From the NCBI GenBank assembly GCA_025267735.1, contig CM046299.1, positions 36,718,887-36,782,886 on the forward strand: a stretch of DNA of 64,000 nt, given 5' to 3'. This DNA is from Mactra quadrangularis. Its lineage: Eukaryota; Mollusca; Bivalvia; Venerida; Mactridae. Of the stretch, positions 1 to 64,000 are shown in pieces. The position numbers and the translations under genes are program-made. Numbering within the stretch: the first letter of the stretch is position 1; every line of letters begins with the position of its first letter. Below the pieces are notes generated by a model. That model was not told the DNA's origin. It searched no databases and worked only from the letters and a program-made list of their open reading frames with translations.

Positions 1-1172
1 TCGTTCAAAACTAGATTATGGGTCAATTGTGTACGGATCAGCACGTAAATCGTACTCATGCTTGATACAATACATAACCAGGGCTTACGTATTGCCCTTG
101 GTGCATTTAAAACTTCACCTGTTGAAAGTCTTTATGTTGAAGCTAGCGAGCTATCATTAAAATTACGTCGACAGAAACTATCATTACAATACGCAACTCG
201 AATATTTTCTAACAATAATAACCCGGCGCGAAAAGTAGTTTTTAAACCAAATTACATTGATAAATTTGACAACAACCCGAACGAAATTAAACCATTTGGC
301 CTGCGCGTTAAAAACGACTTAGAAATGCTTTATATCAACACTTCTACCGTTTTACAGAACTTTGATGAAGATGTCCCTCCTTTGACCTACAACATACCAG
401 ACGTGAATATTGACCTATCAATCCTCGTAAATCTTTTACCAGCCAGATGCCTTCAAATCGGAATTCGTAAACATTTTAGAAAAATATAAAGATTGTACAC
501 ATTTATTAACCGACGGCTCGAAAGATGGTAACAAAGTTGGTTGCGCTGCATATGGAAATTCTTTCGTTGCAAGAATGCGATTGCCTGACAGGCATCCATA
601 TTTACAGCCGAAGTCGAAGCATTAAGTCTTGCTTTATCATACATATCAAATAGTATTAATAACAATTTTATTATTTTCTCAGATTCTCTATCTGTATTGC
701 TGGCCATAAAAAATCGTAGTTCAGACAATAAAGTTATTAAAAATATTGAAATACTGAAATCTAAAATAGTACACCTCTGATGGATACCAAGTCATATTGG
801 TATACATGGAAATAAAAAAGTAGACATTTTAGCTAAAGAATCTTTAAACCTTCAACCAGTAGATATCAAATTATTAAGCAGTGACTTCAAATGTTCTATA
901 AAATCGTTGATTAAGTCAAAATGGCAAACAATGTGGAATCATGCTGAATTTAATGAATTACATGACAAAGCCAACCCTTGGTTCATCTTCGTCAACAATA
1001 TTTTCTAATCGCCGAGATCAATTAGTGATTACGCGATGTAGGATTGGTCATACCAGATTAACACATTCATACCTACTCAAAAAAGAGGAAGCACCTAAAT
1101 GTATACCATGTGACGAGCATTTCAATGTAAAACACGTTCTACTTGACTGTCAAGATCTTAAATACATTATTT
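1..1172 (+). mobile_element. I/Nimb-type LINE, 3' part of ORF2 (truncated both ends)
   Basis: The copy starts inside the reverse transcriptase C-terminal region at base 1, so its 5' part lies outside the window. It runs through the RNase H domain (a TDGSKDG motif near 511-531, an SDSL motif near 680) and the Cys/His tail (CIPCDEHFNVKHVLLDC, 1098-1150). Frames shift several times and a stop follows the RNase H part, so it is dead. It matches the copies at 5944-8176 and 54998-61091 closely. It stops abruptly at about 1172, where the SINE at 1186 follows, so the 3' UTR is missing. Clade I/Nimb is inferred from the RT plus RNase H order. Confidence 0.88.
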
Positions 1173-1185
1173 GAAATACAATAAC

Positions 1186-1375
1186 CGCGGCCGTGGCGTA
1201 GCGGTTAGCATGTCTGACTTCGAATTCGGAGATCGCGGGTTCGAACCCGGTCGCGGTAGGTCATACCCTATACATGAGTTGTCGGCCTCGCTCGTGATAG
1301 GGTAATTTAGTACTGGTGTTAGAAAAGGTGTACAGGAAACATGAAGAAGAGGAAGAGCTGGCCGTCATATATATA
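1186..1375 (+). mobile_element. tRNA-derived SINE
   Basis: The head folds like a tRNA: a 7-base acceptor pairing (CCGCGGC with GTCGCGG, one G-U), an A-box-like GGCGTAGCGGTTAGC and a B box GGTTCGAACCC. The body after it (GGTCATACCC, then GGGTAATTTAGTACTGGTG) is shared in part with the SINEs at 11360 and 20857, so this is a SINE and not a lone tRNA gene. The 3' boundary is approximate. Confidence 0.75.
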
Positions 1376-1786
1376 ACCTAAAACTTGTGTTGAATACGAC
1401 GTTAAACAAACAACTTATCTTACCTCGTACAGAATACTCGTTTTTCATTGGCCGAGAGCGGTCACGTGCTGACCATGTATTATCCCATATTAGGTCAGTA
1501 GATTCTAATATCCAGTCAGTAACAAAATTTATAAATGATAGCGCTGACGAAACCTTATTTTTCTACTCCAAAATTAATTCGAACTAACTACATCGATAAG
1601 GGGAGTTCACTGTGTCAATATTGTGTGTCCTTTTCGTCAATAACAGTCGCGTTTCGGTTCCTTTCGGTCAATAAACAAGATAGCAGTCAGATTTGAAATG
1701 TGATATGGTCATTGCTTAAGTGATACTCTCTTGTCCGTGTTCTTTGATGCTAAAATTCAGATGGGGGTACTCGGTAAGATAAATTC

Positions 1787-1925
1787 GTTACACAGTCAGT
1801 TACTGACCGGATACGGTGTGATACCGGGTCAGTGAATAAATATTGGGCTCGAGCTACGCTCTCACCCAATATTAATTTACTGACCCGGTATCACACCGTA
1901 TCCGGTCAGTAACTGACTGTGTAAC
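1787..1925. repeat. Near-perfect long hairpin, ~60-base arms
   Basis: The left arm starts GTTACACAGTCAGTTACTGA. The right arm ends with its reverse complement at 1925. Only about 18 bases of loop, around 1847-1864, separate the arms. The arms are almost without mismatch, so the palindrome is recent or maintained. It is probably a MITE or foldback end; no coding content. Confidence 0.9.
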
Positions 1926-1957
1926 TAATATTATCTCTGCATAAAGAAGGAATTTTA

Positions 1958-2115
1958 TAGGGCCTATATCAAATCACATATTTAATAACATATACTATTA
2001 AATATGTAATTTGATATAGGCCCTGTTATTTTTTCAAGGGCGGTCGTATTGGCCCGAGGGCGAAGGCCAATATGACTGTCCCGAGGAAAAATAACAGGGC
2101 CTATATCAAATCACT
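1958..2115. repeat. Two hairpins sharing one arm sequence
   Basis: The sequence GGGCCTATATCAAATCA occurs three times: forward near 1960, inverted near 2008-2022 and forward again near 2096. This makes two adjacent hairpins. The second contains a further inverted pair (GTATTGGCC and GGCCAATATGAC) around a GGGCGAAGG loop. This looks like a composite palindromic element. Confidence 0.82.
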
Positions 2116-3024
2116 AACTTAATGACAACTTTATTTTATAACTACTTACGGACCTGGGCGGCGTTTCACTCAAGCATTTAAGCAAGCAAAACTAGTCATT
2201 TGCGTAAATTTTCATTACCCTTGTTTTGACTATAATTTAATGTCTCCTCTACAATATGAGAAGCATAAAAATTCCTTCTTAATGCATTTTATTTCAGTTG
2301 AAACCTCATTCATATGAGTAGTTTTGCATACTTGATTGTCTTGTGTGTAAAGTTCTACATAGAAATAAAACCTCTTGACAATAATGGAAAGTGAAAGAAA
2401 AAATGTTATATACATAGATTTATTTTTTATAGGAAATATAATCTGCAGCATGTAAACTACATGTACATTACAACAAATATAATAGTGGTAAAATGTTTCT
2501 GGTACTGTAGGCTTGCAACTGCCACATAAGTTGTTATAATTCACGACATCTTAGCATCACCTGAAATATACAACAAGGGTAGATTTTAATATTAGATAGA
2601 AATAAGCTGGGAAAACCATATATTATTAAGTTCCATGCAGCATATTTTAAGTAAATTATTAAACAGTTTCACTTCTGACGGTCTTCATGCAGGTGTTTTT
2701 TCTGACTTGTACCGAAATACGAATTGGTAAGAGTACGAATGTCGTGACTCGAATTTTCAGAAAATCATTCACTGTACTCCTCTCGCTTTTATTTTGAGAC
2801 AAGGGCATCGTTGTAGTTTTTTTAATATAAAATACCTTATAGTTAGCAATAAAACTGCGTTTTGATAGAGAAAGATCTGATTTTTATCATGAAAGATGAA
2901 TGTTAACACCGACAACAGGCGATGCGTTATGACGATGTCTCAGTTGTATAATTTATTTCTTTGAAATTCGCATTTACGGCAAATACCTACAGTGAATACT
3001 ACACAAAATGATAGAACGCAAACC
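2116..3024. other. No gene recognised
   Basis: AT-rich DNA. Short open frames here have no motif I recognise and no splice context. Confidence 0.6.
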
Positions 3025-3745
3025 TTACACATGGATTGGTTCACCTTTCTCTAATGGGGTGTATTTACAAACACTGAATGTCAAGGCTGCAGATGGCGCA
3101 GTGGCATAGTTTACAGGCCAAATGCCATATGAAACAAAGCCACTTCGGAATCTGTCTTCTCTGAAGGCCTTGTCCCACGCTTGACTAAGCAGCGACGGAA
3201 ATGTCCACTTGTTGACAACATGGAGTGGATGCTCGGAGATGAATAAGTCTCGTAAGACGAATGACAACATTCTTGCTCTGTCGTTGAGAGCTTTTCTGTC
3301 TCCTTAAAGTAATCTCTGAGTGCCTACGCCTAACCCCCTGCCACCAGTCTTTCCCAGCGTGGAAATTGGGGTAACTAGACTTCAGCTTAAGCCTTTTGTA
3401 CAGAATGTCGGTGCGATCCGAAATTCGTTTACGACTTGACCAAACCCCCATTTCGGGCGTTTTTTTATTGATTCAACCTTCTTATCTTCGATGACCTTCG
3501 GGATTGCTGGGAGCCTGTCGTGAACTGATGAAATTCCACTTCGAACCTGCCCGTCAGTCGGTCACCAATTGTGCTTTTGGGAGCATTGCATGTTTTTTCA
3601 TCTTGTCTGATCGATTCCTAATTCTCCACCGCACGTACGGCAGTGACCAGGTCTTGATGTCTGTATTGATAATTGAAGTATAATCCCGCGCGATCCTCGT
3701 TGCATTCATGTAAGCCAACATGATTAAGCGATGATTGTGGTAATG
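3025..3745 (-). pseudogene. pogo/Tigger-like (DDE_1) transposase, internally deleted
   Basis: Reading the minus strand, 3700-3540 encodes a psq-type helix-turn-helix (DLVTAVRAVEN, then NAPKSTIGDRLTGR). Next, 3400-3310 encodes a CENP-B-type HTH (AGKDWWQGVRRRHSEITLR). After that, 3270-3060 encodes the family's C-terminal end (WTFPSLLSQAWDKAF, then SGFVSYGIWPVNY). The catalytic DDE core that normally lies between the CENP-B HTH and this end, a few hundred residues, is missing. Frames change between the three parts and one in-frame stop lies in the psq region. The two DNA-binding modules and the tail are thus retained on ~0.7 kb, the usual form of a non-autonomous derivative. Confidence 0.75.
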
Positions 3746-4385
3746 TAAAGGTAATGACATTTTCTAAAAAGCCAAGACGATGGTAAGGATAATGACATAT
3801 GTGACTTAAGTACGTGTTAATAACTTAATAATAATAGCAACAGCAATGATGATGATAATATTGACAATGGTGAAGACGACGTTGATGTTATGTTTTAACT
3901 TATTTTATTGCCCGTAATACATATTTACCCCTACAGAAATACAACAAATATAATAATAACAAATAACTGTATGAATATACGGAAATCGGGTTGAGCCACA
4001 AGTTCTATAACTTAGTTACGGCTCTCCTCTTCAGGTTTATACAATAAACATCTGTAAAAACGATGATGATAAACCTGTTTACTACTTATCATGTATAACA
4101 ATTTACTATTTAGTAGGCATACATGTTTCACGCCTTGATCATTGTATAAACGTATACTTAATAAGTCGCATAGGTTTCCGGTTCGTAAGTAGGCTTATTA
4201 GATAGGTTGTGGCAAATGTTGTTTACCTTTGTTTTGACCTCCTCTGTTTTTGGGACCTCTTCACGGCGAGGAGGAACATTTATGAGAACAATAAATCCCA
4301 CATGAACTATCATCAAGCAGATACTTATTCTTTTTTCTAGGAACTGTTTTCAAGGCAAGCTGGTGAAATGATATCACTTACATCT
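3746..4385. other. No gene recognised
   Basis: Low-complexity GATGAT-rich stretch near 3845-3890, otherwise unique-looking AT-rich DNA. No coding motif seen. Confidence 0.5.
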
Positions 4386-4840
4386 AACCATATTTTGTCT
4401 TCAGAGTTTCTATGCCAGACTCTACAAATAGACAAAACTCGGTTGGCATCTACACACTACAAATAGACAAAAATCGGTTGACAACCAGACGCTACAAGTA
4501 AAATTATCGGTTGGCATATTCACTCAAATAATAGACAAAATAGGTTGGCTTCTAGGCTCTACAAATATACAAAAACGGTTGGCTTCTAGACGCTACTAAT
4601 GGACAAAATGGGTTGTCATTAAGACTCTTCAAAACGACAAAAATCTGTTAAAACACAGATTCTACAAATCGACCAATATCGGTTGGCATCTAGACTCTAC
4701 AAATAGACAAATATAGGTTGGCATCTAGACTTAACAAATAGACAAAGTCGGTTGGTATCGGGACTCTACATATACACAAAATCGTTTGTCATCTATACTC
4801 GACAAATAGACAAAAATCGGTTGGCATTCAGCCCATACAA
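4386..4840. repeat. 34-35-bp minisatellite array
   Basis: About 12 diverged units of the form GGTTGGCATCTAGACTCTAC followed by AAATAGACAAAAATC. The same unit recurs at 5850-5943 and 8177-8310, so one array has been split by the 5.0-5.8 kb segment and by the LINE at 5944-8176. Confidence 0.9.
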
Positions 4841-5018
4841 GTTTCACCAAGTTGTTCTTGCGTGAGTAAGTTTTGACAATATGTCTTTTTTGGATTGTGT
4901 AATTTCCTCTAGAGTGAGCGTTTCTCACCAATTTATTAGTTCTATCAATCCTTCTAGTTCGTTTTCTGAGATTGATCTCAAATGATTCTAGCTGAACTCG
5001 GCTGAGTAAAAAACAACA

Positions 5019-5490
5019 CTGTAACGAAGTTGTTCAACGTTAGTAACGAATTTATTTACAAGAAAAGAGCATATGTCTATATATATAAGAATGTGAAAAT
5101 TAAATAAAACATAATAAATTAAAAACATGAAATAAGGTTTGAAACACTAGAGTTTACATTTTAAATTTTACGTTACAGAATATTTTGACAATGACGGGAA
5201 TTAGACAAACTCGCTTCCGGTGAGGGTACCGGTATGAGAACATACTATCATATCTTAATTAAGAAGATCTATGATATTTAAAAGAAATTACAAATGCAAT
5301 AAGTCAAGTATTTAAATCAAAACTTGTACAAATTAAAGTAAAACATCTTTAAAATATGATACTTAATAAATAGCGAAACATTACGAAAAGTACAAAAAAA
5401 AGAAACATAAACTTTAGATATAAAATTATTACCTGTAACGAAGTTGTTCAACGTTAGTAACGAATTTATTTACAAGAAAAGAGCATATGT
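5019..5490 (+). repeat. 58-bp direct repeat pair, 414 bp apart
   Basis: The same sequence starting CTGTAACGAAGTTGTTCAAC lies at 5019-5076 and 5433-5490 and appears identical. The DNA between is AT-rich and non-coding. It may be two units of a ~414-bp tandem repeat or the ends of a small element interrupting the minisatellite. Confidence 0.85.
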
Positions 5491-5930
5491 AACGAAACAT
5501 TGGGCGCGTTTTCTTATATACTCTCAGGTTGCCAGCCTGGTTGCTAAGTTAGATTACCTAGCAACTTTCTTGTGTGTTGAACGAACTTGTCACAGACAGT
5601 GATCAGCTTGTTTTACTTAAAGCTTCAACATATACAGTATTAAAGAACAATCATTATAATACATAAGTCTAATGATAAAAAGAATTTTGTCAACAAAGCA
5701 ACAGTAGTAATTGGTATTTAACCTGTGAAAAACATAAGTTTTTACTATGATTATAATAATCACATATATAAAACCAGATTAATATAGATATATTATACAT
5801 ATAAATTTTCACACAATATACTTTAAATTCCTTTGTGACACAAGTATGAAAAATCGGTTGTTATCTACACTCTACAAATAGACAATATTCGGTTGGCATC
5901 TGCACCTTATAAATAGACAAAAATTGGTTG

Positions 5931-5943
5931 GCATCTGCACTCT
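5931..5943 (+). repeat. Left 13-bp target duplication of LINE 5944-8176
   Basis: GCATCTGCACTCT precedes the LINE here and recurs immediately after it at 8177-8189. The target is a minisatellite, so the match could be helped by the repeat itself, but the exact abutment on both sides supports a target-site duplication. Confidence 0.75.
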
Positions 5944-8176
5944 GTTTGTTTGTTTGGGTTTTAAACATTTATTTCTTTCAAAAAGTTAATTATAGCATTT
6001 GATGGTACAGATTCAAAAAGTTCTTTAAGCGAGCCCACTTTAAAATGTTTGTCACGAATGTATTTAAGATCCTGACAGTCAAGGAGAACGTGTTTTACAT
6101 TGATATGCTCGTCACATGGTATGCATTTAGGTGCTTCTTCTCTTTTGAGAAGGTATGAATGTGTTAATCTAGTATGACCAATTCTACATCGCGAAATCAC
6201 TATTTGATCTCTGCGATTAGAACATATAATTGACGAAGATGAACTAAGGGTTGGCTTTATGTCACGTAATTTATTAAAAATTGCATTGTTCCACAACGTT
6301 TGCCATTTTGATTTAATTAACGTGTTTATTGAACATTTGAAGTCACTACTTGGCAATTTGATATCCACTGGTTGAAGGTTTAAAGATTCTTTGGCTAAAA
6401 TATCAACTTTTTCATTTCCTCGTATACCAATATGGCTTGGTATCCAGCAGAGGTGTACTGTTTTAAATTTAAAATTTCATGCAATTTCAATTCTATACTT
6501 TTAATAAGAATATTGTCTGAATTACGATTTTTTATGGCCAATAATACAGATAGAGAATCTGAAAAAATGATAAAATTACTATTAATACTATTTGATATGA
6601 ATGATAAAGCGAGATCTATTGCTTTGACTTCAGCTGTAAATATGGATGCCTGGTCAGGCAATCGCATTCTTGCAACAAAATAATTTCCATATGCAGCGCA
6701 ACCAACTTTGTTACCATCTTTAGAGCCGTCAGTAAATAAATGTGTACAGTCTTTATATTTTTCTAAGATGTTAACGAATTCCGATTTGAAGGCCTCTGGG
6801 CTGGTAATAGATTTACGTAAGTTAGACAAATCAATGTTAATGTTTGGTATGTTGTAGGTCCAAGGAGGGACATTTTCATCGAAGTTCTGTAGAACGGTAG
6901 AGGTGTTAATATTAAGCAGTTCTAAGTCGTTTTTAACGCGCAGGCCAAATGGTTTAATTTCGTTTGGTTTGTTGTCAAATTTATCAATGTAATTTGGTTG
7001 AAAAACAACTTTCCGCGCCGGGTTACTATTGTTAGAAGATATTCGAGTTGCGTATTGTAATGAAAGCTTTTGTCGACGTAATTTTAATGATGGCTCGTTA
7101 GCTTCAACATAAAGACTTTCAACAGGTGAAGTTTTAAATGCACCAAGGGCGATACGTAAGCCCTGGTTATGTATTGTATCAAGCATTTGCAAGTACGATT
7201 TACGTGCTGATCCATACACAATTGACCCATAATCTAGTTTTGAACGAACAAGACTTCTGTATAATTTAAGTAATGTTTGAGAATCAGATCCCCAATCAGT
7301 ATGTGAAAGTACTTTAAGTAGATTTAAAGCTTTGATACATTTTGTTTTTAGAGACTTTAAGTGTGGTATAAAAGAGAGTTTTTTATCGAATGTAACGCCT
7401 AAAAATTTAGCTTCATTTACAACAGGTATTTTTGAGCCAGAAATGTAAAGTTCAGGATCATTATGATGCTTTCTTAATCGACAAAAATGTACACATTGTG
7501 TTTTTGACTTGGAAAATTTAAAACCATTTTCTGTTGCCCACTTTTGGATTTTATCCAAGTTTTGTTGTAGTTGGCGTTCGATACTTCGAATATTTTTAGA
7601 ACGATAACAGATTAAAAAGTCATCTACATATAATGAACAATCTGTACCAGGATTTATAACCTTAACAATATTATTAATTTTAAGACCAAAGAGGGTAACT
7701 GATAATATACTGCCTTGTGGCACGCCTTGTTCTTGATTGTGGCTATCTGACAATGTTGATCCTAATTTAACTTGAAAACTTCTGTCAGACAGAAAACTAG
7801 AAATTAACATTGGTAGTCTACCGTTTAGACCGGCATCTTTTAAATCTTTGAGAATACCATATTTCCAAGTTGTATCGTAAGCTTTCTCAAGATCAAAGAA
7901 AATTGAAACTACATGTTGTTTATTGACAAAAGCTTCTCTTATGAATGTTTCGAGGCGTACTAAATGATCATTTGTACTTCGCTGTTTTCGAAAACCAGAT
8001 TGGAAATTAGTTATAATACCGTTAGATTCTAAATACCAGATGAGTCTTTTATTTACCATGCGTTCAAATGTTTTACAAATACAACTAGTTAGAGATATTG
8101 GTCGGTAGTTAAGGGGGTCAGTATTGTCTTTACCCGGTTTCGGTATTGGTATTATTAAAGCTTCCTTCCAGGAATC
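5944..8176 (-). mobile_element. I/Nimb-type LINE, 5'-truncated, inserted in minisatellite
   Basis: Minus-strand copy starting inside the RT region and ending at the LINE 3' tail. The full-length copy continues past the truncation point (57326 there), so 5' truncation is clear. The 3' end keeps only GTTTGTTTGGGTTTT; about 100 bases of 3' UTR found in the copy at 54998, including the conserved tail, are deleted. The deletion fuses the frame to an earlier stop. It is flanked by a 13-bp duplication. Confidence 0.92.
5961..8176 (-). pseudogene. LINE ORF2 remnant: reverse transcriptase, RNase H, Cys/His tail
   Basis: The RT domain is nearly complete: PIPKPGKDNTDPLNYRPISL, then FFDLEKAYDTTW (first catalytic Asp), QGVPQGSILSVTLF, and YVDD (catalytic pair). 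RNase H follows with LFTDGSKDG, FTAEVKAIDLAL and IIFSDSLSV. One frameshift near 6470 separates this from the rest (GNEKVDILAKES, then the CIPCDEHINVKHVLLDC motif) down to 5961. The frame is open from the truncation to the frameshift, making this the best-preserved RT in the window. Its first ~20 open codons upstream of 8176 come from flanking repeat and are not LINE. Confidence 0.9.
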
Positions 8177-8310
8177 GCATCTGCACTCTACAATTAAACA
8201 AAAATCGGTTGGCATCAAGACAATATAAATTGACAAACATCATTTAGTATCTGGACTCAACAAATAGACAAAATCAGTTGGTATCTGGACTCTTCAAATC
8301 TTCCATAATT
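8177..8310. repeat. Minisatellite continuation with right LINE target duplication
   Basis: Resumes the 34-35-bp unit (ATCGGTTGGCATCAAGACAA and related) after the LINE. The first 13 bases duplicate 5931-5943. Confidence 0.8.
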
Positions 8311-8359
8311 AGGGATAGGACTGACTTTTTGAAATATATACCTGATCAACATGAACTTA

Positions 8360-10711
8360 TCGGCTAAGCCAAGATAAAGGGTACCTCTTCAGTCTCACAT
8401 AGGCCAATTTTCAGACCCCATCAGAGTGCAGATTCTTTTAAAGTAATATACAGACATGTCTATTAGGCACTCATTTCCAAAAGATCTTGGTTGGAACATG
8501 TAGAACAAAAAAGTTAAGAACGGTTGAATAGATGTACCCAAGGGGCCTACGGACTCTACATGGTAATTTATATCACCACACGAAAAATTAGAAAGATGTA
8601 TATTTCTTATAAAACATTTGTTATTTAGTTTTATAAACATGTACTTTAAAATTTTCAAGAGAATCCATGCCCACTCTCTCCTTGTCTGCAACATTTACCG
8701 AGGTCAAAAGTGCAAATACCCCAAAATACACAGGAAATGTTAAGTTTCAATTTACATATAGATGAGAAAAAAGAAACAAAACTGATTTTTTATATTTGAA
8801 AGTATTTGAAGATGTAGACAACACATTTAGAACATGTTTGATATGAATAATATGGTTTTGCTGACCCTAAAAAGAAAATTATATAATTGGAAACCAGGGC
8901 TACGAACTCTACACAGTAATTCATATCACCACTAGAAAATTTAGAAAGATGTATATTTCTTATAAATGATTTATAAATAAGTTTGATATTTATGTTTTTA
9001 TCAATTTGGAAGTGAATCTACACTGACTCTCATTGTTTGCAACATTTACCAGGATCAAAAGCGCAAATACCCAAAATACACAGGGAATGTAAATTTTCAA
9101 TTTACATCTAAATGAGAAAAAAGAAACAAAACTGATTTTTTTTATATTTGAAAGTATTCGAAGATGTAGACAACACATTTAGAACAAGTTTGATATGAAT
9201 AATCATATGTTTCTTGACCAAATAAAGAAAAGCATAAAATGGATATCAGGGGCTACGGACTCTACATACTGACTTGATTGTATTTAGTAGATTGAAGAAA
9301 GTAGTTTAATGTAAATTGACCTGTGGAATAAGATTCTTTTGATACAGTATTAATTTTCTGACTTTTGAAAAAATGAGCAATAATATGAAGAAACAATTAC
9401 TTTACTTGAGAAAACACGAAAAATGTATGTTTCTTAGTAACATAAAATGTCAAAACAAAACAAAGTCCTTAATTTTCAACCTGTTTCTTTGTATATTTCA
9501 ACAACAAAAATCTATCAAAAAAGTTATCTCTATACATATATAAGTTTGGGAGTAAAAAATACAAAAGAATGAATTATGTGAAAATTAACATGGGGCTACG
9601 GACTCTACACCACACCAGTATCTGTTTCTATCACATATTTAAAGCTGTTTGTTTGGTTTTAAGTGTAATTATCCTTTAAAAAACAATAAACTTCAACTTA
9701 CAAACACTACAAATATATATTTAAGTATCTTCTGAAATGCTAAATGTAACAGTTTGACAATTAAAGAAATTTATCAGAAAATTTATAAATTACGTCAAAT
9801 TTAACATTATTTTCAACAGAATGTAGATTGTCAAGACATACAGTATTTAGATGCATAGCTAGTCAGCACAAGTACAAAACTAAGAAAATGAGAACAGTTT
9901 TATAATTTTCCTGTGTGAAAAAAGATATAAATATATCAGGGGCTACGGACTCTACAGGGCTACGGACAGCACTTATTTGTCTTTAAATTTGTTTTGTTCT
10001 TCTTCTGAGTTAATTCCTTTCCTGCATTACCTAGATGGCACAACCAAAAACAGAAAACGTAATAAAACAGCAGCTATGTTTCTTTATATTAAGTCAGCAC
10101 ACAGTTTAAAACAGGGGCTACGGACTCTACATAAAATTTACAATGTTCAGTAGTTATTTTCCAAAAAGAAAATGCATATTCTCTAAAAAACTACATTTGG
10201 GTTAGATAAAAATAACTATAAACTGTAATAGTAAAAAGGTGATACAAGTGAAATAAAGCAGTAACATTGTTTTAAAGTCTATCAAAGATGGTAACGTAAA
10301 ACTCTAACATGCGTTACAAGGGTACATGTTTACTATTTGATGAATATTTTCTTAAATATTGATTATAAATAAATTTCGTAAAAAATACTGTATACCTGTA
10401 TGTCAGTCAGAGATAGAAAACACATCAAAATAACTGTAACCAACAAACACTTTTCAAAACAACTGATGAAAAAAGAACAAAACCTCAGTGAGACTCAAAA
10501 ACAGTGTAAAAACAGGATTTTTAGGGAATATAATCCTAAATAATTCAAAAAATGGTAATAGAACATATATAAAACTATACATCATCTGAAAGCTCTCAAG
10601 ATAACGTGTTGGAAAAAAATACTCTTCATTTAATTTAGAATGAACTTTTCAGAATATTTCAAGGTAACATTGGCAAAATCAAAAGGTCCCATTTATCTTG
10701 GCTTAGCCGTA
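8360..10711. mobile_element. 2.35-kb inverted-repeat element with ~350-bp periodic motif
   Basis: The ends match as inverted repeats: CGGCTAAGCCAAGATAAA at 8365-8382 region and its complement at about 10693-10711, with further agreement inward to GGTACCT/GGGACCT. Inside, the motif GGGGCTACGGACTCTACA or a one- or two-base variant starts at 8542, 8896, 9249, 9592, 9939 and 10114. The first two ~350-bp units are similar over their length; later ones keep mainly the motif. No open frame of note. It is non-autonomous, family unknown; target duplication is not clear. Confidence 0.7.
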
Positions 10712-11359
10712 ATGTTTTCTGGATTCTACAATCTACACAGATGAAAATATAACAAACCCCATCAAATTTGATTGAAATATAACAAAGTTATGCCAAATCA
10801 AATGTGGTAGGTATCATAGGTATGGCGTAATTGAAAAACACTTATTTTCTTAAAAAATGTGGTTCCATGGCATTAAATTATATTTTTAAAGAATGAATCA
10901 TTACTTTTTGGGCTTAGAATTGCACAATGTACATATGTCCATTGTTCAGCACTCATTAATTCAAATAAACTTGAATTGTTCCAATGAAATGAAGCATAAA
11001 AACAATATTTTTAATTACCCCACCCACCTGATTTCAATGGTGAAAACACATAACATAATTTTCTTCAACAAACATTGTTCAACAACAAAATTTTATTAAC
11101 AAGTAGTTGTGATTATAAAAATTACACTTCTCAGTGGAGCAAGTTGATCTGAAAATATAAAAAATATGTTGTGATTACATAAAATCAAAGGCCTATACTA
11201 TATTATATACATTGGTCCTCATAGAAATGCATAGGGGCACCTGGAAAAAAATAGAGTTGGTTAGGTAAACAGAAACATGCATACATTTTTAATGCCTCAG
11301 TGAAAAAGGAGGGAATTTTTAGTCTTTAAGACTTGAATTTAAATAAATGTATAGAGTGG
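10712..11359. other. No gene recognised
   Basis: AT-rich sequence with one short open frame lacking recognisable motifs. Confidence 0.5.
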
Positions 11360-11545
11360 TCCAGTGATTAATGGTGGTCCAGGGGTTAAGTGTGCTTAAA
11401 ATTCCAGTTACAGCAGGGCATACCCTTCTGTGAATTTTGACAAAAAATTGATTTTCCTCCTTTATTATGTTGTGAAGTTGTTGGTTCCTTATGGAAGGGT
11501 AATTTAGTACTGGTTAGAATACAGTCCAGGAAAACTGGTTCTAGG
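11360..11545 (+). mobile_element. Degenerate tRNA-type SINE
   Basis: Body matches the other SINEs: GGGCATACCCTTCTGTGAAT, GATTTTCCTCC, GGAAGGGTAATTTAGTACTG and a CAGTCCAGGAAAACTGGTT tail segment. The A and B boxes are badly eroded, so it is old. Confidence 0.65.
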
Positions 11546-12159
11546 TGAATCACTTTTCGTACATATAAGTTATAACAGAAATATCGAAAAATGTTGTTAA
11601 CCTAATTGAAACAGCAAGAAAAATAGGAAATGTGTAATAATTAACAACTATATGCAAACTCAATTGTACCTAGTAGTGGTTAAACAAGATTTTCTAGATC
11701 TCCACTAGCATAGTCTTCAAGTAACTTGTATGTGTAAATATTAGGATCATTTTTGTAAATAATATTGAACCAGCTACTGAACCCAGGGACAGTTGATATA
11801 ACAGATCCTTCATATGGTTTTTTAGTCCATTTTCCATGAAAAATGTCTCACTTTCTTCCCTGTTAAAAGCGGGCTATTACTTTGATTATCAATTTCAGTA
11901 ACCCCAAATGCCATTTCAACAAGTGTCTCCAGATTTTCTTGTAACTCACTAACACTAAATTTCTGTTAGTCTTTTGAGAGTCTAAACAGACCAGGGTCTT
12001 CACTTCACTGCTATATAACAATCTGTCTGAACTTTAACTGAGCCTTCAAAGCAGTCACCTTCTCTGTTTTGTTAGGTATTTCTTGAAGCTTACTTCTTAA
12101 AATATCTTTTGTTTGCCATAAGCCTTAGTGCACTATATTTTCAGTGATAAAAAGGTCTC
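11546..12159. other. No gene recognised
   Basis: No frame or motif supported. Some short phrases could be old coding sequence but no family is recognised. Confidence 0.45.
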
Positions 12160-13164
12160 TCCTTGGACCTACAACATACCAAACGTTAATTGACTTGTCA
12201 AACTTTCGTAAATCTATTACCAGTCTAGAGGCCTTCAAATCGGAATTCGTTAACATATTAGAGAAATATGAAGATTGTACACATTAATTTACTGACGGTA
12301 TCAAAGATGGTAACAAAGTAGGTTCCGCTGCATACGGAAATTCTTTTGTTGCAAGAATGCGACTGCGTGACCAGGCATCCATATTTACAGCTGCAGTCAA
12401 AGCAATAGATCTTGCTCTAACATATATATCAAATAGTAATAATAACATTTTTATCATTTTTTCAGATTCTCTATCTGTATTATTGGCCATAAAAAATTGT
12501 ACTTCAAAAAATATTCTTATAAAATGTATCGAACTAAAATTACATGAAATTTTAAAATCTAAAACAGTACACCTCTGCTGGATACCAAGCCATATAGGTA
12601 TACAAGGAAATGAAAAAGTTGATATTTTGGCTAAAGAATCTTTAAACCTTCAACCAGAAGATATCAAATTACAGTGACTTCAAATTAACACGTTAATTAA
12701 GTCAAAATGGCAAACATTGTGCGACAATGCAATTTTGAATAAGTAAAATGACGTAAAGTCAACCCTTGATTCATCTTCGTCAATTATATTTTCTAATTGC
12801 CGAGATCAAATAGTGATCTCGCGATGTAGAATTGGGTCATACCAGATTAACACATTCATACCTTCTGAAAAGAAAGGTAGCACCTAAATGTATACCCTGT
12901 GACGAGCATTTCAATGTCAAACACGTTCTCCGTGACTGTCAGTATCTGAAAGACATCCGGATAAACATTTTAAAGTTAACTCACTTAAATAACTCTTTGA
13001 GTCTGTACCATCATATGCGATTCTTAACTTTTTGTAGGATATAAATGTTTAAAATAATCGAGCTTTACATCAATAATATAGTTTGAATTAAAAGTATCAT
13101 TGATAGCTTTTGGCGCGATATGACCTTTTTGTGTTGGTGCGCCGTAAAACACAAACAAACAAAC
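12160..13164 (+). mobile_element. I/Nimb-type LINE, 5'-truncated copy with 3' tail
   Basis: Begins in the connecting region before RNase H (PWTYNIPN-like reading) and passes through RNase H at 12357-12677 (AAVKAIDLAL, FSDSLSVLLAIKN, GNEKVDILAKESLNLQPEDI). The Cys/His tail follows (CIPCDEHFNVKHVLRDC), then the 3' UTR ending TGACCTTTTTGTGTTGGTGC and GCCGTAAAACACAAACAAAC. Several frameshifts and an early stop show it is inactive. The last ~85 bases define the family's 3' end and are the part echoed in the SINEs. Confidence 0.88.
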
Positions 13165-13615
13165 CGTTTTACTGAATTAACTTATCATATGAAGCCTAAA
13201 TCCTACTTAATTATATTGTCATATTTTTCTCCAGAAACATGTTATACGAGCCCAACTCTGCATATAATTACAATTTTAACTGTATATACACTGATCCCAT
13301 CTGAAGTCCAATCAGGTTTTCTAAAATGTTTAATGTCCAAACGTCTATCTGAAATTGACACATATCCGAAACCTACTTACAAAGAAATAGAAAAAAACAT
13401 ACAAACACGCATTCCAACATTATCACACACACCCCACATCCACTTCTACACCCCGCCCACCCCCACACACTATACACATACAGGCTATATCATGGCGGTC
13501 AGTCCACATAATTACGTTTCCTGGAAAGGCTAGGATCTCTTAAGCTATTAAAACCCATTATATAAAGAGACATTTAGGACTTATTTTAAATGTTACTTAA
13601 ACATTTCTCTTTCAG
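13165..13615. other. LINE 3' flank, no gene recognised
   Basis: Open reading continues from the LINE tail but has no recognisable motif. A CCCACACACTATACACATAC-like low-complexity run lies near 13450-13480. Confidence 0.4.
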
Positions 13616-13990
13616 CACCGTAACCAAGTATTTAAACGAACTAAGAACAGACTCTATGCCATTATTAGAGCCATTTTATCAACCGAACCCAAAGGCTTCT
13701 AGTGATAAGCTGAATGAGATACAGCGCGCATTTGTTTAATACTGTACCAACAGATTAGTGAAAAGTGGAGAGACATTGACCAACGCTGTACTTATGCAAA
13801 TCATTGAAGAAGGAATAAAAGAAAATATTTGGCTCCAAGGGTTCCAACCAAATAAAGGAGAGGAGTAAGAAAATATCTCTATCAAAGACTACAGAAAGAA
13901 AAAATAAGAGTTTGAGGACGCAAGAATACCTCAAAGAGCAACAAATGACCCTGCAGAAGTACATGCAAGAGCCTTTCGAAGCAAATAAAT
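13616..13990 (+). pseudogene. Decayed coding exon, unknown family
   Basis: After a plausible splice acceptor (CTTTCAG at 13609-13615) a plus-strand frame reads sensibly. It includes TVTKYLNELRTDSMPLLEPF, NEIQRAFV, TNRLVKSGETLTNAV and IIEEGIKENIWLQGF. Single stops fall after RAFV, after NKGEE and after DYRKKK. Composition is that of a real protein rather than random AT-rich sequence. I do not recognise the family; it could be an exon of another transposon protein. Confidence 0.4.
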
Positions 13991-14534
13991 ATGGGGAAAG
14001 ATGAATTGACAAAAGACCAAAAAAAAAAACATGGATTGTTAGTTTAAGTAGACACAATGATCTGCAAGTACAGATAACATACTTTTACAAGCATATTTGT
14101 GATAGGCCATTTTAAATCCGAAAAAGGACTGAGGCCTGTAAATAGTAGTGTATCTGTGATATAAATTCAATTATTAGTGATTCTATTCCTAATTATGTAC
14201 ATTAATACCAATACGTTGTAACAATCATTTTACAATCATTTTTTCCTCCACCCGTCTGACGGGGGGTCATCGTCCCGTGGAGGTGAACATTAATAGTAAC
14301 ATGGCTTCTCTGGCCATTTTGTTGCTACTAATGGCCAATGGTCAGACGTTTAAATATAAATACTCTTGTTATAACCAAACACTTTACTTGCCAGATTTAT
14401 CACACATTTGAGTTACCTGACTAAGGTGTCCCATTAGTGCCTAAGAGGATTGAAATTAAAGCTGGTGACTGCCATGGTGACAATTTGTCCAATCGTGATA
14501 CCTTGCAGCTCTATGAACAGGGTTAGCTTTTTTC

Positions 14535-14780
14535 ACATAGACATATGGTAAGCGTGGTCAATGAACCTTACCTAGTGGTAAGCTAAGGTAAGCTAAGGGT
14601 TAGCTATGATTACATAAACATAGGGCATGCTTGGTCAATGAACCTAACCCAGTGGTTAGCTAGATTAAGGTGTTAGGAGAAAGCTAAGCTCAGTGTTAGC
14701 TATGTTCATACAGACATAGGATAAGCTTGGTCAATGAACCTTACCTGGAGGTAAGCTAGAGTAAGGGGTTAATAGTAAGC
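14535..14780 (+). repeat. Tandem repeat around GGTCAATGAACCTNACC
   Basis: Three units with the core GGTCAATGAACC at 14556, 14633 and 14729, each followed by AGTGGTTAGCTA-like or GGTAAGCTA-like sequence. Unit length is variable (77 and 96 bases). Confidence 0.75.
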
Positions 14781-14794
14781 TAGGTATGGTTTTG

Positions 14795-14970
14795 ACCAAA
14801 TGACCAAAACTGCGGACGGTCTATTGCGCATGCGCAGGATTGAAATTATAAAATGGCTGATAGTGGTTTTGCGCGTGCCCATCATTCAAATGTTCAAAAC
14901 GGCTGACTGTTCTTTTGCGAATGTGCACGATTTATTTAGTTAATGGGCGGAAGTCGTTCTGCGCATGTGC
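14795..14970 (+). repeat. ~50-bp tandem repeat with NRF-1-like palindromes
   Basis: Units contain GCGCATGCGCA-like cores: TTGCGCATGCGCAGG near 14825, TTGCGCGTGCCCA near 14870, TTGCGAATGTGCACG near 14915 and CTGCGCATGTGCGCA near 14960. Each follows a GGCTGA/GGCGGA phrase. The first is an exact match to the known NRF-1 half-palindrome consensus; function here is inference. Confidence 0.65.
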
Positions 14971-15085
14971 GCAATTAACACTGAAGTGAGTATTTGAAGG
15001 GAAAAGATCTAGCTGTTGATTCGATATTGGATTTGCAGGGAAATTATTTTGTAATTACAAATGATTTTTTAAGCGATAGATTTTT

Positions 15086-15340
15086 ATACCCCCGCTTCGA
15101 AGAAGAGGGGGGTATACTGTTTTACCCGCGTCCGTGCATCCGTCCGTCCGTTACGAAATTTCCGTCGCAGTTTTCTCAGCAACTATAACATGCAGCAGCC
15201 TAATACTTTGCAAATTGCTTCATCCCATAGTCCCATGTGGTGTAAAGCGATTTCATGCTCCTTGCTCATCTACTTCCTGTTTATCGCATATTTTTAGATT
15301 TTGGCGGGGGTATCTTTAGTGAGCATTATACCCCCGTTAC
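15086..15340. repeat. TATACCCCCG-ended palindromic repeat
   Basis: Starts TTTTTATACCCCCGCTTCGA with an immediate GAGGGGGGTATACTG complement, and ends GGCGGGGGTATC...TTATACCCCCG. Contains TCCGTGCATCCGTCCGTCCG. It resembles dispersed repeats I associate with bivalves. Confidence 0.65.
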
Positions 15341-16659
15341 ACCAAACTCGTTCTCACTACGTTCTGAAAAAATTGGACCGAACGAGCTCTAACTGTGTGC
15401 AAACGGACTGAACGTAGTTCCAACTTTCTACGGTCTGTGTTCGAACGTTATGGACGAGCTCGGACGGGGTTGAACGGGAATGGGGTTTCAGAACTTTGAG
15501 TCGACTCAAAATATTTTTGCGGCCACTCCGTTCTGCAATTAGACTGAGTGACAACGTACTGACAACGGAAAGGACGTACTGCGAACGGAATTGCCGTACT
15601 AGCATCGTACTAGGGACGTGCCTTGTCGTAGTTCGATCGGGCCACAATTTGCAGTACGCTTACACCCCGACCTGATCCGTTTGTAACTCGTTCATTCCGT
15701 TTGCACACAGACTTAACTCGACTTAATTACGTCCATAGTGCGTTGTTATCCCGTCTAAATGCACAAAAACAAAATACGAAGTTCTGAACCAGTTTGCAAC
15801 ACGTTTACACACAGTTCTTAAAGTTCGCAGTAGGATCTCGGTACGTTATATTCGTTGTTAGTAAGTCTGTTGCGTTCGTTTGCAGTTCGTACCACGTCTA
15901 TATAACGTCTACAGTATGATCTGGCAAGGTTTGATACAAATTCAGACCATTTCTCACCAAGTTATCATCTCGGCCCAAGCTCTTTGCCTAGAACCATGGA
16001 AGTCGTTAATGCTTTGAATGTTGGCTTTGTACTCTTTTTTATAGAAGTGGAGCAAGAATACAATTACATGGTAGAGGAGAAACTTCCTCATTTTTAATAA
16101 CTGGCTCAGGAGGCTTAGTATCTTGTGGCTTATCTTGAGTTTGGTCTTCAAGAGCTTCACATGTGCAGGTGATTTTGAATCGTTTGGAAGCGATTGCCTT
16201 AACACGCACCGTCTGTCTGATTCTACTCTTTTTTGGAGGCTTGATGGTCACAGTGATGCTTGACGAATTGTGTCCTCAAAGCTTGAAGCGCGGAACGAGA
16301 ATGAGAACGGGAAGAAACGTCCTGCATATTTATAGCAATCGGGTCAGAACGTGACGTTATTTCGTTCAAAACGCACTAAGATTGAGATAAGAACGTACTT
16401 AGAACGAGTTGAACTGTCTTAAACGGGATTGTCAATGTAAAGAAGTTTAGAAGAACTAGTTATGAACGGGTTAAAACTGACTACGAACGGGATAAAAACG
16501 AAATGCACGCAACGAGAACTGGTCTGGTTCTGAACGAACTATGATCGTATAGCTGATATTTTTCGACTTAAACGGCACGTTCTAACTCGTTCACAACCAG
16601 TTTCGCAATATTTTTAGGACGGGGTCGAACGTTCTGAGAACTAGTTTGGTGTAACGGGG
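15332..16659. mobile_element. 1.33-kb inverted-repeat element rich in GTTCG/AACG words
   Basis: Ends are CCCCGTTACACCAAACTCGT at 15332 and the complement of CCCCGTTACACCAAACTAGT at 16659, agreeing over 23 bases with one mismatch. Most of the body is a loose array of GTTCG, CGTTC, AACGGG and GAACG words on both strands. The middle (about 15960-16330) lacks these words and holds a compact open frame. The left end abuts the preceding repeat directly. Non-autonomous; superfamily not recognised. Confidence 0.7.
16039..16281 (-). CDS. Short open frame inside the AACG-rich element, possible captured exon
   Basis: About 80 codons. The reading contains SITVTIKPPKKSRIRQTVRV, KRFKITCTCEAL and a C-terminal VSPLPCNCILAPLL. 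It is rich in Lys, Thr and Pro with four cysteines near the end. An in-frame TGA sits just upstream, so no ATG is available in this frame; an ATG after a TATA-like TATAAATATG lies in another frame. It stands out because the rest of the element is built of GTTCG words. It may be a captured host segment or the eroded element gene. No function assigned. Confidence 0.3.
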
Positions 16660-16823
16660 CCCTTAGCTCACAGATTTACTTGTTTATTTTTGTATTTTTA
16701 AAACAGAGATAATTGTTAATAATGGCAGACGCCAATTTGAATAGACCTCTACATAGCAACCAGCTCTATACAACTTCACATGTTGCCCTTTCAAGGGGAT
16801 GGATTGCTCGAAAGGGGTTATTA

Positions 16824-17290
16824 ATGTATGATAGTGATATTTACCATGCCCGTATAGGCTCGAACTAGGTCTGAAAGCCATATAAATACATTTAAATAAT
16901 AGAACACGGAATTTTGAACCCAGATACTGGTGTATGAGAGGCTTGACTGTCACCTAGGGTACTCCCCTGAACTCAGTGTTGGTCTGTGTAGCCAAGACTT
17001 GTACCAACACCACCATGTATCATAGTGATATATACCAAGCCTGTATAGGCTGGAACCAGGTCTGAAAGCCATAGCACTATGTCAAAATAATAGAATATGG
17101 AAGTTGGAACCCTAATGCGGCTCTTAGTGAGGCTCGTACTGCCACCTAGGGTACTCGCCTGAACTCGGTTTTGGTCTCTATGTGTAGCCAGGACTGGTAA
17201 CTACACAATCATGTATCATAGTGATATAAACCCAGCCAGTATAGGCTCGAACCCGGTCTGAAACTCATTGAAATACGTTTTTTTGTCTGA
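16824..17290 (+). repeat. ~195-bp tandem repeat, 2.4 units
   Basis: Units start at 16824, 17015 and 17211 (ATGTATSATAGTGATAT). They share CTCGAACYNGGTCTGAAA and CCACCTAGGGTACTCSCCTG. The unit length is near nucleosome-repeat length. Confidence 0.85.
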
Positions 17291-17959
17291 GGCCAAGGTC
17301 ATGCTGCTGTATTTAAATTAGTCATAGATTACCGGTAGGGGGCTTCAGTATTGCCTGTAATACTAACTGACCCTTGTTATAACTATATTTGCATGTTGCA
17401 TCACCTAGTGACTTCTATAAATAATGCGTCCATCATGTACATTCAGTAAAATCTGGCTATGTGTGTTTTGGTTTTTCAGCTCATTTGAATGATATATCAA
17501 GTACCTAAATATTGTAAGATTTGATCAAAATTCATATTTCACCTGAAGTATTATAGACTTGTGTTTCAACAAGTTTTATAGGAAAACATGTAACTTGATT
17601 GGTGAAGTTGCCAATTGGGACTGTGAGTGGGCATAAACATTTAGTGCACAACTCTTCAAAAATTTCGTAGGGGTTCTCAATATAATTTTCTTAACTGTAC
17701 ATGTATCATAATCATTTATGTAATATGAAAATAGTTAAACATTTCTGTGTACATTTATTGAAATGTTCAGCACATTTTGACCAAATTTTGGCGTAAGTAT
17801 AGTAACAGCATTAGCACATTTCATTGAGTTTACCTGAAACGAGTCAATTTTTCCAAATCATCTTATTTCTTTTTAACTTTTTTGTTACAATTACTGTCCC
17901 TTGTTTATAAATTTCAAGACCACTGTAAATATAGGGTTTCTTTTATCTTTTATACAAGG
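17291..17959. other. No gene recognised
   Basis: AT-rich, probable intron or intergenic DNA upstream of the SWIM exon. Confidence 0.45.
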
Positions 17960-18364
17960 TACATACGCCACAATGTTTTATGCAGAACAACATGCAGGCT
18001 CAATCATCCTGACATCCCAACATTTCTTCAGAATAGGCCGCAACAATTTGTAAAAGAGTGCTTAAAGAGAATTGATGGCGTTCAGAATGATGAGATACAA
18101 GTACAGGATGGATCTTACATCGTAAGGTCCCATCTGGTGAATGTTGATGTTCCAACTTGTGACTGTGAAGATTTCAATAAAACCGGATGGCCTTGTAAGC
18201 ACTTGCTAGGTCTCATTGTGCACAATCACATTGCATGGGAGAACTTGCCTGCTGCATACAAGAAATTACAATGTTTTCTGCTGGGTTCATCAGATGAACA
18301 AACTACTGAATTGTATCTAGCCCTTCTGTACAACACTCCAATCTATGCGAAAGTCAAGGGCTAG
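17960..18364 (+). CDS. SWIM-type zinc-finger exon (partial gene)
   Basis: The last exon of a gene or transposase, ~134 codons to a TAG. A splice acceptor (TTTTATACAAG, 17949-17959) is likely at its start. The SWIM signature CxCx9CxH reads CDCEDFNKTGWPCKH near 18160-18205, followed by LLGLIVHNH. SWIM fingers occur in MULE transposases and in host ZSWIM proteins; the preceding IVRSHLVNVDVPTCDC phrase fits either. The C-terminus, about 50 residues after the finger, has no known domain. No upstream exons were identified. Function beyond nucleic-acid or protein binding is not assigned. Confidence 0.6.
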   Translation, partial: YIRHNVLCRTTCRLNHPDIPTFLQNRPQQFVKECLKRIDGVQNDEIQVQDGSYIVRSHLVNVDVPTCDCEDFNKTGWPCKHLLGLIVHNHIAWENLPAAYKKLQCFLLGSSDEQTTELYLALLYNTPIYAKVKG

Positions 18365-18489
18365 AGCTTTTGACAGAGGCGAGAGAACTTTACTATCAGT
18401 TGGCAAGTCAAGATGTAATGCACAATTCTAATCAAGTTTCTCAAGGTCTGCGTGCTGTCAAAGCCAAGGACTGTAGAAGGTAGAGGGCT

Positions 18490-18830
18490 ATCAACAATAA
18501 CGATCTTGTGACCTTTGACACCCGGGCCTCAGAACCAAACGTGCACACCCTTAAACCAAGGACTATCCCCACAAAAAATTTGGTAAACCTAGATACACTT
18601 CTCGTTTAATTATGTTCAGGACAAAGTTTACCCATAAGAAGTCCAAGTGACCTTGGCCTTTGACCACTGGGCCTCAGAACCTTAAAGAAATACCCTTGAG
18701 CCAATTTTTAAAAAAATGTTTCAAAATAGCTTGGATATTTTTTTGGATATTGCGGGATCCAGATGTAAGCGGACAGACATACGGATGGACAAAGTACAAA
18801 TCTATAGTCCCTCCGGTGTAAAGACTAATA
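18490..18830. repeat. Dispersed repeat with GACCTTTGAC and CTCCGG words
   Basis: Holds paired phrases GTGACCTTTGACACCCGGGC and GACCTTGGCCTTTGACCACT, GGGCCTCAGAACC twice, and an end TATAGTCCCTCCGGTGTAAA after GGACAGACATACGGATGGAC. It resembles a repeat common in molluscs. Confidence 0.6.
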
Positions 18831-18876
18831 TGGGACTTATAAGCTGTTTGACAATGGATAAATGGAGACTCATTGT

Positions 18877-19620
18877 TAGGGCTGCAACAATTCGATTCGA
18901 TACATCGAAACTCGATTGCAAGGTCGCCGATTCGATTTCGATTCGGGACTGGCGAGTTTCGATACTGACTGAAGTGTCTACATAAGTTATAACGATAAAA
19001 GCAAAGGCGCGCCTAAAAGTCAAAGTATACGTTGACAGTGAAACTGAGTTTCACTTAGTTATATTTCTGTTAAATTTCCATTACGATTTTATGTAGCATG
19101 TTTGGAAACTCTGTTCCAAATATACATTCTATAGTATATGTCCCGATCTTCCGCCAATTGGGTCGGTGTTGTTGAATAATTACTTTACCTGTTCTGACAT
19201 TCTGGAAGATTTTAGACTCCGCATGAGCAAGCCAAAATTCGTCGTTAGTTTATTAAAATTTAAATAGTTTCGCATACACGGTGAATGTTTAACTAATATG
19301 TACAATAGTATACCAAGAACTGCACCTTTTTACAATTTATGATCCATGCTGTCTTCATGTTTTAAGTCGATATTACATTAATTATAAACTTTAGCGACCT
19401 TTACATTCGTACCCAATCCATTTCGTACTTTAATAAAGCAAATATTAATCATCAGATTTTCGAATTTTGTGTTATCCAATTTTAGTAAAACTTTCGTTTA
19501 ATTTATTTAGTTTTAAGCTCAAATATATGTATAAATGCATATTTGTAGTAAATTGTATTAATAAAAGAATCGAATAAAAAAAAAATCGAATCGGATTTCC
19601 GGTGAATCGTTGCAGCACTA
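18877..19620. mobile_element. hAT-like MITE, ~744 bp
   Basis: Ends TAGGGCTGCAACAATTCGAT and, inverted, TAGTGCTGCAACGATTC. This GCTGCAAC-type terminus is typical of hAT elements. The subterminal DNA is ATTCGAT-rich and internally palindromic. No transposase. No clear 8-bp duplication at these boundaries, so the ends may be off by a few bases. Confidence 0.65.
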
Positions 19621-20175
19621 CTTCTTAGGCTCCCTATTGTAATTTAATGTTCATGTCTGAAGTAATAATGCATGTTTAAGTTAAGTGAGCCTCGGGGATA
19701 CCTTTAGTGGGATGTAACTTTGGTGGGCTAGATGACAATTACGCTTTTGTAGATTTTTTCAGTTATTTTTCAAGCACTGGGTAATGAAAGAGTCTTGATC
19801 ACCCACTTGCGATTTATCTATGAGCTTAGAAGCCTTATTAATTTTTATTTGTGAAGAGAGAAGCTTCACATGAGAAACCTGCGGGTTTGTTAATCTTCAG
19901 ATGGAAATAGTGAGAGTGCAATGCTTCGGCTACGCGCACTTGCGATTTATTATTCATTCCCTGAGAGATAGGAGGTTTTATTTGTGTTTCAAAGCCACCA
20001 GGGTTACCAAGGTATGAGGGTAGACTGCCACTCTGATTTTGCACTGTGATGTCAACGAAGACAACAGAAGTCACCATGTACATTTTTCTGCATATTTCCA
20101 CTGTCTACTGCATTCAATTCAACTTAAGATTATTTTTTTAATTTTAAGCCTTGTACACACTATCTATATTTTATC
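19621..20175. other. No gene recognised
   Basis: Short overlapping frames on both strands, none with a recognised motif. Confidence 0.4.
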
Positions 20176-20550
20176 TTTTTACACAAGAAACACTTTGCCT
20201 GTGACAAGTGTCCAGGGGTTTTCAACAATCGTCGGATTTCACAACACATCAGATTAAAGCTAACCATTCCTCGGCACGGGTTGTGAGTGCATGGTGTCAT
20301 CGTAATCACCGGGAGTTCAGATACCCCCAAGATCTGTTTCGCCATGTTAGAGATCAACATTATCATTTGTATAAAGCATTTCCAGCAGGGATATAAGCCA
20401 CCGCCAACATTTTCTATTTTACTAGACAACCAGCTGAATTCATCCGTCTTCATGGAGCACCGACATCCATCGCATCACCTGAGGCAGTTAGCCTTGGAAG
20501 CAGTTGAAGATTGGTGTTCCCGCCATAAGCAATCAATTTCATTATAGAGG
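20176..20550 (+). pseudogene. Decayed C2H2 zinc-finger-like exon
   Basis: The plus strand reads HKKHFACDKCPGVFNNRR then ISQHIR (a C-x2-C...H finger near 20183-20250). In a shifted frame a second finger-like motif follows (CHRNHREFRYPQDLFRHVRD then QHYH, to 20370). A frame change near 20270 and stops mark decay. After AFPAG a proline-rich start of another segment (PPPTFSILLDNQLNSSVF) reads on to 20547. The family is not recognised; retroelement or transposon origin is possible. Confidence 0.4.
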
Positions 20551-20856
20551 TCCGGCTGGAATTTGAACTCCAACAACACAAGTCTTGGAAAATTATCTGC
20601 GCCTTTAACTCTGGATTGGATGGCTATTTCTTTAACATCTTCATCCTCCTTCTTAATCTTCCAATCAAACTCAAATGATCTGATAAAGGTCACTCTTCAA
20701 GACTCTCACCTCTTCACCAGAAGCCTCTATGCCACTCTTGCAGAAGATGCCCATCCTTGACATGTCTATCGATCCATCATCTGTCTCTTGGGTACCTCAT
20801 CATAATCAGCAGGTCATCAAGAAGGATATTTCCATACTTATACCCATGGATGAAAA

Positions 20857-21141
20857 CCCGGGTCGATAGCGCAGTTGGTAGCGCGCCGGGATTTGGATAC
20901 TCGTGCCCGAGGGGGTGCGGGTTCGAATCCCATCCGGGGAGGTTATACCCTTCCATGAAGATTTGACAATAATGTAGATTTTCCTCCATTAATTAGATAA
21001 TATGGAGAAGTTTCCGGCCTTGTGGAAGGGTAGGTGAGTACTGGTTATAGACAATGGTCCAGGAAAGCTAGGTTAGATGCGCTGGACGCCGTAAAATGAC
21101 CTAAATTGTGTTGATACGGCATTAAAACCAACAAATCAATA
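20857..21141 (+). mobile_element. tRNA-derived SINE, intact copy
   Basis: A-box region TAGCGCAGTTGGTAGCGCG, B box GGGTTCGAATCCC, body with GATTTTCCTCC and GGAAGGGTAGGTGAGTACTG, 3' tail TGACCTAAATTGTGTTGATA then CGGCATTAAAACCAACAAA. Flanked by ATGAAAA at 20850-20856 and 21142-21148. It is the reference copy here for the SINEs at 24338, 31560, 43115 and 45207. Confidence 0.88.
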
Positions 21142-21310
21142 ATGAAAAATACCTGCTTTCCGTCTTTGTTGATGATGACTTGCTGTTTAAACCAGACTCA
21201 TCATTGAGAGACCTCAGATCCCCCACACCAATATTTTTAGGAGAAGAGTCCACAGCAACATCAAAAACTTACTTCATCTCATTCGCCAGCTTCAATTGAT
21301 TTAGCACCAT

Positions 21311-21646
21311 TTGTCGCAACCACTAACTTACTTCCATCCAATAGAATCATCACTCTCAAGTATAACTTGTAGTACAGTCTTGACTGATGCAAATCCACTT
21401 GTATCAACAGCTTCATCCAATGTGACCAACTTGGTATCAGCAGAACCATTTTTTTCCAGATCTGAAGTATCTACTAGCACAACTACTTCAACAGACTTGA
21501 ATAAATCATCTGTAGGAGTCCATCCAAAAGAGTGCCATCTGCTCACTGACGACAAGTTCCAGAGAGTCCTAGATTTTCTGAAGTTCTGGTATGTTGTCGC
21601 TCTAGGAGAGATCGGGTCGGACAGAACTGAACCGGAGTCCACATAG
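21311..21646 (+). CDS. Ser/Thr-rich open frame, unknown
   Basis: About 111 codons, low-complexity Ser/Thr (PLVSTASSNVTNLVSAEPF, SEVSTSTTTSTDLNKSSVG) and a more ordered end (HLLTDDKFQRVLDFLKFWYV). It lies on the same strand and within 0.8 kb of the zinc-finger-like exon, separated by the SINE, so it may be a later part of that gene. No family recognised; the opposite strand is also open, so coding strand is uncertain. Confidence 0.3.
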   Translation: MSQPLTYFHPIESSLSSITCSTVLTDANPLVSTASSNVTNLVSAEPFFSRSEVSTSTTTSTDLNKSSVGVHPKECHLLTDDKFQRVLDFLKFWYVVALGEIGSDRTEPEST

Positions 21647-21649
21647 AAA

Positions 21650-22560
21650 CATCAATAGGACACCAGGGTGAGACTCCTCAACTTCAGTGTGTTGGTCCGA
21701 CCAGTTATCCTCCACGTGATATATGGGGTGGCAACACGCTTAGGAGGTGAGCGCTAGACGCTTACAACTGATGAAGGCCAACGCTGCTCCCACCGAAAAG
21801 ATACACCTGTACTCCTTAGGCGGGACTGTGGAAAAAGTGGTGGGATGGCCGGATGCGATCCCAACTGCTACTTTCATTTGGCTAGTAACCTCTTTCGACA
21901 AATACCACTGAGCCGCCCTACAACGAGTCCCAAAGAACAAACTTCTGTTGGGAACAGATGCCCTCTACTTTCGCCCAACTGAAGCCAGAGCTAGTACCCC
22001 AGCTTTCCTAGGGGACATCAGAGTAGTGGTCAGCCAACACCGCGGTACCACTCTCAGGACTCTGATGCAGTTAACCACCGGGAGGACATTATACTCACTG
22101 TGAGTCGGTATGGCCATCTGCTCCGATAACGGAGCGATGACTAGTGAGCTGGGTGTTCAACTACTTAAGTGAAATATCTGAGAGTTTCGATAGCCATTTA
22201 TTCAGACATCTCGGAGCGATGGCTTACACCTGGTATTTTTGGGTGTTCAGCTACATGAACCGGTGGAACACTTACCATGCCAAGGAATCGCGTGTTCCCA
22301 CGGTATTGTTCAGCGAAGTCGTATGGCGGAGTGACTCCCTGGACTTGTGCTGGGAATGTAGACCTGAGTTCCCAGCTATCCAGCATTGGAGATCAGAAGT
22401 CGCCTTGGGCTGAAATGGAGGAGCAGCCCTTTTTGAACGAGGAAGAGTATGATACGAACGGCTTTGTGTCCTTCAGGAATCACTCGGACGACTTCGGATT
22501 CTGTGAGTGACGTCATACATTTAGTTCTACTTGGATTTTCCGAGATATTTCGTTCCTGAG
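21650..22560. other. GC-richer stretch, unidentified
   Basis: Clearly more GC-rich than its surroundings. It contains a repeated phrase: CGGAGCGATGACTAGTGAGC...GGGTGTTCAACTAC near 22130-22165, and CGGAGCGATGGCTTACACCT...GGGTGTTCAGCTAC near 22210-22255. The character resembles the terminal region of a retroelement such as DIRS, but no enzyme motif is present. Confidence 0.35.
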
Positions 22561-23039
22561 ACAGACAGTAACCTAGAGTATTTTCTAATGGTTTATGATT
22601 CTTAGATCACTAGACATGTTCTATTGCTCACACAGACTCCTCTACTTAAGGCAAGAGTACTTTTTACTACAGTTGCAACAGCTTTAGCTGGTTATTTATA
22701 CTCTATATTGATTTTAAATGATGTGACACCATGTACAAGATTTTATAATAACGTAATGTGAGGATGCGACGGATAAGGGGATTGCTAAGGCAATCTTTGA
22801 GGAATTCAGCAAAAGAGGGGAGGGTCCAGAAAAAAATCAGCTTGGGGTCTGATGGTGCATCAGTGAAGACTGGGAGAAAAAATTGTAAACATGTGTAATT
22901 TAGTTTTTAGTCATTTTGAATCACATGAATTGGCCTCGCAACATTTTGATTTGTTAAGTTAAAAGTTTAAGTACAGTTTAAAAAGTCTGTTTCCATACTA
23001 GTAATATTATACGTGTATGTTTAGCTGAATTTACAAGTT
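22561..23039. other. No gene recognised
   Basis: AT-rich, nothing supported. Confidence 0.4.
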
Positions 23040-23195
23040 TTACTATAACCCCTGGTCATTGAAATCTCCACGAAGCAGATGACCCCTCAATACCCATTTT
23101 CAACTGAATGGAGTACTTATTCAAGGATCTCAGCAGTGATCCTTGTGGGGTTCGAACCCAGCGTGTGTCCTACCACTTTATCAATCAGCAAAACT
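23040..23195 (-). mobile_element. Diverged tRNA-headed SINE
   Basis: On the minus strand, an A-box-like TTGATAAAGTGGTAGGAC is followed by B box GGGTTCGAACCCC and then a body running to ~23040. It differs from the 20857 family. Confidence 0.5.
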
Positions 23196-23364
23196 TTTAA
23201 AATCAAATGAACAATTTTTATTGAGGGTATATTTCAAGAAAATGACTATTTACAGACTGGCCAAGCTTGGTTTTAACCAAACTTCATATTACCGATAATG
23301 CAATAAATTCAAATTCACATCTTAAGTAATTTAAATTAAATTCGTTTTATTTCATTGTCTCAAT

Positions 23365-23745
23365 GATCATGTTCGTTAGGGTTGTACGGCGCACCAACAC
23401 AAAAAGGTCTTATAAGAAAAAGTTAAGTATCGCATACGATGATACAGATTAAAAAAGTTCTTTAAGTGAATTTACTTTAAAATGTTTGTCACGAATGTAT
23501 TTAAGATCCTGACAGTCGTGGAGAAGTGTTTTACATTGAAATGCTTCCTCTCATTTGAGAAGGTGTGAATGTGTACAATCATAATTATGCGATTCTTAAC
23601 TTTTTGAAAGAGAGAAATGTTAATAATTATATGTAGAGCTTAACATAGTTAATTTCGTTCGACTTAATAGTATCATTGATTGCTTTTGACGCGATATGAT
23701 CTTTTTGTGTTGGTCCGCCGTAAAACCCTAACAAACAAACATGTT
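23365..23745. mobile_element. Two LINE 3' ends in inverted, outward-facing arrangement
   Basis: 23370-23575 is a minus-strand LINE 3' end (starts TACGGCGCACCAACACAAAA, includes part of the Cys/His tail region). 23580-23745 is a plus-strand LINE 3' end (GCGATTCTTAACTTTTTGAA to CCGTAAAACCCTAACAAACA). They meet near 23577, so both outer borders are LINE tails. The structure is a ~380-bp palindrome-like unit, and both halves have lost the enzymes. Confidence 0.75.
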
Positions 23746-24337
23746 ACGTGGTATTGTAAACGTCACAAGCATAGTTGTCGCATGCTCAGGCAATTAATTT
23801 ATGCAAGAAGTTTTACTCGGAAAAAACATATGATTGTGAATTTTAGTCTTACGAAATTGTTATTATGAACATATGTTGACATAAGGGTTAACGTAAGTAA
23901 ACACAACTTGGTTCCAATTACACAATTCACTCTATATTGAATTTAAGTAATTAAGAAATAACTTACAGTTGCCTATATTTTGTTGTCTATTCTAACATAG
24001 GCACGTGCGTTTACACTCTTTATTTAATGTGACGTCATCTATGCTTTATTATTCTACAAAATATAGCCTCGTGACGGCTGTTGAAATTTTACTCCCTACG
24101 TTAAATGCGCAAAGCTGAAAATGGCGCCCGAGTTTATTAGGGTTGACTTTTACAATTTGGTTTCTATTCTATAATTAAGATATAAATATTTTTTGTTCGG
24201 AATAAGAAACACCTCTGTGAGAATTGTGTGAATAAATGCTATTTTCGGTCTTTGCACTGGGGTGGATTTCAACTGCATGACGTTTCTGACAGTTAAAAAT
24301 AGTTCTATAAATATATCGTTTTTAAGTATTTATTTTA

Positions 24338-24607
24338 TTGGATTTAACGCCGTATCAACACAATTTAGGTCTTTCACGGCGTCCAGCGCACCTAACCTAG
24401 CTTTCCTGGACCATTGTCTATAACCAGTACTCACCTACCCTTCCACAAGGCCGGAAACTTCTCCATATTATCTAATCAATGGAGGAAAATCGACATTATT
24501 GTCAAATTTTCATGGAAGGGTATAACCTCCCCGGGTGGGATTCGAACCCGCACCCCCTCGGGCACGAGTATCCAAATCCCGGCGCGCTACCGACTGCGCT
24601 ATCGACC
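24338..24607 (-). mobile_element. tRNA-derived SINE inside the foldback
   Basis: Minus copy of the 20857 SINE (tail TTAACGCCGTATCAACACAA, B box GGGATTCGAACCC, A-box complement CTGCGCTATCGACC). Flanked by a 14-bp duplication with one mismatch: AAGTATTTATTTTA at 24324-24337 and AAGTATGTATTTTA at 24608-24621. Confidence 0.88.
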
Positions 24608-24679
24608 AAGTATGTATTTTACGATGTTAGAATCGAAATAACTAACAGTTGTATATATTTTGTTTTCTAATAAAATATA

Positions 24680-24895
24680 GGCACTCGTTTGATGCGCTTA
24701 TTAAATCACTCGTGCTAGAGCACTCGTGATTTAATCATACGCGCATCACAACTCGTGCCTATATTTTATAAGACAACAAAATATAGACAGCTGTAAGTTG
24801 CTTCTTAAATAAAACACAGGCACGAGTTGCGATGCGCGTATGATTTAATCACGAGTGCTTTAGCACAAGTTATTTAATTATCGTATCAAACGAGG
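24680..24895. repeat. Nested palindromes in the foldback interior
   Basis: ATATAGGCACTCGTTTGATG, TTAAATCACTCGTGC and their complements (GCACGAGTTGCGATGCGCGT, ATGATTTAATCACGAGTGC) alternate in both orientations. They form at least two hairpins. Confidence 0.7.
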
Positions 24896-25222
24896 ATGAA
24901 ATGAGACAGCGGAACCGGGAAATGCTAGGACTTAGAAAACATCTTGAAGTAGGTTTATTTCATGATAGAATCTTTTTAAACTCAATTTATACCGTTTTCG
25001 TTCAAGTAATGAGGTTATTACATGTTTTACATTTACTGACATGTTCCAATGTTCTGTTTATGTTAACCCTTATAAACTCGGGCGCTTTTTTCGGCTTTGC
25101 TCTTCTAACGTGGGGAGTAAAATTTCAACAGCCGTCACGAGCTATATTTTGTTGAATAATAAAGCATAGATGACGTCACATTAAATAAAGAGTGAAAGCG
25201 CACGTGCCTATGTTAGAATTCA

Positions 25223-26089
25223 GGTTCAATAATATGCTGATATTCTAAGCTAATTATATATAAAAAAAACCCTATCGCAGCAGTGTATTATTCTTGCTCA
25301 GCAGTGTATTGTTCTTGTTTTGTCCACTACAGTTGTCCATATGCAAGACCAACCGCTTCTCTCCATGTAACTTGTTGAAATGATGTAACATTGAAACTAC
25401 ACTATTGGCCCCTTTATCAACATTACAACTGATAGCTACATAAATTAAATAGAATATCTGGGATCCTGAATATCAGAAAGAATATAGAAGAGATGTTGCT
25501 ATAACACCAGCTGTATACAATATACTAGAAATAAGGGATAAACCAATTTTTAAGAAACTCTAATAACTCATAACTGTGCCATGTTCTCATTTTTTAAAAT
25601 ATATATATCTAATAATTTCGAAACTCGGTACATTTGAAGAGTTAAATAATTCTTTATATAATATAATGATTTTAAACATCTAACTACAGAATTAAGACTG
25701 TGGCTAGATTTTAAAATCATATTTCAAAAAGTCAAAGAAATATATCAAACCACATGATTGCAAGTACATAGTGTTTTTATACATTGAGTAAATGCCACAA
25801 CATTTTTAATACTATAAACCTGAAGCTTCACACGAAACACCAAAACCTCCGCATTTCCTGGGTGTTTTAAAAAATAAAGGTATAACTTGCTGTGAGTAAA
25901 GAGGATACATGACTTGCTGTGCATAGTCAAATGAGTAATGTAGAGTCTCGTCCTAACTGCATTCAGGTTGTCCTCGTCTTTGTTTTCCAGGTGAAAGTTG
26001 AGAAAATACAGACTTTGACATGTCACATCGCTGTCGGTATAAATCTCTTTCCATTTTCACTTTTTCTATATGCCTATTGTAGTTTAAAA
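25223..26089. other. No gene recognised
   Basis: AT-rich, with short frames only. Confidence 0.45.
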
Positions 26090-26746
26090 TCAACCAAGAT
26101 TTCTCTTGTTCAGTAAAGGATCCACTCTCCGTGTAGTCGTTAATCGGGATGATATGGTCTGTCTGGTGGGGGGTTTTTCAACTGCAGGTACTATGTCCTG
26201 CTCACTTATTACATTTTCATACAGGTCTGGGGGTGTAACCCAGTTTTTAATATTAGACCTGCGTCGTTTCTTTGGAGGACTACATGGGGGAATCTCGGGT
26301 ATCGAGATATCCCCACAGGAGTCGCTACTAATATTTATGCAGGAAGTTTCAGAAGATATGTTAATGACATCTTTCATTGTAGGTCTTTTCAGAGGTCTCT
26401 TAAGGCTTTTCTTAGGGTAAAGAGATAAAGACTTCGATTTGACGGGCGTACTATGACCCTTGGGGCGAAAATTGTCCTCGCCAGAGTCTACGTCCATATA
26501 AGTATGTTGTTGTCCACACTGAATCTCCTCATCTGAAGAGGGAGACTCAAGTACTAATATCTCCTGATAAGAATGCAAGTACGGGTTTGGTGGTGGCATT
26601 GTACCACGCACCGGGCTGTCAGAGGAACTGTCCGAGTCTTTAATAAAACTAGATTCGTACGAGTCCAAATCATTGTCAGAGTCCGTGTCACTATCCGAAC
26701 TGAAGGTAGCCCCCTCTCCGGTACATCTATGTAAGAACTGTGACAT
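26090..26746 (-). CDS. Acidic Ser/Asp-rich nuclear-type protein, unknown
   Basis: About 218 codons, open throughout. Residues ~15-50 are very acidic and Ser-rich (DSDTDSDNDLDSYESSF, KDSDSSSDSPVRG). A second acidic patch (SPSSDEEIQ) is followed by Lys/Pro-rich sequence (YPKKSLKRPLKRPT) and a likely nuclear localisation signal (PPKKRRRS). The frame may begin at a splice acceptor (CACATGTCACAG) rather than at an ATG; both fit. It lies downstream, on the same strand, of the zinc-finger pseudogene at 27380-28560 and may be its next exon. Role in DNA or chromatin binding is only an inference from composition. Confidence 0.5.
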   Translation of the reverse strand: MSQFLHRCTGEGATFSSDSDTDSDNDLDSYESSFIKDSDSSSDSPVRGTMPPPNPYLHSYQEILVLESPSSDEEIQCGQQHTYMDVDSGEDNFRPKGHSTPVKSKSLSLYPKKSLKRPLKRPTMKDVINISSETSCINISSDSCGDISIPEIPPCSPPKKRRRSNIKNWVTPPDLYENVISEQDIVPAVEKPPTRQTISSRLTTTRRVDPLLNKRNLG

Positions 26747-26889
26747 GTGTGTTTATGTAAAAGTAGACAAACAGAATAGGGTAAGTATGGCTGTTATATA
26801 TGGCGTATGGAATTGGACGGACACACGATATGGCAGGACCGCGAAGTGGGTACGGGTGAATTTCAAAATACATAATCCTTAGAAAATAC

Positions 26890-27380
26890 ACTTACCTTTT
26901 ATTTTTGCAGAGGAGTGGAAAAGTAGACAACCGCCTCGAAGGTGGTATTGTGAGTTGTTACATCTTCTAGCAGTTTACCAGCTTCTAGTATAAGTATAAG
27001 TTGTAACAACAAAAGATTAGGAAACAGTAAAACCGTTATGGAATAAGATGTTGGACAGCAGTTGAAGTTACTGCAGAGTACGCACAGACAGAAACAGGGC
27101 ACTGTTCCAATCATATTTTTGAAAGGACCAAGTGAGACCCGACGTAAACTCAAGTCAGTTCCTGCAGCCCGTTTATATATTTCAAAAATGTTAGTTTTTT
27201 GTCGAAGAAGAACATGAGCCTGATTCAATATGAACACTATTGAGGTAAATGTTTGCAAAGCAATATTTGAAGTAAAACACACTTAAAGTTCACAATGTCA
27301 AGTTTATAACATAAGCAACACGGTGTTAACAAACATTCGTAAGCATCTGTAGGGTGTATCTATACTCAGTATGTTTTGTA
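26890..27380. other. Probable intronic DNA, no exon supported
   Basis: A minus-strand splice donor-like AAAAGGTAAGTG lies near 26890-26900. No recognisable protein on either strand. Confidence 0.35.
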
Positions 27381-28560
27381 TTTTACTTAGTTCCTCTTCT
27401 TGACCACTGACTTGAGGGGCTTTTGGTGAAACAGACTCTATCTTACTAGAGGCGGAATGTATTTGCTCGGCAAGCCTCTTCTCAGTCCTGTTGAGCTATC
27501 TAATGTATCAACACTAAGTCCTATGGTCTTGTCATTATTCCTGATAGTTCGGCTATTCCAGTCAATAGCCGACACAATCTTGGCCATACAATTTTGGAAG
27601 ACCGCTTCACTTATGCCATCTCGCTTAGTTGTGAACTATAGGTCCTCATCTGTCTGGGTTTGGGCGTCGAAGGCTGTAGGCTCTCTTTTGAGTGTGTTCC
27701 AAAACTCTGGAGACTTGGGGCTCGGGTCTCCTAGTAGCTTGTCAAATGTCATCTCTCCATGATATGTCTGAGATGACACATCATCTGCTAGATTGTTTGA
27801 GTCAACCAGAGTGTCTAGACCGTCTTAAAACTGGCAAGTGTGGTGTTGTAAGAGACTGAAAACTGGCTGTCGTAGCTGGTGGTAATACTGAAGGCTGGTT
27901 TGATGCTGGGTTGCTTGGTAATTTCAATGTTGGCTGGGTCGTTTGTGTAAGGACAGCTGTCAGGACTGAGATATTACTTACTTTGTTGTAATCAGGGATG
28001 TAGGGTGTAGTAGGGCTGTAAGTTTCATCTAAAACTGGGGCGTTTTCTCTGGTCAATCTTAGTTTCTTTGTTGGCTGCTAAGCTGGTGTCATATGGGGAT
28101 CATGTACTTTGATCGGTTGACTTTGAAACATTTCTAAATCAATTGTACGAGTATCATACTCATTTAGGAGTAAGTTATCCAATTCATTTATCTGCTCGTG
28201 GCGGTAGTCAATACAATCTGCTTTGTTTGGGTTTTACGGCGCACTATATCATCAGCAATCTGTCCGGTGAATGTGTTTTGTACGAGGCATTGTTGTTTAT
28301 TTGTGATCCCACCGGAGTAAGCCATCAGTTTGTGGCGGTGGTAGCTGCTCACATGACTATTTCATGTGTCCAGGGAGGTACATCTAAACATGCACTTTGA
28401 ACAATGAAAAGGAGTTTCATCCAAAAATAGGTGTGTGTTTTAACACATGTCCAATAACCCTGTATCGAGCCTCCTTGTAGGACTTTCCCACCTTCTCACA
28501 GTGTAGACATACTTTATCTGCTGAGGGATTGTTCTAGGAAAGGCAGTCTGAAAATACAGG
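27380..28560 (-). pseudogene. Broken C2H2 zinc-finger gene, cut by a tiny LINE tail
   Basis: Reading the minus strand from 28540, a finger CLHCEKVGKSYKEARYR...GHVLKH (C-x2-C-x16-H-x3-H) is followed in a new frame by HCSKCMFRC...HVSSYHRHKL. Then GGITNKQQCLVQNTFTGQIA runs into about 23 bases of LINE tail near 28222-28245. The protein continues as CIDYRHEQINELDNLLLNEY, an amber stop after HDPHMTPA (near 28075), then ENAPVLDETYSPTTPYIPDY and a Thr/Pro-rich part. After another frameshift near 27825 it reads VSSQTYHGEMTFDKLLGDPS and FQNCMAKIVSAIDWNSRTI. At least three lesions. The family is not recognised. Confidence 0.55.
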
Positions 28561-28639
28561 GAAATAGTCGTTTACTTTGCTGCTCGAAACAAGTATATGT
28601 ACCGTTGATCTTCAGTCATTGGTAGTTTTTCATCTGGGT

Positions 28640-28745
28640 TGTTAGGGAGAAATGAAATTTTTTCAAGGTCAGGGAAAAGTCAGGGAATTCTGAAATTAGT
28701 CAGGGAAGTTTGAAAAATAAGCAAAAGTCAGGGAATTTTGTAAGT
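28640..28745. repeat. GTCAGGGAA-word repeat cluster
   Basis: GTCAGGGAA occurs repeatedly here, and again at 30515-30570. The second cluster ends GTGGGAACCCTG at 30598, which as CAGGGTTCCCAC is a hAT-type terminus. The two clusters may be the subterminal regions of one ~2-kb non-autonomous element (about 28630-30598); the left terminus is not clear. Confidence 0.45.
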
Positions 28746-30500
28746 GAAGAATTTTGGTCAAACAGTAGGAAGCAAAATAAGTAAAGGCTAAGGCAGTCTT
28801 CTATTATTTTGGATATTTTATTGATATTTATCATAATGAGTATCTTTATTATTCTTGTTAACATCTTACTCTGAAAACATGCTTATGTCTAAAGATTAGG
28901 ATACAGTAACTAAGTTCTCTAGGAAGAAGTTGAAAGGGGTTTAAGTACCCTTTGCCTTACTGCATTTTGCTTTTTATGTAGATCTTTCATTACCTGTCTT
29001 ATTGTTTTTGTTCAATTTAGTTTACCATTGATTACTATATAAATTATATTCAAGTAAAATGTGTGCCTGTTTTAGTCAATCCTCTAATGTATGTTTAAGA
29101 ATGTAACGTCTTTGAGCATGACCTGTGTTATCAAATACTTCTCATTTCGTATAAGTGTATGCATACTAAATGAAAATAAGCAGCTTAAGGGTCATTCCAA
29201 ATCACTCAAAAACCAAAAAAAAATCCCAGTTCAAGTCTTAGATTTTGCTGACATTTTAACCACATCAAATTAAACCTTATTCATGAAGAAATCCAAAATT
29301 TTAGTATTGTGCTCCAAATAGTTTTTGAGATATAGACATTTGAAGTTGGTACATACTGCACTATTATTGAAGTTAGAAATTGATCAGTTTTGAGCCACCC
29401 TTGAGGGCAAAAGTTATAAAGAAAAAGAGCTCTCAAGCCTTGAAGGTCCCTTAAGTCCTTATATGTACTCACATTTAGGTTAATATTTGAGTTTAATAAT
29501 CATTTAGATTCTTTTTTTTAGCAGTATTGATCTGAAAATGGCCCTGCGGCCAATTTGCGCAAAAAGTTATTACAGTGCTGTAAACGTCTTGATTTATTAA
29601 TTGCTATATTTTCTTTATTTTTCAAGATATTACTTGAAAATTTTCAGGGAATGGTCTTATAATCATAATTGATGTGTATTATAAAATTATGGTCTTAATA
29701 TATTGTTAATCAATAAAAGAAAAATATTTTTTGTATTTTATACAAGGGTACCCCCTCTTTTTTTTACGAAATAAGTTTTTTCCATAAGTTTGGTGTGCTA
29801 TACTTTTTTTTATTTCTTAGGATATTCTTATAAAAATGGGTATACATTGCATTCAAATAAGTTTAAAACTATTTGTCTTGAAGAAAATAGTCTCTAAAAG
29901 TGGCCCTAGCATTCAAGTGGCATAAAAAAGTGACAAATGCTAACACTTTGAAACTTTTTGATTGCATTATCCTACTATAATTATATTGATATCTTACTAA
30001 AAATAGAAAATGCCTTCTTATTCCTTGGGTTGAAAAATCATTTTAAAAAATTTGTTTTTCCAAATCCAGACTGGATTTCTTGGTCTTTACTAGAATTCAA
30101 GTTTAGATTTATGGACATGCAATTGTTTATTAGAATTTGAACTTAATTTCGAGCGAAGAAAAAAAAATGTTTAAAAAATATTATTGTAGTAAACTGTTGC
30201 TTTATATAGCGGTTTGACCAAATTTTTATGAGTGGAGCAAGGAAATAAATATATATTTCTTTGTAAAAACCGTCAAAATTAAGGTGCGAACGAATCCAAA
30301 GAACACATAATCAACTTGTTGTGGCCTAAGATGGTGCATCAAATGGCTTGTCGAGGATTATAATGCGCAGCTCTTTTTGGAAATTTTAGAATGGCATAGG
30401 ATAGTTCCTTCCTGCATAATCCCCAAATTGTGCAATAGTAATCAATATGTGGAAGGAGATAAGTATTTAACTATACATTTAGTGCTCAAAGATTGTGAAA
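28746..30500. other. Interior of possible hAT-like element, no gene
   Basis: Strongly AT-rich with runs of T and A. No open frame with a motif. The flanking GTCAGGGAA clusters are the only structure noticed. Confidence 0.4.
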
Positions 30501-30509
30501 ACTTGACAC

Positions 30510-30598
30510 TGTTACCGGTCAGGGAAAAATGATTTTGGTCAGGGAAAAATCAGGGAAAAGTCAGGGAATTTTGATTTCTCATCTTTGTGGGAACCCTG
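30510..30598 (-). repeat. Right GTCAGGGAA cluster with hAT-type end
   Basis: GGTCAGGGAAAAATGATTTT, then GGTCAGGGAAAAATCAGGGA, then the terminus GTGGGAACCCTG. Confidence 0.5.
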
Positions 30599-31039
30599 TT
30601 GTATGCAATGTACCTATGCGATTTTAATTCAACCAATAATGCTAGTTTAGTTAAGTGTTTTTCGCCAAATTTCTCGTTAAGATTTTTTGTATGTAAATGT
30701 ATTGTATTAAGTTTAATTGAAAATTGCAAGAAACATGTCATTAACACACATATATATATGTAGTTCAATGCAAATGTGAAACTGCTGTTCTGTATAACTT
30801 TATGAGTAAATTCAACGTAACTCCTTTTACAACTTAATTGTTTGTTCAGTTTATGTGGCTTAAAGAAAAAGCAAAATTAAAATTTTTCTCCTATGCCATA
30901 AACTATATATATGTGAATTGTTGACTACATACAACAACCGTAAATGAAGGTTAATTTCAATAAAAAATATATGTCACCGGCTTATTAAATTCTTAATGTA
31001 GCAATCGTTGAGTTAAGAAATGATACAAATAGTAACTTA
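30599..31039. other. No gene recognised
   Basis: AT-rich intergenic or intron sequence downstream of the Myb/SANT-like exon. Confidence 0.4.
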
Positions 31040-31196
31040 CCAAATTGCTCCATTTCTCACGGATTTGAACCACCGTTCTCGGTCCATTTCCTAGCGCATT
31101 GATCTTCTCGGCGATATCAGCCCATATTTGGTCGTACCGTTTCTTGCTATTTGAACAAGAATAACATGATTTCAATTGACTATGCAGGGTTTGCAT
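31040..31196 (-). CDS. Myb/SANT-like DNA-binding exon (Harbinger/NAIF1 type)
   Basis: The minus-strand frame reads KKRYDQIWADIAEKINALGN then GPRTVVQIREKWSNL, the last two helices of a Myb/SANT-like (MADF-related) domain. It ends at a good splice donor (CAATTTG|GTAAGTTAC). Such domains occur in the second protein of Harbinger transposons and in host NAIF1-like proteins. Upstream codons (MQTLHSQLKSCYSCSNS) may be intron. No other exon of this gene was found nearby, so it is either an isolated fragment or has large introns. Confidence 0.55.
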
Positions 31197-31559
31197 TAGT
31201 TACATTCGTGTAACTAATTGTTAAACTTCTGACATTGTCAAGTTTAGTGAAAACAAATGTGTTTGAAGTATGCTTGGTTATAATATCTGATATGTGTTAA
31301 AGTATTTCTAATTGTAGCTTAAGACCAGGGTTGCGTTTTACTAACGTACATGAACAATGTAATTTGACAAGAAAGGATATGACATAATTCTTATGTACAT
31401 GTATTATATGATGAGTTATAATTATTCCAAAGTATTACATGTAAAATGTGACATCAGTATGCTCATATACTTGTCGGTCGATCACAAAATATGCATATAT
31501 TTAGTAAAGAAAGGATAACATGGGTATGTAATAAATTTTTACTGACGATATTTTATTTA

Positions 31560-31832
31560 TTGGAGTTAACGCCGTATCAACACAATTTAGGTCATTTCAC
31601 GGCGTCCAGCGCACCTAACTTAGCTTTCCTGGACCATTGTCTATAACCAGTACTCACCTACCCTTCCACAAACCCGAAACTTCTCCATATTATCTAATCA
31701 ATGGAGGAAAATCGACATTATTGTCAAATTTTCATGGAAAGGTATAACCTCCCCGGGTGGGATTCGAACCCGCACCCCCTCGGGCACGAGTATCCAAATC
31801 CCGGCGCTCTACCAACTGCGCTATCGACCCGG
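31560..31832 (-). mobile_element. tRNA-derived SINE
   Basis: Minus copy of the 20857 SINE (AGTTAACGCCGTATCAACAC through GCGCTATCGACCCGG). An imperfect duplication of ~18 bases (TTTTTACTGACGATATTT / TTTTTACTGATGAGATTT) flanks it. Confidence 0.86.
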
Positions 31833-31909
31833 GTTTTTACTGATGAGATTTGAGCTTATGTATTTATTATGAACAATTGTATTACTTGTGCAATGTTAAG
31901 CATATCACC

Positions 31910-32675
31910 AAGATGGTAACAAAGTTGGTTGCGCTGCATATGGAATTCTTTTGTTGCAAGAATGCGATTGCCTGACCAGGCATCCATATTTACAGCTGAA
32001 GTCAAAGCAATAGATCTTGCTTTATCATACATATCAAATAGTATTAATAGTTATTTTATCATTTTCTCAGATTCTCTATCTGTATTGTTGGCCATAAAAA
32101 TCGTAATTCAGACAATATTCTTATTAAAAGTATCGAATTGAAATTACATGAAATTTTAAAACCTAAAGCAGTACACCTCAGTACAGCAGCCATATTGGTA
32201 TACAAGGAAATGAAAAAGTTAATATTTGGCCAAAGAATCTTTAAACCTTCAACCAGTGGATATCAAATTGCCAAGCAGTGACTTCAAATGTTCAATAACC
32301 ACGTTAGTTAAATCAAAATGGCAAACGTCGTGGAACAATGCAAGTTTAAATTAATTACGTGACATAAAGCCAACCCTTATTTCATCTTCGTCAATTATAT
32401 ATTCTAATCGCAGAGATCAAATAGTAATTTCGCGATGTAGAATTGGTCATACTAGATTAACACATTCATACCTTCTAAAAAGAGAAGAAGCACCTAAATG
32501 CATACCATTTGACGAGCACTTCAATGTAAAACACGTTCTCCTTGACTGTCAGGATCTAAAATACATTCGTGACAAACATTTTAAAATAAACTCGCTTAAA
32601 GAACTTTTTGAATCTGTACCACCATATGCTATACTTAACTTTTAGAAATAAATGTGTATAATAAGATATAGAGTT
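31910..32675 (+). mobile_element. I/Nimb-type LINE fragment (RNase H to tail)
   Basis: Starts inside RNase H (AAGATGGTAACAAAGTTGGT) and has MRLPDQASIFTAEVKAIDLAL and FSDSLSVLLAIK motifs. The Cys/His tail shows CIPFDEHFNVKHVLLDC: the second Cys is changed to Phe. It runs to ATAATAAGATATAGAG and then loses the family 3' tail. Several small indels. Confidence 0.85.
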
Positions 32676-33579
32676 TTTTCGGCGTAGCTGTCTAAGCTGG
32701 ATTTTGATCTACATTTCTGTATAATGACGTCTCTGGGATTTCGGAATTCCGCCGTTCTATTGGATGATTTTATAAGCACTGAGAATGACGTACGGGGGAA
32801 ACAGAGAAAAACCCCCTCTTCGATTGGATGGCCCTGACACGCGCGAAAAAATAAAGGCCACACTATTGTAATGCAGTGTTTTACGAAATTTTGCTTCGTT
32901 CGTAGATTATTTTTTGGGGGTAGACTTCTATTGCTTTCCAAAGTGTTTTTTTAATTTTGTAACAATAAAAAGTTACGTGTCAAACACAATATTTTATGGG
33001 TAAAATGAATTACGTCTCCAGATGTGAACCGGTTTCTAGTAAAAAGTCTGACATATTACCCAATAATTATTAAATTAGCCTCACTACGTCCAGTTTCCGG
33101 GGTTTACACTTTGAGAGTCACAGCTCCACACATATAGACCAGTTCATTGTTATTGTTATGATGTCTATAAATAGTAACAAGGAGCTGATTAAGACTACAG
33201 GTAACCGTTCGCTGGTTGGCAAGAAATGATAGCGAGTAAATACAATGAAAACACAGTAATTTTAGAATTGCAATTACTAAGTCATTTATCATCAAACAAT
33301 TTTGCATTTTATATCACTAGAAAGGTCTTGAAATTCATATTTTGAATATCTAAAAATTATTTGTCAAAAAGAATTGTTTTTTGTTGGCGAGTGTTTTAAT
33401 GATCTGCCCAATGAAACATTTAATATTCATAGCTCGAAGAGTTATGTTTAATCAATTTAATCGTGCGGTTAAAGTGCTACTAGGGTATCAGTATTTTTTG
33501 TGAGCCACAAAATAAGAAATCTAGATGAATCGGTCTAGTAAACGCAGTTGTACCCCTTGTATATAAGTATATTAAAGGT
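32676..33579. other. No gene recognised
   Basis: A minus-strand frame at 32642-32941 is open for ~99 codons but has no recognised motif and overlaps the LINE end. The rest is AT-rich. Confidence 0.35.
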
Positions 33580-33822
33580 ATGTTGGAAAAATCAAAGGGA
33601 GGTAACTTGACAATTCCCTGTGGTTATCAGTGTACGGCAATTGCATTGGCTGTCATATTGTTTACGGTAGGCAATCATGTGCCAAGTCTGCGAAACTGGT
33701 CTGCAAATGTTGTTGATGAAGTGATGATGCGTGGTCACAACTTGTATGAGCAAATACTAACGGAATCTGGCAATCCATCACCACGTCAAAAAATAGGTTT
33801 TAACATTAGTGGTCCTATGTAA
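33580..33822 (+). CDS. Short open frame with C-x3-CTAIAL motif, unknown
   Basis: About 80 codons: GGNLTIPCGYQCTAIALAVI, then HVPSLRNWSANVVDEVMMRG and HNLYEQILTESG. A cysteine followed by an Ala/Leu helix and an acidic helical phrase resembles the start of papain-fold cysteine peptidase domains found in large mobile-element proteins, but this is weak. No upstream exon or downstream active-site His is seen. Probably a fragment. Confidence 0.3.
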   Translation: MLEKSKGGNLTIPCGYQCTAIALAVILFTVGNHVPSLRNWSANVVDEVMMRGHNLYEQILTESGNPSPRQKIGFNISGPM

Positions 33823-33829
33823 ATGGCTC

Positions 33830-33888
33830 TTCTGTGACCTTTGACCTTTTCCTCAGGTGAGCACCCAGGGCCCTTTGGGCCCTCTTGT
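33830..33888. repeat. Dispersed repeat end, GGGCCCTTTGGGCCCTCTTG
   Basis: GTGACCTTTGACCTTTTCCT and a short GGGCCC palindrome followed by a T run; resembles the 3' end of a dispersed molluscan repeat. Confidence 0.45.
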
Positions 33889-33939
33889 TTTTAAATCGAC
33901 GCCGTTTGTCTTTTTTAAAGACATTTCTTGTTATCATTA

Positions 33940-34027
33940 ATACAGTTTGAATTATTAGTATCATTAATGGCTGTCGGCGCGATATAACCTTTCTGTGTTG
34001 GTTCGCCGTAAAACCCAAACAAACAAG
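33940..34027 (+). mobile_element. LINE 3' tail only
   Basis: TACAGTTTGAATTATTAGTA to CGCCGTAAAACCCAAACAAA matches the last ~88 bases of the I/Nimb-type LINE. A dead-on-arrival insertion that interrupts the frame of the exon at 34030-34270. Confidence 0.85.
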
Positions 34028-34029
34028 CA

Positions 34030-34276
34030 TTTCACTTTGAAATGGCTCTAAAATAGGTTGAAAATTATTGAAGATTTCAGATAATGGCTTGTTGTTTTTC
34101 TGTACATGGGGCAAAATTTTTTTTAACTTGGATGATAAATGGCCCATGTGTAGAAACCATTGATACAACTGTAATTGATATGTACTTATCAAATTGTACT
34201 TACTAATCATGTTTGCCTGAAATGTGTCCATTCCTGTGAATCCAAATACGGCTGCATCCCCAATGGCTCCAATCAT
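34030..34276 (-). CDS. Exon of unknown gene, truncated by LINE tail
   Basis: After a splice acceptor (ACATTCATTGCAG at its 5' end) the minus strand reads MIGAIGDAAVFGFTGMDTFQ, YNLISTYQLQLYQWFLHMGH and KKILPHVQKNNKPLSEIFNN. It is well-formed protein and ends where the LINE tail begins. No family recognised. Confidence 0.4.
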
Positions 34277-34499
34277 CTGCAATGAATGTTGGTTAAGTAC
34301 ATTTCCGAAGGCTTGGATTTAACAGGTTTGATTTGAAAGGTGTATTTCATGCTGGACACACAGGGCTGGTGAAATCTTGAAATTGTTTACTCAAGCAATT
34401 TTTTTGTTCATTTTCTGAATTATAAGTGCGTTAATCTGACGACCGAGATCAAATTTTTGTAGCCTAAACAAAAAAAACAAAAAAAACCAACCAAACAAA

Positions 34500-34592
34500 C
34501 AAAAACTAATATATTACGTGACTAGCATTTCGAACTTGCATCGCATGATTCGTAGTGTGTCATGCTAACCACTACGCTACTGACGCATCACG
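34500..34592 (-). mobile_element. Degenerate tRNA-headed SINE fragment
   Basis: Minus strand A-box-like AGTAGCGTAGTGGTTAGCAT, close to the 1186 SINE, and a decayed B box AGTTCGAAATG. Confidence 0.5.
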
Positions 34593-35450
34593 GATAATGG
34601 TCGCTTTTATATACATATACAAGTGCGTGTTGAACAGAAAATGCGCAATGATACAAAAGAACTTTTCCCCGAATCTAGATAGAATAATTTTGATTAATGT
34701 GAAAAGTATTGACTTACAGAATTTTTAGTATTTGTTTAAATTTTCATTTTTTTTTAACTCGTCTGCAATTGATAGTACACACATTTTTCTGTTGCTCTAT
34801 ATTCTGGGTCGCAACAGAGTTCAATTATGTGTTGTTCGTTCTTTTTCATATTTCCCAGAGTGCCGACATAGTAAGGAATTCCTTCCAAAAATAACAACAA
34901 AATGTTGTTGCTTGAAGAAATAATTGTTCTTCAAGAGCTGTATAAAGTAATGCTATCAGAAATTTTAGAGATATAAAAACGAAACTTTAATACATAAACA
35001 CTTTTTGACTTGAAACCAGCTTATGCCCAGATCAGTCAGTATAGTCTAGACCGCTGGTTTCTAGCATAAAGTGGCTTTTATATAATAAATATTTTAATGT
35101 CCCATAAGGACACATGATTGTTTTCTTACATTTCAGTTTTAGAAAATACTCTAAGATACAATGATTTCAAAAAGAAACAAAAGGCAGCCTTGCAAGTAAC
35201 TTCCACATATTTAAACGCCAATCATCTCTTTTGCTACGCCTCTCTCAAGCAGGATTATCTCAGTTTAAGCGAGCTTTTATATTTACTGACTTACAAAGTT
35301 AAACGGAATGTGTTGATTCATGTGCCTCCAACTTAGAGACACAAAATGAGAAGCAGAAGTATAAACAGTCAGTTACACAACCAGTCTGACAGTTTGGTGA
35401 ACATTCAGACATAATCTGCTTGCAGTGGACCTATTTAATCATTTTACAGT
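34593..35450. other. Upstream of transposase-like pseudogene, little supported
   Basis: A plus-strand open stretch at 35135-35336 follows an acceptor-like TTACATTTCAG and may be an earlier exon of the gene at 35451, but no motif supports it. Confidence 0.35.
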
Positions 35451-36668
35451 ATTCTAGACCAACTACTGAAGGAAACTGAGGAGTACTCCCCAGTTTACTT
35501 TGATGACACTTTACACATAAAAAAGCTCTTTGAAGACCGCATTCGGAGACGAAGGTTCATAAAAGGTATGGCTCTATCATTTGAGATTGACATATTGCCA
35601 AGGAGCCACTTTGACACAATCCGTGTTTGTTTGGAGAGTTCCATGCGAAAGGTCCCCCTAAAGAATGATGTCAACAGCATCACGAAAACACAAAAACTTG
35701 AAAGTAAATTAGGGGAATATCATACACGTGAAATGAAGAGAGAATTCAACCTTAAGCATGGGAACATTGCTGAAGTCAAACCACATATTCTAAGAAATAT
35801 ACTCAGAACTGACACTTGATGCCTCATTCAATCAAATCGTTGCCCTTGTTGGTAGACTTCACCAAGCCGTACACAATGATGACCTAGACATGATTATTGA
35901 TTTACGGTCACTGAATGAAGGTAGACATAATGACACGTTTAATGTATTCTTTTATCAGTTAGATAAAAGGGAAGATTCGCTCACAGCTGCTGATGATCGT
36001 AGACATAATGTAGAACACTTTAACAAGTATATTTCAGACCGTGATCTCATTGAACAAACTGCAAAAGAATGACCTGATGGAACAACTATACAAAGTGAGA
36101 GCACAGTTTTGTTCGCATTCGTACCTTAAAATGCTTATGTGAAAAGTATAATCATACAGAGCAACAATCAATCTACAACACAAGATTCAAACAAGACAGC
36201 TTCGTGCAGCCCACATTGATAAGCACTAGTGATGCTATATTCAAATATTGAAACAATATGCAGTTATGAACAAGGACGTGTCCAGCTTCGTTTGTCTGGA
36301 TGATAAAGGAAAGCTAGATTTGATGAACCAGGTATGACCTTGTCAACTGGTGTTCGTGGCAAGAAAATACTAGCAGCAGTCAGCTCACCACTTGGAGCAT
36401 TAGATTATGATTTCAGTTCAAAAGGTCCCCTAACTCCTACTGTTTGTCTTTTTGTTGATACCCCTGAGGAGATTTATGAAAAAAATTATCGGGGACAAGT
36501 TTTTAATACCTTGAAGGATCTCATATTTCAGCCATATTCACCGTTTCGCCATGCAGTTGAGGTGAATTGTGCAACATGTTGTAAAACACCGTGCAGGGTA
36601 TCAGTCTAAAACCATACCTGTCCATGTACTCGGAGGGAGGTCCTGACCATCGCACTACATATGGTTTG
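35451..36668 (+). pseudogene. Transposase-like gene with STGVRGKK and GGPDHR motifs, broken
   Basis: Starts after acceptor CATTTTACAG. In order: ILDQLLKETEEYSPVYFDDT, FEIDILPRSHFDTIRVCLES, then a +1 shift near 35815 into VALVGRLHQAVHNDDLDMII and LTAADDRRHNVEHFNKYISD. A decayed stretch follows (36070-36330). After it come LSTGVRGKKILAAVSS, LGALDYDFSSKGPLTPTVCL and, shifted again near 36600, SEGGPDHRTTYG. I recall this combination (DDRRH, STGVRG, DxD, S-x-GGPDH) from a repetitive, probably transposase-derived family in invertebrate genomes; the exact superfamily is uncertain. The sequence is cut off just after TTYG by a LINE tail. Confidence 0.55.
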
Positions 36669-36760
36669 ATTGTTTGGGTTTTACGGCACACTAACACAAA
36701 AAGGTCATATCGTTTCGAAAGCAATCAATGATACTTTTAATTCAAACGAAATATATATTG
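36668..36760 (-). mobile_element. LINE 3' tail inserted in transposase-like gene
   Basis: GTTTGGGTTTTACGGCACAC to TTTTAATTCAAACGAAATAT, minus-strand end of the I/Nimb-type LINE. It sits directly after the GGPDHRTTYG motif. Confidence 0.8.
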
Positions 36761-38040
36761 TCAAGCCTGTACATGTATAACAAAACCAGTGTGACATTTT
36801 TATTTCATAAAATAGTGTTTAGCAGCCTTACAGACCAAGGAGAAGTAAAAAAATGATAATAATAATAATGAACAAAAGTAAAGAACTCAAACTAATTAGT
36901 ACTAACAGACAAATACATATACACATTAATTTATAACAGGGACTTCTTACTCATGTCCCAATTTTTTACTCCCTGATTTTTGAGGTTTTTGGTCAAAATG
37001 AGCAGCAAATTGGTTGCAAATATAAGCAAAAAAAACCACAGATATAAGATCTGTAAGGTTTATTTTACACAAGAAAATTACAAATCTGCCAACAAACTAC
37101 TGATATGTGATTATTCTATATAAAATACAAGAGCGAAGATAAACGGAGCTTTCCTCTTTTCCTAAGTTGCTTAGTATTGAATATCTAGTTTTACCAGATT
37201 TGCTTATGGCTCCATTATGTAGAGAGGGGTTGAACTAGGCGGTACATCCCAGTTGAATTGATATACACCATACGCGAGCAGAAAATCAAAAAAATATGTG
37301 TCATGAATCTGGACAGGAATTAAGAGGTTAGGACGAAAATATTCGAGGACGATACCAATACAGGCAACGTTTCTACAAAGTAAAATAAGATTGTTATTCT
37401 GACTGAGGTAAAAGTGGCATTGTCCCGGCAACTCCCGGAGGATTTTTCTACTTACGGAAATAAACATTTACAATCCTTTCGATTTTTGTTATGATCTTGA
37501 TTACTCAAACGCTTGACTATGTAAATTAGGTTAACATACGGGTTACTTACCTGTCAGTCAAAATATCAATATCTGGCATACGACATGACGCAATTAACAG
37601 TTTTTCTCTGGAAAACGATGGAAATCCACTGGAATGATGATGATTATTGCTTCCTTTAGCTGAATTAAGGCGTGATTTCGTCACTAAAACATTTAAGAAC
37701 TATTTACATGAAAAAACGACGATTCTTTCACCAAAAATAGCCTTCCATTCCTTGGAAATTGATCAGGTGAGAATTTTTTCATATTTGCTTCCATGTAATA
37801 TCGTATTATGTTTATGTACGTTTTTAGTCTTGAACGTCTGAATCGGAAGACAAAAACACATGCGCATCTTTTGTGTAAGGATTTTTTGCCTTCTTACTTT
37901 TTACTTTAGGTCCTTTTCCTTTCTTGCTCACCAATTAAACATTTTTTGGACATGATACTTTTTGTCTACTATTTCTTCCTTCTGTAGAAATTTCCTTAGG
38001 TTCAATTTTTGAAGAGTGGTCTACTTTTCTCAGCTTAAGG
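36761..38040. other. No gene recognised
   Basis: AT-rich. Open stretches at 37204-37467 (minus) and 37647-37841 (plus) have no motif and no clear splice context. Confidence 0.4.
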
Positions 38041-38044
38041 CATA

Positions 38045-38960
38045 TTTTTTTTTCTTTCAGTTTGAATTGGTTTTGATGTTGATGGCTGTGGAGAGTTGGT
38101 TAATGGTAGGGGGGTTGTTAATTTGACTTTTTTATGGGACCCTGTTTAAAAAATGTTACATGTACTGACATGTAAGGAAAAGCATATCTTTTTGATTTCT
38201 GACCCCATTAACCCCCCTGTACATACCCTCTGAAGGTTGGCCACGCCCATTTTCACATAAATTACCAGTTTTTTACATTTAATTGCAATAAGTTGTAAGG
38301 TATTGGACTGCAATATGTCATTTTATAGGTTTATTAAGGTGCTGAGTTCAAATATGAAGTCAAAAACAAAATTAATCAAACCAATATGGCTGAAAATTCA
38401 AAATGGCCGCCAAAATAACCATAGTACAAGCATATTCGGGAGTTTATTTATCCATGACATTTAATAAGTTGAATCATGCCTGCAATATGTCTAGCTATAG
38501 GTTTCTAAGGTGCTGAATTCAAATATGAAGTAAACAAAAACTTAATTTAAGAAACCACTATGGCGAGAAATTCAAAATGGCTACCAAATTAAACCAAGTT
38601 TGAACATATTAGGATAATTATTTATACTGGACATTCAATATGTTGATTCATACATGCAATATGACCAGAAATAGGTTTTTTTAAAGTGATGAATTCAAAA
38701 AGGAAGTTAATTTAAGAAACCAAATGGCGAGAAATTCAAAATGGCTGCCAAATTTAACCTAGTTTGTTTTAGCATATTCGGGTAATTACTTATTCTGGCA
38801 TTCAATGTGTTGAATCATGCTTACATTATGTCAATTTATAAGTTTGTTAGGGTAATTAGTTCAAATATGAAGTCAAAACTAAATTAAACAACCCAATATG
38901 ACCAAAATTCAAAATGGCTACCAAAATAACACATTTTCAATGTATATTGGTTATCAATGG
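38045..38960 (+). repeat. Left inverted arm: Merlin-tail-like start plus ~180-bp tandem repeats
   Basis: 38055-38125 resembles, inverted, the end of the Merlin gene at 54071-54150 (TTGATGTTGATGGCTGTGGA; TAATGGTAGGGGGGTTGTTA). 38190-38290 matches 53905-54000 inverted (CCCCATTAACCCCCCTGTAC, CACGCCCATTTT). 38290-38960 has four diverged units with TCAAATATGAAGT and AATTCAAAATGGC. The matching units face the other way at 53560-53850, so the arms enclose the P element. Confidence 0.75.
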
Positions 38961-39254
38961 TCAAACCTATATGTTGAACCATGGTTTGTTATCACTCTTA
39001 ATGCAATAGTTTAGATTATTTGTAAAATAATAAAGCAAATAATCATATATTACATATAATAATCTGTTTTGCAAGAACTTGTATCTTAATATTTAATGAG
39101 GTATGTCAGTTCAACACGAAAGTCAGACCTGACATTGCTCAAATAAATTTTCAGATTGGTGGCCTTCACTTTCAAAGGCAATCGTAAAGATCCATTAATT
39201 TACATATTTTCCATAGTCCAATAGTGTAATGTTAAATTATACATCATCAGGCAA

Positions 39255-39257
<3 letters not shown>
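38961..39257. other. Spacer between left arm and P element
   Basis: AT-rich, no feature seen. Confidence 0.4.

Positions 39258-39319
<62 letters not shown>
39258..39319. repeat. (TA)n microsatellite
   Basis: About 30 TA units directly left of the P-element insertion site. Confidence 0.97.
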
Positions 39320-39322
<3 letters not shown>

Positions 39323-39327
39323 TACCA

Positions 39328-39335
39328 GTAGTCAA
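39328..39335 (+). repeat. Left 8-bp target duplication of P element
   Basis: GTAGTCAA, identical to 52335-52342. Eight bases is the P-superfamily duplication length. Confidence 0.93.
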
Positions 39336-40036
39336 CACAGGCTATCGGCGTGGGTTAGGTCAATATAGCCCCTCCTTTGGACCCACTCAAGACCCATCTA
39401 CAACCCAAAACCCCTTAAACACATCTTAAATCACATAATTCTTATTCAAAAAAACATATCAAAACACAACAAAACAATTCTCAAAAAAATAACAACACAG
39501 ATACTATATACTAAGAAAAGGTATGTAACTCTCAAGCTGATTTCTATAGAAAAACAGACACGGTTGTAATCTACGCCTCGTAGATCAGTCAATTTTCAGC
39601 CGATTTCAGTCAGCCCGGGCTTAATCAATGCAGGAATAAATATTCTTTTCAATTCCGTAAAGACCTACTGTCTATCTACAACTGCAGCAACAGTGCGAGG
39701 GTCTAAACTGCTCGAAATACGGTCTAGGACACCGTGTGACCGTGGAAATGCATTTTGCAGTCAATGGATTGAATACAGCAAACTATGACAAACATCCGTT
39801 CAGTCACTTAAAACAAGTATTGTTCAATAGAAAATGTAATTATTTAGTACTCACATGCGGTCGTTTCAATGATAAATCGCTATTTTCCGAGCAGTTCGCC
39901 TTTATTCACTTGTTTACTTTCGTTTTAGACGGGCGCTTCCATATTGAATCGCTGACCCGGAAACGGTTAACGGTACTGCTCTTCTCCGATTGGTCAAAAC
40001 TGAAGGTGTGTCGTTCTTAATCGCTGGTTACCCAGC
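39336..40036 (+). repeat. Left terminal inverted repeat, 701 bp
   Basis: Pairs with 51630-52334. Differences seen: a short indel in the CCCCTCC run near base 40, A/C near 39506, two silent changes and one coding change in the 94-codon frame it contains (39736-40020). That frame is open in both repeats; it is not treated as a gene. Confidence 0.93.
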
Positions 40037-40411
40037 GCTCAGCCTTATCGTGTGCTATAAATCGTAAAACCGGTAAACAGTGAATGTAAACACTGGCGCG
40101 TATTTTTGAAGATATTTTTTCAGTCAGCAAACCGCAATAAAATTTCCAATTGAAAGGGAAAATGACAATTTTAACATGGTAATTCATTATTCCAATATAT
40201 TTAGAGCTATCAAGTTCAATAACATATAATTTTATGAATGACACAATGGAACACATTGAATGGTTGTTAAAGTTGTTTACAGTTAGAGCTGTATATATAA
40301 ATATATATAAAATATCCATAAAACAGGCCAAATGCTATTTTTTATTTGTTTTGGTTTAAATTTCAATAGACCCAATTTTCAAAATAGTTCTTGCAGTCTA
40401 GAAATTATTAT
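40037..40411. other. 3' flank of PHD gene inside the element
   Basis: AT-rich, with no motif seen; probably 3' UTR of the PHD gene. Confidence 0.4.
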
Positions 40412-42053
40412 TTATTCACAATCTTTACAAAGGAATTTAGAGCCTTTCTTCTGATATTTTTTCCATTTCATATGGTGTTTTAGACCTGCACAATATCTGT
40501 GCAACCAAGCATCACAACTATCACACTGGATCCATTCAGTTCCCTTGTCATGGGTATCACAAACCTTACAAATCACCTCCGAATCATTTTCTGACTGCTG
40601 TTCTGACACAAATGATATATTAGGCTCAGTCTCAGATAGTGTAGAGGGGCCTGGTTGTGGTTCTGATACTAAATGTTGATGTGAGACTGATTGAACTCCT
40701 GGAGTTGATGGCAGATTTGAGGTAACAACCTCAGATGGGCCTTGTTCTGCATGTAATGTTTGGGGATTTTTGTTTGTTTTTCTTTAGGTAGAAGATACTT
40801 GTTTTTCTAATGACACCTCTTTCTTACGTGATGCAACCCTTATCTCTTTACGGTGAGCCATTTTTTTCTCCACTTTATAACTATCTAATACATCCTTCCT
40901 GAACTGATTCAACATAACCAATAAATAATACTTAATGATTAGTTTGTAAATATTTTCAATTTGAATGACTTGTAAAACCATATCTCTCAGAAGATCAGAT
41001 ACATCTGATTCAGATTCATTTGACTGGTCATCTTTTTCTACTTCAGTACAACATATTTTTACAAATTCTTCATAGAGAGGAACAGCAGATACTATGTCAT
41101 TGAAACACTTGCTGAATAAATCACTCCCCATTTTATTGAAATTTTCACCACTGAATAATGTTAAACATTTATCAGTTAACTTAATAAAAAAGTGAAACAG
41201 ATTGTCAGAAATATTTGTCAGTCCCCTATTCATGTTTTGCCTTCTCGATATATCCAAAAGAGAATCAGGTTCTACTGTGCTAGCTAAAATATTCTGTTCT
41301 TCTTTTTTTAAGGAATTTAGAATTTTTAAAGCAGATTTTGCATCTTCATAAATTTCTATGTCATTTTTTTTACTTGAGTACCTGACGGAAGATTTTTTGG
41401 TCACATACTTATGCCTGACTTTGGCAATGCAGTATCCCCCAACATATCTTACTCTAGCTCTAGATGCGTGTGTTATTGTTCTATGGGAAACTTGGCCACC
41501 AGTTGTTTGAACTTTTTTGGCCTTTTCACTGAGAATGTACTTTCTTAGTTCCATTGAAATATTGAAACAAATATGCTGGTGAGCAACTTCATAAGTAGGT
41601 TCATTTTCAAACAATTTTAAGCAATTCATCTTAAAATCCATACTCAATGAATGCTGATGAACCTTTGTATAAAAATCTCCCAGATCCTTTGAGCTGATCT
41701 GTCCTGTATCATGACTTGGACATTCTTCAAGTAGAGAAAATAGTTTCTTGTACTCAAGTTTTGCAAAATGCTTAAGTTTTGAAAGATCCATTCTAGATAA
41801 AATTGAGTTTGTCTCAAACTGAATTGGGGTAACAACTGTATCACATCTTATTTTCTCAATAATAGTGTTCAGATTGATATCTTCTGGAAGTGTAATGTCT
41901 TCAGTTTCAACATTTTCTAAATCAGCAATTACCTGATTAAATTCATCATCAAGTTCATCGATAGTTGCTTCAGCATCAACCTCAACATTCTGGAGTCTGT
42001 CTATTTCAGTCAATTGACATGTGTCAAACACCCCAGATGTACTTGGCTGTATT
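40412..42053 (-). CDS. Element-borne protein with C-terminal PHD finger
   Basis: A large exon begins at acceptor TTTGTGTTTCAG (5' end at 42053) and reads ~423 codons to a TAA at 40784-40786. Beyond it the same frame stays open for another ~124 codons and ends in a PHD finger: CKVC, CDSC, WLHRYC, CKDC, with the zinc-ligand spacing of the family. The single stop is therefore probably a mutation or a sequencing error, not the true end. The N-terminal part is acidic (DELDDEFNQVIADLENVETE). The centre has RARVRYVGGYCIAKVRHKYV, reminiscent of C-terminal parts of cut-and-paste transposases, then helical sequence. The linker before the finger is Ser/Pro/Gln-rich. First exon(s) not found. PHD fingers bind histone H3 tails, so a targeting role is conceivable (inference). 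Confidence 0.65.
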
Positions 42054-42653
42054 CTGAAACACAAAGAAAACATGGTAATTGGCAATGTCTTATCAGCTTT
42101 TTTGATGCTTTGCTAAAAATTACCATATAAAGGATTTTTTGCGGTTTGGGGTATATAATTTAAAATGATATTGAAAGTATCTTAATTAGATGTTCAAGAA
42201 ATGACGAAAGAGGCATTATGCTTCATTGTAAGACAGTTTGTGATACCCATGACTAAAATTTGTAAGACCCTAAAATTGGGCTTTCTAATAAAAATTTGCA
42301 AAACAACTCAAATTATCATCTTAAACTGTGTTCCTGTGTCATGAAAGAGAAAATTATTGTCATCATAACAACTTTATGAAAAGATACATGTACATGATAT
42401 TCTTGTTATATGATCACTGATTAATTACACATACTGTTGGCTTAGATGTTGAAGATTTCCTATTATCAAACAAAGATGCATGTATATCACAAAGAGTGGG
42501 TGCACATGAGATATGTCTTTTGGTCAAAATTGCACAAAGGAGTAGGTAAACACTCACAAGAGAAAATCATGTAGCTGGACAGATAAGCCATTAATAAATG
42601 CCTAAATTATTCTTTGTGTCTTAATTTTCAAGGTTATACACAAAACCAAGACC

Positions 42654-43016
42654 TACAGTAACCACCAAAAGTTTGGAGACCTTTTTACTTTTAAGGTTAC
42701 TACAAAATCTTTTATCTAAAATTTGATAATGGTTTATTTTGAAATGATTTTTAGTTTTGCATTATGTTTTGGTAATCAGTATCATAACTGAAACAACAAA
42801 ACTATCATAAAAGCCAATTTATGAAAAATAATTACAGTACACATGATTTTTGAAGGCTTCAGGAGGTCAGATGCTGAATGTTATAAATGTGTGGAATTTA
42901 TGAAATAATTCTCCATACATAAATATGTTGAGAACAATGATTTTACAAAAGCTATCATCAACATTCAAGAATTGTTCTAAGTTGCTTTTGTCTCAAAACT
43001 TTTGGTAGGTACTGTA
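42654..43016. mobile_element. Tc1/mariner-like MITE
   Basis: Ends TACAGTAACCACCAAAAGTT and the inverted TACAGTACCTACCAAAAGTT, followed by TTGGAGAC/TTGAGAC. The TACAGT...CCAAAAGTTTGGAGAC form is typical of Tc1/mariner. No coding capacity. Located in an intron or intergenic part of the P element. Confidence 0.75.
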
Positions 43017-43114
43017 TATATTTGAAAGGTCAAAAATAGATATATGATTGAGTTAAGTTTTCGCATCATAGCATTAAAATACTTCAGTAAAGACTTATCA
43101 ATTTATTTTGTTTA

Positions 43115-43392
43115 TTGTAGTTAACGCCGTATCAACACAATTTAGTTCATTTCACGGTATCAAGCGCACATACCCTAGGTTTCCTGGACCATTGTCTATA
43201 ACCAGTACTCACCTACCCTTCCACAAGACCAGAAACTTCTCAATATTATGTTATCAATGGAGGAAAGTCGACAATATTGTCAAATTTTCATGGAAGGGTA
43301 TAACCTCCCCGGGTGGGATTCTAACCCGCACCCCCTTGCGCATGAGATTCCAAATCCAAGGGTGCTGCCAACTGCCCTATCGACCCAGGTTC
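43115..43392 (-). mobile_element. tRNA-derived SINE inside P element
   Basis: Minus copy of the 20857 SINE with several substitutions (TTAACGCCGTATCAACACAA; CTAACCCGCACCCCCTTGCG in place of the intact B-box region). Confidence 0.83.
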
Positions 43393-43449
43393 AAGTATAA
43401 ACAGCTGTTCACATGAAAATGCTTGTCTGAGAAAAATCTAACGAATGTG

Positions 43450-43705
43450 TTTTTCGTTGAGTTCAACACCATAGCAACTCAGATAAGTAGGTTATATAAA
43501 AGCGGTCAGACAACCTTCTCACTTTCATACTTTGGGTAGTGACTGACAACTTCCCAATATATCTAAAATCATTGGTAGGAGACAGAATGGCCATAGAAAT
43601 GGAAATAATGTAATGACCAAGCTCAACAAAAGTATGCCCTGTCCGGAAATCAAATCCATGACCCCTTTGCGTGCTACCAACTAAGCTTACCAGGCTGCTT
43701 TAAAC
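43450..43705 (-). mobile_element. Older, diverged SINE
   Basis: Minus strand: tail TTCAACACCATAGCAACTCA, related to the TTAACGCCGTATCAACAC tail. The head reads TGGTAAGCTTAGTTGGTAGC with eroded B box GGATTTGATTTCC. Confidence 0.55.
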
Positions 43706-43840
43706 ATCAAGCTATAAAATCTGCAACTGTCTTTTAAGAATGTTTGTTATATCATACATTTAATGATCTAGTTTTTAATTAAGTATCAATAATTAAAAGA
43801 TCAAATACTTTCTACTTGAAAAATTACTAATATTTTACAG

Positions 43841-44128
43841 TAGCCTGTTCAATTACACAAAACGTTAATGATACATTTGGAACTCCTCGGCCATTCACTG
43901 CAAATAATCTAATCTTATACACAAATATGCAATCGTTAAGGCAATGAGTGATGTTTCAAAATTTACGGATAAAAAACGAAACATCCCTTATTGCCTAAAC
44001 GATCGTATATTTGTTTACTTCAACATCGGGAGTTTCAAAATAGCGTCTAAATATGTCCCAGATTAATCACAGTGAATGGCCAAGGAGTTCCAAATGTTCT
44101 GTAACGTTTTGTGTAATAGAACGGGCTA
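43841..44128. mobile_element. 288-bp palindromic MITE
   Basis: The left arm TAGCCTGTTCAATTACACAA... and the right arm, inverted TAGCCCGTTCTATTACACAA..., agree over ~60 bases, including TTTGGAACTCCTCGGCCATT. A second inner pair (GCAATCGTTAAGGCAATGAG / complement) makes it almost a full hairpin. CAG on both sides may be a 3-bp duplication. Confidence 0.85.
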
Positions 44129-44289
44129 CAGGTGTCTTCAAACAACAATGAATCCTTTCATTTAACTGTTGACTAAATTGATTTTGCTGTAAGCAATTTA
44201 CATGTATTGGTTATTTTAAGAAAACATGCAAGTCTCTGAAGCTCATTAGATGTGAACCCCACACATATTTCAAGATAAACACAATTTAC

Positions 44290-44760
44290 ATAGGCAGATC
44301 CAGGATTTCCAGTTAACGGGGGTGGAAAAATCAAGTTATAGGGGCTGAAAATGAACAAGCATTCTAGGGCCCACCAAGGGTTCTAGACAAGACCTTGACA
44401 TGGGGTTCAGATTGCTGCCACCCCTAAAGCTCATTTCTAAGGGATTCATGCACGTTTACAGAACCTGTTTCCAGGGTATACAATAAAAAATCTAGATGTA
44501 CATGTACATCATGTAATTTTTACAGCCATAGGGTCATGTTGAAATGTTACAAATACTTAGAGGGTATTGTCCTTGAATTATTATACTATGTCATTGTACT
44601 AGTGTAGATTAAGTCTTGTTAATTATTGAACCTTTAGCATGCCAAATTTTTTGACATTAATATTTATATATCATACCATCAAACCTTTGCTTGGGCAAAT
44701 TTGGGGGGGGGGGGTTTCGCTGGGTCAGCCCCCCCCTTGGATCCATCCTTGAATATATCA
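44290..44760. other. Possible MITE remnant with G and C runs
   Basis: AGGCAGATCCAGGATTTCC on the left and, inverted, AAGGATGGATCCAAGGGGGG on the right are weakly similar. A 13-G run and a C run near 44702-44740 can pair. Confidence 0.3.
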
Positions 44761-45206
44761 TTATTATTTCATTATTGAAGCAAAGACTGGTATTCAGATT
44801 AGAAATTCTGACTCCTTTTCACTAAATTCTTATATATCATTTAACTAAAAGTAAAACATAGTTGCTGATTTTATAGCCTGGCAGCACAATAATGCATGTT
44901 TGCATTTCTATACAAAAATGTCACAAATGTAGATGCACTGTACTAAATTGAGCTTAATTTGGTAAAGGTCAGAGAAAATTATAAAAATAAGTTAATGAAC
45001 ATTTTAGTGATCTATCATTTAAGTATTTAATATCAAATGCCCACAATCGTGACACTTGGGGTTAAATGCTGGAACCACAATTGATGTATTACTGCAAGTG
45101 CATCTAATTAGACTGTTCAGATAAATTAAAGAAGTTAAAGTTAGGCAACACATTCAACTCTACAAATGTATAGTTAGAAAACCATTTGCAAACATTAAGT
45201 TTTGTA

Positions 45207-45482
45207 CCCCGGTCCATAACACAGTTGGTAGCAAGCAGGGATTTAGAATCTCATGTCTGAGGGGGTGCAGGTTCGAATCCCATCGAGGAGGTTATATCCT
45301 TCCAAGAAAATTTGACAATAATGTTGATTTTCCTCCATTGATTAGATAATATCGATAGTTTCCGGCCTTGTTGAAGGGTAGGTGAGTAATGGTTATAGAC
45401 AATGGTCCAGGTAAGCTGAGTTAGGTGTGCTGAACGCCGTAAATGTTCTAAATTGTGTTGACACAGCGTTAAATCTAGTTAA
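45207..45482 (+). mobile_element. tRNA-derived SINE just upstream of transposase exon
   Basis: Plus copy: CCCCGGTCCATAACACAGTT, B box GGTTCGAATCCCA, body GATTTTCCTCCATTGATTAG, tail GTGTTGACACAGCGTTAAAT. It lies in the intron or promoter before 45571. Confidence 0.83.
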
Positions 45483-45570
45483 CAACCAAGTAGTTTTATA
45501 TTATCTGCTATATATAGTTGTACAATATTATAGAGATAGTTCACTATACTAGATATTTTTTCATCCATAG

Positions 45571-47938
45571 GTTACTCAATAGAGTTGAAGTAGACCAGAC
45601 ATCAGAAACAGATGTAAACCAACTTCTTGAAATATATAGATTTGAGATGACTGAAGCTGGGATATCACCTTGTGCAGAAATCCGTACTTTTTTTGAGTAC
45701 ATAAAGATTGTATTTCCAAAAGCTATCAGGGAGAGAAGAAAATCTTCGTATGAAACAAAAACTATTTATAGAGGGATCAAAATAAAACTACCTCACTTAC
45801 AAGAGGAATCTAAATTTTCATGTATGACTGAATTAAAACAATTTTTGCATAAAGATTTTGTAATACTTGAAGAAAACTCTAAGTCAATAACATGCTCTAC
45901 TGCTACTGAAGCTATTATAAATGATGTACCTCGTTGTAAAATTGTGAAATGTTTGGAGAATAAGTCATGGCTGCTGATTATAGATAAAAAGGAAATAGAC
46001 TTGAGTAAAGTACATGTTTCAAACACTTATCTCCTCTCAAAAGAGAGCATTGAATTAGTATGTGAGACTGTTTTAAACCTCAAACTGTGTACTGGTCTAA
46101 AATTAACTAAGTCTGTTATTATAACAAGATTTCACCATGTTGAACACTTGAAGATAGGCAGTAAATCCCAGAGAATTGTAAGATCTATACTATGCGACAG
46201 AGTTGTAACAATGAACAGTATTACTGGAGTTTGCAGAAAGTGCCAAAAAATGACTCTAAAAACACCACAATCCAATAAAGAAAACCAATTCCAAGAGCCT
46301 AAAAATGATCAAGTTGAAAATATGACAACTTCCAAGAAAAAATTGACAATTGAAGACCTTAAAACACTAATCCCTGATGTCACTGATGAAATAGCTGAAC
46401 TTGTATTAAGTCAAGCCGAAAACATAAGCCGTGATCCCCGAGGAAGAAGATGGTCACAGAAAATGATCTCAGTCTGTTTACAGTGGTATTGTAGGAGCCC
46501 ATTGGCATATGAATCTTTCAGGGCCACAAAAATGTTAATAATGCCATGTCCATCTACTCTTGTTCTATATAAAAATACCATTAAACATGAAACAGGGTTT
46601 GATGATAAAATTTTTAACTGGATGCACTCTGAAGCTGTGCGAAAAGAAATTCATCCAGACGGTTGGATAGGTGGAACAATCATTGATGAGATGGCGATTC
46701 AGTCTGATCTTCAGATATCAAAGAATGGAGATGTGGTAGAGATTTGTGGTCTGTCGGATTTAGGCGAAGAGGCAAACTCATCTGCTGTACTGCGAACAGG
46801 AAAAAATGAGAGAATTTTAGGAACATATGCTCTGCAGTTTGTCTTTCTAGGACTAACTGGCTTTCGTTTTCCTTTCGCTCACTTCATAACAACTGGAATT
46901 CAAGGGACTGAACTGTACCAGCTGTTTTGGCAAGCTGTTGATAGATTGCAAATGTTTGGATTCAAAACAGTATACACTAGTACTGATGGAGCGCAAAGTA
47001 ATAGAAACTTTCTCAAGTATAACCTAAGTAACAACAATATTGAAAAACCCTTTCAAACTTCAATACCTTGTAATTTTGGTGAGTTAGTTTTCATCATGGA
47101 TGTTTCACATGTCATCAAAAAGATCAGAAATAATATTTTATCTAGTGGTACTGGGGGTAAGAGCAAGCATCACACTAGATTGTTGACCTTACCCTCAAAA
47201 CATACAATTCAGTGGCAAATGCTAAGTGACTGTTATCACTGGGATAAGCAAAATTGCCTACAACTACACAAAAATTTAACCAATGAACATATACATTTGA
47301 CAACGCAATCCAAAATGAGAAACCATCTCGCAGAGGATATACTTAACTCTGAAATGTTAAACACTATGATTCAGTTTCAGGCTTCACTAGGTGAAAAAGG
47401 GAATGAATTGAATGGTGTCGTAGAAATTTTAAAACATACCTCAAAGCTTATAGACATTTTTCGAGATACGAGACCCATCATTCTCATGGATGACCCGAGA
47501 ATAACTGAACTTCATGAAATAAGTACATGGTTCAAGACATGGAAGGAATTCACAGTAACTGATAAATTATCTAAGAAAGGCAAAGAGCAACACTTTTTAT
47601 CATATCAATGCTACGATGATATTCAATCATGTATTCTAGGATTTATTGGACTCTGTAGAATCATCACAAAATTATCTAAGGAAATTTATGTGACACCTGG
47701 TTTAATTAACTCTGACATAGTGGAAAATCTATTCAACCAGCAGCGATCCACATACCATGGAGCAAATTCAAACCCAAATGCTCTACAATACAAGCGTGCT
47801 CTGAACAGCATTATAGTTGGACAGAACATTGTATCAAGAAAGGCAAACGCTGGAAAAGGAAGAGATGCTGCCATGCCTTTCAACATTTCAATTAAAAATT
47901 ATCCCTCAAAGAGGCAGAGGTTATCAGATAAATTTTGA
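45571..47938 (+). CDS. P-element/THAP9-like transposase
   Basis: An open frame of ~789 codons after acceptor TTTCATCCATAG; the codons upstream of 45571 in the same frame are likely intron. Near residue 220 a short CRKCQKM Cys pair is seen. The catalytic region follows: GWIGGTIIDEMAIQSDL (first acidic position), ALQFVFLGLTGFRFPFAHFI, VYTSTDGAQSNRNFLKYN (second Asp, family form DGAxxNRxFxK), and FIMDVSHVIKKIRNNILSS (family form DxxHxxKxxRNN). The C-terminal part has SDIVENLFNQQRSTYHGANS then NPNALQYKRAL, the P-type E-x-x-F-xx-R...GxNxNPxAxQxRRA motif. The enzyme should cut at the inverted ends and leave 8-bp staggers. No THAP zinc finger is visible in this exon; it may lie on an unseen upstream exon or be absent. 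No stop or frameshift, unlike the neighbours. Confidence 0.85.
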
Positions 47939-48298
47939 ATTGTGAAATCTATGATTAATATGTCTTCAAAAATTCACATAGAGTGTCTTTCAAAAATATT
48001 ATACAAATCAGTAGTCAAAAGAGAACAGTTAAAAATCTGAATACATCAATAACTAGTAACTAAAATTACATTATAAGGGGAGGTAATATATTTAAAATCT
48101 ACAGTTACAATGGAATGATATTGACATTATTGTGATATATGCTAGTACCTGATATAAATGTTATTTATATGGTATGTTTCCTTAATCTTATTGTCTATAG
48201 CCAGTGAGTTTTTACCATAAAGTTTGATTATTATATTCAAGCCTTTTTCTTTTACCTAATTTAATATTCAGTACAATACCTGTATCCTGAGTTAATAT
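47939..48298. other. 3' flank of transposase
   Basis: AT-rich, convergent intergenic space between transposase and helicase. Confidence 0.45.
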
Positions 48299-48664
48299 AT
48301 AGTACCCACTGAAAGTTTGAAGAGAAGTTCTGTTTGAAGGCCAGCTGAATAGCTGTTATCTAAAATTTTATTATTGTTTATTTGAAAAGCTCTTAGCTTT
48401 TGCTTTAGTTTTTAATTATCATTATGATTTTAACTAAAACTACAAAAATAGCACCTAGGGTATGGAGAATACTAAAATAAACATGAAGTTTGGTGATTTA
48501 GGATGTCATATGCTAAACCTTATAAATGTTTTGCATTCATAAATTTTATAAGCAAGCATATTTAGATAATTATATATCAAAAATAATTATTCTACAAAAA
48601 TAATAATCAAAGTTCAAGAGTTGTAAAGTTATCTTTTTGTCTCCAAACTTTGGATGGATACTAT
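48299..48664. mobile_element. Tc1/mariner-like MITE
   Basis: Ends ATAGTACCCACTGAAAGTTT and, inverted, ATAGTATCCATCCAAAGTTT, then TTGGAGAC. Related to but more diverged than the copy at 42654. Confidence 0.65.
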
Positions 48665-48816
48665 ATAAAGAAACCTTGGGAGAAAGTTTTCAGTATTAAT
48701 AGTGATTTCAGTATTTTGAATATAAATTACAACATGCAATTAATTGGAAATTTGTCTATTTCAGTATTTTGAATGTAGATTATCAGTACTTTCTAAACTT
48801 TCAACTTCCACCCATG

Positions 48817-51572
48817 TTAGATACTAGTATGTAAAGTAGTAGTAATCATGCTAGAGTGCTTGTCATACCTGACATGAGCGTTACAACAGCTTCTGTCCTT
48901 TTCCATATCCATACTATCTTTGGGATTCACAAATCTAAGAACCTTTTCTGGTTGTTGGATACATGCTTTACTTGTGAAGTTAACTACCCTCAGACCCTCC
49001 ATTGTACATGTTCTTCCAATGGCTACACCAAGTTGGCCAGGTTTGAATATGTCACGACAGTCAATTTCAACTCTATAAACAACAAAATACCAAAAATATT
49101 TTAAAAAAGAAGAAATTGCAGGGGGGTCTGAACCTCAAACTATGAGCACATTATACTTAATTTGCTGAGGAAATACAACATACTGTTAATTGAATCTGCA
49201 TAACCACTAAATCTAAGATAAGCACCAAGAAAAATAGCTTTATGCTACTTAAAATCACTAACAGGCAAGAAATACACTCATGGAGAGGTACATTTTCAAA
49301 ATTCTAGGGGTCCGGACCTCCCCTTCTGGTTTCGCCATAGATCATGTTTCGATAGTTAACACTCATTTCAAGTAGATCAGCCCATGGTATAACTTCTAAC
49401 TGAAACTGTGTTGATGACAACTATTCATGGATTTATCAGCAAGATAGTTTAAAATTTAAAGTGAATAAAAAGAATATTGAACTTTCAATAAAATTCATGC
49501 TGGCTAGGTTTTAATTTGTTTAATATGCATGTTTTTCACTATGTAAATATTGTAAATAACTTGTAGATGTTTTATAAGAGGTCCACATCAAAGATTGGAT
49601 TTATCCAAATGCTTAGCCTCATTAAATAAAGTCTTTATTATTATTGTTATTATTATTATTATTATTATTATAGTAGTGTCATAATAAAATGCATCAAATT
49701 AAATAACTAAGAAGTATATATTAACAGCTTTGAAACCTCTATATTACTTTAATGCTCAATTCAAAACCAATCTTGAAAACTGAGAATTGATCATAAAAAT
49801 GTGCTTTAATTACCTTTCAAGTGTCATACCCTGGCTTTTATGTATTGTCAGCGCAAAGGCTGGTTTCAATGGATATTGTTCCCTGACAGCAACAACTGCG
49901 TTTCTTCTTGGATCGAATACTGAAATGAAAATAATTCTGAGCTTTAAGCCAGCTAGTAAGGATTGGTTCTGCCTAGGCGTCTGTGCTGTATGATTATAAA
50001 TGGTTTACACAGGGTCCTGTTCAGTCAATAATTTTCATGAATCAACCCCACAATTAAGATGGAAAAAGTCCCTGTTAATTACTTAGCAGGCTGAAGGTTA
50101 TATATACAATAAGCGCTGTTGCTTCTGCAATAAACATGAGTAATTAAAATAGTTAAGCATGTATATTAACAAAACATAAGCATTACTACAAAATCAATAA
50201 AGATTGCCTTCAATGACATGAGGTGATTGGGGTCACTGACTTTACAACTGATTGATTAAGTTTAATGGAGATGCATTAGTGGTTGTTATGTGCACAGGTA
50301 ACAGGTCTTGTGCTGGTTCTTTCAGAAATTAACATTAAAAATCTACCCAAAAGATGCGTAAAACAATGTTACAACAACATTCCACATTGTTTACTGGGTT
50401 AAGAAGGAGCTATGTTTTTTTGTTTAAATTCTTTTAATAAAGACAATTTGTACTTAAGTCAGAAACATGAGTAAAAATATTTTAAAGACACACAACTAAG
50501 TTATCTTGTAACAGAGGTCACTTTTTGGTAGCTTAATTTATCTTGGAAATCAATAAATAAGTACAAGCCTTACAAAATGTATGAGTTATATGTAATGTAC
50601 TTACCTTCAAATCTGACTTTTTCTATGTAAGTGGCATCCTTCATATTAATAAACTTGACCAGGACTTTTCCACCATTGTCTTGTATATCTATGACTGTTC
50701 CATCAGTCCATTTACCAATTCATTAGATAAATTTTTGACAAGAATAACTGGAATACCAATCTTAAGCCACAGATTCCGAGGTGCGATCAGCTCTTTTAAG
50801 TACTTTTTGTCGCCTGAGTCTATTGAAATACTTTCATGTAGATGGCCAGGAAAATTTAGTATTCTATCATGGTTGAAGTCATCCACTAAATCATTGGTTG
50901 AAAAGAGTTTAATGCTTTCCTCTTGTAAAGGTCTTTTAAGTTCATATAATAATTTGATAGTTTTGTCAGACACCACTCCTATAGAAACTTCCCGGATTGC
51001 TTCAATCATGTCCATGTCAGTCTGTCTCACAACCTCTGTGAGAACTGTAACATGAGGAAAAGCTTGGTTGAAAATTTTGCTTTCAAAACAAAAAGATCCA
51101 TCTTCATTATAACGTGCACATGGCACTGGAGCCAACTGGAGAAAGTCTCCTACTAAAATAACTTGTATTCCACCAAAGAACAATGTCTCATTTTTCAAAG
51201 AGCAAACCTCATGTAAAGATTCAAAAAATCTCTTGCTCATCATTGAAATCTCATCAACAATTAATACATCAGTGTTGATAATTCTATTCACAACATCAGC
51301 AAATTTAGTATTATTTGAAATAATGTGTTTTATTTCAGAAGGTCCATACCTTCCATCCCCAATACCAGACCATCTGTGAATGGTCATTGGATTCAGATCC
51401 GACCGATACAAATTACAAGCTATCCCTGAGACAGTTTTTTACGCTGTTTGCACAGTTTTGCAATGTTGTCGACTAGAAAGGATTTACCTGTGCCTGCTGA
51501 TCCTATAATTAATAGATTGTGCCCCTGGGCCACAAAATCTAAGGCTTTACTCTGTTTTGCGTTCAGCGACAT
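48817..51572 (-). CDS. PIF1-type superfamily 1 helicase, three recognised exons
   Basis: Exon 1 (51572-50605) starts at ATG with MSLNAKQSKALDF. It has motif I GSAGTGKS, then TIHRW, motif II VLIVDEISMM, motif III VILVGDFLQLAPV and the EVVRQ motif. Exon 2 (49919-49814) holds KPAFALTIHKSQGMTLE. Exon 3 (49072-48869 or to the stop at 48817) holds VEIDCRDIFKPGQLGVAIGR then TCTMEGLRVVNF. Splice sites are canonical and the phases join correctly (G|TA for Val; AG|A for Arg). Two one-base losses break exon 1: in an A run near 51437, and near 50705. All core helicase motifs are otherwise present. The start lies 58 bases inside the right inverted repeat, so the repeat probably carries its promoter. PIF1 enzymes unwind DNA 5' to 3'; here it may help replication or repair during transposition (inference). 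Confidence 0.85.
49638..49673. repeat. (ATT)n microsatellite in helicase intron
   Basis: About 12 ATT/TTA units within the second intron. Confidence 0.95.
49815..50604 (-). other. Helicase intron 1
   Basis: Bounded by donor AAG|GTAAGTA and acceptor TTTTCATTTCAG on the minus strand. No other content seen. Confidence 0.7.
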
Positions 51573-51629
51573 GTTTACATAAAAAGTACGCGAAAATGAT
51601 TCCAGCTTCACTGTGACATACTTCGAAAG

Positions 51630-52334
51630 GCTGGGTAACCAGCGATTAAGAACGACACACCTCCAGTTTTGACCAATCGGAGAAGAGCAGTACCGTTAAC
51701 CGTTTCCGGGTCAGCGATTCAATATGGAAGCGCCCGTCTAAAACGAAAGTGAACAAGTGAATGAAGGCAAACTGCTCGGAAAATAGCGATTTATCATTGA
51801 AACGACCGCATGTGAGTACTAAATAATTACATTTTCTATTGAACAATACTTGTTTTAAGTGACTGAACGGATGTTTGTCATAGTTTGCTGTATTCAATCC
51901 ATTGACTGCAAAATGCATTTCCACGGTCACACGGTGTCCTAGACCGTATTTCGAGCAGTTTAGACCCTCGCACTGTTGCTGCAGTTGTAGATAGACAGTA
52001 GGTCTTTACGGAATTGAAAAGAATATTTATTCCTGCATTGATTAAGCCCGGGCTGACTGAAATCGGCTGAAAATTGACTGATCTACGAGGCGTAGATTAC
52101 AACCGTGTCTGTTTTTCTATAGAAATCAGCTTGAGAGTTACATACCTTTTCTTAGTATATAGTATCGGTGTTGTTATTTTTTTGAGAATTGTTTTGTTGT
52201 GTTTTGATATGTTTTTTTGAATAAGAATTATGTGATTTAAGATGTGTTTAAGGGGTTTTGGGTTGTAGATGGGTCTTGAGTGGGTCAAAAGGGGGGAGGG
52301 GCTATATTGACCTAACCCACGCCGATAGCCTGTG
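51630..52334 (-). repeat. Right terminal inverted repeat, 705 bp
   Basis: Complement of 39336-40036, ending CCGATAGCCTGTG at 52334. Includes the second copy of the 94-codon open frame (51646-51930). Confidence 0.93.
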
Positions 52335-52342
52335 GTAGTCAA
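52335..52342 (+). repeat. Right 8-bp target duplication of P element
   Basis: GTAGTCAA, identical to 39328-39335. Confidence 0.93.
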
Positions 52343-53539
52343 ATGACCATAGAAAATAGCTGCACATTTGGTTAAAATATGTAATCTTAAAGGTTTTGTG
52401 TTTAAGTTCTTGTAGTATTGTTTCTGTAGAAAATGTACCAAATGTTTTCTGCTCATCCTCAGTTATGGAGAAACCATTCTATACCTGTTTGTATTTATAA
52501 GTTTATGTCTTTATATAAAAGTTCTCATTAGTTACGAAGTGTATGAAATATAGGCTAAAAAGGTTTCCTGTCTGTTTTAGCATTCATGAGAGATTCAAAG
52601 GTTTAATCAATTAACACATTGCATTTTGCTTGGTTTGGCTGTGATTGTATAAACCATCGCTCAAAAAAGTAATTGCCTATTTCAATTACTGTTTTCTTTA
52701 CTTTTCTTTTACTCGGTTGTCACTTAAGCAATCTCATTTTCTAATCAAGGTGTGTCTTGCATTTGTTTCAACCGTGTACAGTTGGCCAAATAATTGAACA
52801 CCATCATCTCAATCATTAGTTTTTAGGGCTAGTTAAAAGAAATGCAAGTAAGAATAAACAAATGAATAAAGATATAACCAAAATTGCAAATAAGAATTAA
52901 AGGGAATGACACAATTGCTATTGTGATATTGGAAAATTGGAGAATACAATTCTTTGAATATCTGAAAGCAATTGTTGGTCCATTTACTTTTTGTAAAGAT
53001 TTTGATACATACATAAGCCAAACTTAATAAAAATAGAATCAGAGAAAGTAAATGAATTGCATCTAGAAATCTGATAAGCTATAAAGTCATTATTTACCAA
53101 GAAATCATTGCTTTATTATATTTTCAGAATTTAACAACACAACACATTCTGTTAAAAAAAGTTGCAATTTATATTGTAGCTTAGATGCTTGATACATGAT
53201 AACATACAGCCATCACCCATGATGATCATTTAGTTACTAATATCTATAAAATTTCTTGGGAATTTTAACTCTACTTTGCAACCATTAAGTGCCAAGACAT
53301 TTCCTATGCACATATTCATCAACATCTTAATGAAGTAAAGCAATCAAAGACACATTTTTCAATCAAGACATCATATGTGCTGCTGGTGAGGTTGGAACGA
53401 ATGACCTCTCAGACCTTAACCTCTAATCATACCTCTAGAGCTCTACCTCAGCTATATAATGAATAAAATATATTTGCACACTTATAATCAAGTGTCATAA
53501 CTTTGGTCTTCTGTTAAGATTTCATTAACTAGAGTTAAT
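52343..53539. other. Pre-existing spacer, no gene recognised
   Basis: AT-rich, no motif. It is the right part of the DNA into which the P element inserted. Confidence 0.45.
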
Positions 53540-54100
53540 TTATAAATTGCGTAACATGTTTAAAGTGTGCAATTTATAACTGAAATATGATTTATTTTGG
53601 CGGCCATTTTGAATTTTCTGCCATATTAGTTTGTTAAATTTAGTTTTGGAGTTAATATTTGCACTCAGCACCATAAATACATTTAGATTGATATATTGCA
53701 GGCATGATTCCACATATTCAATGCCCAGTAAATATAATACCCAAATATGTCCAAAATTTGGGTCATTTTGGCAGCCATTTTGAATTTTCTGCCATATTAA
53801 GTTGTTTAATTTAGATTTTGACTTCATATTTGAACTCGGCAGCCTAACAAACCTACATAATGGTATATTGAAAGCCTATAAGAATTGATTTATAACAGTT
53901 GGATATAAAAAAATGTTATTTTTGTGTAAAATGGGCGTGTCCGACATTCAAGGGGTATGTACAGGGGGGTTAATGGGGTCACACAAAATTTTTTGTTGTT
54001 GATTCTATTATCATATTGATGGCACCATACTTTAAGCAGGGTCTCACATGGTTATCTTTAAAAAATGACATTAACAACCCCCCCCTATTAATGGATGTGA
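53540..54100 (-). repeat. Right inverted arm: tandem repeats and Merlin 3' flank
   Basis: Two units with GGCAGCCATTTTGAATTTTC and TTTGACTTCATATTTGAACT, then GGGCGTGTCC, GGTATGTACAGGGGGGTTAA and TTAACAACCCCCCCC. All match the left arm at 38045-38960 inverted. Confidence 0.78.
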
Positions 54101-54983
54101 ACTGTCAGTCTGAACATCCAATGCTGATGTAGGCATTTCAACTTTGATACTTGGTAGAGAACTTGATGATGGAGGTTGACTTGTATCAGTGCTGACAGTT
54201 GCTGATTTATCAGCTGATGAAACAGTTTGTGATTGCGAAACTCTTTCATCTTCAACAGTGGGGACATTTTCCCAATCATCAAAGTTTGATATAGGTTCAT
54301 CATGATCATTACTCAAGGTATCAAATAAAGGCTTAGGATATGTGTATTGACGTTTCTGTGTCAATGGGTAAATCTCACGGACCATGTTGAAGAAAGGGGT
54401 GTACAAATTGTGCTTGAATCTGGACCTCCACATGATTTCAGCTAAATGACTTTTAAACTGAGTTAGACTTGTGCCTGACATTTTATTGAAGTGATGTTTG
54501 GCATGACGCCATGCACCCTCTATTCTGTTGGTGTGAACAGTTTGAATATTATCAGTTCTTTCTTCTTTATAATGCGAAACAAAGGTGTACATGTGTATCA
54601 CTGAAAAGCGCTTATAACCTAGACATTAAAGTTCAGAATAAACACTCCAGTCGTCCGTGTAAATGGTGGAACCTCGCTCAACATGCCTCTGAATTATTGG
54701 TATCAAGGTGGCAGAGGTCCAGTCCCGTACTGGATAAGCTATCAGTGTATTGGTTCGCCTTTCTATAATTCTATGACCTATACTTTTACTCCTTTCCTTG
54801 GGACACCTCTATGGTACTTAAAATGTCTGCCAAACAATTTCAACCTCTGCAGAAAACACTTGATCTCTTATGTGTCTATGAAAGTATTCTTGGAATATTT
54901 CTCTTACTAAACAACCCAAGTCTACACCTGTACTCTTGTAAGAAATACCACTCAATCTGCTGCATGTCATCAGGCTATGAACA

Positions 54984-54997
54984 TCTAAGTAGCTTTT
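54984..54997 (+). repeat. Left 14-bp target duplication of full-length LINE
   Basis: TCTAAGTAGCTTTT, repeated exactly at 61092-61105; lies in Merlin coding sequence. Confidence 0.9.
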
Positions 54998-55107
54998 GTT
55001 TGTTTGTTTTGTTTGGGTTTTACGGCGCACCAACACAGAAAGGTCACATCGCGCCGAAAGCTAATAACGATATTAATAATTCAAACTATATTAATGATGT
55101 AAAAAAC

Positions 55108-58100
55108 TATATCTTATTATAAACATTTATTTCTTTCAAAAAGTTAAGTATAGCATATGATGGTACAGATTCAAAAAGATCTTTAAGTGAGTTTACTTTA
55201 AAATGTTTGTCACGAATGTATTAAAGATCCTGACAGTCAAGGAGAACGTGTTTTACATTGAAATGCTCGTCACATGGTATGCATTTAGGTGCTTCTTCTC
55301 TTTTGAGAAGGTATGAATGTGTTAATCTAGTATGACCAATTCTACATCGCGAAATTACTATTTGATCTCTGCGATTAGAATATATAATTGACGAAGATTA
55401 ATTAAGGGTTGGCTTTATGTCATGTAATTTATTAAAAATTGCATTGTTCCACAACGTTTGCCATTTTGATTTAATTAACGTGTTTATTGAACATTTGAAG
55501 TCACTACTTGGCAATTTAATATCCACTGGTTGAAGGTTTAAAGATTCTTTGGACAGAATATCAACTTTTTCATTTCCTTGTATACCAATATGGCTTGGTA
55601 TCCAGCAGAGGTGTACTGTTTTAGATTTAAAAAATTCATGCAGTTTCAATTCGATACTTTTAATAAGAATATTGTCTGAATTACGATTTTTTATGGCCAA
55701 TAATACAGATAGAGAATCTGAAAAAAATGATAAAATTACTATTAATACTATTTGATATGTATGATAATGCAAGATCTATTGCTTTGACTTCAGCTGTAAA
55801 TATGGATGCCTGGTCAGGCAATCGCATTCTTGCAACAAAAGAATTTCCATATGCAGCGCAACCAACTTTGTTTCCATCTTTAGAGCCGTCAGTAAATAAA
55901 TGTGTACAATCTTTGTATTTTTCTAAGATGTTAACGAATTCCGATTTAAAGGCCTCTGGGCTGGTAATAGATTTACGTAAGTTTGACAAATCAATGTTAA
56001 CGTTTGGTATGTTGTAGGTCCAAGGAGGGACATTTTCATCAAAGTTCTGTAGAACTGTAGAGGTGTTAATATTAAGCATTTCTAAGTCGTTTTTAACGCG
56101 CAGGCCAAATGGTTTAATTTCGTTTGGTTTGTTGTCAAATTAATCAATGTAATTTGGTTGAAAAACAACTTTTCGCGCCGGGTTACTATTGTTAGAAGAT
56201 ATTCGAGTTGCGTATTGTAATGAAAGCTTTTGTCGACGTAATTTTAATGATGGCTCGTTAGCTTCAACATAAAGACTTTCAACAGGTGAAGTTTTAAATG
56301 CACCAAGGGCGACACGTAAGCCCTGGTTATGTATTGTATCAAGCATTTGCAAGTACGATTTACGTGCTGATCCATACACAATTGACCCATAATCTAGTTT
56401 TGAACGAACAAGACTTCTGTATAATTTAAGTAATGTTTGGGAATCAGATCCCCAATCAGTATGTGAAAGTACTTTAAGTAGATTTAAAGCTTTGATACAT
56501 TTTGTTTTTAGAGACTTCAAGTGTGGTATAAAAGAGAGTTTTCTATCGAATGTAACGCCTAAAAATTTAGCTTCATTTACAACAGGGATTTTTGAGCCAG
56601 AAATGTAAAGTTCAGGATCATTATGATGCTTTCTTAATCGACAAAAATGTTTACATTGTGTTTTTGACTTGGAAAATTTAAAACCATTTTCTGTTGCCCA
56701 CTTTTTGGATTTTATTCAAGTTTTGTTGTAGTTGGCGTTCGATACTTCGAATATTTTTAGAACGATAACAGATTAAAAAGTCATCTACATATAATGAGCA
56801 ATCTGTACCAGGATTTATAACCTTAACAATATTATTAATTTTAAGACCAAAAAGGGTAACTGATAATATACTGCCTTGTGGCACGCCTTGTTCTTGTTTG
56901 TGGCTATCTGATAATGTTGATCCTAATTTAACTTGAAAACTTCTGTCAGACAGAAAACTAGAAATTAACATTGGTAGTCTACCGTTTAGACCGGCATCTT
57001 TTAGAATACCATATTTCTAAGTTGTATCGTAAGCTTTCTCAAGATCAAAGAAAATTGAAACTACATGTTGTTTATTGACAAAAGCCTCTCTTATGAATGT
57101 TTCGAGGCGTACTAAATGATCATTTGTACTTCGCTGTTTTCGAAAACCAGATTGGAAATTAGTTATTATACCGTTAGATTCTAAATACCAGATAAGTCTT
57201 TTATTAACCATGCGTTCAAAGGTTTTAAAAATACAACTAGTAAGAGATATTGGTCGGTAGTGAAGGGGGTCAGTATTGTCTTTACCCGGTTTCGGTATTG
57301 GTATTATTAAAGCTTCCTTCCAGGAATCTGGAATTTTACCAGATATCCATATATCATTAAAATATCGAGCAATAAATGTTGAGATACCAATGGGAGGTGT
57401 TTTAAAAATTGATAATAAATTTCATCAGGGCCAGCAGCTGTATCTTTGGCATGCTTAATAGAATCGGTTAAATCGTCAATTGTAAAGAGGGTGTTATACT
57501 CTTCTTCGTTGTTAGAATGAAAATTAATATTTTATTTTTCCGAGTTAGATTTGACCTTTTTAAATTCTTCAGTGTAGTGTGCTGAAGAAGAATTATGTTC
57601 AAAAGTTTCTGCCAGCGTGTTGGCTATATCTTTTGTAGTTTTTGCTACGCTCGAATCTTTACGTTTCAGATGAGCAGTAGGAACTTTTTTGTGTTTACCA
57701 TTAATTTTACGAACTGCTTCCCAAACTTTTTTAATTGGAGTGTTGGCGTTAATTTTAGAAACATATGACTGCCATGATTTACGTTTAGAAAACTTAAATG
57801 TTCTATGAGCTTGTGCTCGTAGGATTCTATAATTGTCTAGATTTGCAGCTGTAGGGCAAACCTGAAATTTTTTAAGTGCTGCTTTTCGTTTCCGATATGA
57901 ACTTCTGCACTCATCGTTGAACCATGGTTTTTTAATTTTAATTGAGTTTTTCATTGAAGTTTTAGGAATACACTCATCAGCTATCTTTGATAGAGTGGAC
58001 GCAAAGAGATTAGCTTTATCCGAAGAGTTGGAAAAATTCGGGCTTGTTAAATCATCAGAACACAATTTGTTAAATTATTCCCAGTTCGCTTTTGAGAATT

Positions 58101-58785
58101 TGTAATAAGAGCGGTTGTTTACTGGAACAGAGTCGTTTAAAGTTAACAACAATGGAAAGTGGTCACTGCCATATTGTTCGTCAAGCACTGACCAAGTAAA
58201 ATCCAAGTATATTGATGGATGTGATAATGTGAGGTCTATACAAGAAAAACTTCCAGTGGCTGGATGTAAGTAAGTTGGTGACTTGTTATTTAAAAGGCAT
58301 AGTTGAACATTATCAATGAACTTTTCTGTAATGCTGCCTTTATTATTCGTAGATGTACTTCCCCATATTGGATTATGCGCATTAAAATCGCCGAGTAAAA
58401 AGAATGGTTCTGGGAGTTGTTTAGTTAAATTTTCTAAGTCTTCAACAGTTATAGATAAATTGGGAGGGAGATATAATGAGCATATTGTTATAGGTCTGTG
58501 CAAAGTTACTTCAACGGCTACGGCTTGCAGATTAGTTCGTATCTGAATTTGTCGTTGAGGGATACAGTTTGCAACCGCAATTGTTGAGCCACCAGATGCT
58601 CTTATTGTGTCTGTGCACATTTTATTATAAAGCGTATAGTCCTTTATTGATGTTTTATCATTTGAAGATAGGAAAGTTTCTTGAAGACATACAACTTTCG
58701 GGGAGTATTTCGATAATAAAAGAAGTAGATCGTTGTAATTTGATTTAAGACCACGACAATTCCATTGAAGTATAGTTTGACTCAT
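55108..58785 (-). pseudogene. LINE ORF2: endonuclease, reverse transcriptase, RNase H
   Basis: Starts MSQTILQWNCRGLKSN. The apurinic-type endonuclease has VCLQETFL (catalytic Glu), LLGDFNAHNPIWG, SCIDLTLSH and GSDHFPLLL (catalytic Asp-His). RT has KPGKDNTDPLHYRPISL, FFDLEKAYDTT, QGVPQGSILSVTLF and YVDD. RNase H has LFTDGSKDG, FTAEVKAIDLAL and the SDSL region. The Cys/His tail follows. Lesions: TAA after KANWE (58075), TAA near 57532, a shift near 57360, TAG in place of Trp after AYDTT (57019), a shift near 56705, TAA after NYID (56140), a shift near 55720, and a stop near 55400. No activity expected. The start is ~20 bases after the ORF1 stop. Confidence 0.9.
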
Positions 58786-58804
58786 GGTTCAACGAAAAGT
58801 AAAA

Positions 58805-60454
58805 ACTTACTTCGGAAACTTAACAGGACTTCGGGCCGAAGTCCGGGGAGGAGAGCTGTGGACACCCATGTCCTCGTCCTCCATCGACTCGATGTCACTC
58901 ATAAGAGCATCGAATCGGTTGGAGGACGGGACAGGGTCCCTCTCCGCTTTTCTAACTCGGTCGGTTAGGCTATGCCATACCGGAATTTTGTTAAGCGTCC
59001 GCGTGCGCGCAGGTTTTACAGTCCTCAATCCAAAAAACAAACACAATTGTTGGTGAAATTTTCTTAAATAATTCTGTTGTTACGGTATTCGATAACTGAT
59101 TTTCCTCAGGAAATACTGATAATTCATTGTTTCTGTGAATTTGACGAATGAAAAGTACAAGTGTATGTTGTTTATACTTTTTTATAGAATTACTTTAATC
59201 TCACATTAATGTCATAATCATTCATGTAAAAGTACTAAAGTACTTTTTTGTGTGAATACTAGCTAGAATAAACATGTGTTTTCGTCTTCGGTTTGTATGT
59301 TTTTATGAATAGGTACCTAGGTTTGTCAAATTTGAGTTGACGCTTAACAAAATTCCAATTTGGCATGGCCTTAGGACGACCTTCTTTTTGGGTGATTGCC
59401 TTTGAATCACCCGCTCAGGAGACTGAGAAGCCTGTGAGACCCGCCTCTGAGGTACAGATGAGGTACTTGTTGATGTTGTCTGTGAACTTGTACTTGCTAT
59501 GGACGTATTACGTGAAAGAATAGGAGACGGTTTTTGCACTGGAGTGATTTCAAGAGGAGAATACTTGCATAAATTGACCTGCACAGCAGAATCAACCATC
59601 TTAACTGGTTTTGATACAGCTGCTGAATAAGAATTATTCTTGGAACTTTCTACAAGCTTGCGTGCATCAGGAAAAGACAAACTTTGTGTATATTTAACAC
59701 GGAGAACTTCTTTTTCTGTCTTCCAGACTAAGCAAGAACGGGAGGTTGCAAAATGATTACCCTCACAGTTTGAACATTTGACTTCATTAGAACAGTTTTC
59801 AAGCGGACCAGCATGAGAAGTACTACATTTACGGCATGTATTCTTTCTAGTGCATTTAGTTTCATGATGTCCATATTTAAGGCATTTGTAACACTGCATC
59901 GGGTTTGGTATGTACATCTCAACGCGAACGTTGAGATACCCAACTCGAAGAGTGGATGGAAGAATGGGGGTATCAAATGTTAAAATGTATGTGTGAGTGG
60001 GAACACGTTTACCGTCTCTTGTGGATAGAATACGTTTGGCATTTGAAACACATTGAGAGCTTAGCTCTTTTACTATGTCTGCCTCTGACATTTCTGCAAG
60101 GTCAGGGCAGCGAATGACTCCTTTGGATGAATTGAGGGTATTGTGTGCAGTGCAAAAAGATTTAATGTTAAAAAAGATCTTAATTTAAGCAAATTATCTG
60201 ATTGTTGTTTTCTTTGGACCTCGATCAGGAGTTCTCCACCACGGAGCTTCCTGACCAATTTTGGAGTCCCTATGAGTGCAGAAATTGACTTTTTAATGAC
60301 AAACGGGTTCAACTGTGCTAATTTTTCATCTCCCAACGCTTCTACTACCAGAAAGCGTGGAAAAGATGATTGAATTGATTGTTCATTTGAAATGTTGGGT
60401 GATTCGTCAGACTTACGTTTTTTAAAAAGAGGTTAAAGGATCCATGGTTGAGAT
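58805..60454 (-). pseudogene. LINE ORF1: nucleic-acid chaperone with three zinc knuckles
   Basis: Begins at ATG 60454 (MDPLTSF, then a one-base shift into KKRKSDESPNIS). The N-terminal half reads LGDEKLAQLNPFVIKKSISA and RGGELLIEVQRKQQSDNLLK. After a shift near 60170 it continues KGVIRCPDLAEMSEADIVKE. Zinc knuckles follow: CYKCLKYGHHETKC, CRKCSTSHAGPLENC and CSNCEGNHFATSRSC. The Ser/Thr-rich part is cut by an inverted-repeat insert (about 58975-59365). The C-terminus resumes as NRFDALMSDIESMEDEDMGV and stops near 58805. The role in the family is binding the LINE RNA. Confidence 0.85.
58975..59365. mobile_element. ~375-bp inverted-repeat insert (MITE) in LINE ORF1
   Basis: GGAATTTTGTTAAGCGTC at 58982-58999 and its exact complement at 59339-59356. 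Weaker pairing extends outward through GGCTATGCC / GGCATGGCC. The interior is AT-rich and non-coding. It breaks ORF1 between the Ser-rich region and the C-terminus. Confidence 0.7.
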
Positions 60455-61091
60455 AATAATGATTCATCTCTCAGGTTCCCCAGCCACCTCGGACTCCAAC
60501 AAGGGGAAGCGCAATGGAGGCGGGTATCCAGCCTCCTCACCACAAGGATACATGAGAGATATACTTGCATGAAATTGCAAATGATTACAATCAACACAAT
60601 TGGCCCATGAGCCACCGCCTTCTTGAATAGGTGTTTTGAACATATTAAAAGAAAGTACTTTAAATTCAGTAAGCACACACAGACCGTAATGGAGTACACT
60701 TATGTTTTTTCAAATTGTGAGTATGCTAGTAATGTTAATAATTTTGAGATAGTGCACATAACAGAGTACATTAACTTACAAGAATGAAATGGCTTTTGCA
60801 AGTATGCAACTATTCAAGGGCAAGGCATGACCAGCCGATTGACCAAGTCGGGCCCACTTGGACACCCGTCTACCCTGAATCAGAGGCCAAAGTAGTGTGT
60901 TGGAAAGACTGGAGATCCCTGGGTCTCCCTCAACTACCAGGATCCTCCTTTCCCGGTTACGGGACGCTGCCCACGGCAAACAGGCAGTTTTGGTGTTGGC
61001 CATATGCCCATCATGCAGGCACAAAAAGCACCTACATAATGGGCACATGTTACTCCTCCCCACCACGAAGAGGTCCCAAAAAGAGAGGAGG
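60455..61091 (-). other. LINE 5' UTR
   Basis: More GC-rich than surroundings, non-coding on the LINE strand. It begins at the target duplication and ends at the ORF1 ATG. An internal promoter is expected for this type of element but no motif is claimed. Confidence 0.6.
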
Positions 61092-61105
61092 TCTAAGTAG
61101 CTTTT
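61092..61105 (+). repeat. Right 14-bp target duplication of full-length LINE
   Basis: TCTAAGTAGCTTTT, as at 54984-54997. Confidence 0.9.
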
Positions 61106-61249
61106 AACAAACATCATGATATCTGGAATTGTTAATTTAGCATTTTCAAAGAAACTATTGGTGCGAATAGATATTTCATGGTTTGCCGTTATTATTACAC
61201 CTTACAGTAAATCCAGTAATTGTACTAGAACGTTTGCACACCTTCATTA

Positions 61250-61255
61250 ATCCAT
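61250..61255 (+). repeat. Left 6-bp target duplication of foldback
   Basis: ATCCAT, repeated at 63194-63199. Removing the element and one copy restores a continuous Merlin reading at this point. Confidence 0.8.
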
Positions 61256-63193
61256 TATGGAGGATGATCACAGACAAAATTGCATCATGCTTGATGCTAT
61301 TCTATATTACACATTTTTACTTTTATGTTCGACATTCATTCTTCGAACTTTCATATTGCAATTTTATCATGCTTGATTCTATTCTATCTTCTACATTTTA
61401 ACTTTCATGTTCGACATTCATTCTCCGAACTTACATATTGCAATTTTATCATGTTTATTACGTCATTGAATGAAGATAACAAAATACGTAATAAGCGATA
61501 TAGCATGTAAAATTAGCGAGGATGAAGTAAGCAATACGAATAAACAAGTTAGAATTAAGCTAATGTACATTCATTATTACACCAGAGGGCGCTACTCAAT
61601 GAGCTATATATAGCTCATTGCCGCTTGGTTACCGACCTGTACTCTAAAACTTTCGGTTGTCTCCCGTTAAACGTAGGATCAACGTTGTTGAAAACGCGCA
61701 ACTTTTCTATTTCCGCCGTGTGAACGACGCAAGTATGTTACCAATTTATTTGAATTATTCACAGGCGCGTAGCTACCAGTACGCAGAGTACGCAGCTGCG
61801 TACAAATTGGTCCAGAAAATCGTTTAAGCACAAACGCCAAAAATGCAATAAAAACTGAGGCCTGAGGGGGTATGTGATGTAAAACAAAATTGCTCATTAT
61901 TTTACTAACCTTATGTCAAGTTGCCTTTAAAAATTGTAAGTCGAGTTTGCGGTTTAAATTCGTTGTTTGTCTTTGACTCCAGACTGTATAATTATTGAAC
62001 GCTGGTTGGAAATGATTGGTAATTGGTACGAATGTCTTCCTATATTTGTGCCCGAAATGAATAATACAAACTCTATTTGAATAATTACCAAATCGCTCCC
62101 GAGATGATCTACAGAAAAACAAATTCGGGGATGGCATGCCCTAGACCCCTTAGAATTCTGCGTACACATTAAAAAGCCCTTGCTACGCCTCTGATTCATA
62201 CTTGTTTTTATTTAAGTCATGGAAAATACTTTAAGCGGTACTTTTCGCCATCGTATTTGTAATACAATGCACTAAAGTCATTGTTGCACAAATCCCTTGT
62301 TCTATTAAATTCCTTGTAAAACAGTTGCAATGCTAAAAAGGAGTCGGATCAAATGGCTTCAGGTGTCGGATGCGTGACGTGGGTCAAATATGTCTAGCCT
62401 TATACGACATACTGAATTTTTACTTCTTGAAAAACTCACACAGTCAAAAGATTAACTTATCTACCATGACCTATATTGGTTTACTCACCCTAATTCTCCA
62501 GCGGATGACAGTGAAATGTCCCCGCGAGATTATCACTACAATGAAGTTTTTATACTTGATGAGATAGCTTGCGTACATACGTTGTTTACGTTTTCGACTG
62601 TGACATACAATGAGCTATAAATATATATCTAAGTATAGCTCATTGGTCGCGTATGCGTTGAGTGTTAGTTAGTACACATGTACGGAGTAATTCGGTATTT
62701 TACGGAAATGGACGAATAGACCTCGCGTAGCGACATCTGGTGTCAAAATAAGACTCGTCATTTTATGCTTGCTCCGAAATTTTACATTCTTCATTTTTGA
62801 TTACTTGTTGAAAATTGTAACTTCTTCATTCGTAATGCTTGGTTCATTCTCGCTAGTTTTACATGCTATCGCTTATAACGTATTTTGTTATCTTCATTCA
62901 ATGACGGAATAAACATAATAAAATTGCAATATGTAAGTTCGGAGAATAAATGTCGAACATGAAAGTACAAATGTGTAAGATAGAATAGCAGCAAGCATGA
63001 TAAAATTGCAATAAGTAAGTTTGGAGAATGAATGTCGAACATGAAAGTAAAAATGTAGAAGATAGAATAGAATCAAGCATGATAAAATTGCAATATGTAA
63101 GTTCGAAGAATGAATGTCGACCATGAAAGTAAAAATGTGTAAGATAGAATAGCATCAAGCATGATGCAATTTTGTCTGTAATCATCCTCCATA
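61256..63193. mobile_element. 1.94-kb foldback element with tandem 82-bp arm repeats
   Basis: Ends TATGGAGGATGATCACAGAC and, inverted, TATGGAGGATGATTACAGAC. Left arm to ~61555 holds two ~82-bp units (CATGCTTGATTCTATTCTAT...); right arm from ~62812 holds three. Further inward, ACACCAGAGGGCGCTAC (61579) and ATGAGCTATATATAGCTCAT pair weakly with 62600-62745. No transposase. Inserted in the Merlin gene, with 6-bp duplications. Confidence 0.85.
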
Positions 63194-63199
63194 ATCCAT
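63194..63199 (+). repeat. Right 6-bp target duplication of foldback
   Basis: ATCCAT, as at 61250-61255. Confidence 0.8.
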
Positions 63200-63418
63200 T
63201 GCAAACATTTTTACACTGACATTCTATCTCCTTTATCAGCACATTCTTCTCAATACACCAATTTACAACAAATTCATTAGACTGGGAAAAAGCAGATATA
63301 AGTTCCAGGGGTTGTACAAATCATCAATTTCTATTTCATCAACATCTTCTTTCCTATTTCTGAAACCTCCCCCTATTCTTTTCAAAATTTCTCAATCCTC
63401 ATTATTATCTTCAGCCAT

Positions 63419-64000
63419 GTTTAGCACATGCTCTAAATACACGAATTAAATGGGGCTCTACAGCTTTTTTTTCAAATAAATTTAGCTTTGTTCAATCAAG
63501 CATATTTTCAAAAGATAAGTAATAGAGGCACATAAGGGGTAATAATCATTTTGTTATTATTTTTGTTTAATTGATGTTATTTTTTTGTTCATTTTCAAGT
63601 TATGTCATATGTTTGTTCATCTATTGAAAAATAAAAATAAAGTACAAATGACTTTTATTTTATTTGTGTGCATACTTTTCATTTCAGAAATACATTGATA
63701 TTTATGTATAAATTTTATATGCAAATACCTGAATACCAAGGCTAAATATATACCTTAACTAACAAAGTGAACATTTGATACAATTAATGGTCAAACGTGT
63801 CATAAACTGAGATTCATTCCGGAAAAAAACGATGTGTTAAACAATAAAACAGTGCAACAGAATTGAAAACTTATATGGGAATCAAATATCTATAAAAGAA
63901 ATAAAGCTCTATATATAATCCTGTCTTTTCTCCCGGGGGACTTGTGTCCATAGCTAAATTGGTTGAAATGACGGAATTTAAGAGCGTCGTCAACCCCAAA
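63419..64000. other. 5' flank of Merlin gene, no gene recognised
   Basis: AT-rich; a likely promoter side of the Merlin gene but no terminal inverted repeat could be identified with confidence. Confidence 0.4.

Follow-up and report, generated by a model that had tools for sequence, protein, structure and literature searches.

A P-superfamily transposon from a bivalve with a probable PIF1-PHD gene spanning its transposase

Canonical P elements are about 3 kb long, and P elements gain copies through host gap repair. Helitrons carry a PIF1-type helicase together with an HUH replication protein and have neither inverted repeats nor a target site duplication. We know of no helicase in Galileo, a member of the P superfamily from Drosophila whose inverted repeats are unusually long. 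Galileo transposase contains a THAP domain (as described in PMC3688188), and the account of the P transposase in PMC7776569 covers its use of GTP, its cutting activity and its 8-bp duplications. Helicases carried besides a DDE transposase are described for AcademH and KolobokH (PMC10045372, PMC9587614), which belong to other transposase superfamilies. The RAG1L-RAG2L pair of RAG-like transposons combines a DDE transposase with a partner that has a C-terminal PHD finger, encoded on the opposite strand (PMC7204232).

Here we describe an element in a window of 64,000 nucleotides from Mactra quadrangularis (contig CM046299.1), to which all coordinates refer. No helicase-bearing P-superfamily transposon was found described in the literature searched; as far as the sources cited above describe them, helicase-bearing DDE transposons are already known in other superfamilies, and the present case falls in the P superfamily.

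The original prediction, which placed a 13-kb unit between 39336 and 52334 with an 8-bp duplication and inverted repeats of about 700 bp, is exact in each of these respects. The target site duplication GTAGTCAA flanks both ends, at 39328-39335 on the left and 52335-52342 on the right (no strand assigned). The left terminal inverted repeat (39336-40036, +) starts with CACAGGCTATCGG, and the right one (51630-52334, -) is 99% alike, differing by 6 substitutions and one 4-nt indel. When up to three mismatches are allowed, the terminal 24-mer occurs in the 64 kb only at the two element ends (mean in shuffled sequences 0.00). The unit is not a product of chance. Both the terminal inverted repeats and the 8-bp duplication, the latter read from one insertion, are traits of the P superfamily, although the repeats of P itself measure 31 bp (as given in PMC7776569). 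Their near-identity here fits a fairly recent insertion; gene conversion would equally yield such alike repeats.

The main exon of the transposase is an open reading frame at 45571-47938 (+), preceded by an acceptor AG at 45569-45570. A domain scan recognizes a TNP-like RNase H domain in this frame, another P-superfamily trait, and the P-transposase-like core (46364-47824, +) carries the catalytic residues D (46685), D (46985) and E (47723). A single-sequence search with the transposase gave no PDB match; a structural match spans 6p5a 130-564. The GTP-binding insertion domain PF21788 is present in 5 of 20 rows and was not recognized in the window protein. The core fold, the D/D/E residues, the duplication and the terminal inverted repeats are features shared with Drosophila P and THAP9, and the earlier description of a P/THAP9-like transposase holds for the core.

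It probably does not hold for the N-terminus, where the segment at 45569-45799 (+) has the winged-helix fold of the RFX DNA-binding family, with a Pfam match to RFX (E value 0.058) that lies under the Pfam cut-off. No C2CH THAP-like pattern occurs in any open frame, the RFX fold taking that place, and a 5′ exon was looked for and not found. This domain would separate the element from Drosophila P and THAP9 and from Galileo, with its THAP-bearing transposase.

Unlike the textbook P element, the window element also has a second gene. A domain scan of its open reading frames found the PIF1 domains PF05970 and PF21530 and a PHD domain, which are distributed over four minus-strand exons with GT-AG borders. 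Exon 1 (50605-51572) begins at the ATG at 51572, 57 bases inside the inner edge of the right repeat and hence beside it, as originally noted, and contains Walker A, DEIS, GDFxQL and the start of the 2B domain. The motif ALTIHKSQGMT lies in exon 2 (49814-49919), and GQLGVAIGR, with the end of the helicase, in exon 3 (48869-49072). A predicted third intron of 6815 bp (42054-48868, GT-AG) contains, on its opposite strand, the transposase exon and leads to exon 4 (40412-42053), which encodes an all-helical middle domain (42052-40787) and a C4HC3 PHD finger (40415-40582). Exons 2 to 4 are in phase. A fold search with the middle domain gave no convincing match. The closest solved relatives of the PHD finger are PHF20, KDM5B, TAF3, DIDO1, KDM5A, Set3 and MLL, several of which read methylated H3K4.

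Both domains that had been assigned to separate helicase and PHD genes are thus present, but the in-phase exons and the fused relatives described below indicate that the two parts probably form one four-exon gene with predicted exon joins. Taken as a whole, we find it likely that the element represents a P-superfamily lineage, with named relatives mostly from bivalves, that has two genes and not three: a DDE transposase that bears an RFX-type winged helix in place of the THAP domain of P and is nested antisense in an intron of a gene for a PIF1-helical-PHD protein on the opposite strand.

The copy of the second gene in the window is damaged. Comparison of the exon 1 reading with the relatives P0029 and P0030 revealed a deletion that, relative to P0029 of Ruditapes, removes about five residues from the motif Ia region, together with a frame change near 51440; the frame changes again near 50700. 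Across the joined exons 2 to 4, the in-frame TAA at 40786-40784 is the only stop before the end of exon 4. Consequently, the predicted spliced helicase with all core PIF1 motifs stands as regards the PIF1 domain and fails at motif Ia. A one-base change could be put down to sequencing error, but the three lesions together hardly could. Complete PIF1 domains are predicted in relatives such as P0030 and P0166. Because the copy is broken, this insertion is no proof that the gene is needed.

This layout differs from those of other elements that carry helicases or PHD fingers. A RAG-like transposon was rejected, as the window transposase is of the P type and its partner is PIF1-helical-PHD with no kelch match; RAG-like elements, as described in PMC7204232, have a kelch partner, convergent rather than nested genes and duplications of almost always 5 bp. 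A Helitron was likewise rejected, given the inverted repeats, the 8-bp duplication and the lack of an HUH domain in the five open reading frames scanned. In the sources cited above, the KolobokH helicase is of the RecQ family, whereas that of the window is PIF1 (PF05970, PF21530), and AcademH duplications measure 9-10 bp rather than 8 bp.

Assignment of the helicase and PHD parts to the P-superfamily element is upheld, because its ends enclose both, the window has no further inverted repeats of at least 30 nt around either part, and their relatives share contigs with those of the transposase. The shared-contig comparison covered 28 transposases, 22 PHD-part proteins and 44 of 120 helicases listed. 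On size-matched contigs, transposase and PHD-part relatives coincide in three cases (9026, 6360 and 1746463 bp), transposase and helicase relatives in one (5192 bp), and PHD-part and helicase relatives in two (9021 bp and one Mercenaria chromosome), against a crude chance expectation of 0.03-0.04 per comparison; the 1.7-Mb and chromosome cases denote a common contig, not closeness. The 9021-bp contig has no transposase match among the matches listed. For 13 transposase relatives on contigs of at least 5 kb, a helicase or PHD-part partner is found for four and not for nine, again among the matches listed. Split genes and length limits can explain missing partners, as can genuine absence.

At the four loci that have both proteins, transposase and middle-domain identities rise together (Pearson 0.976; Spearman 0.71, p 0.11), and the four-taxon grouping agrees between the two, with the observed value reached in 2 of 24 permutations. 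Although the loci are few, these comparisons suggest agreement in divergence. A midpoint-rooted tree built from 90 helicases unites the bivalve-named rows and Priapulus in a single group of 48, with a split support of 100/100; PIF1 proteins from fungi, millipedes and a cyanobacterial bin lie outside it. The window helicase pairs with that of Ruditapes (100/96). Mercenaria, Ruditapes, Dreissena and Mya each have several distant helicase lineages, a pattern that would be expected of mobile elements. The relative P0030 scores 206 bits against a PDB PIF1 and 57 bits against the Helitron Helraiser.

The same data bear on whether the helicase-PHD gene is passenger cargo, captured once and hitch-hiking without a role in movement. 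Cargo status would accord with a helicase-PHD gene that is broken here while the transposase exon is open, and with the nine partnerless relatives among the matches listed. However, the gene adjoins the transposase family in several contigs, its divergence tracks that of the transposase at the four loci, and its helicase domains are recognizable across a deep clade, which would not be kept without selection. We consider it unlikely that the gene is cargo.

A bolder reading, rated at less than even odds, is a two-gene, self-amplifying P lineage with opposed transcripts. Its helicase, steered by methylated H3K4, would use break-induced replication to restore the donor copy or multiply it, rather than leaving this to the host. 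The winged helix of the transposase would bind the long inverted repeats, and the transposase would pair and cut the ends with GTP as a cofactor, as in Drosophila P, with insertion at an 8-bp stagger. The PIF1-PHD protein, if produced, would work during or after excision. Its PHD finger may tether it at H3K4-methylated chromatin, a proposal that draws on the binding of methylated H3K4 by the PHD fingers of sea-urchin RAG2L and mouse RAG2 (as described in PMC7204232). The helicase could then drive D-loop extension in break repair, with the gap refilled from the sister copy and copies gained as a result; this filling of the donor gap by PIF1-driven extension, with the rise in copy number that would follow, is a tentative proposal. 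Antisense nesting could also let the two transcripts limit each other.

Alternatively, the helicase might act not in repair but in excision, by unwinding repeats that are long or folded, or in evading silencing. Resolving structured DNA is an activity of PIF1 enzymes, and repeats as long and alike as these could fold as single strands; even so, we rate such a role as improbable.

The reading of the helicase and PHD parts as one gene can be assessed in relatives. Helicase and middle domain occur in the same protein in 11 of 169 fetched proteins (P0034, P0043, P0058, P0066, P0071, P0115, P0148, P0160, P0162, P0165 and P0166), derived from Dreissena, Ostrea, Mya, Mercenaria, Argopecten, Saccostrea and one 3.3-kb metagenome contig; two of the matches are weak (P0066, E value 4e-5; P0071, E value 3e-7). 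Query pieces for this search came from P0162 and P0165, and the middle-PHD query of the window itself also retrieved P0148, P0160, P0162, P0165 and P0166. By eye, P0148 and P0160 pass from the helicase end to the middle domain at the site predicted in the window, and P0032 runs into the first intron at residues matching the predicted exon border. Helicase and middle domain are contiguous in P0071, with no large intron separating them, and nesting is therefore not necessarily a general feature.

These fusions would be annotation merges if the helicase and PHD parts were two genes. Gene predictors do merge neighbours, and an in-frame ATG directly upstream of the exon 4 acceptor (MFSLCFR before the border, IQPS after it) could serve the PHD part as a start of its own. 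Nevertheless, the donor and the acceptor of the 6.8-kb intron match in phase and fused proteins recur in six named bivalves and the metagenome contig, which makes two genes distinctly unlikely.

A chance nest of a P element and an independent PIF1-PHD element that possessed ends of its own, either of which had landed in the other, would suit the interleaved genes and the SINE-like and MITE-like insertions in the intron but is very improbable, given that the window offers no second set of ends among repeats of at least 30 nt and the association recurs in other contigs.

If the proposed working is true, an element with its own PIF1 helicase and chromatin reader makes the copy-gain step testable, and the fusion of such a reader to PIF1 parallels the RAG2 PHD finger. 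The presence of an RFX winged helix would demonstrate that the DNA-binding domain of a P-type transposase is exchangeable. Some of the bivalve genes annotated as 'PIF1-like' could belong to transposons; PF05970 is one of the domains listed as enriched where the genome of a pearl oyster is non-syntenic (PMC9646362).

The large intron holds a SINE-like repeat (43104-43391, +), a second, inverted one (45211-45475, -) and a MITE-like foldback (43840-44129, no strand assigned) with arms of 28 nt (93%) and 38 nt (89% complementary). The two SINE-like copies are 85-89% alike to three in the left flank, outside the element (20855-21126, 24327-24607 and 31549-31835; about 270-290 bp), and show a tRNA-like box B by eye. 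Another foldback-like repeat lies near each end of the intron (42654-43016 and about 48460-48665), with a common 27-nt arm (85%).

Elsewhere in the window, an open reading frame at 17828-18361 (+) encodes a SWIM zinc finger (PF04434, E value 1.2e-7) and is perhaps a transposase relic. A 184-aa frame at 54074-54625 (-) with TNRIEGAWRHAKHHF has no Pfam match and resembles the end of an IS1595-type transposase by eye. A non-LTR retrotransposon is present in two copies (55681-60184, -, and 5961-8239, -), broken into several frames, in which endonuclease, reverse transcriptase, RNase H and a gag-like zinc knuckle can be discerned by eye.
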